From contig CP142451.1 of NCBI GenBank assembly GCA_038049695.1, forward strand, positions 5,454,001 to 5,518,000: a stretch of 64,000 nucleotides of DNA, read 5' to 3'. Within the stretch, counting starts at the first letter, position 1; every line of letters begins with the position of its first letter. The stretch is from Cinnamomum chago. Lineage: Eukaryota; Streptophyta; Magnoliopsida; Laurales; Lauraceae. A program made the position numbers and the translations under genes. Positions 1-64,000 of the stretch are shown in pieces. A model generated the notes under the pieces. That model had not been told where the DNA came from. It ran no database searches and saw only the letters and a list, made by a program, of their open reading frames with translations.

Positions 1-1828
1 TCATGGCACACAGGATATTATGCTGCACTCAACGTTTTTTTATTTATTTTTTTTTACTAAGCTTAAGGGGTGGGATCCAATGCCCAGATCATAGAAGTAG
101 ACATCAGGTGAAGTGAGAGAAAAGGTGGCATAAACCCGCCAAGGTAAGAAATAAGTCTCTTACTACCGAGGTGGAAGCCCATTTTTATGCTACACTCACT
201 TGAGTTGTGTGTGCATAATCCGCGATGACTCCCACTGACAGTGTTCCGATGTTCCTAGTAGATAATTGCCTTTGTAAGCTATCTGATAGATATAACTTAT
301 AAAAAATCTAAACCAATTAAAATAAACGTCCTCTCTTATACAACTTGCATCAAATTTCATTCCAATTGAAAGTTAGCTGCAGCATCTTCAAATTGATCAT
401 TTGTACGATTTCAGTGAATAAGTTATCATGAATTTCCTATTATTTCACTAATAATAAAGTGAAGTTACAAACAGGGGAGTTTGGAAACCCAAACCCCACC
501 TAACCAATTAACCATCCGTACCCAGATCCTTAATAAATTTGTACATGTCACATCTGACAGATTTTTTATATTGGGTTTTGAATGAATGAAAAGGAAATGC
601 AAGCTAAAGGTGTTACAGTACATAGGAAATGTGGTTCAGGCCTTGGATTTCTCAGTGCAAATTGAGAAAAGTAAGGAAAAAGCTTTCCATCTTGTCAGTT
701 GAAGACGACGCATAACCATACCGCCTTATCCACAAGTAATGCCAGAATAGGGTTATGACATGTTGATCCTTCTGGTTTTAATCAATAGTCTGGTCATTTT
801 TGTTTTAGGGCCAACATTTGATCATTCTCCCTTACAATCACTACAATATTTCTGTCATTCTGTGCATGGTAAATTGTCATTTTACACTGTTTGACACTTA
901 TCAGATCATTACCCACATTTAATTAAATCTAAAGAAAAGTGTTAGTTGGTTTTCCCTTTTTTTTTTCCTTTCTTATCATTCATGTATAAGTAAAAAATCA
1001 TATCGAACCCTGTACAGTTTGGTGAGAAACAGGAACCCGGGTTCGACACAGAGTCAGTAAGGTAAGATTACTAATCTTATTAAGGGTTAAGGTAATATAT
1101 GGTGCTCATTGTTTTCTTAATCATGTGATGTCTTTTCTCTCCTTTCATATCTACTGATAAACATGCATTTAAGTGGGCATCGCGCACTCTATCGCATTGA
1201 TGGGCACCCATTTTAGGGTGTAATTTGACTCACTGGCTGTGGTTGTGATTGGTAGCCCATTCCTTCTGCCAATAGGTTCCTATGGAAATCTGCTGACTGT
1301 AAGATCTGGACCCATTAATTGCATGTGACAGAAAGTCATCCCAGTCAGATAATCATAGCCGTCCTACTGGGGTCCTTCAATACCCACTTTTAAAAAATCC
1401 GTTCCAACCATCAATTTCGTGGGCCCCACCACCAACTGTTCTGATCATCGAATCAGACTTATTTATGGGCCACATGCAACCCATGATGAAGTGCCCTAAA
1501 AAATCATGAAGGTGACCCACAACACCTGGCTCAGGATATTTCCATCCAGACATAAACTCCCCACCTAGAACTGAAATTATTGCAATCAAATTTGCTGACG
1601 AAATATCCATCGTTTAGGTAAAAGATAACAACCCCCCTTCAATGCAAGTTTGTTTAGTTTGACAATGTGGCCAACCACCTGGGTTCATAGGCGGGCCCCC
1701 ATAGCCCATTGGTGGGACCCATTCACTACCAATGTGGTTAGGTGGAGTCAGTTGAAACACCATGCACCTAACATTAACCTCTCTCTCAACTACACTTTAG
1801 AATTTATTTTTTATTTTTTTCTTCTTAT

Positions 1829-1831
<3 letters not shown>
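1..1831. other. Gene-free intergenic stretch
   Basis: I see no supported coding exon, RNA gene or complete mobile element here. The sequence is AT-rich with short homopolymer runs, and short open frames on either strand show no recognisable domain or splice structure. It belongs to the intergenic DNA downstream of the PUX1-like gene, which ends at 7873 on the minus strand. Confidence 0.5.

Positions 1832-1860
<29 letters not shown>
1832..1860. repeat. (TA)n microsatellite
   Basis: An uninterrupted alternating TA run of about 29 bp, directly followed by a SINE-related fragment. Confidence 0.9.
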
Positions 1861-1861
<1 letters not shown>

Positions 1862-1862
<1 letters not shown>

Positions 1863-1925
1863 CTATCAGAGGGTTTTCAACCCTTTGGGCTGGACTAATC
1901 CCTCCGGGTCCAGAGAGAAGCCGGG
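1862..1925 (-). repeat. SINE fragment, reverse orientation
   Basis: The segment reads TTTGGGCTGGACTAATCCCT followed by CAGAGAGAAGCC, which is the reverse complement of the 3' half of the complete SINE at 5432-5665. Only the tail-proximal part is present, with no tRNA-like head. It is probably a truncated copy of the same SINE family. Confidence 0.55.
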
Positions 1926-3354
1926 TAAACTCCCTTATAGCCCCAGTATTAACATTTGAATTTTTGAATCTTTCATATCAAAGAAACTATGCACTTCTCA
2001 AAGAAGAACAGTGTTAGCATTTGAATTTTTGTTTTGTTTGAAAGATTTTTTTTTTTTGAAAGATAATAAAAAATAAAATTTGAAAGATTTGATTTGGAGC
2101 ACAACTAAACACATGATTAGTTGTGAGCGGCCATTCAGGTTGAGGGTAGGTCAGAGATTATGAGTAGTATTAAAATGCAGTACCCATGATGCATAGTTTG
2201 ATTCTCATGCAGGTGGGACCCACATTCCACTGATTAGTAGTATTATAGAGCGGTGGGTCCCACATTTGTCAACAATGAAGCAAAAATCTTTATCTCCTCT
2301 ATGAAAGCTATTGCCTATTGGTATATTTTTCATTTTTAGCTACAGTTTCATGTGGGCCGGGTCGGGCCGGTTGAAGCTAGTCCAAGACCAGCCCATTTAG
2401 TTATCGGGGTGCAAGTAATTTTTAGGCCTGGGTCTAGACAATAGCTTAAAGACGAGCCCAGATAGCCTAACTCTGAGAAACTTGTGTTGAATGATACCCC
2501 ATTTTAGAACTGGGCCAAACAATGTAAGGCACAGGCTAAGCCCATTGGACGGAAATGAATTATCCCACTTGCGTTCGGCTCTCGATTTTTTTTTTTAACA
2601 TACATAATAATAATTTTTCTTTTTTTTTAGAGTAAGTTAGGTCTTCATTTTCTCAAAATAATAAAATACAGAAAGGGAGTCCAAGTCACCCACCAAGGAT
2701 CTTAGAACCTCCCAATGGGGCATACCCCAGTAAAGAAACCAAAACAACTAAAATCAAACTAACACAACCATGAAATATAGGTGAAGTTATACATCAACTC
2801 AATATTATTCACATCCCTTGGAGTTGTACCAGAAGTTCTCATGATGACTTTGCTGAACCACACTGTCTGGAAAATAAAGACTCTGAAGTACAGCCTCCAG
2901 AAATTCCCATTTGACACTATCATAGGCTTTGACAAGATTAAGTTTGATACACATTCCAGGACTTCCTTGATTCAAATGATAGCACCGCTTTTTCTCACGT
3001 GTGCGGGCTTTATCCCTGCCAATGCGGACTTCTTTCCCACTTATGTAAGTATTTTTCTCATTTATGCGGCCTGTCTTTTTGTGCGTGTGGATTCTCTATT
3101 GAGTAAAAAACACGGTAAAGGAGGGGTGGTGGAGCGTAGTACTTAGAGAGGGTTATAATTATATTGCTCAAAGGTAGGCCCCATTGCACAAAATTGAATA
3201 TGGAGCTTGAGAATTTATACCAAACAGGCCAAATGGGGTATGTGCTCATGTGCCAAAAGCATATGCCCTTGAAAATTGGAGCCGATTAGCTTTTCCACTT
3301 TCCTTGTATCCCAAACACCCAACCCCCGCCCACGCCCCCATGTGCCGACCAAAA

Positions 3355-3580
3355 TTGCATGTACTTTTACATATTACACTAGTCAACAATTAATCCTTAA
3401 AAAATACCTACATTTGCTGCATATGGGCATTATACTTTTATATATTATATATACACTGGTCACCAGGAAATCCTTGAAAATACCTATATTTCCTGCATGT
3501 GGGCATTGTACTTTTATATTTATATATTACACTAGTCACCAGGTAATCCTTGAAAATACCTACATTTTCCTGCATGTGTT
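3355..3580. repeat. Triplicated ~75-bp tandem repeat
   Basis: Three diverged tandem copies share the order GTACTTTTA, a TATATTACACTAGTCA-like block, AATCCTTGAAAATACCTA and CCTGCATGTG. Copies start near 3357, 3430 and 3506, a period of about 75 bp. It lies in intergenic DNA and has no coding content. Confidence 0.75.
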
Positions 3581-3697
3581 TCACATTTCTATTTAATATT
3601 GTGAAACATTGCCAAAAGTGGATGGTGGCATGGTGCCATCTCCCCTGCTAAATACTTGGTGGGGCCTCTTTACCAAAAAAAAAAAAAAAAACCTTTG

Positions 3698-3910
3698 GTG
3701 GGGCCTAGTTTTCATAAATCCAAGCCGTTGATCAGTACAAACACCCATTGTAGTGATTGACCTATAAATTATTACTCAAATCAGTAACATCGACTTTACA
3801 AGAGATAGTAGTTGTCCCACTGAAATTGATTATTTAAGTCTTTACATACAGAGACTACAATGAGTGTTAGTACTGGTGAGCTGATTGAAATTTTAAAAGG
3901 TGGGCCCCAC
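3698..3910. repeat. MITE-like inverted repeat
   Basis: The left end begins GTGGGGCC and contains CAGTACAAACACCCATTGTAGT. The reverse complement of the right end begins GTGGGGCCCA and contains CAGTACTAACACTCATTGTAGT. The arms are about 60 bp and imperfect, separated by about 90 bp. No clear target-site duplication is visible, so the superfamily is not assigned. Confidence 0.45.
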
Positions 3911-4866
3911 TATGTGTTTAGCAATTGAGATACACCATACTACAATGCAACCATTTGTAGTTATAATCGAAAAGAAACCGCATTTATTTCGTACATAGCT
4001 TCCACAACCGTTTCCTCTTCATTATATTTAGTTGGAGCGTTTGAAGAGAAGATAAAAAAGAAAAACTCACAAAGTCGACCTCAGATAAATTTAACCTGTT
4101 TCTAAGGAAGTGCATTAATCATATTTTAAGAAAGTTGACAAGAGAATTCCCAGTCCTATCCCTAGGAAATATAGTGAAGTTTTTAAACTCCCCCAGTCCA
4201 CTGTTTCGTTATTAGGGAAGGAAGGTGACTGGCCAACCTCTGAATTAGACTCAAAAGGATTCCAAAAAGATTAATTAAAAGAGAACTACACTAGTGTAGC
4301 TTTCTGTAAGGATTTTAAAGAGATTTGTATCTTATGTATCTTTTGGGATCACTTGAAGATTTCATCATATAACTCCACAAATGGAGATTAATGATGGTCA
4401 TTTCATGATAATATTGGGTGAGCACTGAGTTGGTGGCTTGTAACTCAGTGTTTGTGCTAACAATATTTGAGGGTTGGGTTCGAGTTAGAAATTCCTCTTC
4501 CAATTAATAAATGGGTTGGGTTTCGATTGAATTTATTATTGCTGTATAACCCCCTACCTAAACTGGACTTGAATCCAGCACAACTCAGGGAATTGAGCTA
4601 TGACCTACCAATCCAACTCCAACAAGGCCTACTAATTAAAACAGTGTGTGTCAATCCTTTTAAATTGTAGGTTTACACCTAATATATTTCATATTGCTCT
4701 CCTCAATTGATCCAATCCGCCCCTAAATATGACCCATCCATTTAGTTGCAAACATCTGTTAGATTGCCAAACAATGATCCTACTTGAGAGGGTTATGAAT
4801 TTGTGAGTGAGTCCAGTTAAGGCCCAGATTGTATAATTGGTTGAAACTTCTAAAACTAAGGGACTC

Positions 4867-4970
4867 AACTCATCTTGACTCAGATGGTCACCTAGCTCAT
4901 ACACTTGGTGAGTCTGGAACTCATCTTGACTCAGATGGTCACCTAGCTCATACACTTGGTCAGTCTTGGC
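4867..4970. repeat. 51-bp tandem duplication
   Basis: Two nearly identical copies of a 51-bp unit containing CATCTTGACTCAGATGGTCA, starting at 4871 and 4922 for that motif. They probably arose by slippage or unequal exchange. No coding role is visible. Confidence 0.8.
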
Positions 4971-5431
4971 CAGACTCACCAGTCTGATTCCAACCGCACA
5001 CCAGGGGATTCCAAGCTCAATTGGTTCAGGCAAAATAGAGTGGAGGATTCCTCACTGCCCCTGAAATATTGGTGCAAGTGATACAAGTGTGAATTGATTC
5101 ACACTAATGAAGGAGAAAAAAAAAAACCCCTTGCTTTTGAGTCATCCAATAGAAATATTGGTGTCTCAGTGATACAAGTGTGAATTGAGCTAAGAAGATC
5201 AATATGTACTTGTATTAGCTGATATTTAAAAAATATGCTCATCTCCTACAACTGGAGTGATTGAGTTAAGTTGTGCAGATTGGAACATATTTTTCTAGTA
5301 CATTTTGGAATGCCTTCTTTAAGAAGGGCATGGGCTGGGTCAGCTCAGGCCCCGCCTTTATTGGGCTTAATTCGGGCTGCTTTTAGGCTTGGGCATTTCT
5401 CTTGCCTAGCCTATAGCTAAATGGATTGTTT

Positions 5432-5665
5432 ATAACCCCAAGGGGTTGGCCGAGTGGTCAGGACCACGGTTTATCCCTCTTTTAGAGCTAAAGGTCTTAG
5501 TATTGACCCCCAGTTCCCCTCTTTTCAGGAACCGAAGGTTGAGTCGACTTGTGCTACCACCTAGAGGCCACAGGGGGTTCTACATGGCTTCTCTCTGGGC
5601 CTGGAGGGAATAGTCCAGCCCAAAGGATTGGAAACCCTCCATAAATAAAAATAAATAAATAAATA
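5432..5665 (+). mobile_element. tRNA-derived SINE, complete
   Basis: The head reads AAGGGGTTGGCCGAGTGGTC, matching a Pol III A box (TGGCCGAGTGG). A weaker B-box-like stretch lies near 5497. The body is followed by an (AAATAAAT)n-type tail. It is flanked by an imperfect 11-bp target duplication, ATGGATTGTTT at 5421-5431 and ATGGACTGTTT at 5666-5676, which supports retroposition. It has no protein-coding capacity and would depend on LINE machinery. A truncated relative lies at 1862-1925 in the opposite orientation. Confidence 0.75.
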
Positions 5666-5676
5666 ATGGACTGTTT

Positions 5677-7872
5677 GGCATGGTTCCAATGAGACTTCCT
5701 TGCGTTCTCACAGGATCTGAAAAGGATGCAAAGAGTTTAGATGGCCATTCCTCCAAAATCTTCTGCGGAAAATTCCACAGAAATTGCCACCCACTGTACT
5801 GTAGCCCACTGCTTTTGATTAATGTTCTTGCTTTACAGTTAATTCTCAGCAAGTACGGTTTCACAAGTTGTGCAGATGAAAAATTCACATCACTACACAT
5901 TGTGAAGAAAAAAAAAAGTTCAAATGATAAGGGTCAATCAAGAAAGAAGAATGTCAAATGAATTGTTTGAACTATTAAATAATCCCTTGATTGCCAGTCT
6001 AGATTTAAGGAAATGACCAAACAAATTAAAGCTGAAATTATGGATTACTGGTACCTATAACCTCTTATAAAACCAATGGTCCATGCCCCCACAAATCAAA
6101 ACCAACTAAAAAAAAAAACTTCACATCACCTCACCAACTCTGCCTGATATTGGATGAAAGCCAAATGTTGAGAACAATGGCCCCAATGAATTGAATCGAC
6201 TGATCCATTACGTAAGTAAATATTACAATGTTTCAAAGTGAAGCAAACTCCATAGAGTGAAAAGTAAAAGCAGAAGGGAAACGATTAGTGTGTGCATGAG
6301 TTCAAAACAAAAACATTTTTTTTTTTTTTATGATATGGGTACCCCAGAGGTGTTTAACCCAGCAAGACTAATCCCCCGAGTGGCACCTGCTAAATCCACG
6401 GAAACGCACACCAGCTAAATCTGGGCAGCGTCAGTGAATAAAACAGCTAGATCAATTGATGGTTCCCTTTTTTCAAAACAAAGCAAACTCCATGAGTGAG
6501 TAAAATAACAAAATTACACTGGAAACATTATTCTAAGGTAATAGCTTTCATTATTATGAAATATATTTCATTTCACATCACACGAGCCAAAATATAGTTG
6601 ATTGTAGCTAATCTTAGTCTACAATGTTGCCTTCATCTGTATGCACTTTTCAATTTAAAAGAGCACATTCCATGGCACCAGTTGCATCCAAGCCCTCAGA
6701 AGCAGTACCCATCTGCAGGACATACATATGGAGCATATGAGAATATAGAAATCATAATAGTTAAGTGTTTTATGCCTAGAACTGTGTAGCTGGTAGTCAA
6801 GTTAGAATGTAGCATTTGGTGGGTTGTCATAAAAGACTAGTCAGCTACATGAATCAGTTTCTCCATTTCTCAGAGTTACAAGTTGGACTTGTGACACAAG
6901 TTTTAAGTTGGCTGTCAATGAAGGGAAAAAATTGCTATCAAAAGCAGCCCATGCAAACAGCAATCAATTCCATCAGCCCAAGAGAACTAAAGTTTGTCCG
7001 GGCCGAATATTCCATTTTGGTGAGGCCCATTTTCAGCAGTCCACTGTGGATGGCCATACAAATAAAGAGTTTCCCCAACAAGAAACTGCAGCCATTTCAA
7101 AATTCGCCTGCACCCGGATGGTTAAAAGGAACATAGGAACATATAGTCACAGGTCTATTACTTAAACTCCCAACAATCCACCAGTTGGATGATTATGAAT
7201 GTTCAATGAAAAGATCATTCTTGTTTTATTGCCTAACTGCAGCAGGTCCCACCAAATGAGGGTCTGAACCAGATAAAGATGGGCCCTACCTCCAAAACAT
7301 GCTGTTTTTCAGCAGTACATTGTATAATAATTACCACTTTTACTTCTGCCATTCTCGTCTGATAATGAAGAACACAGTAGCATAATCTCCAATTCCTAGC
7401 ATTTTCATAAATCCCAGAATCACAAATAGGTGGGCACCACTGACACACCTAAGTTGATTCTAACGGTTCACCTGATGGGCTCACTTGAAGAGCCAGTGCT
7501 TGTTGGAGATCTTCACTATCCAATTGCTGGCATGCAAATGGACAGTAACAATACGTCTACTGTTAGCATGCAGTTGGAGAAAGTGCATCTCGGTGCATCT
7601 CTAAGACGGCTGGGGTTATTTGCTAGAGGGTATTTTTGGTTCATTGCTCAACCAGTACCCACCAGAGGAACAATCCATATCACTGAAAGTAGGCCCACCA
7701 ATTAGGTGTGCACAATATGGCTTCTGCAAATCTAAAGCCAACATGTGTTGTTGTGGCTAAAATGGGATTAATAATTAAAAACTTCTTTTTCTTTTTTGAC
7801 AATATAGTAGTCTATCAACTTCATTAATCAACTCAGAAAAGAGGGACACATACATTACCAATATGTCATGTT
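5677..7872. other. Gene-free 3' flank of PUX1
   Basis: No exon could be recognised. A SINE-like fragment (ACCCCAGAGGTGTTTAACCC, near 6350) is the only repeat with a hint of identity. The segment nearest 7872 probably contains the PUX1 3' untranslated region, because that gene ends at 7873 reading leftwards. I did not find a clear polyadenylation signal. Confidence 0.45.
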
Positions 7873-10800
7873 TCACATTTTGAACCATTTTGGCTTAGCA
7901 GGCTTCTTAACAGGTTTAGGCTCTTGAGTGTCGAGAGATGGCTCCTTGACTGCAGGTTCAGGAGCAGCTTGTAACACTTCCGCTTGTTCAGGAATGACTT
8001 CCAGGCTATTCAAAGCTATGATGTCATCCCTAAGGCAATGCCCCACATCCGCAACTCCATCATCACCCTCTACAAAATCAATGTAGGACCTCATTTAGGA
8101 AACTCATTTTCTATTGGTCAACATTACAATGATAGGGTAAACCTCATACACACAAGTCATAGGCTCAAACAATATACCACAACCAGAATAACAGAAAATC
8201 GAATTCAGATAAATACAAAGCACGCAATATGAAAAATAGTACAGATATAAATTCAGCTAAAAAAATTCAAAGTTGTCCATTACATTTTAAACAAAAACTT
8301 TCCATACAGGTATACAACTCGTTCTATTTGCTTTACAAGATTCTTGGACTCGGGCACCCATACTTGCACTACTGTCCCTGACCAGCTGAGCAACACCCAC
8401 ACACACACGCTACATGATGGCCGTACTGGAATAGGCATGTTTGTTTGCATGGAATTGGATTCCTAGGAATTCTAAGAAATGTATCCCTAAAGTGGATAAA
8501 ATTAAGAAGAAAAAAAAACAAATGTAAAGATCCATAAATGGCTATGAAATAATCTTCTCTTTAATGGAAAATGGACCAAGGGGAGATGGAAAATGAATAT
8601 ACAGCCATCAACCTAGTAATTCAAATCCTTGCAAAGTCAAGGTCCCATCTTTAGCTGCACCTTATATCCTTTACCTCTCACCTCTTTAAAAGTCCTTTGT
8701 TGTAATATATTCTTCCAAAAATTCTTATGCATTCAATTCTATGCAAACAAACGGGCCCTTAGTGTTTTGCTTTTTAGATATTTCATACCTGGAAAGGTAC
8801 ATGAGATTTTTTTTCCATGTAAAATACAAATACATCATAGATAACCATCTTCTTACATGAGTGTTTCGCACATTCTTCTTTCTGAAATAAAATGGGAGGG
8901 TTTCCTTAACTAAAAATCACCACTTAGATTAAAAGATATGAATGTTCAAACAGAGTGGGTTGAAACAGACTAATATGGCCAAGATGAGACCAAAATAACC
9001 ATAACGGCCTGGAATAGAGCAACAGAGATTCCAACTTGCTGAGACTGGAACAGCAGGGTCTAGCCATTTTGGCCAGATTGGCATCTAATGACAAGTATTC
9101 CGATGCAAACTCAAACTTGTAGGCGTAGCCAAGCTTAACCCTACCTGTAAAAGGGTCATAGTTTCTTAGATCTTGTCATTATCGCATGAATCTTGGGCTC
9201 ATTGGATATGTGCTAGGAAGTTGAATAACATATGTAACACACCCAATCTCATGTCATTCAAACATCACATCGCTTGACAAACGAATTGTGCCCATCTATA
9301 AAGAAAAGAGGATTTAGACCCCAACCACTCAATTACTAACACTCTGGACTCTAACTAGGACTAATTCAGTAACTTGACTGAAATAACTTGTGACTCCTAA
9401 AGAATTAATATGACTTGAGACTCAAACAAAAAGCAATCTGACTTCTACTAATGACTCTCTTGTATGTGACCACCGTTGGGAATAGTCCATCCATAGGTCG
9501 CACATAACTGATCTGATTGACCCGATATCTTGGGTTGCATCATGTCTCATTGACTATAGAGAAGAACTTGCCCCCAAGTTCAGTGTGGACCACCTGGATC
9601 AATTATCAATCATAAAATTCTTCAATCATTCTTGTGCATTCTGACACCAATCAATGGAGGGGAGGATTGAAAAAGAAAAAAAAAGGCAGGCAAGAAGCAT
9701 TTCAATCACCAAGCCAAGCACTTACAATGACAAGGGTCCAATTAGCAATCCCCTTGAAAAAGAAGACAGATACAGCAACCAACTCATGATATAAGAAATC
9801 AATAATCAATGTAGTAGTCTGTAAATTAACAATGGAGTACATAAATATGTGGGGGATGGCTTGGATGTCCAGTGCTACAATTACCTGTTTTGACAGAAAC
9901 TCCCTCAATCTCGGACCTATTCTTTCCCTTTAAGTAAATGAGTCACAACTTTTTTTGAATCTTGTAGCATCACACAATCTTAGACTCACTGGAAGGAATT
10001 TGAATAATCTTAAGACTAATTAAACACATTAATTGTGCGCGTCTCCAGAAAATCCAGGATTAATTACCAACACTATGACTCAACTAGGACTCGTTTAGAA
10101 ACTTCACCCTCAACTTAACACTCTAAGACTCTAACAGTCTTACCTGATATGGCCTGGACTCAAATACGAAGCAATGTAACTAATTCTAGTGGCCTATATG
10201 TGGCACATAGGGAACCCCTACGGGTCTTATATGGTTGATCCTATTATCTAGGCTGCATCAAAAACTCTGTTGGTTAAAGTTCTTTTTATATGGACATTCT
10301 AGGGCCCTAGCTTTCAGGTTTCTTTAACTCAAATTTGTATAATGGGTTGTCAATCGCATGTTATGATTTTTAATTGGACAGCAGCAAGAGATAATTCCTA
10401 AACATAGTTCACTAACGAAGTAGAAACTTTAGTTTGAACATTTTGCAACAATATTGCAAAGCTAGTAAGAGAGTTAGGAATGAGCATAAAAGAGGAAACC
10501 TATTGGTAGTTGTGATAGAAGAGAGAAAAAAAAGAAGGGAATATCATTTGAGACGGTTTGGGCACTTACAAGGACGAAAGAATAGCCTACCACTGTTACA
10601 GTAGGGTTCACAGGTGCAAGAAACTAGGAGCAAGGGGAGATTAGACTTGGAATGAAATCCTAGGGAGATACAAGTTAAAATGTGGAGTAAAAAAGAGCAC
10701 AACTTAAAGTTTGCCCAATCTATTTACGGACTCCTTTGGGGTAAGGCTATGTTAAAGTTGACCCCATTATGGAGAATGTGTTGGTTTGAGGGTAGCGCAT

Positions 10801-13800
10801 ATGTAACACCCCACCCTTCACGCATGCATGATATTGTCTGCTTTGGCCCACAGGCCTCACGGTTTTGTTTCTGATGGGCATCAACCAACCAAAAGGCCTC
10901 ATGCAAGGTAAGAGTGTAAGCTCTACATATAATCTCATTCACTTTCCTCTCTATAGTCGATGTGGGACGCCGGGGCGTCACAATTCACTCCCCGCGGACA
11001 ATATCATGCATGCGTGTAGAGTGGGGCGTTACAACATAGGTAGTGGTTTTTAAGGGACGTGTTGTAGAATTTTAGTATTTCCTTATCAAGCATTTCTCTA
11101 TTCTCTCTAGTGAACTTACGTTCCTTCCCTCATAGCTACCAATTAGTCGCTTCTGCACTCACTCACACCCCCATGCACGAGTATGTACACACAGTTTGCT
11201 ATGAATTTAGATCTTGTAGATTGCATAGTTTTCCTACGGTATAGAGTAGAAAGCCTTCAAGCCAACCCCAAACAGACGGGATATGGCTAAGATGATGGTG
11301 ATTGAAGGAACCAACGTGCACCTTCCTTTCCCTTGATTGGTTGGAATGCACCTATTTGTTCATTGCACATTAGAAATGGGCGTATTTGTCATTGTTATCT
11401 TGTGTATCTAGCGATAATTTGCTAGTTGAAATGTTGAGTGTGAGGCATTTTCAGGAATACGCACGTAGCGTATCCTTTTTAATAATAACATGACTTGAAC
11501 CCACAGCCTTGTCGTAGCAACAATGAGCACTTCCAACTTTGCTACAGGATCTAGTGATATGTTTGTAGCAGATATTATCTAACAATTTTAAATATAAGAA
11601 AAAAAATGAACTGAGACTTCATACTGAGTACAGAATAAGTTGAACAAGCCTTCAACAATATGTCTATGCAATCTAAAATCAGAATATCCATCCTAACACC
11701 ATTATTTAGCCCATTGGATCACTTCTCATTAGGCCATCTAGGAAGATGAAGAAGGTTTGAAAAAGCAGCATGCTTCAAAGGAGTTTCAAATTGTCAACTA
11801 TGGAGAACTTGAAGGCAACCATGCATAGACATGAAAAGGCAATCAGGAAACAGCAAAATGCATAAAAATTCTCCATATGTTAAGCATTTTCCAATAACAA
11901 ATGAAGGCTGTAATCATTATTCCTACAATGAAGTGGGTGGATATACAGACTCAATTATAGACGAGGTCCTTGCTCAATGAAACTGTGTCATTGTGCTTAA
12001 AGATGTCTTGGAAATCGTTATTTAAAAAAAAAATGTCTTGGAAGAAAAACTCTAGATATGGGCAGGTAATGAGCACAATTCAATGGCTTAAGGAATGAAT
12101 TTTCGCCATCGTGATGGTTCTTTCCCATACACTAAACAATGAAAGAAACGTTTTCCTTATTGTCAGAAGACTTCCCCAATCCCATATCATGGAGGTGCAA
12201 CATATTATGTCTATTTTGTAATATGCTTGTCTAGTCTCTAAAGGCAGTCTTTCTACAACATGGAGGACTCAAACTCATGCTGTCTCGACCCCCCAAAGTT
12301 GGTGTTCCTACTAGATGAGCTACAGCCGGAGACTATTTGTATGTATAAAGCCACTCTAGTCTCTCAGAGAGTCTGGTGACAGTCAAAATTACACTTCTGA
12401 AAGACTATTTGCACTCATAAATCTACGATAAAAAAGACAACAGGCAAGTTACAAATAAAAATTGAATAGTGTCTATAATTCTACAATACAACAAGACAAC
12501 AGGCAAAGCTACAAATGAGAATTGAAAAGTGTCTTCAATTCACTCCCTGTCCAGAAAAAATTCCTCTTTGCCTTATTTGCAAGTTATAATTATATAAAAT
12601 TAAAAAAATAAATATTTTTTATTTTTACAAACATTATATTTTACAACAGGCAAACTACAAATGAGAATAGTCACCTTTTGGTAGATTGTATGAAAAATAT
12701 ACAATTGCACCAGGGGCAAAACCAAGGGAATAGAAATCCTTGGACATATCCTTGATTTGCTTCTTTGGAGGAGTGGTATCTGAAACATGATGAAAGTTGC
12801 ACAAAAAATTATTTTCTCTGTTCACATCGAATACATGAAATTGGATACGAGGAGCGACAAGATTAAATTATTAAAGCATCAACATTTCTTTTACAGGATG
12901 GTTAAAGCATGTATTGCAATGGTAGGTAATTAAAAGAAAAGTTAATACAATCTTTTTGATGTCATATGAAGATAACTGAATGGCTGATGAAGACCAAGTT
13001 TATCTTGATCGAATGACAACCATAGATGAAATGAGACTGCATGTGCCAGTTTGAGAGGACAAGAGGAAGACATCCAGACCTTAACATGGATGGGTTCAAT
13101 AAGATATGGGGGGCCGCACAAAATGGCACCATTTGGTCCAAATGTGCAATGACAAGGCCCACATGGGTGGATGTTTAAGGCTAGAAAAAAAAATTATGTT
13201 GTTTTCTTTTATTGCTGGTTTTAAAAAAAAAAATGATTTAAGTAAGCACTAGCACTTCTTGAAGACAAAGCAGTTTAGTAATTTGATTATCAATTATTTA
13301 TTAAAGGCTAGATTAAAACATCTAAACATACGTTTGGTTACTTGTATAATTTATTGTCCTTTTCATTGCTTCTTCCACTTGATTTCCTTCCTTGGATTAT
13401 GGTGTTTGTGTTGATAATCTAGCCTCTCAGGGTCCAAAAACACTGCAGCCACAGGTACTGTGTTGCAGTAGCTTGACAGATCAAATACTGTCTTGGGGTT
13501 CCGCGTGAATCCGTGAGTGTCAAATAGGGTCTGGGCGGGTGGGTTACCCATTTAAACCCACTATCATCCCTAATGTGAGTGTTTTGCAAAGTCTCCAAAT
13601 TGCATACTATTTTGCACCCCTTTTAAGTTTTCATATATAGGGCCCCGCCTTTGGTCAAATCTTATCCGTTCACACACACCAATCCCCTCAAATTAGCACT
13701 AATCCTGATTCACGCTATTACAGACATTATTCAACATTGGATTTTATCACAATAAATTTGCACGATGTGCAGCCATCAAACTTTGAGGACTTAAAACTAG

Positions 13801-16800
13801 GATCATTTTGGCAGCCTAATATCTTGTATTCCTTAATCCGCATCCAAACCATTCGAATGTCATGCCTCCCTTAATTGTCAGGCATCTAGATGGGCCCCAC
13901 TGAAAGTGAGTGTCTTTTAAGGGAAGATTGGCAAGCATTTTCTAACGTCCCTCATATGTGTGTATGGGTAGAATGTATGTATGTATATTGATTCCTAGTA
14001 GAACAAAGGCAGGTTAAATCTTTATAAAAAGGAGACACAAGAATGGAGCGCTCACTCAATTCACAACATTCTTGTGTTCAGCCCTTAGAAACAAATGCAT
14101 TGCATTAAATTTATCAACGTTAAAGCTTAAATATAAGAATTTGAGGCAAAATGACACTAATTAGTATACAAAACTACATACATCATTTTTATCATTATCA
14201 TTGTTATTATTAGTAGTAGTACTGTTATTATTACTACTCATTCAAGATATATTAACTTAATGAATTCTTGAAGTTGCAGTCATAGATACCCCTGCATTCA
14301 TCTCAATTTTATCAACAAAGAATGTGTGGAAAATGTAACAAGGAAGCCAAATCAACAATACTTGAGAAGAAGATAATCTTTGCAGCCACCTTCATGGATG
14401 GAAACAAACAGAAAATGCAAATACAAAGGGACCTAAGAAACTGAATTTAGAAGTAATGAGTTACTTACATAGATAAAATGGAAAGTCAGGTCGAGCAATC
14501 ACTTTCATGAGAAGATCCATCAAACTTTGAACTGTATCTGATGGATGAAACTTTGCCTCCAATGTGTAGTTATCAGGGAAACGGACCCTAATTACAGCCT
14601 ACACATCAAAAAATAAGTGAATAAATAAATAAGATAAAATGAAGCCAGACATCCCCAAGCTGTAGCTCAGCTGGTAGGGACATGTCTGTGTGAGTGACAG
14701 TGCATGAGTTTGAGTTCCCAACATGGCAAAAAAAAAGAAAAAACACAGCCAGACTTGTGCTAACTGAGGAATGTCACAGCACTTAGAATTGTGTACAAAA
14801 GTCACTGACAGCAGCCAGACGTAATACTAATATTTGTTCCGCAAGCTCAAGGTAGTTAAATGCATACTGTCCTTTAAAGCTTACATGGCTATACAGCTCT
14901 ACTTGTGTTTCAAGCTTTGATAAAATTACTTCTATTTTCTCAAAATATCATTATAAGAAATTGTTTGAGCAAATTAGAAACCAATCTACTGGTACCTTTG
15001 TTATTTTAGATCTACGGTCAGCCTCCTCTGCTTCTCGAATTTTGCGAGTCTTCAGAAATTTTTCTGTTCATAAGCCATACATAAACCATCAGAAGAAACA
15101 TCCAACACAAAGGTGAAAAGTACATATGTAGCCTTGTGTATGAAACTGAACCCCAATTCTAATGATATGGGCAAAATATAAGTAACCTAGCAATATAGCC
15201 AACCACGTGACCAGCATGATGGTTATGAGTTATGACATCCTCCCACAAGAGGAAAGGTCTTCATGTTGATGTACATGAGGGCTGTGTATCGTAATAGAGA
15301 AATTTGCAGCAATATAAAGTATAAACAATTCAAGAAAATGGCTACAACTTTTAAACACAATTATGATATAAATCGTTGATAGCATTACCTTCCTTTTTGG
15401 ATCCCAGGAGTCGATAATAGTCCTCTGGAGTGAACGCATAGAAATCTTCTGACTCTTCTGTAAAATAGAATTCACATCTAAGTGGATAAGTATCCAACCA
15501 GATTCAAGGGGGTATTTTCTTGAATAGCTATTGATTATTTGTTTGAATAATTTGGTGGATGTATAGTAGATACTAGATAGTAGATAGTAGATACCTCTCC
15601 ACTGTGTTTTTGAGGCAACATGTAATTTGGAAAACACACATGAAGGATATACTTTCCCCAAATCAACATTAACATTGGCCAAATGGTAATGACTTCAAAC
15701 TCATAACTTATTAGATAACCATCCAAACTGTCAAATATATTATAAACACATTGGGGTACACCAAAACAAATCCTCAGTTCACAACGGAGGCTTACCATCA
15801 TGTGATGTCAAATTACTAGGTGCCTTATCCGATGTTGGAGTTGTTATGGTCGGAAATACACGAATTTCTCGCCCAAGCTCTTCTGTTAGAGCCGCAAGCT
15901 CAGCCTGAAAACATTCCAGACAAGGCCATCTCATTATTCCTCAAATGTTTGTATCAAATCATATTTTATATGTACAAGAGAGCATCCACATCCATCTGTA
16001 ATGATAACCCTCCAAACTGTAAAGTTTCAGAAAGCTACATTCGCTTTGTGGATGCGATTTCATCCTCTAGACTTTTTTGGGGGTTTTGACCCTTCAGTAG
16101 TTAACCTAAATTTAAATTCCAGAAAAACAAAAGTAACACTTCTTGTATCCAAAACCCAATCAAAACAGCAAGTAGATACCGAGATACTACCTTAGCTTTG
16201 TCTGCTTCCATCGAAGAGTCCAAGGAGCTTTTGAATCTCTTCCTCTTCGAGAAAGTACTATCAAGAACCTTATAAAAAACAAAGAAAACAGAATTAAAAC
16301 ATTAAACAGATGGTACATGTTCAAACAAAAAAATATATATATTCCCACTACTGTAAGCAACACTTCATTGAACAATCTGATGAGTAAATAGAAAAAAGAA
16401 CAAAAGAGTTTAAAATTTGAATACCAATGGAAAAAAAAGTCTAAAAGTGCACCTTGCGTCTGGTTGAATTGACCCATGGTTTTAAATTTCAGCTCATACA
16501 TATGGATTTTTCAACAAACTGATACGGACTATTGACGTGAATCGTGATGCCCAATTCACAACTGTAACAACGTACAGGCTGATATGAATAATCATGTTTA
16601 ATCCCTAAAATAGTCCTCATATCAACCCAAACTGGCAAAACCACTGTAACCCAGAAAAACCCAATGCTGAATCCCTAAAATAGTCCTCATATAAACCCAA
16701 ATTCGCAAAACCCCAATTTCCAAAAACCCCCAAGATACATTCCAAGCCCCATAAAAAGCTAAATCCCTAAAATAGTCCTCGTATCAACCCAAATTGGAAA

Positions 16801-16961
16801 AACCCCAATTCGTAAAAGCCCCCAAGATACATTCCAAGGCCCTTAAAAAGCCCCAAATGCGTAAAATAGAAAAGATTTTTTTCTGCAGCAAAGAAATGGA
16901 AAGAGAGACAGAGACGAAAAGTGAAAGCAGAAGCAGAAGAAAGAGGAAGCACAGATACCAT
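7873..16961 (-). CDS. PUX1: PUX1-type UBX-domain protein (CDC48 cofactor)
   Basis: Coding exons, read right to left: 16961-16959, 16268-16191, 15904-15796, 15457-15389, 15063-14996, 14598-14469, 12779-12675 and 8069-7873. All have GT-AG borders and matching phases, and together encode 252 residues; as recalled, Arabidopsis PUX1 is about 251. The N-terminal region contains the family-like EELGREIRVF (about residues 35-44), then an acidic FYAFTPEDYYRLL block (about 68-80) and a basic KTRKIREAEEADRRSK helix. The UBX beta-grasp domain spans about 107-185 (VIRVRFPDNYTLEAKF to GFAPGAIVYFSYN). The C-terminus ends KPKWFKM as in PUX1. In the family, PUX1 binds the CDC48/p97 ATPase and dissociates its hexamer; that role is inferred here. 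The start codon is the last three bases of exon 1, followed by donor GTATCT. An alternative start is an in-frame ATG in exon 2 (near 16212). Introns hold a MITE, LINE, Cassandra-type LTR and SINE. Confidence 0.93.
8434..8758. mobile_element. MITE in PUX1 intron 7
   Basis: The left end GGCATGTTTGTTTGCATGGA pairs with the reverse complement of the right end, GGGCCCGTTTGTTTGCATAG. This gives imperfect terminal inverted repeats of about 25 bp around a 325-bp non-coding body. The GGGCNTGTTTG end resembles the PIF/Harbinger-like MITEs at 19396 and 32419. The 3-bp flanks (ATA left, TTA right) are not an exact duplication. It lies wholly within the large last intron of PUX1. Confidence 0.6.
9172..10262. 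repeat. Diverged direct repeat, ~300-370 bp arms
   Basis: The arms at about 9172-9542 and 9959-10262 share motif order: a CTTGGGCTCATTGGA / CTTAGACTCACTGGA start, an AATTGTGC block, CTAACTAGGACT-like phrases, and an end reading TCTTGGGTTGCATC / TATCTAGGCTGCATC. They are in the same orientation, about 790 bp apart, with strong divergence. They could be remnants of a short LTR element or an old segmental duplication. No primer-binding site is recognisable between them. Confidence 0.4.
10470..11310 (+). mobile_element. RTE-type LINE remnant
   Basis: Around 10545-10575 the plus strand can be read as LRRFGHLQ, resembling the LRWFGHVQRR signature near the C-terminus of plant LINE reverse-transcriptase proteins. 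The frame is broken by stops. Near 11265-11300 the text CCAACCCCAAACAGACGGGA followed by TATGGCTAAGATGATGGTGA resembles the 3' terminus of RTE-clade plant LINEs. The remnant is interrupted at 10802-11033 by a Cassandra-type LTR. It is a decayed 3' fragment with no coding potential, lying in PUX1 intron 7. Confidence 0.5.
10802..11033 (-). mobile_element. Rearranged Cassandra-type LTR with inverted ends
   Basis: From 10802 the sequence TGTAACACCCCACCCTTCAC is the reverse complement of the 3' end of the Cassandra LTR at 38205-38450. The segment to about 10981 follows that LTR in reverse, including CTCTATAGTCGATGTGGGAC. The last about 40 bp (ACAATATCATGCATGCGTGT to GGGGCGTTACA) is the same LTR end again in forward orientation, so both ends are LTR 3' ends facing outward. 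Near-matching 5-bp flanks (GCATA before, ACATA after) hint at one insertion. The 5S-like core is absent. Confidence 0.6.
14651..14746 (+). mobile_element. Short tRNA-like SINE in PUX1 intron 5
   Basis: This 96-bp element has a strong tRNA-like head, TGTAGCTCAGCTGGTAGGGA (A box), a B-box-like GAGTTTGAGTTCCC about 40 bp later, and an A-rich tail. Exact 8-bp flanks AGCCAGAC at 14643-14650 and 14747-14754 form a target duplication. It was inserted into intron 5 (14599-14995), close to the acceptor side of exon 6 as the gene is read. It belongs to a different family from the SINE at 5432. Confidence 0.7.
16602..16860. repeat. Tandem repeat in PUX1 intron 1
   Basis: Three copies begin AATCCCTAAAATAGTCCTC, near 16602, 16671 and 16761. 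Copies two and three extend through CCCCCAAGATACATTCCAAG with a period of about 90 bp. The array lies between the coding start (16959) and exon 2 (16268), so it is transcribed as intron. Confidence 0.75.
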
Positions 16962-17158
16962 GACGATATAAACCAACAGTAATTGATGGCTTGATCACAC
17001 AATTCTAAACATTCCAACTCAAATAATCGAAGCACACCTCAATTGAATCTATGGCGACAATGAAAAGCTCTTGCTTTGTTATTTCTCTCTCTGTGCCTTG
17101 CTTGCAGGATACTTCTGCAATTTGCAAATCCTGATATTGAGAGGGACTAATAAGAAAA

Positions 17159-17170
17159 CTTTTATAAATA
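17159..17170 (-). promoter_or_regulatory. Candidate TATA box of PUX1
   Basis: On the minus strand the sequence reads TATTTATAAAAG. Transcription would be expected to begin about 25-35 bp further along, near 17125-17135. The inferred leader then runs through about 170 bp to the start codon at 16961. It contains a short upstream ATG frame (ATGTTTAGAATT to TGA, near 17012). The spacing is sensible, but no transcript evidence is available here. Confidence 0.5.
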
Positions 17171-17787
17171 GTTGTTTCTATTCAAGTATTTAGTATATTC
17201 CTAATCTAATCAATGGAGGAGCATGACTCAAGAGTGGATTCTAAATCCAAACGGTTAAAAATAAACACTTTTTTCAGGCACATGTCAATGATAAATGAAT
17301 ATGAATAAGATTGTGTTAATCATAATTTTTTTCATTAAATAGTTATACTGGGGTAAAACAAACTCTAATTGTCGTAAAATATGAAGATTTTATATATATA
17401 TGGAATTTAATAAGGTGAGAGCTAGTTTTCAACTATTATAAGAGAATTTTCAGTTGGGTCCAACTATGAGTTCTATTTGGGACTAAGGGATAAAAAGATT
17501 TATGTGAGACCACCCCAAGTATCAAATTTGACCCCAGCTCTATGTCCCAGCCCCTTCATCCGTGGTCCAGAAGTTTAATGGCTTCATATTCAAAAAAAGA
17601 TTCAACCCTCAATCCAACTGTTCAATCCATTTAGATGTGTATCAATCCTTGTGATCAGTGACAATTAGGGGGAGTCCCTATTTATGCATGGTTTGGATGG
17701 GTTGCTAGGTGGGCACTACCAATTGTTCTCACAGAAGCATGGTGAGAACTAGTTCTCACTTTAATATTTCCTCATATATATATAATA
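17171..17787. other. Intergenic region upstream of PUX1
   Basis: No gene is supported. Inexact inverted motifs around GTGAGAGCTAGTTTTCAAC (17415) and GTGAGAACTAGTTCTCAC (17741) suggest another old MITE of about 350 bp, without a recognisable target duplication. Confidence 0.35.
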
Positions 17788-17940
17788 GGGAAATACTCCT
17801 ATGAGAGATATCTCTTACCTTAAATGAGATATTGGATGGGGGTCCTCACATTCATATCAAATGCCTACAACTTAAATGTAAGGCCTCCTACCCATATCTC
17901 TCATATAAGGTGAGAGATTTATCTCATAAGAGCATCTTCT
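17788..17940. repeat. Short MITE-like element
   Basis: The left arm GAAATACTCCTATGAGAGAT pairs with the reverse complement of the right arm, GAAGATGCTCTTATGAGATA. The arms are imperfect but about 30 bp long, around a body of about 90 bp. Flanks are TATATA-rich on both sides, so an exact target duplication cannot be separated from the AT repeats. Confidence 0.5.
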
Positions 17941-18389
17941 TATATATATAAATATATATATACTGAGAGAGTCTTAATTTTGAATGGTTCAAATTTTAAA
18001 AGTGGGCCGTACAGTGGAGTTTTAGTCCTTTAATTCAAGATTTCTCTAATTATAGTCTCAATGGATCTAGATTTGCTAGGATTTTATATGTTGGCTATTT
18101 CATGGGTTAGACAAAACTCTGAGTCCATTGAGTTGTAAGTTCTATTTTATTATAGAATCGACTATGGTTGTCTCGCTAAAAGAATCAAAACGAATAAATA
18201 AAAGAAAAAGAAGAAGTTTGGGCTAACCATCGATGAACGATCGATCGATCGGACCCTTGATCCGATTGATCGGATGGCTGATACGCCTCAATTATCCTCG
18301 AGAACCAATTGATCGAATCTTCTGTCCGATCAGATGGTGGGAAAATCTTTGATGGTTGCAAGGAATTGTTTCATTTTAAGATTGCGTTT

Positions 18390-18960
18390 CCCACTTTGAG
18401 TTCTACTTGTGCTCTAACACTAAAGCACAATTTTGGAATTATATATAGGGTATTGCTCTCAACCCTAAGACACACATTAAGTAATTCTCTCATTGACTTG
18501 AGGTGATAAAACCCTTGAGAGATTATTTGATTATCTAAAGCTATTGAAAGGTTGTGCTAAATATCTGCTCTAGAAGGTTATTGTTGCTTCTACTCTCTTG
18601 TAAAAGATAGTTCATCTTGGTTGACAAGGTGCGACGAGATCAAGTATGAAAAATGGTGCACGACGGGGAAGTCGTGGCAACATGAGAATTTATGCAAGAA
18701 CAAATACAGTCATTAGGTCTATGTACTGACTGGAATAAAGGAGCTGTAGGTATATCTTGTAACTGTTCAATAGTTCTTGATTTCTAGATTATTCCCTAGA
18801 TAGGGTCTGCACATTAAAAAATGTGTCTTCTTCTTGTGGTGTGTGATTATTGGTAGATAGTGCGTGTCTTATTCTTGTGGTGTGTGATTATTGGTAGATA
18901 GTGCGTGTGTCTTCTTCTTGTGGCGTGTGATTGGTAGATAGTACTAGTTTTATTGGTTTT
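18390..18960 (+). mobile_element. Copia-type LTR fragment, plus orientation
   Basis: The stretch contains GTTGCTTCTACT, AAGATAGTTCATCTTG, GAGATCAAGT and ATATCTTGTAACTGTTC in the order found, reversed and complemented, at 21400-21720. A TTCTTGTGGTGTGTGATTAT-type motif repeats three times around 18830-18930, as in U5 ends of Copia-type LTRs. Neither end nor a target duplication is recognisable. It is an old LTR fragment without coding sequence. Confidence 0.45.
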
Positions 18961-19395
18961 GATTTATTCCGTCATGCATTGGTTATATTGAACTAGCTTA
19001 CTCATCCCATTATAGTAACTACTATTTCAAGACTCCATAAAAATAAAAAAAAATAAAAAAAACTAGGTAATCTTTTTCATGAATGTCCTCCTTTTTCAAA
19101 ATTTATATTATTTTTTTTAAAAAACTCATATTATTATATATGAAAGCCAATAATTTTGACCTTAATTTTAGCTTGACGCATCTCAATTTCGATTTTGAAG
19201 CTAATGATGAAAAAACTAAAATATATATAGCTTATAAAGATTTAAAATACTCATAGTTTGTCACTTCTCAAAGTTTTAAATATATATATATATATCAATC
19301 TTTCCTCTAATAGATAATTAAAAATTGTTTCCCTTGCTGTACCTTAACCGGTTAAGGACGTGCCCTTGTGAGTTGAAATCCTTGTTGTAGGATAA

Positions 19396-19927
19396 GGGCA
19401 CGTTTGTGTACACACCCTTTCCGCGGAAAGAGGAAATTGCCACATCAGCAAATTCCATAGAAATGAAAACCTCGGAAAAGGATTTCCGTAGAATTTAGAA
19501 ATTCATGTTTGGTGTAAAAAGAGTTTCCTCATTGAATTGGTGCAGATGGTGTTTGGTGCGGCTGTGGATTCCTTATAGAAAATCAAAAAATTTTATTTGG
19601 TGATATAATTTTTTGAAGAAAAATAACATAACATGTATATTATTTATTTAACATTAAATAATAATTTATATAAAGAAATAAAAAATGAAAAAGTTATTGG
19701 GTTTTTGGGTTGAAATAGACAAGAGTGAGGAAAAGATGGAGAAGTTTTCCGAGGAAAACCATTTCCCATACCCCCCATGGGAAACCCATTTCCACAATTA
19801 TCAAGGAAAATGCTGACGAGGCAGGAAAGCATTTCCGCGGAATTGTTCCGCACCAAACGCCAGAAAAATAGGTTTTCCGAGGAAAATCGTCAACTTTTCC
19901 ACGGAAAAGTGTTACACAAACATGCCC
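19396..19927. mobile_element. PIF/Harbinger-type MITE (532 bp)
   Basis: Terminal inverted repeats of about 30 bp: the left end begins GGGCACGTTTGTGTACACAC and the reverse complement of the right end begins GGGCATGTTTGTGTAACAC. Both arms continue into a TTTCCGYGGAAA block. The 3-bp flanks TAA (19393-19395 and 19928-19930) fit the TWA target preference of PIF/Harbinger elements. The interior contains further TTTCCG palindromes and no transposase frame. Confidence 0.75.
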
Positions 19928-19930
19928 TAA

Positions 19931-21399
19931 AAGAAACACCAAATGCCCTCATCATTTTTTATTCTATCAATTCGGGTAGTCCACGAATCTCTCTCTCGAC
20001 ACAATTTCCCTTTCAAAACTCTGTCACTTGGATGTCCTTTTTACAAATTTCCTCTAATTCATGTTTAGGAGCTTATGTGGGTAAGACAAACTAGGCAGAT
20101 CAACCTACACACAACATGTTTAACTGCGAGTCAAGATTCTCTTACATTGCATGGGACAGACACATACATTGAGCAGCTACAGTTCAAGTTACTCAAGTCA
20201 ACAGTGGTGAGGGCATTGCTTCACTTTTACATGTCCCATGTGAGCCCGTTTCAAAAATTCACATGAGATTTACAGACACCCATGTGGGGATGACAAATGT
20301 AGATACAACGTGGATATACAAAATTTATCATAAAATAACCTCCTCTTTAGGGGTTTTTTTATTTTTTTATTTTTTTTTATTTTTATGTAAATGGGGTTCA
20401 TGCGTAATGATTATGCATCCATGTTTAGTTAAACAAATTATACATATGATGTGTAAATGGATCGAATTTTCAACTACGAGCTGACCGCATAATGTGCTCA
20501 TACATACAATTCTTCTTATGGAGCACTTTAGATGCATTCATATCATTGGAGGTAGGATAGATGGAAAAGTCTCTTTCATGGGAAGGGTCATGCAAAAAAT
20601 AAGTTCCCTTTAGATTATGACTTAACAACCCAAAAGTCTAATGGTCTTTTATCCGCAACTTTTCTTATATTCAATCCAAGGGTGATTAAAGTTCAAATAG
20701 CAAAAGACTTGGGTAGGGTGCCAAACTATGGGGGATAAGAGTGTGAAAGCCTGAATGGATCTGCACTGATCAAAGGAGCGCCCAAGTGGGCTTCATATGG
20801 TTGAACTATAAGAGAAAGTTCTTCCTTCTCTTCTCAGGGGACTTTTTTGCAAGCGTATTTTCCACAAAATCGGAAGTAAATTTTTGAGGGGCACCAATTT
20901 TTGTGGTCTGATGCATCTCGCTCTCCCTTGGAAATCTCTATTTTTATGGGATTTTTCACACCGAGAGAGGAAACGCAAGATCTATCCTCCCCCTACTGAC
21001 TTCCTTTCCTATGGATGAAGAGACCGGGTTACTTCTTCCGCGGCGTTACACAAAAAAGTCCTTAAATGTACATTGGAGTGTTGAGTTCCCAAGAATTTTG
21101 TGTTGGGCCTATCTACATAAGAAAGTGTGAATGACTTAGATTTGGCAAAGCTGGGTTTTACTATATACCCAAAGGGGTTGTAAAAGGGCTTAAATAAGAA
21201 AAGCTTATATTGAGAAACCCAATAGAGATAGAGAGAGTTGAAAATCGCTATCCAAGTTATACAATTGTCACTTAGGAGAATGAATCGAAAAAGATTATGA
21301 TAGTTCAAGTTAATGCAATCCCACACAAGTAATGTACTTTGCTTATTGAAGGTTTTGCAAGACCCACTAGAATGAATTAATCAAATCAATACAGCGGAT
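19931..21399. other. Gene-free intergenic stretch
   Basis: I found no exon or complete repeat. Poly-T tracts occur around 20353-20385. Short open frames on both strands lack recognisable domains. Confidence 0.4.
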
Positions 21400-21720
21400 G
21401 TAACCAATCACATAATATAGAACTAACAAATAGATCTACCGAACAATCACCACAAGAAGGCAGACACAAATTTAACATGAAAACCCTTTACAGGGGGAAA
21501 AATCACGATTTAGAAATCAAGATTTCACGAACAGTTACAAGATATACTCACAGGCTCCTTTACCTCAGTTTGTACCTCAACCTAAGGACCGTAGTTGTTC
21601 TTACACAGAATCCACTAATACGACATCCACCGTGCACCGTTCTCCTGACTTGATCTCCTCGCATCTTGTTAGTCAAGATGAACTATCTTCTAAATGAAAG
21701 TAGAAGCAACAATGACTGTT
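21400..21720 (-). mobile_element. Copia-type LTR fragment, minus orientation
   Basis: Read on the minus strand, this segment matches 18570-18900 in motif order: GTTGCTTCTACT, AAGATAGTTCATCTTG, GAGATCAAGT, ATATCTTGTAACTGTTC and then CTTCTTGTGGTG. The two fragments are therefore an inverted pair about 2.5 kb apart. No terminal TG/CA with target duplication was found for either. Confidence 0.45.
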
Positions 21721-21869
21721 GACACAAAAAAAAGTCACATTGCCTCCTCAACATTAAGAATCCACATGAAGCCGCATCCTACTACAAACGGGCAATGCTA
21801 CTTCAAGCATCAGATCTTGTCAGAATCAAACAAAAATTACAAGATCCTTCAAAACAACCAAAAGAGGGG

Positions 21870-22670
21870 TACACATGAAGTTTCAGGCTATTTTAACATC
21901 ATTTGGCCTAACTTCGCTCCTCCAACAGCTGAGCAGGCGCTCCCGACGGCGGTGAAGCCAAAGACCCTGACACATAAAGTAAAGCACACAGCTGACCCTA
22001 AGATACCACTAGGAGGCTCTACATCAAGTTTCAGGCCATTCCGACATTATTTGGCCTAACTTCACTCATCTGGTAGCTAAACATGCACTCTTGGCGGCGA
22101 CAATGTCGAAGACATCAAAACTTCGATCAAAGCCTACGGATGGTCTCAAAATACCTCCAAAGGACTTCGCATCTAATTTCAAGTCAAACCAATAACGTTT
22201 GACCCTCCATCAACCCTCAAACAGTAAAATCAAGCCTCTCGGCGGCGAGAACTATCGAGGCCATCACCTATCAAACAGAACACATAGGTGGCTTCAACAT
22301 GCTTCTAAAGGACTGCATGTCAAATTTCAGGTCATTCCGACAACGTTTGGCCCGACTTTGACACTCCGAAATAAAATCAAGGCTGCCGATGGCGCACCCC
22401 GGGACCATGACATCCAAATCGGAGCTAATGGATCGTCTCAAAATTACTACAATAGGCTCCCTATCAAAATTCAAATCGATCGGACATCAGTTGACTGTAC
22501 ATCAAAGCGCGACATCTTCCCCGCGACAAAATCAAGTCTATTGGCAACGGGACCCCACACGGCTTCAAAACTCAGATAAAAGCCCATGATTGGTTATATC
22601 TACTGCTCAAGAGGCTTCACCTCAAATTTCAGGTCATTCCGACATCGTTTGACCTAGTTTTGACTCTTGA
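21870..22670. repeat. ~150-bp tandem array, six diverged copies
   Basis: A core like TTTCAGGTCATTCCGACA followed by a YGTTTGGCC-type block recurs at about 21880, 22029, 22171, 22325, 22464 and 22627. Spacings are close to 150 bp. Copies are strongly diverged and differ in the filler between cores. The array precedes an LTR-like regulatory stretch (23590 onward), so it may be the upstream part of a decayed retroelement LTR or leader. Confidence 0.6.
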
Positions 22671-23589
22671 CGGAAAATCGGCTACAAAGCCTTCGGCTTT
22701 TCCGAAAGATAGAAAACTTTGTTCTTCGGTTTGCGCGGCTTCTTGTTAGGTTTACTTTAGGAGAATGAATCCATTAAATGAGGAGAAATGTCAAGAAAAA
22801 TACAGGAGAAAGAAAGAATAAAAAAGATCTAAAAACGGCCGAGAAACGACGACGGAATGGGAAAAAACCCCATGGCCGCCGGCGGTGATCTTGGAAATCC
22901 GGCGATCGGGTTGCCGGATTTCTGCCAGGTGACCCGTTTTTCGACTCTTTTCAAGTTTTGGGAATTCCAGCCCCTGTGGTTTTCCGAAAATCTGATTCTT
23001 GATGCTTGAAATTGACTAATCTTCATCAACATTTCAGGCCGGCCGTCAAGAGCATGAAATCATCATTGATCGCTCCAAGATCGTCAACCAGCTGACCAAA
23101 AAAGTACACTTTCTGTCCAACCGATAGAGAAATCGACAAGACAGATGTCACCAGCCCACCAGCACCAATCAATGTTTGAAGTTGCATCGCCATCCGATAT
23201 CAAACAACATGTGGATTTTATCGGCGATCGTCACAAGAAGAATTCCAAAAGACGAGGCACGGCCCGCGACTCTTCAAATGCCCTGGCGACCACTTAATGT
23301 AGTTAATTGACCCATTTTATGACAACTTAATGCGGTCATTAACCCATTATTTTGGATGGCCCAATCAGATTCAATGATAAAGGAGTTACAAGTCCAAGTA
23401 ATCATGGTATTAAAACCATGAAACTCCTCTCATCATGGAGATAAAAGGCGATTAAATGCCCATCATTCTCCATCGGGCAATCATATTCAAGGAAAAGGAG
23501 TAGCAAAATTAAAGAATTAAAACTTGTAACTCCTCTCATCATGGAGCATCAATGCCATCAATGCTCATAAACCCACCTTATGGCCACCA

Positions 23590-24310
23590 AAAGCCTATAA
23601 AAGGGGGGTCATTCCAAAAAGAAAGGGTCTAGAAAAATCCAAGAAAAATCCCGAAGAATTCTTGAAGAAATCTCTGCACAAACAAGCTCTCCTTCTTCGA
23701 AGGAACTCTGCTGCAAGAAACACCACAAGGTAATCGAAGTCCCTTGGGGGTCCACCCCACCCCCCCCCCCCCAAGATCCCCTCTCCTTCTGTCCAACATG
23801 GCCTAAACGCGGCTTTTCAGCCTGTTTACTCTTTTTTTTATTAGATATAGGACCTCCCTTTGGTCTTTATCTTCTAAAAAACTGAGGTCCAAACCAAGCC
23901 AAAGAACCAAAGCATCATGTGTTTTCATCTGAATGACGATGGCGAAGTCCATACATGACTTGCGACCGTTGATCTGAACGAGTCTCCACAATCTCTTGAG
24001 AAGTCAGATTCATTTTCTCACTTTTCTATTGTATTTTGTATTCTTTGTAAAGAGACAAAAAATCACATTTATTGTCTTTCATTATTGATGAGATTTGTAA
24101 ATGGCCTTCCAAGGCAAAAACCGCCTTTCTCGGCACAAAACCACATTTCACGACACAAAAACCGCCTTTCACGGCAAATAAAGAAAAATCGTCTCTCACG
24201 GCATTTAAAAAAAATTGTGTCTCTTTCTTAAAATATATGTGCAATGGAAAGTTAGAAAGAAGAGTTGATTTCCTTTTTACTTGTGAAGGTGAATCTCCGG
24301 ATCAACACTT
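23590..24310 (+). repeat. Decayed LTR-like regulatory region
   Basis: A strong TATA motif (CTATAAAAGGGGGG, 23595) is followed by a possible short leader with a donor-like CACAAGGTAATC near 23726. About 450 bp later comes TTTGTATTCTTTGTAAAGAG and a repeated CGGCACAAAACC / CGGCAAATAAAG tract. This order resembles the R-U5 part of a large Gypsy-type LTR. No intact primer-binding site or LTR partner was found, so the assignment is tentative. Confidence 0.3.
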
Positions 24311-24707
24311 CAAATTCCAAGTAGAATAGAAAATCTGGCATACCCATACAAAAAAATGTTGATGACTCATTTTTTCTCCCTCCGCCGCACCCCGGTAGCC
24401 CCCGGGGCGGAAGGATAGGACGAAAGGCCGGTCCCCATCAATGACCTTCTAGAGCAGCCCTTCAGAACGATATCTCAATGGCTCTAGAGAATAATCTCTC
24501 TCTAAGATATCTCTTACTTATATTAATGAGAGTTGTAACTTCTAGGATTGAGAGCAACACCCTATATATATCCCTAAGTTTGTGGATAAGACTCCTAGTC
24601 ATAATCCATTCAGAATAACACTCCTTTTCCAACTCTTTGAAAGAGTTAGGATCGGATCGGACAGGGTTTGTCCGCCTCGCTCGAACGAGACAGCATTCTG
24701 CCTTGGG

Positions 24708-26218
24708 TAAGGATGAAAGTGGGCCGGGCCGAGCCGGCCTTGTATTTTTCAGTAGGTCTGAGCTCGGCCCGATCTCAAGAGGGCCTCAAAAACCCTGGCT
24801 CGGGATCGACTCTTATTAAGTTATGAGGCCCTAGGGCTAGCCCTTTGAGCCCGGCTCGATTGAGGCCTAGGCTCGGCTCATGAGCCCGGCCCGTGTTATA
24901 ATGATATAGCACTAGCTGAAAGAAAATATTTTCAGAAAAAAAAAATCCTATAGGAATTCAAAGAAATCTACATATGCAAACCAGAACAAAAAATGGTCAA
25001 ATGCATGGATTCATCCTATATTTTCATTCCCATAATTTGGATTGCAGCAATAAAATTAACTAAAATAAGAAAGACTCCATAAAAGCAAAGGGAGCCCAGT
25101 TCCAACACTCCATAATAGTTCAATGTTAATGTAGATGAGCATTATCAAACTCCAACAATAATACAAATCAAATTAAACTCCAATAGCATCATAGAATAAA
25201 ATAAAGTATTCGGCCAGCATCATAAAATAAAGTCTCCAGCATCACCAACATCACCTATAACAACAACAATAGAGCCTTGTTAATAAATAATAATAACAAC
25301 AAAGGAAAGGTTGTTCCAGAGTTACAAGACTTAAAAAAAATGTCTTCCAGACCATTAATATACCTGCACCTTCATGGCAATTTTAGAACAAAATTTTATG
25401 ACAATTTTAGAACAAATTCTTCGTCCCTTTCTTCTTTCTACACATGAATAAAAAAAAACATCCACAAAATTTAGTTCTAATGTTTAGGGATTATTTATAT
25501 TGGATAAAAGATTAAAACTGGGATTTAGGGTTTAGTGCTTAGGTTTAGGGTTTAGGGTTTATGGATTATTTAGTGCTTAGGTTTATGGTTTATGGATTAT
25601 TTAGTGCTTAGATTTAGGGTTTAGGGTTCATGGATTATTTAGTGCTTAGGGTTTAGGGATTATTTATATTGGATTAAAATTAGGGTTTAAGGTTTAGTGC
25701 TTAGGTTTATGATTTATGGATTATTTAGTGTTTAGGGTTTAGGGATTATTTATATTGGATTAAAACTAAGGTTTCTGATTTGTGGATTATTTACTATCAT
25801 AGATTTATATATGTATTATATATCGTATAGTGTACACATATATATAATATATGGATTAATATATGTAGGCCATAGGGCTTACTGCTTAGGTTTATGATTT
25901 ATGGATTATTTAGTGTTTAGGGTTTAGAGATTATTTATATTGATTAAAACTAAACTTTTGGATTTATGGATTATGTTATATCATATATGTATTATATATT
26001 GTGTAGTGTACATATATATATAATATATGTATTAATATATGTAAGCCCTAGGGCTTACGAACCGGGCTTCATCAAGCCCGAGCTCGGCCCGTTTAAGCAA
26101 ATGGGCCTCCTACTAGGCCCTAGCTCGGCTCTTTTGTCTTTTGAGCCGAGCTCGGGCTGAGCCTATAACAGGCCGTCCGCAGGCGGCCCGAGGACGACCT
26201 GACCCACTTTCACCCCTA
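24708..26218. mobile_element. Non-autonomous hAT-type transposon (1.5 kb)
   Basis: The left end begins TAAGGATGAAAGTGGGCC and the reverse complement of the right end begins TAGGGGTGAAAGTGGGTC. An exact 8-bp duplication, GCCTTGGG (24700-24707 and 26219-26226), flanks it. TIRs of this form with 8-bp target duplications are characteristic of hAT transposons. Subterminal GC-rich blocks carry repeated GAGCTCGGCCC-like motifs at both ends. The AT-rich interior holds telomere-like repeats and no transposase, so movement would need a transposase supplied by another element. Confidence 0.82.
25500..25960 (+). repeat. Degenerate telomere-like TTTAGGG repeats
   Basis: Multiple TTTAGGG and GTTTAGGGTTTAGGGTTT units are interspersed with a longer unit reading TATGGATTATTTAGTGCTTA, repeated at least five times. 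A second composite, TATATGTATTATATAT followed by GTGTACA and TAATATATG, occurs at about 25810 and 25985. The whole array sits inside the hAT-type element at 24708-26218, so it is probably amplified transposon sequence rather than a relic of a chromosome end. Confidence 0.7.
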
Positions 26219-26314
26219 GCCTTGGGTGAAACCGCAGACCACATTTGATTGTCATGTTAGACTTTTATGCCTTACACTTATCTCTAATCAAATTCAAATA
26301 TGTTAAATAAATAA

Positions 26315-28155
26315 CTAGCAACAACGCCCCGTGCTTAGCCCCGAGCAAAAAATAAGATATTACATTTTGAATTTATGAGATATCAAAGTTAATTATAAAC
26401 ATATAAGTATATATTCATGCATATTTATATAAAAACAGTCAACACATCTTCAATTACAAATACAAGTGGTCAACATCAACAACAAATTATTACAAAGATA
26501 ACGCTAAACAAAATCCATTCAACAACAACATAAAAATAATAATAACAGTAATAATTCCATAAGAAGATATAAAAAGCGGATTTTGTTAATATATATAATA
26601 TTAGTAATAAGATCGAAATGAATTCAAGTTTTTGTTACCCATTGATAATTTCAAAGCCCAATAAAATAAAGCCAACCCATTTGGACTTGTTTGTGCAACA
26701 AGAGGATTTTAATTTATGCAGATTTTTATTTTCTCATGAGAATGGAATTTTATATTTTCTAAAAAAAATCCATTCGGATCGGTACACAGTCGATCCAATG
26801 GTCCAGTAAATCCAGATCTGACCAAAAGCTTATACTATTAGCTAGTTCTAGCAACAACGCCTCGTTCTTATCCCCATCAATCTTTATTTTTCTTTTCTTT
26901 TCTTTTGCTAAATAGATAACAACAAAAGAACAAACCAAATAATAATAATAATAATAATTAATAACAATAATAATAATAATAAAACCAACTTCATTTGAGG
27001 TTTATAGAAACACTTAATTTTGGACCCTGGTCACAATTTATGACATGGCTGAATTTTTCCCACCAATGAAAAATTCAGATCATTTTAATTACAAAGTAAT
27101 GCCCATTCTTCATAATGCATACAACCAAGAAATGCACTCTTCTTGAGGTTGAAAATAGAGGAAAAATCATCAGGATTCTTCTTGTTTTTCTTTTCTTTTC
27201 TTTTACTAAATAGATAACAACAAAAGAACAAACTAAATAATAATAATAATAATTAATAACAATAATAATAAAAATTATAAAACCAGCTTCGTTTGAGGTT
27301 TATAGAAACACTGAATTTTGGACAGGAAGAAGAAAAAACATGAATTTTGTTTCAAGGTTGATAGCATGCTTTAGAGCTTGGCCAGAGCATGGCCTATCCC
27401 AGGCCAAATGATAAAATTTGAAAATGCATGGGTCTGGTTCGGATAAATGGGTTGGTTTCGGGTGAATGGGTTAGATTAGAACTGTGGCCCGGTTTATGAA
27501 GATGTGGGGCCGAACGAAGAGGAGGTTAACACCAACAACAGACATTTGGTCAATCTTAATTAGAAAATTGGTTAGGAATTGCCTTACCTGCTTGTGTTCA
27601 CATCAAGAATAGAGGATTGAGATGGAGAATAGAGGATGGAGTTGGGAGAGATTTTGGTGCAGGGAGACAGGGAGTGGAGATGATGGGATGTGGCGACGAG
27701 GGAGATGGCGAGGATGAGTGTGATTACGAAGGGGGTGATGAAATAGTCTGCGTGGGGCGAGATGGAGCGGCACTGGTTCCGAAGTTCGGTTGTGGTGCAG
27801 ACGGAGGGGATCAGAGGCGATGGGCTTGGAGATGGAAAAGAGAGGATGGAGATGGGATAGGATAGCTTATTGTAGGGAGACAGGGGGTGGAGATGATGGG
27901 ATGTGGTGACGAAGGAGATGGCAATGATGAGTGTGATGAGATCTGCATTATGGGGGAGGGAAGAGTTTCCCGGATCTTTGACTCTCATTCCCAATTCCCA
28001 GATATCAGTGGACTCTCCTCTCACGTGAAATCAGTTGATCCCTCCCTCTTTCCCTCTTTTTTTTTTCTTGGGTGTTTCTCTGAAAGGGGAGAATTTTCAG
28101 GGCTAAGGTGACACCCTCCACAGCCCACCTCCTCTATTGCTTTAATTTATATAAT
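26315..28155 (-). mobile_element. Helitron-like non-autonomous element 1 (candidate)
   Basis: The left boundary reads A|CTAGCAACAACGCCCC, i.e. on the minus strand a GC-rich block ending in CTAG next to an A/T insertion site. The right region (CACAGCCCACCTCCTC then CTTTAATTTATATAAT) matches the right region of a second segment (29075-30572), consistent with a shared 5' terminus. The interior carries two direct duplications (26886-27327, and about 105 bp at 27632 and 27843). No Rep/helicase frame is present. Exact ends are uncertain. Confidence 0.4.
26886..27327. repeat. ~145-bp direct repeat pair
   Basis: Copies at about 26886-27028 and 27186-27327 share TTTTCTTTTCTTTTCTTTT, an AAATAGATAACAACAAAAGA block, an (AAT)n tract and TTTGAGGTTTATAGAAACAC. 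They are about 300 bp apart and in the same orientation, inside the Helitron-like candidate 1. Confidence 0.75.
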
Positions 28156-28273
28156 ATGTACTACGTACTGGGTTACGATGAAATGTTGTTTTTATCTTCC
28201 CCTTCCATTCAAATAACTGTAATCCTGTAAAAGTTCAGCTGCATCAGGTGCCATGAAACTTATTAACAACTTA

Positions 28274-28669
28274 GAGCATCTCCAAGAGTGATGTTAAATT
28301 TGGACATGCTTTTTTTTTTTTTTTAAATGAAGGCTTATGTGGCAAATTTACCCTTTACAATTTGACATCTCCCACATTTCTGTTGGAGTATACTCCACCC
28401 CATATGTCAAATGTAATATTTTATTATTATTATTATTTTATCTCTTTTATATATTAAACTCAACTCATTGACAATAGTCCATTTGGAATAAAATATTGTA
28501 AAATATAATTTGACATTTCACTTTTTCACATGCCAAATTTGGCATCTCACTCCTATATGTCAAATGCCGCCTCATTTTTGGCATAGTTGTTGGAGTGAGA
28601 ATTCATGCCAAAAATCCCATGTGGCATGTCCACCTTGGATTTAATTTGGCATGTCTCTCAGAGATGCTC
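28274..28669. mobile_element. Tourist-like PIF/Harbinger MITE (396 bp)
   Basis: The left end GAGCATCTCCAAGAG pairs with the reverse complement of the right end, GAGCATCTCTGAGAG. The flanks are TTA on both sides (28271-28273 and 28670-28672). The GAGCATCTCC end is widespread in plant MITEs of this type. It inserted into the first copy of a short tandem duplication: the host phrase CAGGTGCCATGAAACTTATT up to ACAACTTA occurs before the MITE and again near 28690. Confidence 0.8.
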
Positions 28670-29074
28670 TTACGCTTATCAACCGAATCAGGTGCCATGA
28701 AACTTATTAACAACTTACGCTTATCCTTTTCACAACTGGAACATTGCTGCTAGCTAGACCTATCCCTATTAATTTTATTTTAATGATTTGTGGTGAAACA
28801 ATCTTGCCAACAGTATCATATTGAAGAAAACTGACCCTAAATCATACATTAATAGGTGCCTTGAGTAAGCATGCACTTAATGGCCTTATTTTTTTTTAAA
28901 TTTTTTGCTGAATTAATGGCCTTATTGATTGCTTCTCTTATCTCTATTGCTATTGTTTAGAAAGAAAAATGGAAAAAGATCCTACAGAGAGAGACATAAA
29001 GCTAGATATCAGTCTGAAAGCAATGAATGAAGAAGTTTAGTTTATCATAGTATAGCTCCATTATATATATAATA

Positions 29075-29591
29075 CTAGCAACAAACGCCCGTGCTGAACC
29101 CGGACTGAAACAAAGATATAATAAATTATTATAATAATTAAAACTATAAAAGAAGAATCCACTATTATTATTTTTAAGAATTTTTAGAAGAAAATAAAGT
29201 GGAAAAAGATCTTAAGATTTAATGGTAAAAGGAGGAAATTATAGTGAAAAATAATAATGAGAATCTTGTAATATCGCACCTATAAAATCTTTGTAAATTG
29301 AAAAAATGCATGGGTTGAAATTCCCTACTAAAAAAGAGAAAACGCTGAAGCAAAAACAAAAAATGTTACCATTCAAAGAAGGAAAAAAACGAGAAAAGAA
29401 AAAATGAATGCATCCATTTTTCTATCAATACCCGGCTGAGGCTCAGTCTGTTAGGTATATCGTGTGGAGTGTGAGTGTTGCTAAGATGAGTCACACACCA
29501 ATGCTCCAATACACTGCCCACTCCTTTTGAGCATACTTACCACTAGAACACACCTGCTTGAAAATACAAATCAAATCCACATCCATCCAAA

Positions 29592-29631
<40 letters not shown>

Positions 29632-30572
29632 GTGTAGAATCCTTTTATTCTATATCAATGTCCTATATTTATTTAATATATAAAAAACGATCCAAGGAAA
29701 AAAGGTCCCTCGCATGGGATCTATACCCGGTGCAAGATAACGATAGAGAGGGCAATTTAATTACTTTCATCAATGTTGAGGCTCTGGATTTTACATGAAT
29801 GTTGAAGCATCAAAACTAAACCCACTGCAAGCATGTGCAATAAGTTTTATAATTTAGAAGTCCATTAAATTAATGACCTGTTGTAGGAATTTCAATGGGC
29901 AAATTTCCAGACTGACCAATTTCTACTATCAATAGGGATTGAACGGCCTGAGTTCAGGTGTATATCAGGTCCTAGATATTAAGTTCGAGCCCGCCTACTA
30001 AAAAAATATGGGTGGGTAGAGACTGCCCCTTTAAGGCGAGGGTCAGACTAAGGTTTGAGTCCAGGTGCACATAGGATCATCCCAGCTCAAACCACATGAT
30101 AAAAAAGTATTGAAAATATATGACAACTCTTTGAAGGCCTCAGTTCAACAAAGGCTCAAGTCCATTTAACATTTGAGTCTGGTTGATAAGTTCTATGAGG
30201 TGATCCCACTAAGATAGTGCATGGGTTAGATTTATTAAATTCTCTAAAACTTTTGTGGGGGTAACACATAAGTGAAAGAGATTGTTATTTTTGGATCATA
30301 AGATCTACATAGTGGGGCCTTTAGAAGGGTCTTTTGTGTTATTTTTGAAAGATTAACTTTAATTTTTAGAGGATAATGATTGAGAGACTTTAAGAGATAG
30401 AAGATTTAGATAGATACTTTTAGAGAAAAAAATAGTGGAATGTGATGACATGGCTCCTTAAATCACTCTAAGTTTTTTATGTATATTTATTTAAAAGGAG
30501 AACTCATTCGATGCTGACGTAGCACCCCTCACAGCCCACCTCCCCCTTTACTTTAATATATATAATAATAGA
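29075..30572 (-). mobile_element. Helitron-like non-autonomous element 2 (candidate)
   Basis: The left boundary reads A|CTAGCAACAAACGCCC and the right region reads CACAGCCCACCTCCCC then CTTTAATATATATAAT. Both ends therefore match candidate 1 (26315-28155) in the same orientation, while the interiors differ. A third CTAGCAAGACAGGCCC start occurs at 40166 in the reductase intron 6. These shared ends with different interiors are typical of Helitrons, but I cannot see a clean terminal hairpin. Confidence 0.4.
29594..29630. repeat. (GA)n microsatellite
   Basis: An uninterrupted GA dinucleotide run of about 37 bp inside the Helitron-like candidate 2. Confidence 0.9.
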
Positions 30573-32418
30573 ATGGGAAGCATGCAAAGTTACATATATA
30601 TATATATATATATATATATCACATCTTAGTTGGTTTTAGTTTTGGAAATAAAAATAAGGATGCTTATGGTTAGGTTCTATTAGGACCAGAAGAAAAGGCA
30701 TATAAAATTGCTTATTTTTACAATAGGGTCTCACGGTGTGCACCATGCCATTTGTGATTTGACCACCATTGAAGTAGCTGCACGGCTTTGTTTCTGGTTA
30801 GAGGCACAACTTAACTCAAAACGCGTTGTGCTAGAATTGAAGAGCGCCTTCACATTTAAGCCCGGTCTCTAACAGCCTCTTGGCGATGTGGGACTTGACA
30901 ACAGGATCGTAGGCTATGACTTGTACTGTCCATGACTTCTATTTGTTGGACTAAATACATTACTAACAAAATTATATATATATATATATATAACAAAAGT
31001 TCAAAATTTTAAATTCATCAAGTACATTACTAGTAATTCAAATTAAAGTCTTAAAGTTAAAACTCACCTTCACTCGACAAGATGGTCCAGCCACCTTCAA
31101 TTTCAAGTCTTAAACTCATCAAGTATGTTACTATTTGTCAATTTCTGGATCAGTGACTAACGTTACAGGTCCAATGCAGCTGATGCTTTGATAGACAAGA
31201 GGATCCAGTCACCTTTGAATTTGTGGGGCCAGTTGGCCCAATCAATACGCCACTTCTTATGTATACAATAATTGTGGAAGTTAGCCTTAATTAACTAGTT
31301 TTGTTGAAGATCCAGATTCATGACGTGATTTTGTTACATGAATTAGAAAAGGCCCAGCATGTGCTTTAAGTCATGATTAGATACATATCCCTGTAGTTTA
31401 TTGTAGAAACCGAGTCCAACGTGCATGGATCTCATGTCACATGCATAACAGCATAAGAAAGGATTTTCAAGAGGTAAAAGAAGCATGATAACATGGGTTT
31501 GCTCAGTTTGTTGGCAATCCTGCCCCAACGTCATCTAGCTACCTAGCGATTAATCTAATATGTATTCATGCCACTCTCTCACATGTGTGTGGGCTCTTCT
31601 TTCTATACACGTAGGGTACGTGTATAATTAGTTCCCCACGCCTTAAACTAGATGTAAAAAGGGAGGATGCATTTATTGGGGGATCAGTACTCTAGTGGAT
31701 CATTGGGGGTTCTCTCTTTTGCTTAAGCAAGTAGTTTTCTCTCCTAGATGTGCAATGCTCTCAAGGGTCCAGCTAGCTTGGCTGGTAACACAAAAACAGA
31801 TTTAAAGTAGTAGAGAGATTTTTGGTTTTCCATATGCTACAATAAAATTTTGAGGATTTTGAGCCCTTGCCAAAAACATAGAAACTTAGAAATATGTTAA
31901 GCTTGAGAGATCTAGACGATCTATGGTGAGTTTCATTGATCTTGTGGTCCATCCTTCTCATTATAAGATCCTGAGAAGTGACAAATAAGCATCACTTGCC
32001 AATTGATTAACCGATATAGAGTCAGGTCTAGATGTAAGCAGGTCCATCTGGGTCGGAGTATGTCCTACAAACATGTAGTTCCGAGTCTACCTAGGTCGAG
32101 TGTACATAAAAATTAAAACATTAGAATCCCATTTTGTGTTAAATGCCTTGGGTGGGGCCTATAAGTACTCTTCCTACGTGCAAGCAAGACTGCATGAACA
32201 ATCCAACGCTGTGAGGCCCACTAGCTCCTTTCTCACTTACGTTATTCCATCATCTAGTATGAGGCCAATTTTATACTTATCAAACATTCACTCAACCTTT
32301 GATTGAATCTCAAAATGATAATAATCTACAGCTAAAACATCATTGAACTTTAAGATTTTTAAATAAAGGGTAGGACTCTTTAAACGGAGCTGATTTTTTG
32401 GCCGAACCTTATTCATTA
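30573..32418. other. Gene-free intergenic stretch before FAR2
   Basis: No exon is supported on either strand. It holds TA microsatellites (near 30595 and 30975). A possible short LTR-like tract around 30720-30910 (GCGATGTGGGACTTG) may be related to TRIM ends. I see no further recognisable repeat. Confidence 0.4.
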
Positions 32419-32690
32419 GGGCCTGTTTAGGCACCTTACTTGTAAAGTCAAGTAAGGTGAAGCCTCATTCTCAAGAAAAAAATCCCACCAAAAGCACTTT
32501 ACATTAAATTTCCCACCAACTTTTTTAAAAAAAGTCTAAAAAGTAACCTCATTTACTCACTAAAACTCTACTTTCCAATAAAAAAATCAACTAAAAACAA
32601 AATATCATCATTAACCACTTATATTTTATTATTTTTTCAAAATAACTTTTACTCCACTCAACTCTACAAGTAAAGCCTCCATACAGGCCC
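32419..32690. mobile_element. PIF/Harbinger-type MITE upstream of FAR2
   Basis: The left end GGGCCTGTTTAGGCACCTTA pairs with the reverse complement of the right end, GGGCCTGTATGGAGGCTTTA. Both arms contain TTACTTGTARAG. The flanks are TTA (32416-32418 and 32691-32693). It is 272 bp long and ends 375 bp before the reductase start codon, so it may sit in that gene's promoter region. Confidence 0.75.
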
Positions 32691-32917
32691 TTAGAAGAGC
32701 TTTCTCTTTATTTACCCTCTTGATTAACAGACATCCATCTAAGCGAGCCCTACATGATGGATGCATGTGAACAATAGACTGGGACGGGGGAGTGATAAGT
32801 GGTGACATCCGCATGTCACACGTGCACACGATGAGAAAGAGAGCCGTTTGGCGAAGGCAAATGCCACCCATGACCCAGCTCCTCCATGACGCATTAAAAT
32901 TTTTAAATACATAACTA

Positions 32918-32973
32918 CCTTCACGTCTCCACTGATTTCTTCTCACCTTCACGTCTCCACTGATTTCTTCTCT
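32918..32973 (+). repeat. 28-bp tandem duplication in FAR2 leader
   Basis: Two exact copies of a 28-bp unit starting CCTTCACGTCTCCACTGATT lie just upstream of a CT tract and about 93 bp before the start codon at 33066. They probably fall in the promoter-proximal region or 5' untranslated region. Confidence 0.8.
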
Positions 32974-32978
32974 GAAAG

Positions 32979-32980
<2 letters not shown>

Positions 32981-33015
<35 letters not shown>
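32981..33015 (+). repeat. (TC)n tract in FAR2 5' leader
   Basis: A TC dinucleotide run of about 35 bp ends 50 bp before the start codon. Pyrimidine-rich stretches are common in plant core promoters and leaders. A regulatory role here is inference. Confidence 0.7.
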
Positions 33016-33018
<3 letters not shown>

Positions 33019-33065
33019 ACTTTCTTTTTTCTTATTTTTTTCAAACTTACATATCTTCAGCAGCA

Positions 33066-36000
33066 ATGGGGACTCTCTTCCTGAGTCCCATCTCACTCAA
33101 ACCTCCCACCATTTCAATCCCTAGGCAGTACAATTCCACCGTGCTGTTTTTGTCGAAGAAGAAGGAGCAGGAGACGGAGAAGAACATGTTCTTGTGCAGT
33201 TGTGCAGGAACACTGGAAGTGAGACACTACAAGAAAATATACCTTTAGCGGGGGTCAACGACCGCCGCTAAAACATGGATTGGCCCCCGCTAAAACATAT
33301 AGTGGCGGCCAGCTTGGCCCCCGCAAGTCGCCGCTATAGGAAGTGTGGGTATATGTTTTAGCGGCGACTGTTGGCCCCCGCTATTAGGTCTTTAGTGGGG
33401 GTCATTAGCCGCCGGTAAAAAGTTTTGTCGGTTGATTAAATGACGAAAAAAACTTTTAGTGGGGGTCATTGACCGCTGGTACAAGTAAGATAAAGTTGTC
33501 GCTATAAATGGGAAAAAAGAACAAATGGTTTAGCGGCGGTCTGATGGCCCCCACTAAAAGTGGTATTTTTTTTAAAAAAAAAAACTGAATAATACATAAA
33601 CCTGTTTATATCAATTGCATTTCATGTACATAAACCTGTTTATGTCAATCCAAACAAAGTATACCAGCAATTAAAAACAAAACTATTTTTTTATACAAAT
33701 TAAATTGTACATTTTACATCATGTATTAAAACCAAATTGAATAAGACTCATCTCCAATTTCTCGTAGTCTACTTGAATGATGTTTAATGTTATTACACAA
33801 TATAGTCCTTTGAACAACCAGCACCCTACATGAAACATTTTCACACAATTTCATGCTATACAACTGTGGTAACGGATCCCTCTAAAACAATCATCACCAT
33901 CTTAACTCTTCAGTTTCATTTCAAATGGCCTTCACCTTTTTTTTTAGTCACCATCTCTTAGCAATCTTCAAGACAACATCCAAACATCTGCAAAAAGGGT
34001 TGTTAGAATTGAGTTAGCTAACACATTTTTGGTCATCAACTTAATTAAAGACACTTACATTTCAATGTTACTTACTCTAAAGATCTGGCAACTCCATGGG
34101 ATATCCGAATGCATTAATTCCAAGCTATTTTAGTTTCTTGTTTATAGTTCATCACCTAATTGAAACACAACATCAAGATTTCCATTACTACAGTATTTAT
34201 AGATGATTAATCATTGCCATGCTCCACGCGACTGATCAAAATATGATAATAATACTAATAAATAACGCTCTTAAAATAACAAATATTAGAGAACAGAGAA
34301 AATAAAGAAGATAAATATAAGTAGGAACATGTACCATAAATGTAGTCTTACAAGTAAGATATTCAAGATCTCACATCATTTACAGAAACTTTATTACACC
34401 TTCTAGCACCTCTTGCAATCTGCAAAATAACAAAAAAAAATATTCAAACACTTTTGTTGCTCATATATAAAAAAATAAAAACGTAATCACAATTTGAGTG
34501 GCATCTAATAAGGATATATATTCTCAAGCACGAAGAAATCATATAAAGACTAACCTCGCGTCTCTCCTTCCACAAGCAATCTCCAAGATGAATAATTACA
34601 AGCTCATAATCATTTGTTCCGTCCGTAGCAATGATGGCCAAATTCTTTTCAAATTTATTCAGCAAACAATTGGCACAAAAGACTAGTCCATATAAAACAC
34701 ACATAACGTTGTAAGCATATATAAGAAAAAAAAACACTCAAGAATTTTAAAATCTGTTATCCAACATTATAAACAAACTATGCACAAACGACCAAACAAT
34801 CAATTAAAACAAAAATTGAATATCAATCCACTAGAAATCAAACTTGTCCCTTCATGATCACAATCACCATACTAAATGTATAAAGCAAGTTTGTACCTAA
34901 ATTTCAAGCAATACCCAATAAAAAATCTAAATTTAATCACAACCATGAGTGTCCAAAAGATCAAGCGTTCCACACAAATACCCCGTGCCGTGTCGTGTCA
35001 ATAGCGGAAATAACTTTGAAAAAGACAGACCACACAAATACCTCAATACAATTTAATTTAATAAAAAAAAGAGGAAAAGGTGTTGTTTTTCTTCATAATA
35101 AAATGCATAAGTTCAAATACCCTGAAAATCAAACAAAATCTACTGTCAACCCAAGTAAAACCTCCACAGCCCATTTCTATCCCAACCCATCGTTGACAAA
35201 CCCAAATCTACTTGAAAAAAAAATGGAGTTGGGCAGAGGTGGAGGGCTGGGCTGGGCAGCCAAGGCATGCATTCAAACTTTAATAGAGGTGGAGGGCTGG
35301 GCTGGGCTGGGTTGGGCGGCCAGGGCGGGTGGGAGAAGGTGGAGGGCTGGGTTGGATTGGGCGGCCAGGGCGGGTGCGAGAAGGTGGGCTGGGTTGGGTT
35401 GGATTGGGCGGCCAGGGGGGGTGGGAGAAGGTGGAGGAGTGGGCTGGGTTGGGTGGCCATGGCGGGTGGGAGAATGTTGTGGTGGAATTCCCATCGGCCT
35501 GAACCAACCTTCTTGAATCCATGTCAACCAACAACTGAGATGATGGTTCTTCTTATTACAATGATCAGTCAAGTAAAGAAGGAAATGATAAAATCTGCAT
35601 TCACAAATTGAATCATGGTTTTGTAATTCAGCCAAAACTGATTTGTGCAACCCAGTTGGCAAGTCTTTTCGATTTCTATTTTCATTGTTTTTGTTCCAAA
35701 ACATGTTTTAAAACTATGATTGACACATCATCCTCACCATCTTCATCCTCTGTTATGTTATTTTTATCTACAGCTAAAACACAGATTTTATATATACCCT
35801 GTCATATCTTTTAGAAATTCCTAGTCAAAAAAGAAATAGAAAAACTCATGTCATAAGTTCTGATATATTGGCTGATCTTTGGCCCATAAAATGGGTGGGA
35901 GAAGGTAGAGGGTTGGGCTGCATTGGGCGGCCAGGGTGGGTGGGAGAGGGCAGATGGCTGGGCTGCATTGGGCGGCCAGGGCTGGTGGGAGAAGGTGGAT

Positions 36001-39000
36001 GGCTGGGCTGGGTTGGGCGACCAGATGCTGGCTGGGTTGGGTTGGGCGCTGGGTTGGGCGGCCAGATGCTGGCTGGGCTGGGTTGGGCAGCCAGATGCTG
36101 GCTGGGTTGGGTTGGGCGCTGGGTTGGGCGGCCAGATGCTGGCTGGGTTGGGTTGGGCGGTGGGTTGGGCGGCCAGATGCTGGCTGGGCTGGGTTGGGCG
36201 GCCAGATCCTGGCTGGGCGGGTGGGAGAAAGTGGAGGCTGGGCTGGGTTGGCTGCCAGGCAGATGGGAGAAGGTGGAGGGGAGAGAGAGAGAGAGAGAGG
36301 CAGTACCTGTTTGCAAGAGGGAGATGATCACACGAGGAGGTTGACGCCGTTTGCAAGAGGGAGATGACAAGAGGAGAGGGTGATCGCTGTTTGCAAGGAG
36401 ATTCAGACGCATGAGAAGCAAGGAGATTCAGACGCATGAGAAGTTTTGAGAGAGAGAGAGAGAGGCAGTACCTGTTTGCAAGGGGGAGATGATCACACGA
36501 GGAGGTTGACGCCGTTTGCAAGAGGGAGATGACAAGAGGAGAGGGTGATCGCTGTTTGCAAGAAGGAGCTTCAGACGCACGAGAGGTTGATGAAGATCTT
36601 AAGGGTTAATGAACGATATGTTTAATTAATAAAAGTTTTGAGTATTTATTAAGGAAATTCCACAACTTTTAGTGGGGGCTCCTATGACCCCCACTAAAAA
36701 TAAGTTTTAGTGTCACCACATTTAGGGACCCCCACTAAAAATATATTTTTCCCTCGAATATATCGGCCGCCGCTAAAATTAGGACGCTAAAGGCTTAAAA
36801 CTTCCCCGCCAAATTTTGACACCATTAAATGAGGTTTATAGCGGCGGCCAGTGCTATGATCGCCGCTACATGTTAATTAAAATTGTCTTTTTACGGGGGC
36901 CATCGTTGGCCCTCGCTATAAGTGATCTATAGCGACGCTTTTTGCCGGCCTCCGCTAAAAGTTGGCCACTAAAGGTATATTTTCTTGTAGTGAGAGAATT
37001 TCGAAGGTACTATCAATAGAAGATGGAGAAAAAGCTCAGATGGATGCTGGAGGGTCGATTTTATCGCAAAATGAGAAGACCCAAGATGAGATTGCAGTGA
37101 AGGAGGTCATGTCCTCTAATGGGATCGGAATTGTTAGATTCCTCAAAGGGAAGAACTTGCTTATCACAGGCGCTACTGGGTTTCTTGGTAAAGGTGAGCG
37201 AGAGTGTTCTTTTGCACCTTCCTTTGGGGTGGAAAGGGCCGGCTGCCAGTGCAAAGGAAGGCACTTCTATTAAGCGATAAGGCCCTTTCCCTTCCTATTA
37301 GGTGATAAGGGCCCTCACCTCTCAAATGTGCCCCCCCCCGCCCCCCCACACTTTGATCCTTTTTTTTTTCTTTTTTTAAGGAGGGTGTCCAGCCCTTCGT
37401 GCTTGATTAATCCCTAGGAGCAAGAGAAAGTCAAGTAAATATCTTGTGGTTCTAATATAATAGTGCAGTTTCAAATCCTCAACCTCCTAAAACAAATATC
37501 ATGGTCCCAGGCCAACTGCGCTACCTCATAAGAGCGCAGTTTTGATCAATTTAATCAGTAGAATCAATTTATATGAATTCATGCCAAAAGTGGGGCCACT
37601 GGATGAAAAGATCTCCTTATAGCTAAGGATCAGCTAAAAAATATTTAGGTCGGTCAGATTATCTTAGCCCTTGATTAGTTTTAAAGTTAAATGGTATTCG
37701 AACGATAGATTTTTTGAGATTCAATCCAACGGTAAGTAAAAATTAGATGAGTGTAAAACTGGGCCTCATGCCAAATCATTGGATGACAAGAGTGTTGGCA
37801 GCCAAAGGTCGGCCCGTATTGTTCTTATGGAATCCAACTCAAGGGGCCCAGTTAGATACATGTCCATGAGAAGAGAAGGGGGGAGTGGGGGAATAAAGGT
37901 CTCCTTATGGGTAAGGGGTTAGCCAAAAAGTTAGACCCGTCACATTATCCTAGCCCTTGATTTTTTTAATATCTGTCTAATGGTGTTTTAACCAAGAATT
38001 TTTTTTTATAAAATGCAATGGTAAGTGAAAGTTTGATGAGCGTTAAACTGGGCCTCGCGGGCCTTGTGCCAGATCATGTTCTGACAAGAGTGTGAAAAGG
38101 TGTAGGACTGATCATAGGTAAGCCTAACTTGGCCACATAGAGCTAGCTGGACTGCGCATGCAATCCACTCTCATTGAGTATATTTCCAGCATTTAGAGAA
38201 TTTGTGTGACGTCCCGGAGTCCCACATCGACTATAGAGAGGAAAGTGAATGAGGTTATATGTAAAGTTTACACCCTTACCTTGCATGAGGCCTTTTAAAA
38301 CCGTGCGGCCCCGGAAAACGTAAAAACTCCGAAGTTAAGCGTGCTCGGGCGGGAGCAGTACTAAGATGGGTGACCTCCTGGGAAGTCATCGCGCGTGCAC
38401 GCGAGCAAAAGCGGACAATATCATGCATGTGTGAAGGGTGGGGCATTACAAATGGTATCAGAGCCAGGTTCTCTACTAGTTCGAGTGTGGGTCCCATGCC
38501 GTGGGCGGGTCTCCATGTGGGCGGGGACGTGCAACCCTAAGGGGGGTGGAATGTGACGTCCCGGAGTTCCACATCGACTATAGAGAGGAAAGCGAATGTG
38601 GTTATATGTAAAGTTTACACCCTTACCTTGCATGAGGCCTTTTAAAACCATGCGGCCCCGGAAAACGTAAAAACTCCGAAACTCCGAAGTTACCTAGGAA
38701 GTCCTCGAGCGTGCACGCGGGCCAAAGCGAACAATATCATGCATGTGTGAAGGGTGGGGCGTTACAAATTGCTCCTAGCAAGGCAATCACTAACAACAGA
38801 GACAAGCATATGTGAATGTTTTTACTCATCGTAGTTGGACCCCATCAAAAGTTCCCTTTTTTGCCGAAAAATTAAAAACATGCAGGAAGCTGGTCTTCTT
38901 GGTGACTTAATAATTTCGACAATAAGAAGAATGAATAAGTAGCCATCTAAACAACTTTTAATGATTATCCATGTCTTGATATCATGGAAATAACCCATTT

Positions 39001-42000
39001 GTGTCTCCCACATCAGATGATTCCATGTTTAACATATGGAATGTAATTAAATGTTGTACATTTCCTTTTATATTAATGGGGTTTACTGATATATAATAGC
39101 TTTTGTGGGTATGGTGGATTTGTTTATGATAAATGCAGTTCTTATTGAGAAGGTTTTGAGGACAATTCCTGACATGGGAAAAATATTTCTGGTAATCAAG
39201 GCAAAAAGTAAGGAAGCTGCAATGAAGAGAGTGCAAAATGAAGTATGCGAATTCATGTTCATCTTCTTATAGTACATTTGTTCCTTTACTTCTCTCTTCA
39301 TTGCTTGATTACCATCTTTCATCTTTTGTTCAGATCTTGCAAGCAGATCTCTTCAAATGCCTTAAAGAAATTCATGGAGAGTCCTATCAGTCTTTCATGT
39401 TGAGCAAGTTAGTTCCTGTGGCGGGGGATATGAGGAAAGATGATCTTGACATAGAAGTAGACTTAGCAGAAGAGATTGCTAGAGAACTCGATATTATTGT
39501 GAATCTTGCAGCAAATACAACATTAGACGAAAGGTTTCTTCTTATTCTACTACTTAAACTACTTGTTCTTCTTCAATTTACGCTCAAAGGTCTCATCAAA
39601 ATCACAGGTATGATGTTGCTCTTGACACCAACACGCGAGGGACAAGTAGGCTAGTGCGTTTCGCACAGCGATGCAAGAAACTGAAGCTCTTTCAGCATGT
39701 ATCAACAGGTATATTATGGAAAGCCAAAGATTTTTTTTAAATTTTTTTAATGAATATTTTCTATAGCTTTTTGTGTCATTTTGACTTTCTTATAACAATT
39801 ATAGCATATGTGAATGGGCAAAGGGAAGGAAGGGTCTTAGAGAGGCCCTTTCACATGGGAGAAAGCATAGCAAGGGAGAGACTGACTACAGAATCATCAG
39901 CTAATTCCATTCCTGAATTGGATGTTGAAGCTGAAATGGAGTTAATTGGGGCTTCTCAAGAAAATCTGATGGCTAAAAAGATGAAAGCAATGGGTCTAGA
40001 CAGGTGATAAGATTTCATTTTCTATTACTAACCTTGGATTCTTGGCATGTTCCCATTAGGTCATGTTGTTCAATGCTAATTTATCAATATCTTCCATCAA
40101 ATCCACATCAATAACTTCCTTTAATGTCCCTTGTGAATGATATTAGGTACAAACTTAAATTAAAACTAGCAAGACAGGCCCATGCTAAGCTCGGGCTCAA
40201 AAATAAAACTATATCCAATTTGAAGCTATTTTGGATATATTAATTGATGAGAAGAAAGTAAATTAAAATCGAAGAATATTTCATTTATCGATTTTTAGAT
40301 ACTATATATCGAAGTTTATTTAAAAGGATAATGTATAGTAATAATCTCCAAATCAAATTTGAATTGAGTATTGAGATTTGAATTTTTAAAAGATTCAAAG
40401 TCTAAGAGACTTTGGATGGATGAATTAAGAATTGATAAGATAATATCCAAGAGAGAGTCCATAATAATTCAAATTGCAATTAAAATCTAAAATATACTAA
40501 AATTTCTCTCTAAATCGCAATAGATCAAATCAATTGCAAAATCAAGCTTCAATTTCACAATCAATTGCGAAATTGAATAAAATCAAGCTCCAATTTCTCA
40601 TCCAATTGCAAAATTGGAACTCCATTTCGAAATCAAATACTACGTCTATAATATATAATAATTGGTTGTGGCAATTGCTCATTAACAGGGCAAGGATGTT
40701 TGGGTGGCAAGACACCTATAGTTTTACAAAGGCCATGGCAGAGATGTTGGTGAATAACATGAGGGGAGAAATACCACTAGTGATTATCCGTCCTAGTGTT
40801 GTCGAGAGTACAATCAAAGAGCCATTTCCCGGTTGGATTGAAGGAATCAGGTATTTCTGTTCATCTCATTTGCCCACTCATTTTCTAATTTACAGGTTCA
40901 TACAGGCAACTACAAAAAAAAAGTGATCTTTAGCAGCAGAAAAAATATCCTTTAGCGGCAGTGTTTGTTCCACCCTTAAAAGTTTCTTGTATTTCCACTG
41001 CTAAAATTGGCAGAAACCCCTAGGAGGTGGGCCATTTTTTTCTGCTGCTAAAAGTTAATTTTTTTTTTAACATGCTATATCTGGTGTCTACTTATCTTTT
41101 CTTCTTCTTTCTTTTCTTTCTTGAACTGTATCTAACTATGCCCTTGATTCCTTAGTGTGTGGGGCCCATTTCTTGAACATGTTCCTCTTGGTCTCGGCAA
41201 GGGTGCGCTCGGATATGCTGACGTGTGGGAGCCATTTCTCTTGATCTCGGCTACGATCCGATCCATATCGGTCTCGGCACTACGTGCTGGTCTCGGCCAA
41301 ACAGTATTCAGTTCGGCCGCACACCCCGTTCAGTCTCGGCTGTGCAAGACTACATTTGCATCTATCAGCCACGGCCCTGTCAGGGCAGAGCCCAAGGAAG
41401 GCATCAGATGGGACTTCAGCCACCACCAGATCTGGGCAAGATCAGGCCCAACATGGCTAGCATTAAATGCAGCATGGGCTGATCGGACTCGCATTAAATG
41501 CAAAGAGGGCTATGATGGACCTTCATTAATGACTTTGTGGGCTGATGTGACCCAGGTCACATCACCAAGCCCACTGGCACTCACCCAAAACTGTTCCATA
41601 TATAAGGCACGAGCCAAAGGGAGCAGGGGGTAAGCATTCTCACATAGACACCCAGTCTTTCTCCTTCTCCTTCTTCTTCTCCGATCCATTGCTGACTTAA
41701 GCATCGGAGAGCCCTGCGCTGCCCATAGCCAGGGTCCTCTGACCTTTGTCTTTCTCCTCTTTCAGGCTCAGGTCGTTGCAACTATCTCCTCCATGCATTG
41801 AGTAAGTCCTTAGAGGCATCCTGATCTTGTGAGTATATTATTCTTGCACTTACAATTGGCGCCGTCTGTGGGAACGATTTCTATAATCTTTCCTATTCCT
41901 ATTCCTAAACACCATGACGAGGAGAGCTGCGAAAGATGGAGAAACTTCCAAGACAAAGCATGCAAGGCCGCCCCCTGCCAACCAGAGGGCTGGGAAGCAA

Positions 42001-45000
42001 CCAGTCACAGAGGACGATGCTAAACGTGCTCTCATCCGGATCAACGTTCAGGAGCGTGACCTCCGCTCGGAGTCCGCTCCCAGGAAGGGAGACACCCAGC
42101 AGCCTACAGGTCTCCTGACGGGGGGAGACCAGCGGGATAAGTCCCCAGTGGTCGATGGACCACGTCCTTCCGGTCAGGCGGAGGACGTCGAGGACGTTGA
42201 GGATGAAGACTATAATCCTGACGACGACTTGGACTCCACCCTTCTGACGGTTAAAGCACAGAACGAGGCCCTCAAGGAAAAGGATGCTCTGATCCGGCAG
42301 CTCCAGCAGCAGTTGGAAAGAGCTACTGGTTCGGCAAGGCAGCAGCAACGGACTCGTCAGGAGCAGTCCCAGCAGCAGCGGACTCGTCGGGAGCAGTCCC
42401 AGCAGCAGCGATCTCAGCAGCAGCAGCGATCGCCACAACACGAGAGGAGAATTACTCGTGTCACGCGCATCTCTTCCTCAAAGGAGGACCTGAGGGACCA
42501 CTTGAACAGGAAAAGGGACGACCGAACCCGAGATGAAGGCTCAAGCACTAGCCGTAGCTACTCGAGGAAGGCGTCCGAGACCATTCCGGAGGGTATGTAT
42601 CATAATCAGGAATGGCTGGACGCGCACATAAGGGAAACGGTCCAGCGCAACCTGGAAGTAGCCGGCTTCGGCAGAGACCAAAAGAATGCTTGCTGCGACC
42701 CCGTTGATCTCGACGCGTCTCCTTTCTCCCAAGACATCAGGAGATACCCCTTACCGAAGAAGTTCACCGTACCAAGATTCGTCACCTATGATGGGGTCTC
42801 GGATCCAGCTACGCATCTCAGACACTTCTCCCAGAGGATGTCTGTCTGGGGAGACGAGGGTCATCTGAACTGCCGAGTCTTTTCCTCCAGTTTAGGCGAC
42901 CTCCCCCTGAAGTGGTTCTGTGCGCTCCCAGAGGGGTCCGTCTCGAGTTGGCAGCAGCTCCAGCAGTCCTTTATGAAGAAGTTCCAGGCCTACAGAGTCC
43001 TTCCGAAGACAGATGCAGACATCATGGCCATGAAGATGAAGCAGGGAGAGAACGTCACCCAGTTCGTCAAGCGGTTCTGGGCGGTCTACAGTCAGATTGA
43101 GAATTCCAAGGACGAGGTTGCCGTCTTCGCATTTCAGAATGCCTTGCTGCCAGACAACGATCTTCGCAAGGACCTGGCCAGGAACCCGATCTCTTCCATA
43201 GCAGCGCTCATGTCTATCGCCAACCGGTACATCGCCCAAGAGGATGACCAGGTCCGTGCTCGGGAAAGCCATGGAACCGCTCAGAAGGACCGAGGTGAGA
43301 GGCCCCCCAAGAAGGATGGGATACCGTCTCGAAGAGATGAGCCTCGGCGAAGCGAGCGACGAAGAGATGAGTCGGACAGGCGTTGGGCACCTACCAGCTC
43401 GGCAAGGACTCAGATGTTCGCCTCGGAAAGGAGTAAAAGGCCCAGGCTATCCGAGGACGCGAATCGGGGGGTCAACACGGTCTTTAAGATGCCGATCCAC
43501 CGTATCATGTATAAGATCAAGAGCAGGCCGTATTTCAGATGGCCAGAGCCCATGCAAGGCGACCCTTCTATCCGAGATCAGACGAAGTTCTGTTCCTATC
43601 ACAAGGAGGGCGGCCACAAGACTGAAGATTGCAGGATACTGCGGTCGCATTTGGAGAAGCTTGTCCAGGATGGACACCTGCAAGAGTTTGTCAGGAGAGA
43701 AACCAGGGCCGAGCCCCGCGCCGAGACGAGGGGGGCACGACAGCGACGGGACAGAGAAGATAATTGACGTTATCCATTTGGCACCCCCGCCCAAGGGGAG
43801 CAACCAAGCTCGTGCCGAAGCCAGGAAAGCCGCTCACGGCAAGCAGGTCATGGCCGCCGAACTCGGCTCAGCACCGAAAAGGGCTCGGAGGGAGCGTCCC
43901 GAGATCAGGTTCACTGATGCAGATCTGGAAGGGGTGCAGCTCCCCCACAATGATCCCCTGATCGTCACTCTGAAGTTTGACTGCTCTAAGCAGGGCGTGA
44001 AGAATTGCACTGTGAAGAAAGTCCTTGTTGACCCCGGCAGTTCTTCCGAGGTCCTCTATTTCGACAGCTTTCGAAGGATGGGACTGACGGAGAAAGATTT
44101 GCAGGAGGCTCGAGTTCCCCTTATCGGCTTCAGCGCCAAACCTGTTTATCCTAAGGGGAGAGTGACATTCAAGGTCGAGGTCGGTGGCGCGTCTGTCATG
44201 GCAACCTTCATGGTGATCGACGCACCCTCGCCCTACAATGCTATAGTGGGCAGGTCTTGGCTCCACAGCCTGAAAGCAGTCCCTTCCACCCTCCATCAGA
44301 AGCTGAAATTTCCGTGGGAGGGAAAGAGCGGCCGAGTTGAAATCATCACGGTCAGAGGAGATCAGCAGGCAGCCAAGCAGTGCTTGACCGCTGTGGTACC
44401 CGGGGAGCAAGAGCCCAAGAAGGTCAACGTGGCCGAGATGGAGAAAAACCTGGAGCAGGGGCTGGATGAGCTCAGCCGAGATCCAGGTAGGAAGAGCGTG
44501 GAGGATTTGACCGAAATCCGGATCGACCAGAAGGACCCGGATCGGTTCTTCCTAATCGGCAGCCAGCTCGGGGAACCGGAGAGGTTCGAACTGGCCCAGT
44601 TCCTGGTGCAGAACAGAGATGCCTTCGCCTGGACACCTCAGGAGATGCCTGGCGTCGACCCCGAGGTAATGTGTCATAGACTGAATGTTGACCCTTACCA
44701 CAAACCTGTGATGCAGAAAGCCCGCAGGACAGGGGTCCCACAGACCGAAGCCGTCATCGAGGAAGTGGATAAGCTGCTTGAGGCCGGCGCTATCAGAGAG
44801 GTTCAATACCCGACCTGGTTGGCCAATCCGGTGGTCGTCAGGAAGAAGACTGGCAAATGGAGGGTGTGCGTCGACTTTACCGACCTCAACAAAGCATGTC
44901 CCAAGGACAGCTTTCCCCTACCAAAGATTGACCAGTTGATCGACGCCACGGCCGGGCACGACAGAATGAGCTTCCTCGATGCCTACCGCGGCTATCACCA

Positions 45001-48000
45001 GATCCCACTGTTTGGGCCAGACGAAGAGAAAACAGCTTTTATCACGCCCAGGGGAACCTACTGCTATAAGGTGATGCCGTTCGGACTGAAGAATGCAGGG
45101 GCCACCTACCAGAGGCTCGTTACCAAGATGTTCCACGATCAGCTCGGCAAAACCGTCGAGGTCTACATCGATGATATGGTGCCATGGTGGTCAAATCCAA
45201 GCAGGCGCGGGATCATCTGTCAGACTTGGCCGAGGTCTTCGCCACCCTAAAGGAGTTCCGGCTGAAGCTTAACGCCTCGAAGTGCGCCTTCGGTGTTGGC
45301 TCCGGCAAGTTTTTGGGCAGCTTGGTTACACGCAGAGGCATTGAGGCGGACCCAGATCAGATCTCGGCTATCCTCAGGGTGCAGAGTCCCACCTCGGCTA
45401 AGGAGGTTCAGAGGCTTACAGGGATGGCCGCGGCACTGAATCGCTTCATCAGCAAATCTTCAGATAAGTGCCGACCTTTCTTTCAGCTTCTTAGAAAAAA
45501 TTCCAAATTTCAATGGACTCTAGAGTGTGACCACGCCTTGCAGCAGCTCAAGGCTTACCTTTCTTCACCACCGTTGTTGTCAACCCCGACCCACGGGGAG
45601 ACCCTGTATTTGTATTTGGCGGTCTCGGATCATGCGGTCAGCTCAGTCCTCATCCGAGAAGAGGACAAGGTTCAAAAACCAGTATATTATACGAGCAAGA
45701 CCCTTATTGATGCCGAGACCAGGTATCTGCCTCTGGAGAAGCTCGCCTTGGCGCTCGTTAGCGCCTCGCGAAAGCTCTCCCATTACTTTCAAACCCATTC
45801 TATTGTGGTTGTTACGGAGCACCCACTCAAATCTGTTTTCAAGAAGGCTGACTTTTCAGGAAGAATCTCCCGATGGGCTGTCGAACTAGGGCAGTATGAG
45901 ATCCAGTATCAGCCACGGACAGCGATAAAGGCCCAGGTTCTGGAAGACTTCCTTGCCGAGTTTGATTCAAGTTCGGCACCAACCCAGCTCGGCACCGAAC
46001 TGGGGGGCAAGGAGCGTGAGGCGCCCACGGGTTCGGAACAATCACAAGGCCACGCCGATACCCCAGTTTGGAAAATCTTCGTCGACGGATCTTCCACCTC
46101 GAGAAGAGCTGGGGCAGGAGTTGTTCTCCAATCGCCAGAAGGACTGGTCATTGAGCAGGCTCTGACACTGGACTTCAAGGCGTCAAACAATGAGGCCGAG
46201 TACGAAGCCATTTTAGCCGGACTGAATAGCGCCCATATCCTCGGAGCTCAACAGCTGATGGTCTTCAGTGATTCACAGTTGGTGACAAACCAGCTGACTG
46301 AGGACTATCAGGCTCGCGACGACCGGATGGCCGCGTATTTGGCCCTGGCCAAGAAGCAGCTCTCTCAGTTCCACACGGCCGAAGTCAAGCAGATTGGCAG
46401 AGAAGTAAACTCTCACGCAGATGCTCTTGCAAACTTGGCCAGCGCTGTTGAGGCAGGAAGAAAGAGGAGCATCGAAGTCGGATCGCTAGCTGCGCCCAGC
46501 ATTGAGCTCCGTTCACCTCGGGAAGTGTTATGCATCGGTCTCGGCCCGAGCTGGATGGACCCCATTATCACCTACCTTAGGGACGACAGGCTTCCCGAGG
46601 ACAGTGGCGAGGCCCACCGGGTCAGACTCAAGGCAGCTCGGTTCTGGCTATCTCCCGAGGTCAAGCTCTACAGGAAATCGTTCTCGGGACCGTACCTCCA
46701 GTGCGTCCATCCAAGTAAGGTCGAGGACCTCCTTTTCGAGATACACGAAGGAATCTGCGGGAGCCATATCGGAGGAAGGTCCCTAGCCTACCGAGCCATC
46801 AGCCAGGGTTACTGGTGGCCGTATATGCAGAAAGATGCGCAGGTATATGCGAAGAAGTGCGAGAAGTGCCAGAAGTTCTCACACTCTCTCCATCAGCCCG
46901 CGCAGGATCTCAGCCCACTCTCTAGCCCGTGGCCATTCGCCCAGTGGGGGCTCGACATAGTGGGTCCGCTCCACCGAACCCCAGGGAACAAGAGATGGCT
47001 TATTGTGGCGACAGATTACTTCACAAAATGGATTGAAGCAGAGCCACTTTCATCCATCACAGAGCGAGACTCCAAGAATTTTGTGTGGAAGAATGTAGTC
47101 ACAAGGTTTGACATTCCCAGAGCGCTAGTTTCGGACAACGGAACTCAGTTCGACTCTAAACTTTTCAAGACCTTCTGCCAGGAGCTCGGCATCCGAAACC
47201 ATTATTCCACTCCAGCCTACCCACAGAGTAACGGCCAGGCCGAGATCTCCAACAAGGTGATCCTCGATGGGCTCAAGAAACGGCTGGACCAAGCAAAAGG
47301 GAGATGGGTGGAGGAACTTCCAAGCGTCCTATGGGCTTACAGAACTACTCCAAGGCGTTCCACCTCGGCTACCCCCTTCTCACTCGCCTATGGCATGGTA
47401 GCAGTCATCCCTCTGGAGATCGGCCTCCCAACTTTGAGGTCCGAACTCTTTGACCAGGGACAGAACGAAACCAATGTGGCCAGGGAGCTGGATTTAGCGG
47501 ACGAGCGAAGGGAAGCAGCTGCAGTCAGGCTAGCCGTCTACCAGCAGCAGCTGGCCAGGGGCTACAACCAGAACGTCAGAGAGAGGAAGTTCTCTGTAGG
47601 AGAACTGGTTCTTAAGAAGGCTCTCCCAGGGGACAAAAATCCGAATCAAGGGAAGCTAGCGCCGAATTGGCATGGTCCGTTTAAAGTCACCTCCGTTGCT
47701 GGGCGGTCGGCTTATCGGCTCGAAGACATGGAGGGACGGCCGCTACCGAGACCATGGAACGCGTCACATCTAAAGAAATTCTATTTTTAAGTCTGTGCAC
47801 CTGTACAATGCTTCTGGATTTAATGGAACTACATTCGTCCTCGATTTATAGCAATCTGGTGACCTGACAGTGAATGATGTGAGGGTGGAGGACCGTCTAA
47901 GGTCGGCACTCAGCCACCTAGACGAGTTGCCGAAACGGCCCATGTCTAAGGTCGGCACTCAGCCGCCTAGATGAGTTGCCGAAACGACCCATATCTAAGG

Positions 48001-51000
48001 ATGGCACTCAGCCGCCTAGATGAGTTGCCGAAACGGCCCATATCTAAGGATGGCACTCAGCCGCCTAGATGAGTTGCCGAAACGGCCCATATCTAAGGAT
48101 GGCACTCAGCCGCCTAGATGAGTTGCCGAAACGGCTCATATCTAAGGCTGGCACTCAGCCGCCTAGATGAGTTGCCGAAACGGCCCATATCTAAGGATGG
48201 CACTCAGCCGCCTAGATGAGTTGCCGAAACGGCCCATATCTAAGGATGGCACTCAGCCGCCTAGATGAGTTGCCGAAACGGCTCATATCTAAGGCTGGCA
48301 CTCAGCCCCCTAGATGAGTTGCCGAAACGGCCCATATCTAAGGATGGCACTCAGCCACCTAGATGAGTTGCCGAAACGATCAGTGTCTACGGTTGGCACT
48401 CAGCCACCTAGCGAGTGACCTGATCATTCTAAAGGAAGCTCCTAAGGCCCGTCACTCTGTCATTGCATCAGTGGGCTTGACACGATTCTTAGTAGGCCTC
48501 ATAGATCTCGTGGACCTCATCCGCCGAAATGAACGAGGACCTCCGAGGAGGCCAGAGCGCATGGGGCAAACCCTGATCTAGTTAGTTACTCTCATCCGAA
48601 GTCATACACGTTCGCAGGAAAGCACAAAGAAAAGGCCAAGCAAAAGACTTATGAGCCGATGGAAACCAGATAAGACTTTCGTGGACAAAAGGAGGTTTTC
48701 ATTGATGAACCATTCATGTTTACATATAAGACGGTCCATGACCAAAAAATTACATTCGAAAGCAGATCAATTATAAGAGAAGAAAATTCAAAAGAGAAAG
48801 TTAAGACGCCCCAGCACCAACTTCATCAATAATCACTATCGGAGCGTCGTCAGGCTGTGCGACTTCAGCAAGAGTAGATGCCTCGGCTTGAGCTTCGGAG
48901 GGCGGGTGCGCTGGAATCTCGGCAGGGGCTTCGGGAGGAGGAGGTGCGTCAGCTTCGGCAGGGGCCTGAGGTACTGTTGTAGCTGGCTCGAGCTCGGGGG
49001 GTTTGACATACAGCGGGTGCTCTTCATCCGCCCCCATCTCCTTGAGCCCAGCACGGAAACCGCGCTGGTACAGTTTGGAGCTCAGCTTCTTAACTTGATC
49101 AGTATAGCTCCGGCCTGCCTCTGCGGCCCCCTCATGGAAAGCAGCGTCAACCTCGGCTTGGAGTGACGCCTGTAACGTCTCCTTTGCCTTCTTCTCTCCC
49201 TCCAGTTCGGCTGCTAGCCCGACCACCTTTTTCTCCCCGGCAATGAGCTTGGCTTGCAATTCGTAGTGTTCTGATTTGATTTTGCAGAGCTCGCTCGTCA
49301 TCAACTCGGCCTGAGCGTCGAGCTCGGCCTTCTTCGCCCCCACCTCCTCCAGCTCCAAGCATTTGGCCTTAAGTCCGGCCTCGGCCTTCTCCTTCTCCTT
49401 TGTTATTCGGCTCAGGCGGGCACCCTCTTCCGAAATCCGATCCATCACTATCTGAAGCCTTTGGACGCCCTGCAAGGAAACGGGTGAAGAGGTTTTAGTA
49501 ATGTGAAGTCTCTGCAAAACTCAAAAGCAATACCATTGGGAACTCTGCGCTTACCGCGAGCGAATGTTGCATCGCCCTCATAAGCAGTTGGGGGCTGTCC
49601 TCCGCCTTGTGCCTCTCCATGTCTTTTGGGAGAGCACAGGCCCTGCTTAGTGCCGCAATGACAGCGGGGTTCCCCGCCAGCCTATCCTCTATGTTGAGCG
49701 GCCTGCCCCGCCGTAACTCGAGGTCCGGTTTGAAGGCAGCCGGTTCGGCCGATGACGTGGGCGCAGGGGACTGGGCGCGACCCCCCGCCGACGGGGTCGC
49801 TCGTGTCGGAACCTCCACCGCGCTCCTCTCCCTAGCAGCTTGGGAGGGCCGAGGCCCCGACCTCTCCTCTTGGGCGGTCTCCTTCCCCTTAGCCCTTTTC
49901 CTGGGCCTCTCTTCTTCAGGGTTTGCGGAGGGTCGGGCCCCATCGCTGGCAGGGACGACGGCATCGAAGGGGGGCGGATTAGCTCTTGGGGCTGCTGGCT
50001 GCCCGCCAAATGCCGCCTCCTCCAAGTTCAATAGCTGAAGGGAAGGCCTTCGCCTCGCCATGTCCTCGGCTCCGGAGGAATAGTTCTCAACTTCCCTTGT
50101 CGGAGAGTCTACCTCGGCTCCGGAGGTATAGTCTTCAATTTCCCTTATTGGGATGCCCGCGACCACGGCCAAAGTTGCGGACGCTCCCGCAACCGAGACG
50201 GTCCCGCTGGTTTCGGCTAGATCGGGGGCGAAGTTCTCCGGGTTGCCGGATTTCCGTGTATAAGACACGTATCTCGGCTCGTACTTCAGAAGGGAGTAGG
50301 CAGCTCTTGTGTGGTGGCCGCGGTAGCAGTACACCTTGTTCAGCCAAGGTGCGTGCCTCCTCCAACCGTTCAGCTGGGCTTCGCGCTTGCGTTGAGAAAG
50401 GCTTGCGAAAAACAGCCGAGTTAGAATCCGGCAGCAGAAATCAAACATAAGAAAGAAATCGGAAACCCAGGGGGTTAGGTCTTTACTCGGTGGAGTCCCG
50501 AAGCGTCGAGGGACTCGGACCCTCCTAGCTGCTTCGGTCTCGGTCTCGCCGAACTCCCAGTTTCCCGAGACGAGCAGGCGGTCATCTCCGGCGTATTTAT
50601 TAGAGTCCTCCAGCGCCGTGACGAGGGGTTGGCACCTCGCCTTGACGCGAAGATAATAGGTGCCCGCCTCCCTAGACTTGCAGAGGTCATATATATCCTC
50701 TATATCATGGACGCCGAGGCTGATGTCTAGAATCCTATTCAGCTCGGCGACGCCCATGATGATCTTATACCCATTGGGCATTAACTGACAGGGGCTAAGG
50801 TTCCAGGTCTCCAAACAAGACCTAAGAAGGGGGGCCAAGGGGAATCTGACCCCACCCTCGATCACGGCTATCAAGGGAAACGGCATCCAGCCGTTGTGAA
50901 ATGAGTAGATGGGGGGGTCGGCTGCCATGATCCGGACATCGCCTGGGATCATGTAGACTCTCCTAAGAGTTGCCAGGCCCGCCTGGGAATCTATCCAGTG

Positions 51001-54000
51001 AGTAAAAATCCCCATTTCTGGATCTAAGAATTCTAAGGGTCCTTACAGCAAGAGGTGGTGAACGGAGGTACCCCTAAGAAACCCTAGGGGCTGGGTCTGG
51101 AATGTAAATGAAGGAGGAGGAAGCGGAAGAAAACTCACTGGTTCGACGGGGCAAAGTCAGACTCCGACTGACGGATGTGGGCGACTACTGCTGTGAAACA
51201 GTAGGAGGTCTGGTCCTAGTCCGGCGGCGCTGGTTCTAGCAGAAAGCAGAAGTTCAGGCAGAGAGCAAGAGAGTCCAGGAGCAAAAATGATAGGAGGAAG
51301 AAGACGAAAGCGTATATAAAGGGCAGAAATGGGCGCCATCCCGGAATTCGAAGCGGGACACGCGTGAGATGTCGCCTCGGCTTGCGTCGCACACCCCCTC
51401 AAAAAGACAAGAGAGCCTACCAGGCAATAACGCGTGGCGCTGTTGCGATGATGGTTCGCCTTCCCATACTAATCATAGCCCCGCATTTATTGCCCCCTTT
51501 ATTATCTCTGGCAGACGAAGCAGCGGCGGCGTCTGGCGCCGAATGAGTCAGAACCCTTAAACAAAAGCGGATGGAAGGCGAGCACTATCCGTCTCGGGAG
51601 ACCGGTTCAGTTCTTAACCCTAGTGCGGGGGATCAGTCCAGCTCTTAACCCTAGTGCCCGAGAGAGCCCTAGAGGTCAAGAACTGAGGGGCTATTGTGTG
51701 GGGCCCATTTCTTGAACCTGTTCCTCTTGGTCTCGGCAAGGGTGCGCTCGGATATGCTGACGTGTGGGAGCCATTTCTCTTGATCTCGGCTACGATCCGA
51801 TCCATATCGGTCTCGGCACTACGTGCTGGTCTCGGCCAAACAGTATTCAGTTCGGCCGCACACCCCGTTCAGTCTCGGCTGTGCAAGACTACATTTGCAT
51901 CTATCAGCCACGGCCCTGTCAGGGCAGAGCCCAAGGAAGGCATCAGATGAGACTTCAGCCACCACCAGATCTGGGCAAGATCAGGCCCAACATGGCTAGC
52001 ATTAAATGCAGCATGGGCTGATCGGACTCGCATTAAATGCAAAGAGGGCTATGATGGACCTTCATTAATGACTTTGTGGGCTGATGTGACCCAGGTCACA
52101 TCACCAAGCCCACTGGCACTCACCCAAAACTGTTCCATATATAAGGCACGAGCCAAAGGGAGCAGGGGGTAAGCATTCTCACATAGACACCCAGTCTTTC
52201 TCCTTCTTCTTCTTCTTCTCCGATCCATTGCTGACTTAAGCATCGGAGAGCCCTGCGCTGCCCATAGCCAGGGTCCTCTGACCTTTGTCTTTCTCCTCTT
52301 TCAGGCTCAGGTCGTCGCAGCTATCTCCTCCATGCATTGAGTAAGTCCTTAGAGGCATCCTGATCTTGTGAGTATATTATTCTTGCACTTACACTTAGGA
52401 TGATGGATCCAATTATTACATACTATGGCAAAGGCCACCTTACAAGCTTTCTAGCTGAGCCGGAAGTACCCGTTGATATTGTAAGTAGTAGAAATGTGGT
52501 TTTTATGTACCTGAATTGTGTTTTTTTCTATCCTTACACATGGTTGGTTGCATTTGTTTCAGATTCCTGTGGACATGGTCGTAAATGCCATGTTGGCTAC
52601 AATGGCGAAACATAGTGCCAGGATGGAAGAGACGCAAATCTATCACATCACCTCATCTGTAACAAATCCTATTTTGTGCCAAGACCTCTCTGGATATTTC
52701 TTTGAGCACTTTGAGGCTTTTCCATACTTAGATAACAATGGGAAGCCAGTTCATGTTCAACCTATGGAGTTTTTCAGCTCTGAAGATGAGTTACTCTCTG
52801 ATATTTGGACTAGTGCTAATCACAGGAGAGGGGAAGCCTCTATGGCTGGTTTGGCTGAAAAACCATCTCAAATGGTAGAGAGAATATGGAAGAAACAGGC
52901 AGAGCAAGTAAAGTATTTGAGCACTATATACCAAGCATATTGTTTCTATGCAAGAAGGTAAGACATTCTTGTCATTCATCAGAGCCTAGTCCCAACTATG
53001 TTGGAGTCAGCCTAGAATTCATGTTTGGGTTGTGAAATTTTTTTTACACCGGCTGTCAACCTACCTAACACAACACTCCTCATTTATCCGTGCTTGGGGC
53101 CGATGGTAAAACCTAGCCGTGAAGCTTGACCAAAGAGTTGTGCCCCTGTGAAACATATATAACAAGTGCATAACTGTTCTTAGCATAGTTTAAGTGAAAC
53201 TAGGAATCTTATTTACATTAGGATGTGGAGATACTGATGGTGGGGTCTGTAAATTGAGGTGTGCTAGCTCACACGATCAAAGGATCACAATAGCCACACG
53301 GTTGTCATAGAACCACAAATACTTACCATGTTTATAATGAGTTTTGCCCATCTAGCAGGGCGAGATGAAGTGTGTCAAGGAAAAACACTTGCACACACCA
53401 CTCACTCTCAGTGTCCCTGTCACGACCCGGACCCGAGATCAGAGTCATTATGGTTAACCCCCGGGTCGCGATGCTCATACTTACTCCCGTAAACCCCGTT
53501 TAACCGAAGTTACAACGAAGCACTACAAGGGATCTTACATACGTACCTGTCAATGTACAGTGCGGAATGTACAAGAATATACATTGACAAATGAATCATA
53601 TACATAACTTTGAACTGTAAAGTTCATTTACATTGTTTCAGACACCTAATAACAACCACTGCTTATTTACAATACAATGCAGGGTATAACATTTACATTA
53701 CTTACAATACCAAAATGATTATACAAAATAATTTCCAAAAGACGCTATGTTTTCTTCTCTTAAATCACGTCCACTCCGCTAGACCTCCTGGAGGTAGCGC
53801 ATGGGCCTCCTCCGCTGCCTGGACGGTCTCCGAGGGACCGGCACGGGTAGTTGAGCCTGTAATATCATCAGTAATACCGTGAACACGACGGTTCAACAAG
53901 GTATACATATATTGACAGCATGTCCATAATTCCTAACCATTCATTGTTTAACGATGCTAAATCATTCATAATAAACATCAATAACAATGCCTATAACAAT

Positions 54001-56479
54001 GACAATAATATGGCAACTACACTAGTATTGGATCCAACTCCATGCAGACCTTCCAAAAAAAAGAGGAAGCAATTCATATTCATCTCATTAATGATGTTCA
54101 ATATTTATTAGTGGCTTTTCCATATATGACTTTTCAGTCAATGACCTTTCGGTCCAAATAAGGTGGGATCTCCCAGTGTCTTGATCAGAGATCACTGGTG
54201 TCACCACGGGCTCCGGAACACCCCAATCTCATCTACTGCAGTAGGAATAATCATTTCATTTATCAATTTATGCAATTCAATTCAATTCAATGTAATATTG
54301 AGTTCGGAAATCACTAGGTAGTGCCAGGCGCTTGAACAAGTCATAAGTCTAATTCTAAACCACTTCCCTAACCAACCTTGATGTGAACAAGGTTTAGTAA
54401 TGCATGTATTACTGTTAATGATATTACTTTTAGTGAAATTGATGCATTACACTAACCCTCGTATCACATAGTAAGGTTTAAACACGACTAATCTTAGCTT
54501 ATTGATCCATTGGAATGAATCACAAGTTATCTCATTATATGAGGAGTACCTAAGGTTACCCAAGTACTCCTAGCACCCACGAAATCTGAAACTCACTGGA
54601 ATTGGCCAAAAGTTTACTCAATACGAATAAACTGGTCAAGTTCGGCTACCTCGGCGGCTACCTGTCGGTTAGCCGCGACTGTGCAGGCGGCTAGCCGAAC
54701 TGTACTGGCGGCTAGCCGAAATTCGGCTGGCGGCTAGCCGAACCAAGTTCGGTCAGCTTGCGGTCAGCTTTCCAGAAGCTGATTTTTCGAACAAAAATTT
54801 CTGACCAATTTCGGTCACCCCGCGGTCACCTCGCGGCTAGCCGAAATTCCAATTTCGGCTAACCGAATTTTGGCGGTTAGCTTTCTAGGAGCTCACCAAA
54901 TTCGGATTTTCTGGCGGTTAGCTCGCGGTTAGCCTCGCGGCTAGCCGAAATTCGCCCAGAAACTCAGTTTCGAGCTTCTGAAATCCTGAACCAAATCCAC
55001 ACTTTTGAATTCCATGAGTTCATACAAGCTATATAAAAGCTTAAAATCAATAGAAATGCATACACTTGCCTTGAATGAAGCTTGAGAAAAACAAATCCCT
55101 TTCTTAGCTTGACTCAAGTGGAAATCCCTTAACTTGAAGCTTTGATCGCAACACCACTCCAAGAAGATGATGAGGAAAGGAAGAAGATGTGACTCCTCTT
55201 TACTTAATCGCTCCAAACGCACCTTTGATGGAGAAGAAATGGAAGAAAGAACAGAAATGGAGGAAGAAACGGACGTTGCCTAGGGTTACTGTGCGTGACT
55301 GAACTTAATTGGGTTCATTTCTCATATATAAGGGCCCGTTTTACATTAAGCCCCCCATTCATCATTTCATTTACACTTTGAGTCACTTGAAGGTCCATTT
55401 GCTCTAATAGTCGTCGAATCAATTCAAGTCTTTTATGAAAGTTATCGTACTCGTCGAGATACACATGTAGGTATCAAGAGTTTCCGTATTCGACAAAATA
55501 CGTACAATTCCGTATTTACACACAAGTCCTTGGTTTGGCTGGTTTAAGCTTCATTTCTATTTAATTCTTTGCAATTCATTTCATAAACTTATTTACTATT
55601 TCACTAAGCCTCATTTAGGCTAATTCGAGTTCATCTAATCATTAAACCGGCTTAATTAGTCGTAAGCTCAATTAATTAGAGTTAATCGTGATTAACTCGG
55701 GACGGAGCCTAACAGTCCCCTACAGGTCTCATACGTTTAGGTGGATCATCTACTTCCATTGAACATCATCATGGGTGTCATCTTTCGAAATCCATTTTCT
55801 ACAAATTTAAGTGTCAATGCACCATGCCTGCATGCAACACTTGTTTAATATCAGAGCCATTCATCACAAACCCCATGGTTTGGGCTGCAAGTCCCGGATG
55901 GGGGTCGACACCAGCTCTATTCTAAATGTTTTTTTTAACAGCCTGCAATTACTCAGGATCACTGGATGATCCGAATTAGGAATTCCATCTCCCTATAAAT
56001 AGCAAATGCAGAGGCCTCACTCACACTAGCTTGCGGCATAATATTCTTTTCCTAGAAACTCCACATCTCTTATCTTACTAGGAGGAGAAGATGAGACAAT
56101 TTAATATGTCCATCCAAAACTTTCAGTCCCTGCTTAATCCAATGTGGCACCGCGGCAGGCGGGCCGCAGGATTTCTAACATGGTAGAAACGTGTACTTGA
56201 AAGTGCCAGTTGATCAAGTATATATATTTTGCTGACCGTACTTTTTTGTAAGATATATGTCAGATTTCATGACTAACTAGTAACTCGGATATATGAAACC
56301 AACATATCAGGTTTGATGACACAAATACTCGGAAGTTGATAGAGGATATGTCTGAAGAAGAGAGAACAATGTTTGGGTTCGATGCAGGAAGCATTGATTG
56401 GAAGGATTACATCGCCAACATTCACATTCCTGGGCTAAGGAGGCATGTCATGGAAAAGAAATCAATGGATATTTATTGA
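33066..56479 (+). CDS. FAR2: MS2/FAR2-type plastid fatty acyl-CoA reductase
   Basis: Exons: 33066-33218 (interrupted, see CACTA), 36995-37193, 39139-39242, 39334-39533, 39608-39708, 39805-40003, 40689-40850, 52399-52480, 52563-52957 and 56311-56479. All have GT-AG borders, and phases agree from exon 2 to the stop. The predicted protein is about 587 residues; Arabidopsis MS2 is about 616. It has a serine- and basic-rich, transit-peptide-like N-terminus, a Rossmann NAD(P)H motif TGATGFLGK (about 109-117), an active-site YSFTK (Y329, K333), and a C-terminal male-sterility domain ending in IPGLRRHV. The family reduces fatty acyl substrates to alcohols; MS2 makes plastid fatty alcohols for sporopollenin in pollen walls. 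Function is inferred by family. Introns hold a Cassandra TRIM, a Helitron-like start, a Gypsy element and a solo LTR. An in-frame ATG at 37040 could give a shorter form without the transit peptide. The gene may still work if exon 1 and intron 7 splice correctly. Confidence 0.9.
35238..35475 (+). repeat. G-rich minisatellite 1 in CACTA
   Basis: Imperfect tandem units of about 45-60 bp built from GGAGGGCTGGGTTGGATTGG, GCGGCCAGGG and CGGGTGGGAGAAGGT. Long open frames across it on both strands are a by-product of the repeat and stop-poor composition and are not treated as genes. Confidence 0.85.
35890..36260 (+). repeat. G-rich minisatellite 2 in CACTA
   Basis: At least eight units containing CCAGATGCTGGCTGGG and GGGTTGGGCG alternate in short (about 29 bp) and longer (about 57 bp) forms. 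Runs of three Gs separated by 1-6 bases fit the sequence pattern for G-quadruplex formation on the plus strand. It is related in sequence to minisatellite 1. Confidence 0.85.
36283..36580 (+). repeat. 165-bp direct duplication in CACTA
   Basis: A segment running from a (GA)n tract through GGCAGTACCTGTTTGCAAG and GAGGTTGACGCCGTTTGCAA to GGTGATCGCTGTTTGCAAG occurs twice, with the GCAGTACC motif at 36300 and 36465. The repeated TTTGCAAG end occurs three times per copy. Confidence 0.85.
37603..38095. repeat. Diverged direct repeat in FAR2 intron 2
   Basis: Segments at about 37603-37800 and 37891-38095 share ATGAAAAGATCTCCTTATAG / AATAAAGGTCTCCTTATGGG, a TAGCCCTTGATT block, a CAACGGTAAGT / CAATGGTAAGT block and an AAACTGGGCCTC block. 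They are in the same orientation about 290 bp apart. Confidence 0.6.
38205..38766 (+). mobile_element. Cassandra TRIM retrotransposon
   Basis: LTR1 (38205-38450) and LTR2 (38552-38766) both start TGTGACGTCCCGGAG and end in TTACA. They flank a 101-bp internal region with a primer-binding site TGGTATCAGAGCC (38453-38465, complementary to initiator-methionine tRNA) and a polypurine stretch AAGGGGGGTGGAA before LTR2. LTR1 carries a 5S rRNA-like sequence, the hallmark of Cassandra. Flanks ATTTG and AATTG are a near 5-bp duplication. It encodes no protein and depends on other elements. It lies in reductase intron 2 in the same orientation as the gene. Confidence 0.9.
38322..38388 (+). other. 5S rRNA-like promoter region in Cassandra LTR1
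   Basis: The stretch from AACTCCGAAGTTAAGCGTGC through AGCAGTACTAAGATGGGTGA to CCTCCTGGGAAG matches the internal control region of plant 5S rRNA (A box, intermediate element, C box) with a few changes. It is not a functional 5S gene because the rest of the 5S molecule is missing. In Cassandra this region is thought to give Pol III promoter properties. Confidence 0.85.
40166..40688. other. FAR2 intron 6 with a Helitron-like end
   Basis: At 40166 the sequence A|CTAGCAAGACAGGCCC followed by GCTCGGGC resembles the left boundaries of the Helitron-like segments at 26315 and 29075. The rest is AT-rich, with repeated AATTGCAAAAT and CAATTTC phrases around 40530-40630. No matching opposite end was identified before exon 7 at 40689. 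Confidence 0.3.
40910..41070. repeat. Short inverted-repeat element in FAR2 intron 7
   Basis: The left arm TCTTTAGCAGCAGAAAAAA pairs with the reverse complement of the right arm, CTTTTAGCAGCAGAAAAAA. The element begins ACTACAAAAAAAA and contains CCTTTAGCGGCAG, so its ends resemble the CACTA element at 33225. It may be a small deletion derivative of a related CACTA family. It lies 60 bp after exon 7, before the Gypsy insertion. Confidence 0.5.
41156..41854 (+). repeat. 5' LTR of the Gypsy element
   Basis: 699 bp from TGTGTGGGGCCC to GCACTTACA. A TATATAAGG promoter motif lies at 41599-41607. It is identical to the 3' LTR except for 5 substitutions that I counted. Frequent CTCGGC motifs occur in the first 200 bp. 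Confidence 0.95.
41857..41876 (+). other. Primer-binding site
   Basis: TGGCGCCGTCTGTGGGAACG begins two bases after the 5' LTR. TGGCGCC starts are typical of Tat/Athila-type Gypsy elements, where a host tRNA 3' end primes minus-strand DNA synthesis. I do not assign the tRNA species with certainty. Confidence 0.85.
41914..43767 (+). CDS. gag: Gypsy gag polyprotein region
   Basis: A 617-residue frame. The N-terminal third is charged and rich in Gln/Arg, with tandem QQQRTRREQSQ-like repeats at about 145-175. The retrotransposon gag core spans about 286-450 (PRFVTYDG, THLRHF, FMKKFQAYR). A zinc-knuckle-like FCSYHKEGGHKTEDC lies at about 558-572. Gag would form virus-like particles that package element RNA. 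The frame ends in a stop at 43765-43767, while protease continues in the next frame. The start ATG lies 38 bp after the primer-binding site. Confidence 0.88.
   Translation: MTRRAAKDGETSKTKHARPPPANQRAGKQPVTEDDAKRALIRINVQERDLRSESAPRKGDTQQPTGLLTGGDQRDKSPVVDGPRPSGQAEDVEDVEDEDYNPDDDLDSTLLTVKAQNEALKEKDALIRQLQQQLERATGSARQQQRTRQEQSQQQRTRREQSQQQRSQQQQRSPQHERRITRVTRISSSKEDLRDHLNRKRDDRTRDEGSSTSRSYSRKASETIPEGMYHNQEWLDAHIRETVQRNLEVAGFGRDQKNACCDPVDLDASPFSQDIRRYPLPKKFTVPRFVTYDGVSDPATHLRHFSQRMSVWGDEGHLNCRVFSSSLGDLPLKWFCALPEGSVSSWQQLQQSFMKKFQAYRVLPKTDADIMAMKMKQGENVTQFVKRFWAVYSQIENSKDEVAVFAFQNALLPDNDLRKDLARNPISSIAALMSIANRYIAQEDDQVRARESHGTAQKDRGERPPKKDGIPSRRDEPRRSERRRDESDRRWAPTSSARTQMFASERSKRPRLSEDANRGVNTVFKMPIHRIMYKIKSRPYFRWPEPMQGDPSIRDQTKFCSYHKEGGHKTEDCRILRSHLEKLVQDGHLQEFVRRETRAEPRAETRGARQRRDREDN
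43736..45250 (+). CDS. pol: Gypsy protease and N-terminal reverse transcriptase
   Basis: The frame is open from upstream of the gag stop; meaningful homology begins near 43736 (IIDVIHLAPPPKGS). An aspartic protease-like VLVDPGSSSE lies near 44020, with IVGRSWLH near 44245. The reverse transcriptase fingers and palm follow (WRVCVDFTDLNKACPKD, FLDAYRGYHQI, PFGLKNAGATYQR), then the catalytic YIDD near 45165. After YIDDM the frame leaves the family sequence and stops at 45248-45250. It is one frame away from gag. The cause may be a decay indel or ribosomal frameshifting; the first seems likelier. No AUG start is expected. Confidence 0.85.
   Translation, partial: HDSDGTEKIIDVIHLAPPPKGSNQARAEARKAAHGKQVMAAELGSAPKRARRERPEIRFTDADLEGVQLPHNDPLIVTLKFDCSKQGVKNCTVKKVLVDPGSSSEVLYFDSFRRMGLTEKDLQEARVPLIGFSAKPVYPKGRVTFKVEVGGASVMATFMVIDAPSPYNAIVGRSWLHSLKAVPSTLHQKLKFPWEGKSGRVEIITVRGDQQAAKQCLTAVVPGEQEPKKVNVAEMEKNLEQGLDELSRDPGRKSVEDLTEIRIDQKDPDRFFLIGSQLGEPERFELAQFLVQNRDAFAWTPQEMPGVDPEVMCHRLNVDPYHKPVMQKARRTGVPQTEAVIEEVDKLLEAGAIREVQYPTWLANPVVVRKKTGKWRVCVDFTDLNKACPKDSFPLPKIDQLIDATAGHDRMSFLDAYRGYHQIPLFGPDEEKTAFITPRGTYCYKVMPFGLKNAGATYQRLVTKMFHDQLGKTVEVYIDDMVPWWSNPSRRGIICQTWPRSSPP
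45184..47790 (+). CDS. pol: Gypsy RT thumb, dual RNase H and integrase
   Basis: 868 residues with no recognisable host domain. The RT thumb and first RNase H occupy about 1-270 (YLAVSDHAVSSVL near 140). A second, archaeal-type RNase H-like domain spans about 296-420 (WKIFVDGSS, NNEAEYEAI, VFSDSQLV, NSHADALANLA). The integrase HHCC finger is near 518-560 (EIHEGICGSH, KKCEKCQ). The DDE core runs from about 589 to 690 (GLDIVGPL, VSDNGTQFD, NGQAEISN), and a GPF-type C-terminal motif is near 832. The frame starts just after YIDD and is separated from the preceding pol segment by an 8-bp insertion-like microduplication at 45176-45183, so full-length polymerase is not encoded. Confidence 0.9.
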   Translation: MVVKSKQARDHLSDLAEVFATLKEFRLKLNASKCAFGVGSGKFLGSLVTRRGIEADPDQISAILRVQSPTSAKEVQRLTGMAAALNRFISKSSDKCRPFFQLLRKNSKFQWTLECDHALQQLKAYLSSPPLLSTPTHGETLYLYLAVSDHAVSSVLIREEDKVQKPVYYTSKTLIDAETRYLPLEKLALALVSASRKLSHYFQTHSIVVVTEHPLKSVFKKADFSGRISRWAVELGQYEIQYQPRTAIKAQVLEDFLAEFDSSSAPTQLGTELGGKEREAPTGSEQSQGHADTPVWKIFVDGSSTSRRAGAGVVLQSPEGLVIEQALTLDFKASNNEAEYEAILAGLNSAHILGAQQLMVFSDSQLVTNQLTEDYQARDDRMAAYLALAKKQLSQFHTAEVKQIGREVNSHADALANLASAVEAGRKRSIEVGSLAAPSIELRSPREVLCIGLGPSWMDPIITYLRDDRLPEDSGEAHRVRLKAARFWLSPEVKLYRKSFSGPYLQCVHPSKVEDLLFEIHEGICGSHIGGRSLAYRAISQGYWWPYMQKDAQVYAKKCEKCQKFSHSLHQPAQDLSPLSSPWPFAQWGLDIVGPLHRTPGNKRWLIVATDYFTKWIEAEPLSSITERDSKNFVWKNVVTRFDIPRALVSDNGTQFDSKLFKTFCQELGIRNHYSTPAYPQSNGQAEISNKVILDGLKKRLDQAKGRWVEELPSVLWAYRTTPRRSTSATPFSLAYGMVAVIPLEIGLPTLRSELFDQGQNETNVARELDLADERREAAAVRLAVYQQQLARGYNQNVRERKFSVGELVLKKALPGDKNPNQGKLAPNWHGPFKVTSVAGRSAYRLEDMEGRPLPRPWNASHLKKFYF
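47896..48418 (+). repeat. 49-bp tandem array downstream of integrase
   Basis: About ten copies of a 49-bp unit containing GCACTCAGCCGCCTAGATGA and GTTGCCGAAACG, with the latter motif at exact 49-bp steps from about 47923 to 48364, followed by a partial copy. Inner copies are almost identical, differing mainly at AAGGATGG/AAGGCTGG and GGCCC/GGCTC. It lies between the pol stop and the antisense gene. Confidence 0.95.
48801..51015 (-). CDS. Antisense additional gene of the Tat element (spliced)
   Basis: Two minus-strand exons, 51015-49555 and 49469-48801, join in phase 0 across an 85-bp intron (donor GCG|GTAAGC, acceptor TTGCAG|GGC) to give about 709 residues. Residues about 40-130 (GWMPFPLIAVIEGG, GYKIIMGVAELNRIL) resemble the domain known as putative gypsy-type transposon (Transposase_28-like), often seen in extra frames of plant Gypsy elements. 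A disordered Pro/Ala/Arg-rich stretch follows, then a coiled coil in exon 2 (about 490-620) and an acidic Pro/Ala-rich tail. No catalytic function is known to me. Antisense extra genes between pol and the 3' LTR are described for Tat elements. Without splicing, exon 1 alone would give 506 residues. Confidence 0.8.
51016..51694. other. Region between antisense gene and 3' LTR
   Basis: Presumably contains the promoter of the antisense gene. A TATATAAA motif at 51313 is partly palindromic and could serve either strand. The last bases before the LTR, GAACTGAGGGGCTAT, are the likely polypurine tract for plus-strand priming, although it is interrupted by pyrimidines. No other coding frame is supported. 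Confidence 0.5.
51695..52393 (+). repeat. 3' LTR of the Gypsy element
   Basis: 699 bp, matching the 5' LTR except for five substitutions. A TATATAAGG motif at 52138-52146 could start transcription toward reductase exon 8, which begins at 52399, six bases after the LTR end. The LTR's last bases (TATTCTTGCACTTACA) now serve as the pyrimidine-rich context of that exon's acceptor. Confidence 0.95.
53418..55714. mobile_element. Solo LTR in FAR2 intron 9 (2.3 kb)
   Basis: The element starts TGTCACGACCCGGACCC, ends GGAGCCTAACA, and is flanked by exact 5-bp duplications GTCCC (53413-53417 and 55715-55719). There is no primer-binding site, coding frame or second LTR. This pattern fits a solo LTR left by recombination between two LTRs. 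Its orientation cannot be fixed with confidence. It contains an array of CGGCTAGCCG-type repeats. It enlarges reductase intron 9 (52958-56310). Confidence 0.8.
54640..54955. repeat. CGGCTAGCCG-type repeat cluster
   Basis: Palindromic GGCTAGCCG occurs at least six times, mixed with GCGGTTAGC, GCGGTCAGC and AATTTCGG(C/T) variants, in about 315 bp. Irregular spacing of roughly 15-35 bp gives many potential small hairpins. The cluster lies inside the solo LTR. Confidence 0.75.
55720..56310. other. Remainder of FAR2 intron 9
   Basis: No repeat with clear ends. The stretch finishes with the acceptor CATATCAG before the last reductase exon at 56311. Confidence 0.4.
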
Positions 56480-56741
56480 AAGCAATTTGAATAAGAAGTC
56501 ATTAGCCTTTCTGACTAATAATAAAAGAATTCATGTTTTTTTCTTCTTCTTTTTTTTTTGGTAAAATAATGAGTTAGGAGACCTATGGCACGCAGTGTTA
56601 GAAGCTCCAATTTGCTGTGTAATATATATATATATGGTTGATTTATAATCTTTATCACACTAATCCTTGTCCTTGTTCATCAGAATTTCTACTGATTGAT
56701 TTCAAAGTTTTATTATTATTATCCTAGTAAGTGATCAATCC
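56480..56741. other. FAR2 3' flank
   Basis: Likely contains the 3' untranslated region of the reductase. AATAATAAAAG at about 56517 could act as a polyadenylation signal. A TA microsatellite follows near 56625. Confidence 0.4.
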
Positions 56742-56846
56742 TTTCAATACTTATACTCTCCATTGCAGCTTTCTTACTTTTTGCCTTGATCACCAGAAAT
56801 ATTTTGCCCACACCAGGAACAGTCCTTAAAATCTTCTCAATAAAAA
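56742..56846 (-). pseudogene. Inverted fragment of a FAR exon
   Basis: Read on the minus strand, ACACAG (acceptor-like) is followed by a frame reading FIEKILRTVPGVGKIFLVIK then AKSKKAAME. This closely matches the product of exon 3 of the neighbouring reductase (LIEKVLRTIPDMGKIFLVIK, AKSKEAAMK). Similarity ends after about 89 bp at the exon's 3' part, and I find no other reductase exon nearby on this strand. It is a pseudogene fragment from a second reductase copy in inverted orientation, 263 bp downstream of the intact gene's stop. Confidence 0.85.
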
Positions 56847-59165
56847 CTGTGTCTATCATAAGAAAGTCCATCATACTCCAAATGTTGATACTTGAAAACT
56901 CATTAAAATACAAGACAAATCACAATAGTTAATCACAATCCATATGGTATGGAATAATCTTTTTGTGGGATACAATTGAGTTATCTCCATGATATCAATA
57001 CATGGATAACTTACATTTAAGTGGGCCCCATGAGTTGGAATGCGGGCCCATTAATTAGGTCGCATCGAGTGGAGCCCATAATGTTTCTGGCACTGAACTC
57101 CATGCGAGTCTCAAAATCCAAGCCCAAGCCTAAACCAAACCTTAATAAGCCCAACCCCTATTTCGGCTGGGGCAAGTCATCAGGGTTCAAGTTTGGGCCG
57201 ACCCAGTTGCTTCCCCTGCCCATGGGTATGATTCCTCTTTTTATGGCTGTGTTATATTTTCAATTTTATTGGTTGACCTACCAACCAACGCTATCAAGAG
57301 ATGTGACTCAACCGGAGCTAACTACTACAACACCAACCCTCTGTTGAACAAATTAGAGGAGAGTTGGTAGATCAGGTTTTCAGGACCAATGGACCATCCA
57401 TCAATTGTTCAAAGACAACATTGATCAGGTTGAACCCTGATGTTAATTAGCCAATAAATATAGGACTGAATCTAACCCTTTCATTAATCAGAATGGAAAT
57501 GTCAACCTGAGCCTTAAATTCTTGATTTGGGATGGGTGATGGGAGCAAAGGAAGCATGGCCAGAGGTTGGGTTCCCAACTTATAGAACTAACCAGTGAAC
57601 AGGATTGGAAAACCATAAATTAATTGTGATTGGATGGTATGTTGGTTTAAGTAATGAGCCTGGATCTTCCATGGTAGATTGCACTTGCAGGAGAAACTAA
57701 TCATTATTTGATTGGTAGATTGCCTTGTCCATAATATGCAAATTTTCATACAACTTTTTGTTACCAATAGGAGAAAAAAGTTGTCTTTCCCTCTAGAATG
57801 ATTGGACTGGGGTTTCAAAGCTTACATCTCTGCCTCGACCATTTTAATGTTAGTTATGATTTCGACCATCATTCATGAATCATGCTGGATGAAAACTTAC
57901 CTTCCAAAGTCTTTTCAACTAATTCAAACTTTGAAAAAAAAAGGGTTTGGGGGTTTTATATGATAGTATTAAACTATTGTTGGCAATGGTTTAGATTAGG
58001 TTACAATGGGTGGCATGTAAGCACTCACTTTCTTTTTGTACCTCTTTTTGGTGCCCCAACCAAGGAGGCTGAGACCCAAACAAGAGCCCGCATATATATT
58101 AAAAAGTAGCCCGCATGCGCGGAAATAAAACTTACACAAGCGGGAAGATGTGACATACTAACATATTCAGGTTCAAATCTCATATAGAGAGGTAAGAATA
58201 AACGCTCCTTACCACCTAAATAAACCTAAATAAGGAGCCATTCTTATGTATGCACTCACTTAAGCCTTAATAATCAGGTTTGATCAATGGGCCTAAGGCC
58301 CTATTTCTTTGCATAAATTTTTGAAATTCATGTTTGTAAAAATTTATAGAATCTTAGATGCCGGAATTTCGAAATGTTATTGAAATATTCCTAAATTCCC
58401 TTTTTCTTCCATAACAGAACTCCTGCTTGGGAATTTTATGCAACCTGGATTCCACAAATTCACTATTTCCTAACTACTTTAATTTTTGCTTGGAATTTTA
58501 CATGTTAATGCATTATTTGTATATATATATTCAAGGCCAAAATGATAAAAAAAATACTATTTTGTAAATATATGGGTCCCACTCATTGAAATATGTTTAC
58601 ATATATTCATGACTTGGCTATGTTAAGGACTACAAGTTGGCCCAATGTAATAATATCATTTGGAAATATTTGAACCAGGCTTAAACAAAAATAAAAAAAA
58701 ATCAAACAATGCAAAATGCCCAGCCAGATTTGGAATATGTTAGGTCAGATTTACTGGTCATATTGTCACTACTAGGGGATGATTCTCAATCCTTTAACCT
58801 CAATCTACTCCCATAAATAAGCCGATCCATTAAATGAGTGGTTTAATGCAAAAAAAGTTAAATAGCACCTTTTAGGTTGATTTTTCCAAACTCAAAACCT
58901 ATTGTGTCCATAGGTTGAAATTCATGGCCTTTCCCAATATGAAATTATCACAATATTATCCAATGACTATATTATCCCATTATTTATTTCCAACCTCTAT
59001 TTGTTTAAATGTTTAAAGCATGTAGTTGTTTTGAAAACAAAAGTGTTTGATATAGATTCTACCCCCGCTTGCTTTAGAAAAGTAGAAGTAAATCCCCCCC
59101 AAAAAATGAGAAGCCCCATTTTTGGGCATGTAAAAATAAGGGCTTTAGAGTATTTTTTTGGGAGA
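56847..59165. other. Intergenic region between FAR2 and the oligopeptidase gene
   Basis: No exon is supported on either strand. A possible MITE-like pair of motifs (TTTGCATAAATTTTTGAAAT near 58308 and a TTTTATGCAA motif near 58435) is too weak to assign. Confidence 0.4.
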
Positions 59166-59660
59166 ATTAAAAAAAAGTCCTTAAGTTTCGGCCTTATTTC
59201 AAAAAAGGACACAAGTTTCAAAACTTTTCAAATTAGTCTCCAAGTTTTTCAAAAGGTTTTCAATTAAGGACATCCATTTATTTAAAGTTATTTTTCGGCA
59301 ACTTTTTTCTTATTTTTTTAAATACCCAATTATCGATCATTGTAATAAAATTCTCATTCACTTCCTCTATATTCTCATCATTTCTCTCACCAGTGTTGTC
59401 ACAGTGATTAGGGACACCCAATATTCCCATAGCGATTGGCTGCGTGTAGTGGCTTGTGAAACCGTGTCATAACTTTAAATAAAGGGTAATTTGGGTAGTT
59501 TCAAAATATTGAGGGAAAAATCACTAGAAAATCCCTTTAAATGACCGAATGTCCTTAATTATAAACTTATTGGAAAGTTTAGGGACTGATTTGAAAAGTT
59601 TCAAAACTTGTGTCATTTTTTAAAATAAGGTAAAAACTTCAGGCCATATTTAAAATTTTT
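59166..59660. mobile_element. Long-TIR element upstream of the oligopeptidase gene
   Basis: The left arm contains CTTATTTCAAAAAAGGACAC, AAGTTTCAAAACTTTTCAAA and a TTAGTCTCCAAGTTT block. The reverse complement of the right arm contains CTTATTTTAAAAAATGACAC, AAGTTTTGAAACTTTTCAAA and TCAGTCCCTAAACTTT in the same order. The arms are about 85-100 bp with a centre of about 290 bp. Long TIRs without coding sequence suggest a Mutator-type MITE or foldback element; a clear 9-bp target duplication was not found. Confidence 0.65.
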
Positions 59661-60032
59661 CCTTTTTTTTTTTTTTTTTTTTTCTGATGATTCTATTATG
59701 GCTGGCTCTTATCAGAATGAAAGAGGCAAGTCTTTTTATCACTCACTCCAAGCCCGACTCAAATGTAAATGGACCCATATTTTAGATTCAGCACTGGTCC
59801 AAACACCAATACCCAAGGCCCAAACCCAGCCCAATGCCAGCCTGGTCCAGGTTGGGCCCAAGTGAGATTACCATAAAATAGAAACATCCCCACAGCATGC
59901 ATAAGATGGTAGCAAACGCACAGTTATTTCCCGGGTCATTTTCTCTACTGTCATACTGTCCTGTCCGGAACTCTTTTTTTCTTACTTTGCTCTCATCGAA
60001 CATTTCCCTCCCATTTCGGTGTTTGGCAAACA

Positions 60033-63000
60033 ATGGCCAAGGAAAAGAGAGAGAGGAAAGTCATCGCCTTTGCAGGAGCTGCTGCTGCTGCTGCTTTAGC
60101 CCTAAATCTCCTTCTCACTGCAATCAACTCCCATAGAAACAAGAAGAAGAAGAAGACCACCAAAGGTACGAAAGAATATGAAAACATAACCATGTAAATC
60201 AAATTACATGGAAAAGAACAAAACTTGGGCGAGTTGTCTGCAACTTACATCGTCTAAATCGGGTTATTCCAACCGTTTCTGTGAGGATTTGGATCTTGCA
60301 TTTTGGTGAAAAGCTCATGTTTTGATTGTCTTTTTTTTTATAATCGTGAGAGAGTATCTGATTATGTGGAAATCATTTTCTGTGGAAAAGGAAGATTGGG
60401 TTTTTGGAGAGCATGATTTTTTGTCGTTTGATGTCAAGGTTTTTCTGGGATTTTGTTTTCTGGGGTGAAAGCAATCTTCACTATTTGTTCTGGGGAGAGC
60501 AGATTCGGACCCAAGATAAAAGAAGAGTGCCTCATTTCACTGTGGAGAATGTTCTACGGAACCAAACAATGGAAAATGATAACCATGGAGAAAATGAAAT
60601 CTTTGGTTTCTGTTTTTCACAGAAAATGAATTCACATGTGGAACCTGTTGCGTACAAACATGCCATTGATGAAAGATGAGATTTTTATTTGTTTCATGTC
60701 TCTGAAACATTTGTATTGCGTATCGCTCAAAGCCTTATAACCACACCAGCCCACTTGATAGAAATGCTTTTTTGGATGCTATGGTTTTCTGAAACACACC
60801 CGTAATGATATAAATACAAATAAGATTTTGATGTTTCTTTTTTTATCCCATACTTTATTTCATTGCTGCAGAGCTCCCTGGACTAGTTGTTCAGGTTAAT
60901 CTTTCGCCATCTGAAGTTCTCAAGTTATCCGACAATGTCATTGCTAAATCTAAAGCGGTTCATGATGCTGTAGCTTCAGTTCCCCTTAACAAAGTATTTG
61001 CCAATTCCCATCCTTCATCGTTCTTTTCTTTTATGCGTGAAAGGCGTGCTCAGCATTTTTGTTTGAATTTCAATTATTTTTTTTGCAAAGATCTTTTTTC
61101 ATGTTTTAAGGAAGACTAGCATTTTGGGTAATCATAAATGAAAGTTCTAAGTGCTGATAGGTTGTATCAAGTCTGGCGTCTGGCGGATGATGGAAGTGTC
61201 TTCTATGATTTGCATTTATCATTTTTAACTTGTCATGGTGGTATTTGATATTTGTGCTATGTCCTATACTGGATATTGATGTTGAGACCTTTTTATTTTT
61301 AACACATCAATGTTGTATCTTCTTTTGCATGACGATATTTGTATGTATTCCTTATTTTGACTGGCAGTTACTTCAAAAGAGCTGAATTGTTATAAAATGA
61401 ACAAAATATCTCATATCTTTACTGCAGTAACTTTCTCTGCACTCTTCCATTTACTCACCATACGCTAGAGATGAGAGAGCTAATAGTTGTTAGAATCAGT
61501 TATGGTATTGTACACAGAGATAGAAAAAAGTTTCTGAAAAAAATTGGAAGGAGCTGAACATATTGGAATCGGGTCATCTAATTAAAATCACCAAAACACC
61601 AACAAAGAAAAACTGAAATTTAAAATCCCCGCGACCTTGCTTTGGCACCTAATAATGCAGAGGAAGGGGGAAGGAAAGAACATAGGTCAATCTCCACATC
61701 AAGCTTATCTCTCTCACATATGCATATGACTTGTTGTCACTTCTAGTAAGAAAAATGGGGCCCTCTACTTAAGCAATACTGGTCAACCAGGGTCATTGGA
61801 CCTTCTCTTTTATGCAAGTGGGCCTTGGGCTTGGACTGCAGCATTTGGGAGCTACGGAAAGAAATGAACACGAGAATTTTTGAGAATTCTTTCGTCTGTC
61901 CATGTGGTGGAGGAAGTTAAAGTTGATATTTCTTGATGGGCTCCGGGCTGTATAGGATTTCAATGGAAGTACCTTCAAGGATATTCTCATACACATGACA
62001 GTTTATAATTTGCTTGTCTCCTTGATAAGTTTGATATGCTTTTTCTTGAGTTATCTGTTTGGGCTATCTTGAATTAATTCTCTTTGATTCAATCTGTGAT
62101 GTGATGTACTTTCCTTCGCCATAACCTTCCTGTTAATGACTAATGATTATAAAAATCTCATTCAATTGCATTTTGCATGACTTTTGTGATTCACAATGTA
62201 GATCACCTGTCTAGATTATGGTTAATCGTGACATTCCCTATATAATCTATTAATCTGTTTTCTTGTTGAACTTTTCATGGTTACCATTATGGACTCCTGG
62301 ATAATCAATTACTTAACCTCTAATATAACATGCTCTGCAGGCCACATATATGAATGTTATCCAGCCATTAGCTGAATTAGAGGCACAACAGTTCCCATTG
62401 GTTCAATCATGTGCATTCCAAAAGATGGTATCCCCTTTTGATGATGTGAGGAAGGCCAGTGCTGAGGCTGAGAGAAGAATTGATGCTCATCTTCTGATGT
62501 GCAGGTGTTGCATTTTATTATTATTTTTATTACAGTTATGCATACTGTAGCTCTGTGTGTGTGTGTATAGAGAGAGTACAAATGTGAGTGTTCTAGAAAA
62601 CCAAAATTGCAGTCAAGGCAAGCAAAGAGGATCCAATTAATGACTGGCATGTTTCTGCCTTCCATTTAGGATATCTGCGAGTCACTCTTTTGTTGTCTTG
62701 CAATAACGAAAGCTTCTTGATATATTGTTTTTCATAAAGTTGAAGGTTGCAATTAATGATTAGCATATCTCTGCATTTGGGATAGCTGGGAGTCACTCTT
62801 GGACGATTCCTGAATAGTTCCATCAATGTACCCTAAACTAAGAATTCCACCAAGAACCAATTCGGCTGAATATGACCATTGATTATAAATTTTTTACTGT
62901 TAAACAATTAAACTGTGAGTTTTGCGTTAGGGGTTAAATTCCCTATTGATCTAGATGAGGTACTAATTACATTAATTCCCTATTGATTTAGATGAGGAAC

Positions 63001-64000
63001 TGTTGCATTTTCTCTCTCTTGCTTGGTTTCCATGTCAAGCCCTTGAGCCAGAAACCCTTTATTGAAAAAAAAAAAAAAAAACCAACAGTCCACTAGATAA
63101 CTTCCAAACAAACTAAAAACAGTATGTTTATGATATAATTTGAACAAATCCTAACTCACAGGTCAAACCGATGACATTAGATGTTTAAACTCCCAAGCAC
63201 AACAATAGGTTTTTCTCTTTACAAATCAGAGAAAAATGGTCTTGAATACCCAACCTGCATAGAAGGGGTTGTCGCAACTTTCCTTACAAAAGCTAGGCCA
63301 CCAGGGGTGCCTAGATACTGACATCAGCAAGTATAGGTTCTGAATTCGGCCTTAGGGTTATGACGTCACCAAATCTGAACCCAAAAATCTTCTACAGCGT
63401 TCTCACAAACCCTAGGTAGTCTTTATCTCCTCTTTTGATAACAGACAAATGAAGGGAGGTACCTGTTTTTGGCTATCAAACATTCAAATTCAAGGTCAAC
63501 ATTCAGTCAATGATGAAATTATCTGTGTGACTTGTTTTCTCCTTCGTATCAACACATTATTCATCATGTCTTCTTTAGATGATGGAAATTGATGAGGGTT
63601 GGAGCAAATAATTGATCCAAGGCAACAAAAATCAAACCTGGTGAACTCGCTTGAAGAACTGATGACCTTTGCTATGTTTGGCTAATCTAAACCACTTAAA
63701 AATCTCATTTTTTTGGCCAATCCAAACCCCTAGGGTCTGTCATATGGTAGCCTCGTGCTACCTTGCATGTCTGCTCTGATACCATGTTAAAACATCCGCA
63801 ATAATAGTTCTAGTTTTTTTTTACCATTAAAAAAAGTTTCTAGTTTTTTTTTTTTTTTTTTCCTCGAAGGCCTCGAAAACCTTCATAAGAAAGAAAATGA
63901 GCAGAAGAGAGAGAATTTGGAAGGGGAGAGTTATGGCTGTTATTCCTTTAGGGTTAGACAACCCTTCACATACATAGTTTTACTTTTATTGAAAATTACA
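60033..64000 (+). CDS. TOPL: Thimet oligopeptidase-like M3 metallopeptidase (5' part)
   Basis: Exons 60033-60165, 60872-60993 and 62341-62504 join in phase to give the first 139 residues; the rest lies beyond the window. Residues 10-31 form an Ala/Leu-rich hydrophobic helix between basic clusters (KEKRERK and NKKKKK), suggesting an organelle-targeting or membrane-anchor segment. The sequence then reads SPSEVLKLSDNVIAKSKAVH, VASVPL, LAELEAQQFPLVQSC and KASAEAERRIDAHLL, as in the N-terminal region of the plant protein related to Arabidopsis At1g67690. The family cleaves short peptides using an HEXXH zinc site, which would be encoded further downstream and is not visible here. Intron 3 exceeds 1.49 kb and holds a partial Copia-type element. 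The start is the first ATG after a stop-rich leader. Confidence 0.9.
63773..63784 (-). other. Primer-binding site of a Copia-type element
   Basis: On the minus strand the sequence reads TGGTATCAGAGC, complementary to the 3' end of initiator-methionine tRNA, directly after an LTR end (TAACA). This is the standard primer site of many Copia and TRIM elements. Confidence 0.75.
63785..64000 (-). mobile_element. Partial LTR at the window edge (Copia or TRIM)
   Basis: Read on the minus strand, this segment ends GTTTTAACA immediately before the primer-binding site TGGTATCAGAGC, so it is the 3' part of a 5' LTR. It includes poly-T tracts near 63815 and 63850. The LTR start lies beyond the window. No pol coding sequence is recognisable to the left, so the element could be non-autonomous or decayed. 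It lies in intron 3 of the oligopeptidase gene, in opposite orientation. Confidence 0.6.

Follow-up and report, generated by a model that had tools for sequence, protein, structure and literature searches.

The window analysed here, a 64,000-nt stretch of Cinnamomum chago DNA, contains a fatty acyl-CoA reductase gene on the plus strand (33066..56479). A ten-exon model drawn by eye gives a coding sequence of 1764 nt including the stop and a protein of 587 aa. A Pfam search found both domains that define an MS2/DPW-type reductase, NAD_binding_4 (E 1.7e-77) and Sterile (E 6e-16), the latter from profile position 20 of 93. A solved member is matched as well: a phmmer search with a 366-aa part of the host protein retrieved PDB 7eoz chain A, named "Fatty acyl-CoA reductase", with an E value of 5.9e-134. 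The label "MS2/DPW-type" is our assumption; we take 7eoz to be rice DPW, and the subgroup name depends on that. A scan of the window with FAR motifs detected no FAR pieces besides this gene, only two chance-like matches (55594 on the plus strand and 9248 on the minus strand).

Exon 7 of the ten (40689..40850, plus strand) ends with AATCAG|GTATTT, its last base being 40850, as the first-pass annotation had placed it, and exon 8 (52399..52480, plus strand) begins with GATGATGGAT. The joint between them lies near residue 373, inside a single NAD_binding_4 match covering residues 108–410, and the stretch across it (GIR-MMDP) aligns with 7eoz_A without a gap (PFPGWMEGNRMMDP), small gaps occurring elsewhere in the phmmer alignment. 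One open frame runs through the chosen exons; the open gene model and the 7eoz_A alignment rule out that the frame is broken where exons 7 and 8 meet. The open frame is little proof in itself, since about six neutral substitutions would be expected in the coding sequence since the insertion described below. In addition, the start of exon 2 was picked for frame continuity, and homology gives exon 1 no separate support.

Exons 7 and 8 are separated by an 11,238-bp Ty3/Gypsy LTR retrotransposon (41156..52393) in the same orientation as the host gene (plus strand). Its LTRs are 699 bp each (5′ LTR, 41156..41854; 3′ LTR, 51695..52393; both on the plus strand), begin with TG and end with CA, and their alignment contains five substitutions and no indel. 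The element is flanked by copies of CTTAG, a target duplication within the 4–6 bp characteristic of Ty3/Gypsy. The Pfam domains Retrotrans_gag, RVT_1, RT_RNaseH, RVT_3, Integrase_H2C2 and rve were identified; gag, RT, RNase H and integrase follow one another in the Ty3/Gypsy order, spread over three separate ORFs. The region between the end of the last pol ORF (47790) and the start of the 3′ LTR (51695) is 3,904 bp long, which fits the range of 2,933–6,566 bp given for the pol-3′LTR region of Retand elements (PMC11963269). Tandem repeats in this region, a trait of about half of Retand elements, are present as well, as an array with a 49-bp unit in 10.5 copies (47896–48411). An antisense ORF (49495–51015, 506 aa) matches PF04195 (Transposase_28) with 16.1 bits and E 0.014, below the cut-off of 26.2 and with no match at E 0.001. 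Given this architecture and the sub-threshold PF04195 match, the element can be described as Retand-like. A blastn search of the 64-kb window revealed no further LTR copy for comparison beyond the two LTRs.

The first copy of CTTAG (41151..41155, plus strand) occupies the old acceptor position, where the next base is now the T of the LTR, and the second (52394..52398, plus strand) directly precedes exon 8. The preceding base is C at the first copy and A at the second, and the following base T and G, respectively; the duplication is therefore exactly 5 bp, and a misread LTR or duplication boundary is rejected for the same reason. The chance of a random 5-bp match at these fixed places is 1/1024. 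Joining the flanks rebuilds the empty site as ...CCCTTGATTCCTTAG|GATGATGG. The element is preceded by 305 nt of intron 7 (40851–41155), complete with donor and plausible acceptor. The duplication reported by the first-pass annotation is exact to the base, and its placing of a Gypsy element where intron 7 meets exon 8 is borne out by the LTR ends, the duplication and the gapless joint in the 7eoz_A alignment.

Two of its statements need adjustment. Exon 8 has indeed lost its native upstream context; however, the long pyrimidine run that had been emphasized lies about 33–63 nt upstream of the old junction and not at it, and a branch-like CTAAC (41132..41136, plus strand) is located 20 nt upstream of the old intron's final base. 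The claim that the splicing AG owes its survival solely to its place within the duplicated target is overstated: an insertion further upstream would also leave the AG beside exon 8. It holds for targets straddling or abutting the border, and the duplication matters here only since the exon border is where the downstream cut was made.

What now precedes exon 8 is the last ~40 nt of the 3′ LTR, followed by the host CTTAG. This LTR end contains a branch-like CTGAT (52360..52364, plus strand), whose A is 35 nt upstream of the final base of the intron, and a moderately U-rich stretch. A CTRAY motif at 18–45 nt occurs at 842 of 9135 sampled positions (9.2%) and at just one of the seven other acceptors; CTGAT is therefore weak evidence. 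Scored with untrained plant acceptor weights, the rebuilt acceptor reaches 4.60, compared with 5.04 for the empty site, beats two of the seven acceptors of introns 2–6, 8 and 9, and exceeds 90.2% of the scored plus-strand AGs in the window. When these weights were randomly perturbed, the rebuilt site was worse than the empty site in 1176 of 2000 trials and at least as good in the remaining 824. Of the 953 AGs of intron 7, 73 equal or exceed the rebuilt acceptor in score. That it is not clearly worse than its predecessor may be explained by the branch-like and U-rich context that the LTR end brings along, a point that the first-pass annotation overlooked. Its predicted strength is about that of the lost acceptor, the host gene may still be spliced, and splicing to exon 8 through the rebuilt site is plausible.

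The insertion, the duplication and the coding joint at exons 7 and 8 are directly visible. The following course of events would account for them. A Retand-like element integrated at a target cut with a 5-bp stagger, the downstream end of the cut coinciding exactly with the boundary between intron 7 and exon 8. Gap repair would have copied the target to both ends of the element, so that exon 8 is still preceded by CTTAG. The LTR end, with CTGAT at 35 nt, the U-rich stretch and the host CTTAG, would act as a replacement 3′ splice site, and the element would leave within an 11.5-kb intron 7 (40851–52398) in at least some transcripts. Higher-scoring acceptors in both LTRs would compete with it and yield truncated products. 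We consider it rather probable that the LTR end works as the replacement acceptor and that the element is spliced out in some transcripts, the splicing part of this reading being predicted from sequence.

The first-pass annotation also overlooked the main competitor acceptors, which are predicted in the LTRs. With the untrained weights, the site whose last base is 41765 in the 5′ LTR (TTTGTCTTTCTCCTCTTTCAG; plus strand) scores 12.16, the joint highest value among the 953 AGs of intron 7, and an identical site ends at 52304 in the 3′ LTR (plus strand), with CTGAC 23 nt upstream. A pyrimidine-rich run accompanies the site, and the 3′ copy, 94 nt upstream of the rebuilt acceptor, outscores the latter in all 2000 perturbations. 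The old AG (41154–41155) is still present, as had been stated, and retains its CTAAC; however, this CTTAG copy scores only 1.73 with the same weights, compared with 5.04 for the empty site, since its next base is now T. It was therefore set aside as the main rival acceptor, and if it were used, 159 LTR-coded residues would precede the stop. Given the far higher scores inside the LTRs, 40850|41766 and 40850|52305 are likelier chimeric junctions than the 40850|41156 proposed earlier.

If these LTR-internal acceptors captured exon 7, transcripts would read into the LTR and meet a stop after 12 LTR-coded residues from either site, or end within the element, and the allele would be a strong hypomorph or null. 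Apart from the scores, premature polyadenylation in heterochromatic introns, described from rice osibm2 mutants for the genes altered there (PMC7145194), is in line with this outcome. On the other hand, each LTR has a donor-like GTAAGT 36 nt beyond the acceptor, which could still connect to exon 8, and Gypsy elements are under-represented in most of the TE-derived splicing events described in Arabidopsis (PMC10241880). We regard such capture as unlikely, though as the most serious of the alternatives.

Slightly less likely is a gene already in decay, in which a CACTA-like element (33225–36992; 24 identical end bases, AGA duplication) disrupted the region of exons 1 and 2 and the Gypsy element then hit a locus past constraint, where splicing at 52398 would be biologically meaningless. 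With the CACTA-like element removed, exons 1 and 2 are out of frame and a stop follows soon; introns 2 and 9 carry further insertions. The coding sequence is nevertheless open when this element is taken out via GTGAGA...TGAG, and both Pfam domains are matched. Among three AGs tried at the CACTA-like end, TGAG at 36994 alone keeps the frame, and its low score (0.88) means that the allele may be non-functional anyway.

A working copy with an empty site, the insertion being limited to one haplotype or an assembly join, is improbable. In its favour, the analysis covers a single assembled sequence; the perfect duplication, clean LTR ends and five LTR differences speak against misassembly, although they are no argument against a second, empty haplotype. 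More doubtful still is the idea that the LTR cassette (acceptor, 36 nt, GTAAGT) together with the host CTTAG adds a 12-residue exon to some transcripts, through a possible in-frame, stop-free micro-exon (52305..52340, plus strand) and a potential 58-nt intron from GTAAGT at 52341 to CTTAG, while in addition a promoter in the 3′ LTR, where a TATA-like motif is present at 52138, drives a short mRNA whose translation from the ATGATG opening exon 8 gives a 214-aa C-terminal protein. The three rivals of LTR capture, gene decay and an empty-site copy overlap one another and the preferred reading, and their probabilities are not exclusive.

Returning to that reading, splicing through the rebuilt acceptor, the locus offers a clean and datable natural case: the LTR end has replaced the native branch region, with the final five bases of the intron and the exon itself unchanged. 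Since only the upstream context was swapped, the share of a plant 3′ splice site that lies beyond the last five bases becomes measurable. Pollen wall formation in other plants requires genes of the MS2/DPW type, so a splicing failure could show as male sterility. Events of this class are in themselves to be expected: under assumed genome sizes and element counts, between 40 and 100 insertions per genome should, before selection, hit a 5-bp target that contains an AG.

Among the literature matches listed, as judged from titles and the beginnings of abstracts, none concerned an LTR element on an acceptor with a duplication rebuilding it, which does not prove absence; one paper listed, PMC11782384, reportedly deals with direct repeats near intron splice sites, a close theme. 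Maize waxy alleles with intronic retrotransposons and altered splicing are known; these too are plant LTR elements in introns, but lie inside the introns and not on the acceptor. In Introners, target-site sequence duplicated by transposition gives a splice site, for example the 3′ site in Chrysochromulina, and, as here, the element supplies the rest (PMC9860276). However, Introners form new introns in many short copies (PMC9860276), whereas one full-length LTR element has enlarged an existing intron here, 305 nt of which, with the donor, already precede it. According to the abstract of a study of ONSEN in Arabidopsis, most full-length insertions of this LTR element in genes are spliced out as introns; in its results, three of eight homozygous intronic insertions were intronized and seven insertions were partly exonized (PMC12112155). 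The present case is similar in that a genic full-length LTR element would be removed with or as an intron; unlike it, ONSEN is a Copia element, listed as ATCOPIA78, and the passages on it describe no insertion exactly on an acceptor (PMC12112155). Splice sites from target duplications and the splicing-out of plant LTR elements are thus both already known, and the case is mechanistically ordinary.

The host gene, a fatty acyl-CoA reductase gene on the plus strand (33066-56479), was modelled by eye as ten exons, which form an open frame of 1764 nt with a stop and encode a protein of 587 aa; the start of exon 2 was picked for frame preservation. In Pfam, NAD_binding_4 covers residues 108-410 (profile 1-258 of 258, E 1.7e-77) and Sterile covers residues 507-580 (profile 20-92 of 93, E 6e-16). 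A 366-aa part of the product matches the PDB entry 7eoz_A, "Fatty acyl-CoA reductase" (E 5.9e-134), which we take to be the rice pollen-wall enzyme DPW; MS2/DPW genes are required for pollen walls. Small gaps occur elsewhere in this alignment, and the joint of exons 7 and 8 (GIR/MMDP) is gap-free, giving independent support for the proposed exon 8 start at 52399.

Direct reading of 40850-41155 and 52394-52399, together with the LTR alignment, bears out the coordinates of the first-pass annotation. The LTR retrotransposon is 11,238 bp long (41156-52393) and oriented like the host gene; its target duplication is CTTAG, exactly 5 bp. The 699-bp LTRs differ at five positions (four transitions and one transversion; K 0.0072), which dates the insertion to ~0.28 to 2.4 million years ago at assumed rates of 1.3e-8 to 1.5e-9 substitutions per site per year. 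With some 6 neutral substitutions to be expected across the CDS over that time, the open frame is no evidence of post-insertion selection. Just upstream of the insertion, intron 7 carries a MITE-like inverted repeat (40914-41067; imperfect arms of 32 nt, 88% complementary, 90 nt between them).

When the flanks are joined without the element, intron 7 ends in ...TATCTAACTATGCCCTTGATTCCTTAG/GATG, with a branch-like CTAAC 20 nt ahead of the last intron base and a long pyrimidine run about 33-63 nt upstream of the old junction. Exon 8 is now preceded by ...CCTGATCTTGTGAGTATATTATTCTTGCACTTACA/CTTAG. The first-pass annotation held that the acceptor AG survives only through the duplication: the duplication does place CTTAG before exon 8, but the AG would also be intact after an insertion farther upstream. 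The downstream cut is the exact exon 8 border, the nearest position sparing the exon. Scored with assumed plant acceptor weights, the empty site reaches 5.04 and the rebuilt acceptor 4.60; in 2000 random perturbations of the weights, the rebuilt acceptor equalled or exceeded the empty site in 824 and fell below it in 1176. Compared with all 15-mers of the window, the LTR-supplied stretch from -20 to -6 scores above 83.3% and the native one above 87.4%. The rebuilt acceptor outscores two of seven other acceptors of the host gene, intron 1, whose end lies in a CACTA-like element, being left out. As a branch site, CTGAT in the LTR end (52360-52364, 35 nt upstream) is only suggestive, because CTRAY, the branch consensus assumed here, occurs at 18-45 nt for 842 of 9135 sampled positions and for one of the seven other acceptors.

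Only four target positions per acceptor put the AG inside a 5-bp target. Assuming a genome of 0.5-3 Gb, 1.0-1.5e5 introns and 0.5-5e5 LTR elements, 40 to 100 such insertions are calculated per genome before selection, and target duplications span 1008 of the 1024 possible 5-mers, according to excerpts of a plant LTR-element survey (PMC6317226). Such a landing is thus unusual to see, yet not surprising.

The element contains Pfam domains of Gag, RT, two RNase-H-type regions and integrase. Its pol looks broken, since the reading frame changes within the RT region near 45184-45250. A tandem array with a 49-bp unit lies at 47896-48411, and the 3.9-kb region between pol and the 3' LTR holds antisense ORFs of 238 and 506 aa (minus strand, 48801-51015); the 506-aa ORF (49495-51015) has a weak Transposase_28 match (16.1 bits, cut-off 26.2). 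The length of this region and the array fit the Retand lineage of PMC11963269, and the weakly matching antisense ORF may be that lineage's Transposase_28 ORF; the element is Retand-like by architecture rather than by an RT tree.

The LTRs supply candidate competing acceptors that the first-pass annotation did not name. Scoring 12.16, TTTGTCTTTCTCCTCTTTCAG/GCTC (41765 in the 5' LTR, 52304 in the 3' LTR) is joint top among the 953 AGs of intron 7 and has CTGAC 23 nt upstream; it exceeds the rebuilt acceptor in all 2000 perturbed weight sets. Reading past it meets a stop after 12 LTR-coded residues. A/GTAAGT (52341) lies 36 nt beyond it, and an LTR exon of 36 nt could be spliced in frame between exons 7 and 8, adding residues LRSSQLSPPCIE; the last intron would then be 58 nt, short by the size limits assumed for plant introns, and end in the duplicated CTTAG. 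The old acceptor copy (41151-41155) retains CTAAC and now scores 1.73; its use would add 159 LTR-coded residues before a stop. A TATA-like motif (41599), donor-like GTAAGC (41630), the acceptor (41765) and donor-like GTAAGT (41802) follow one another in the LTR at 41599-41802 and in the matching part of the 3' LTR, and the leader of the element itself may undergo splicing.

A second problem in the host gene, independent of the Gypsy insertion, is a CACTA-like element between exons 1 and 2 (33225-36992), with an AGA duplication and ends identical over 24 bases (CACTACAAGAAAATATACCTTTAG). Its clean removal leaves exons 1 and 2 out of frame. Three AGs at its end were tried, and the frame is kept by just one, TGAG at 36994 (with donor GTGAGA); its score is low (0.88), so the allele may be impaired whatever happens at exon 8. 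Intron 2 also carries a small LTR element (38205-38766), presumably Cassandra-like, with two repeats that each start with TGTGACGTCCCGG and end in TTACA; a 5S rRNA match lies within it (38292-38402; RF00001, 38.4 bits, gathering 38), and its first repeat is followed by TGGTATCAGAGCC, which we take to be a tRNA-Met primer site. In intron 9, a solo-LTR-like insertion (53418-55714; TG...CA) has GTCCC on either flank.

Taken together, exon 7 is probably joined to exon 8 at 52398 in some transcripts, in which the element would leave with an 11.5-kb intron; part of the transcripts would be expected to be lost to the LTR acceptors. In rice, genes that have heterochromatic introns and change in osibm2 mutants are prematurely polyadenylated within those introns (PMC7145194), so the machinery at work there may also be needed for expression across the enlarged intron.

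ONSEN is a precedent for splicing around plant LTR elements: per its abstract, most full-length insertions in Arabidopsis genes are spliced out as introns, and among eight homozygous insertions the Results excerpt counts three intronic ones that were intronized, and reports partial exonization for seven insertions (PMC12112155). Arabidopsis also has TE-derived splice sites, and in most of the splicing events concerned Gypsy elements are under-represented (PMC10241880). Among the matches listed, open-licence papers represented mostly by title or abstract start, there was no description of an existing acceptor rebuilt by the duplication of an LTR element. Introners acquire splice sites from target duplications, and in some families the insertion site provides the 3' one (PMC9860276); this locus would likewise use duplicated target sequence as a splice site. 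Duplication-derived splice sites and splicing around plant LTR elements are thus known, and the locus would add another instance.
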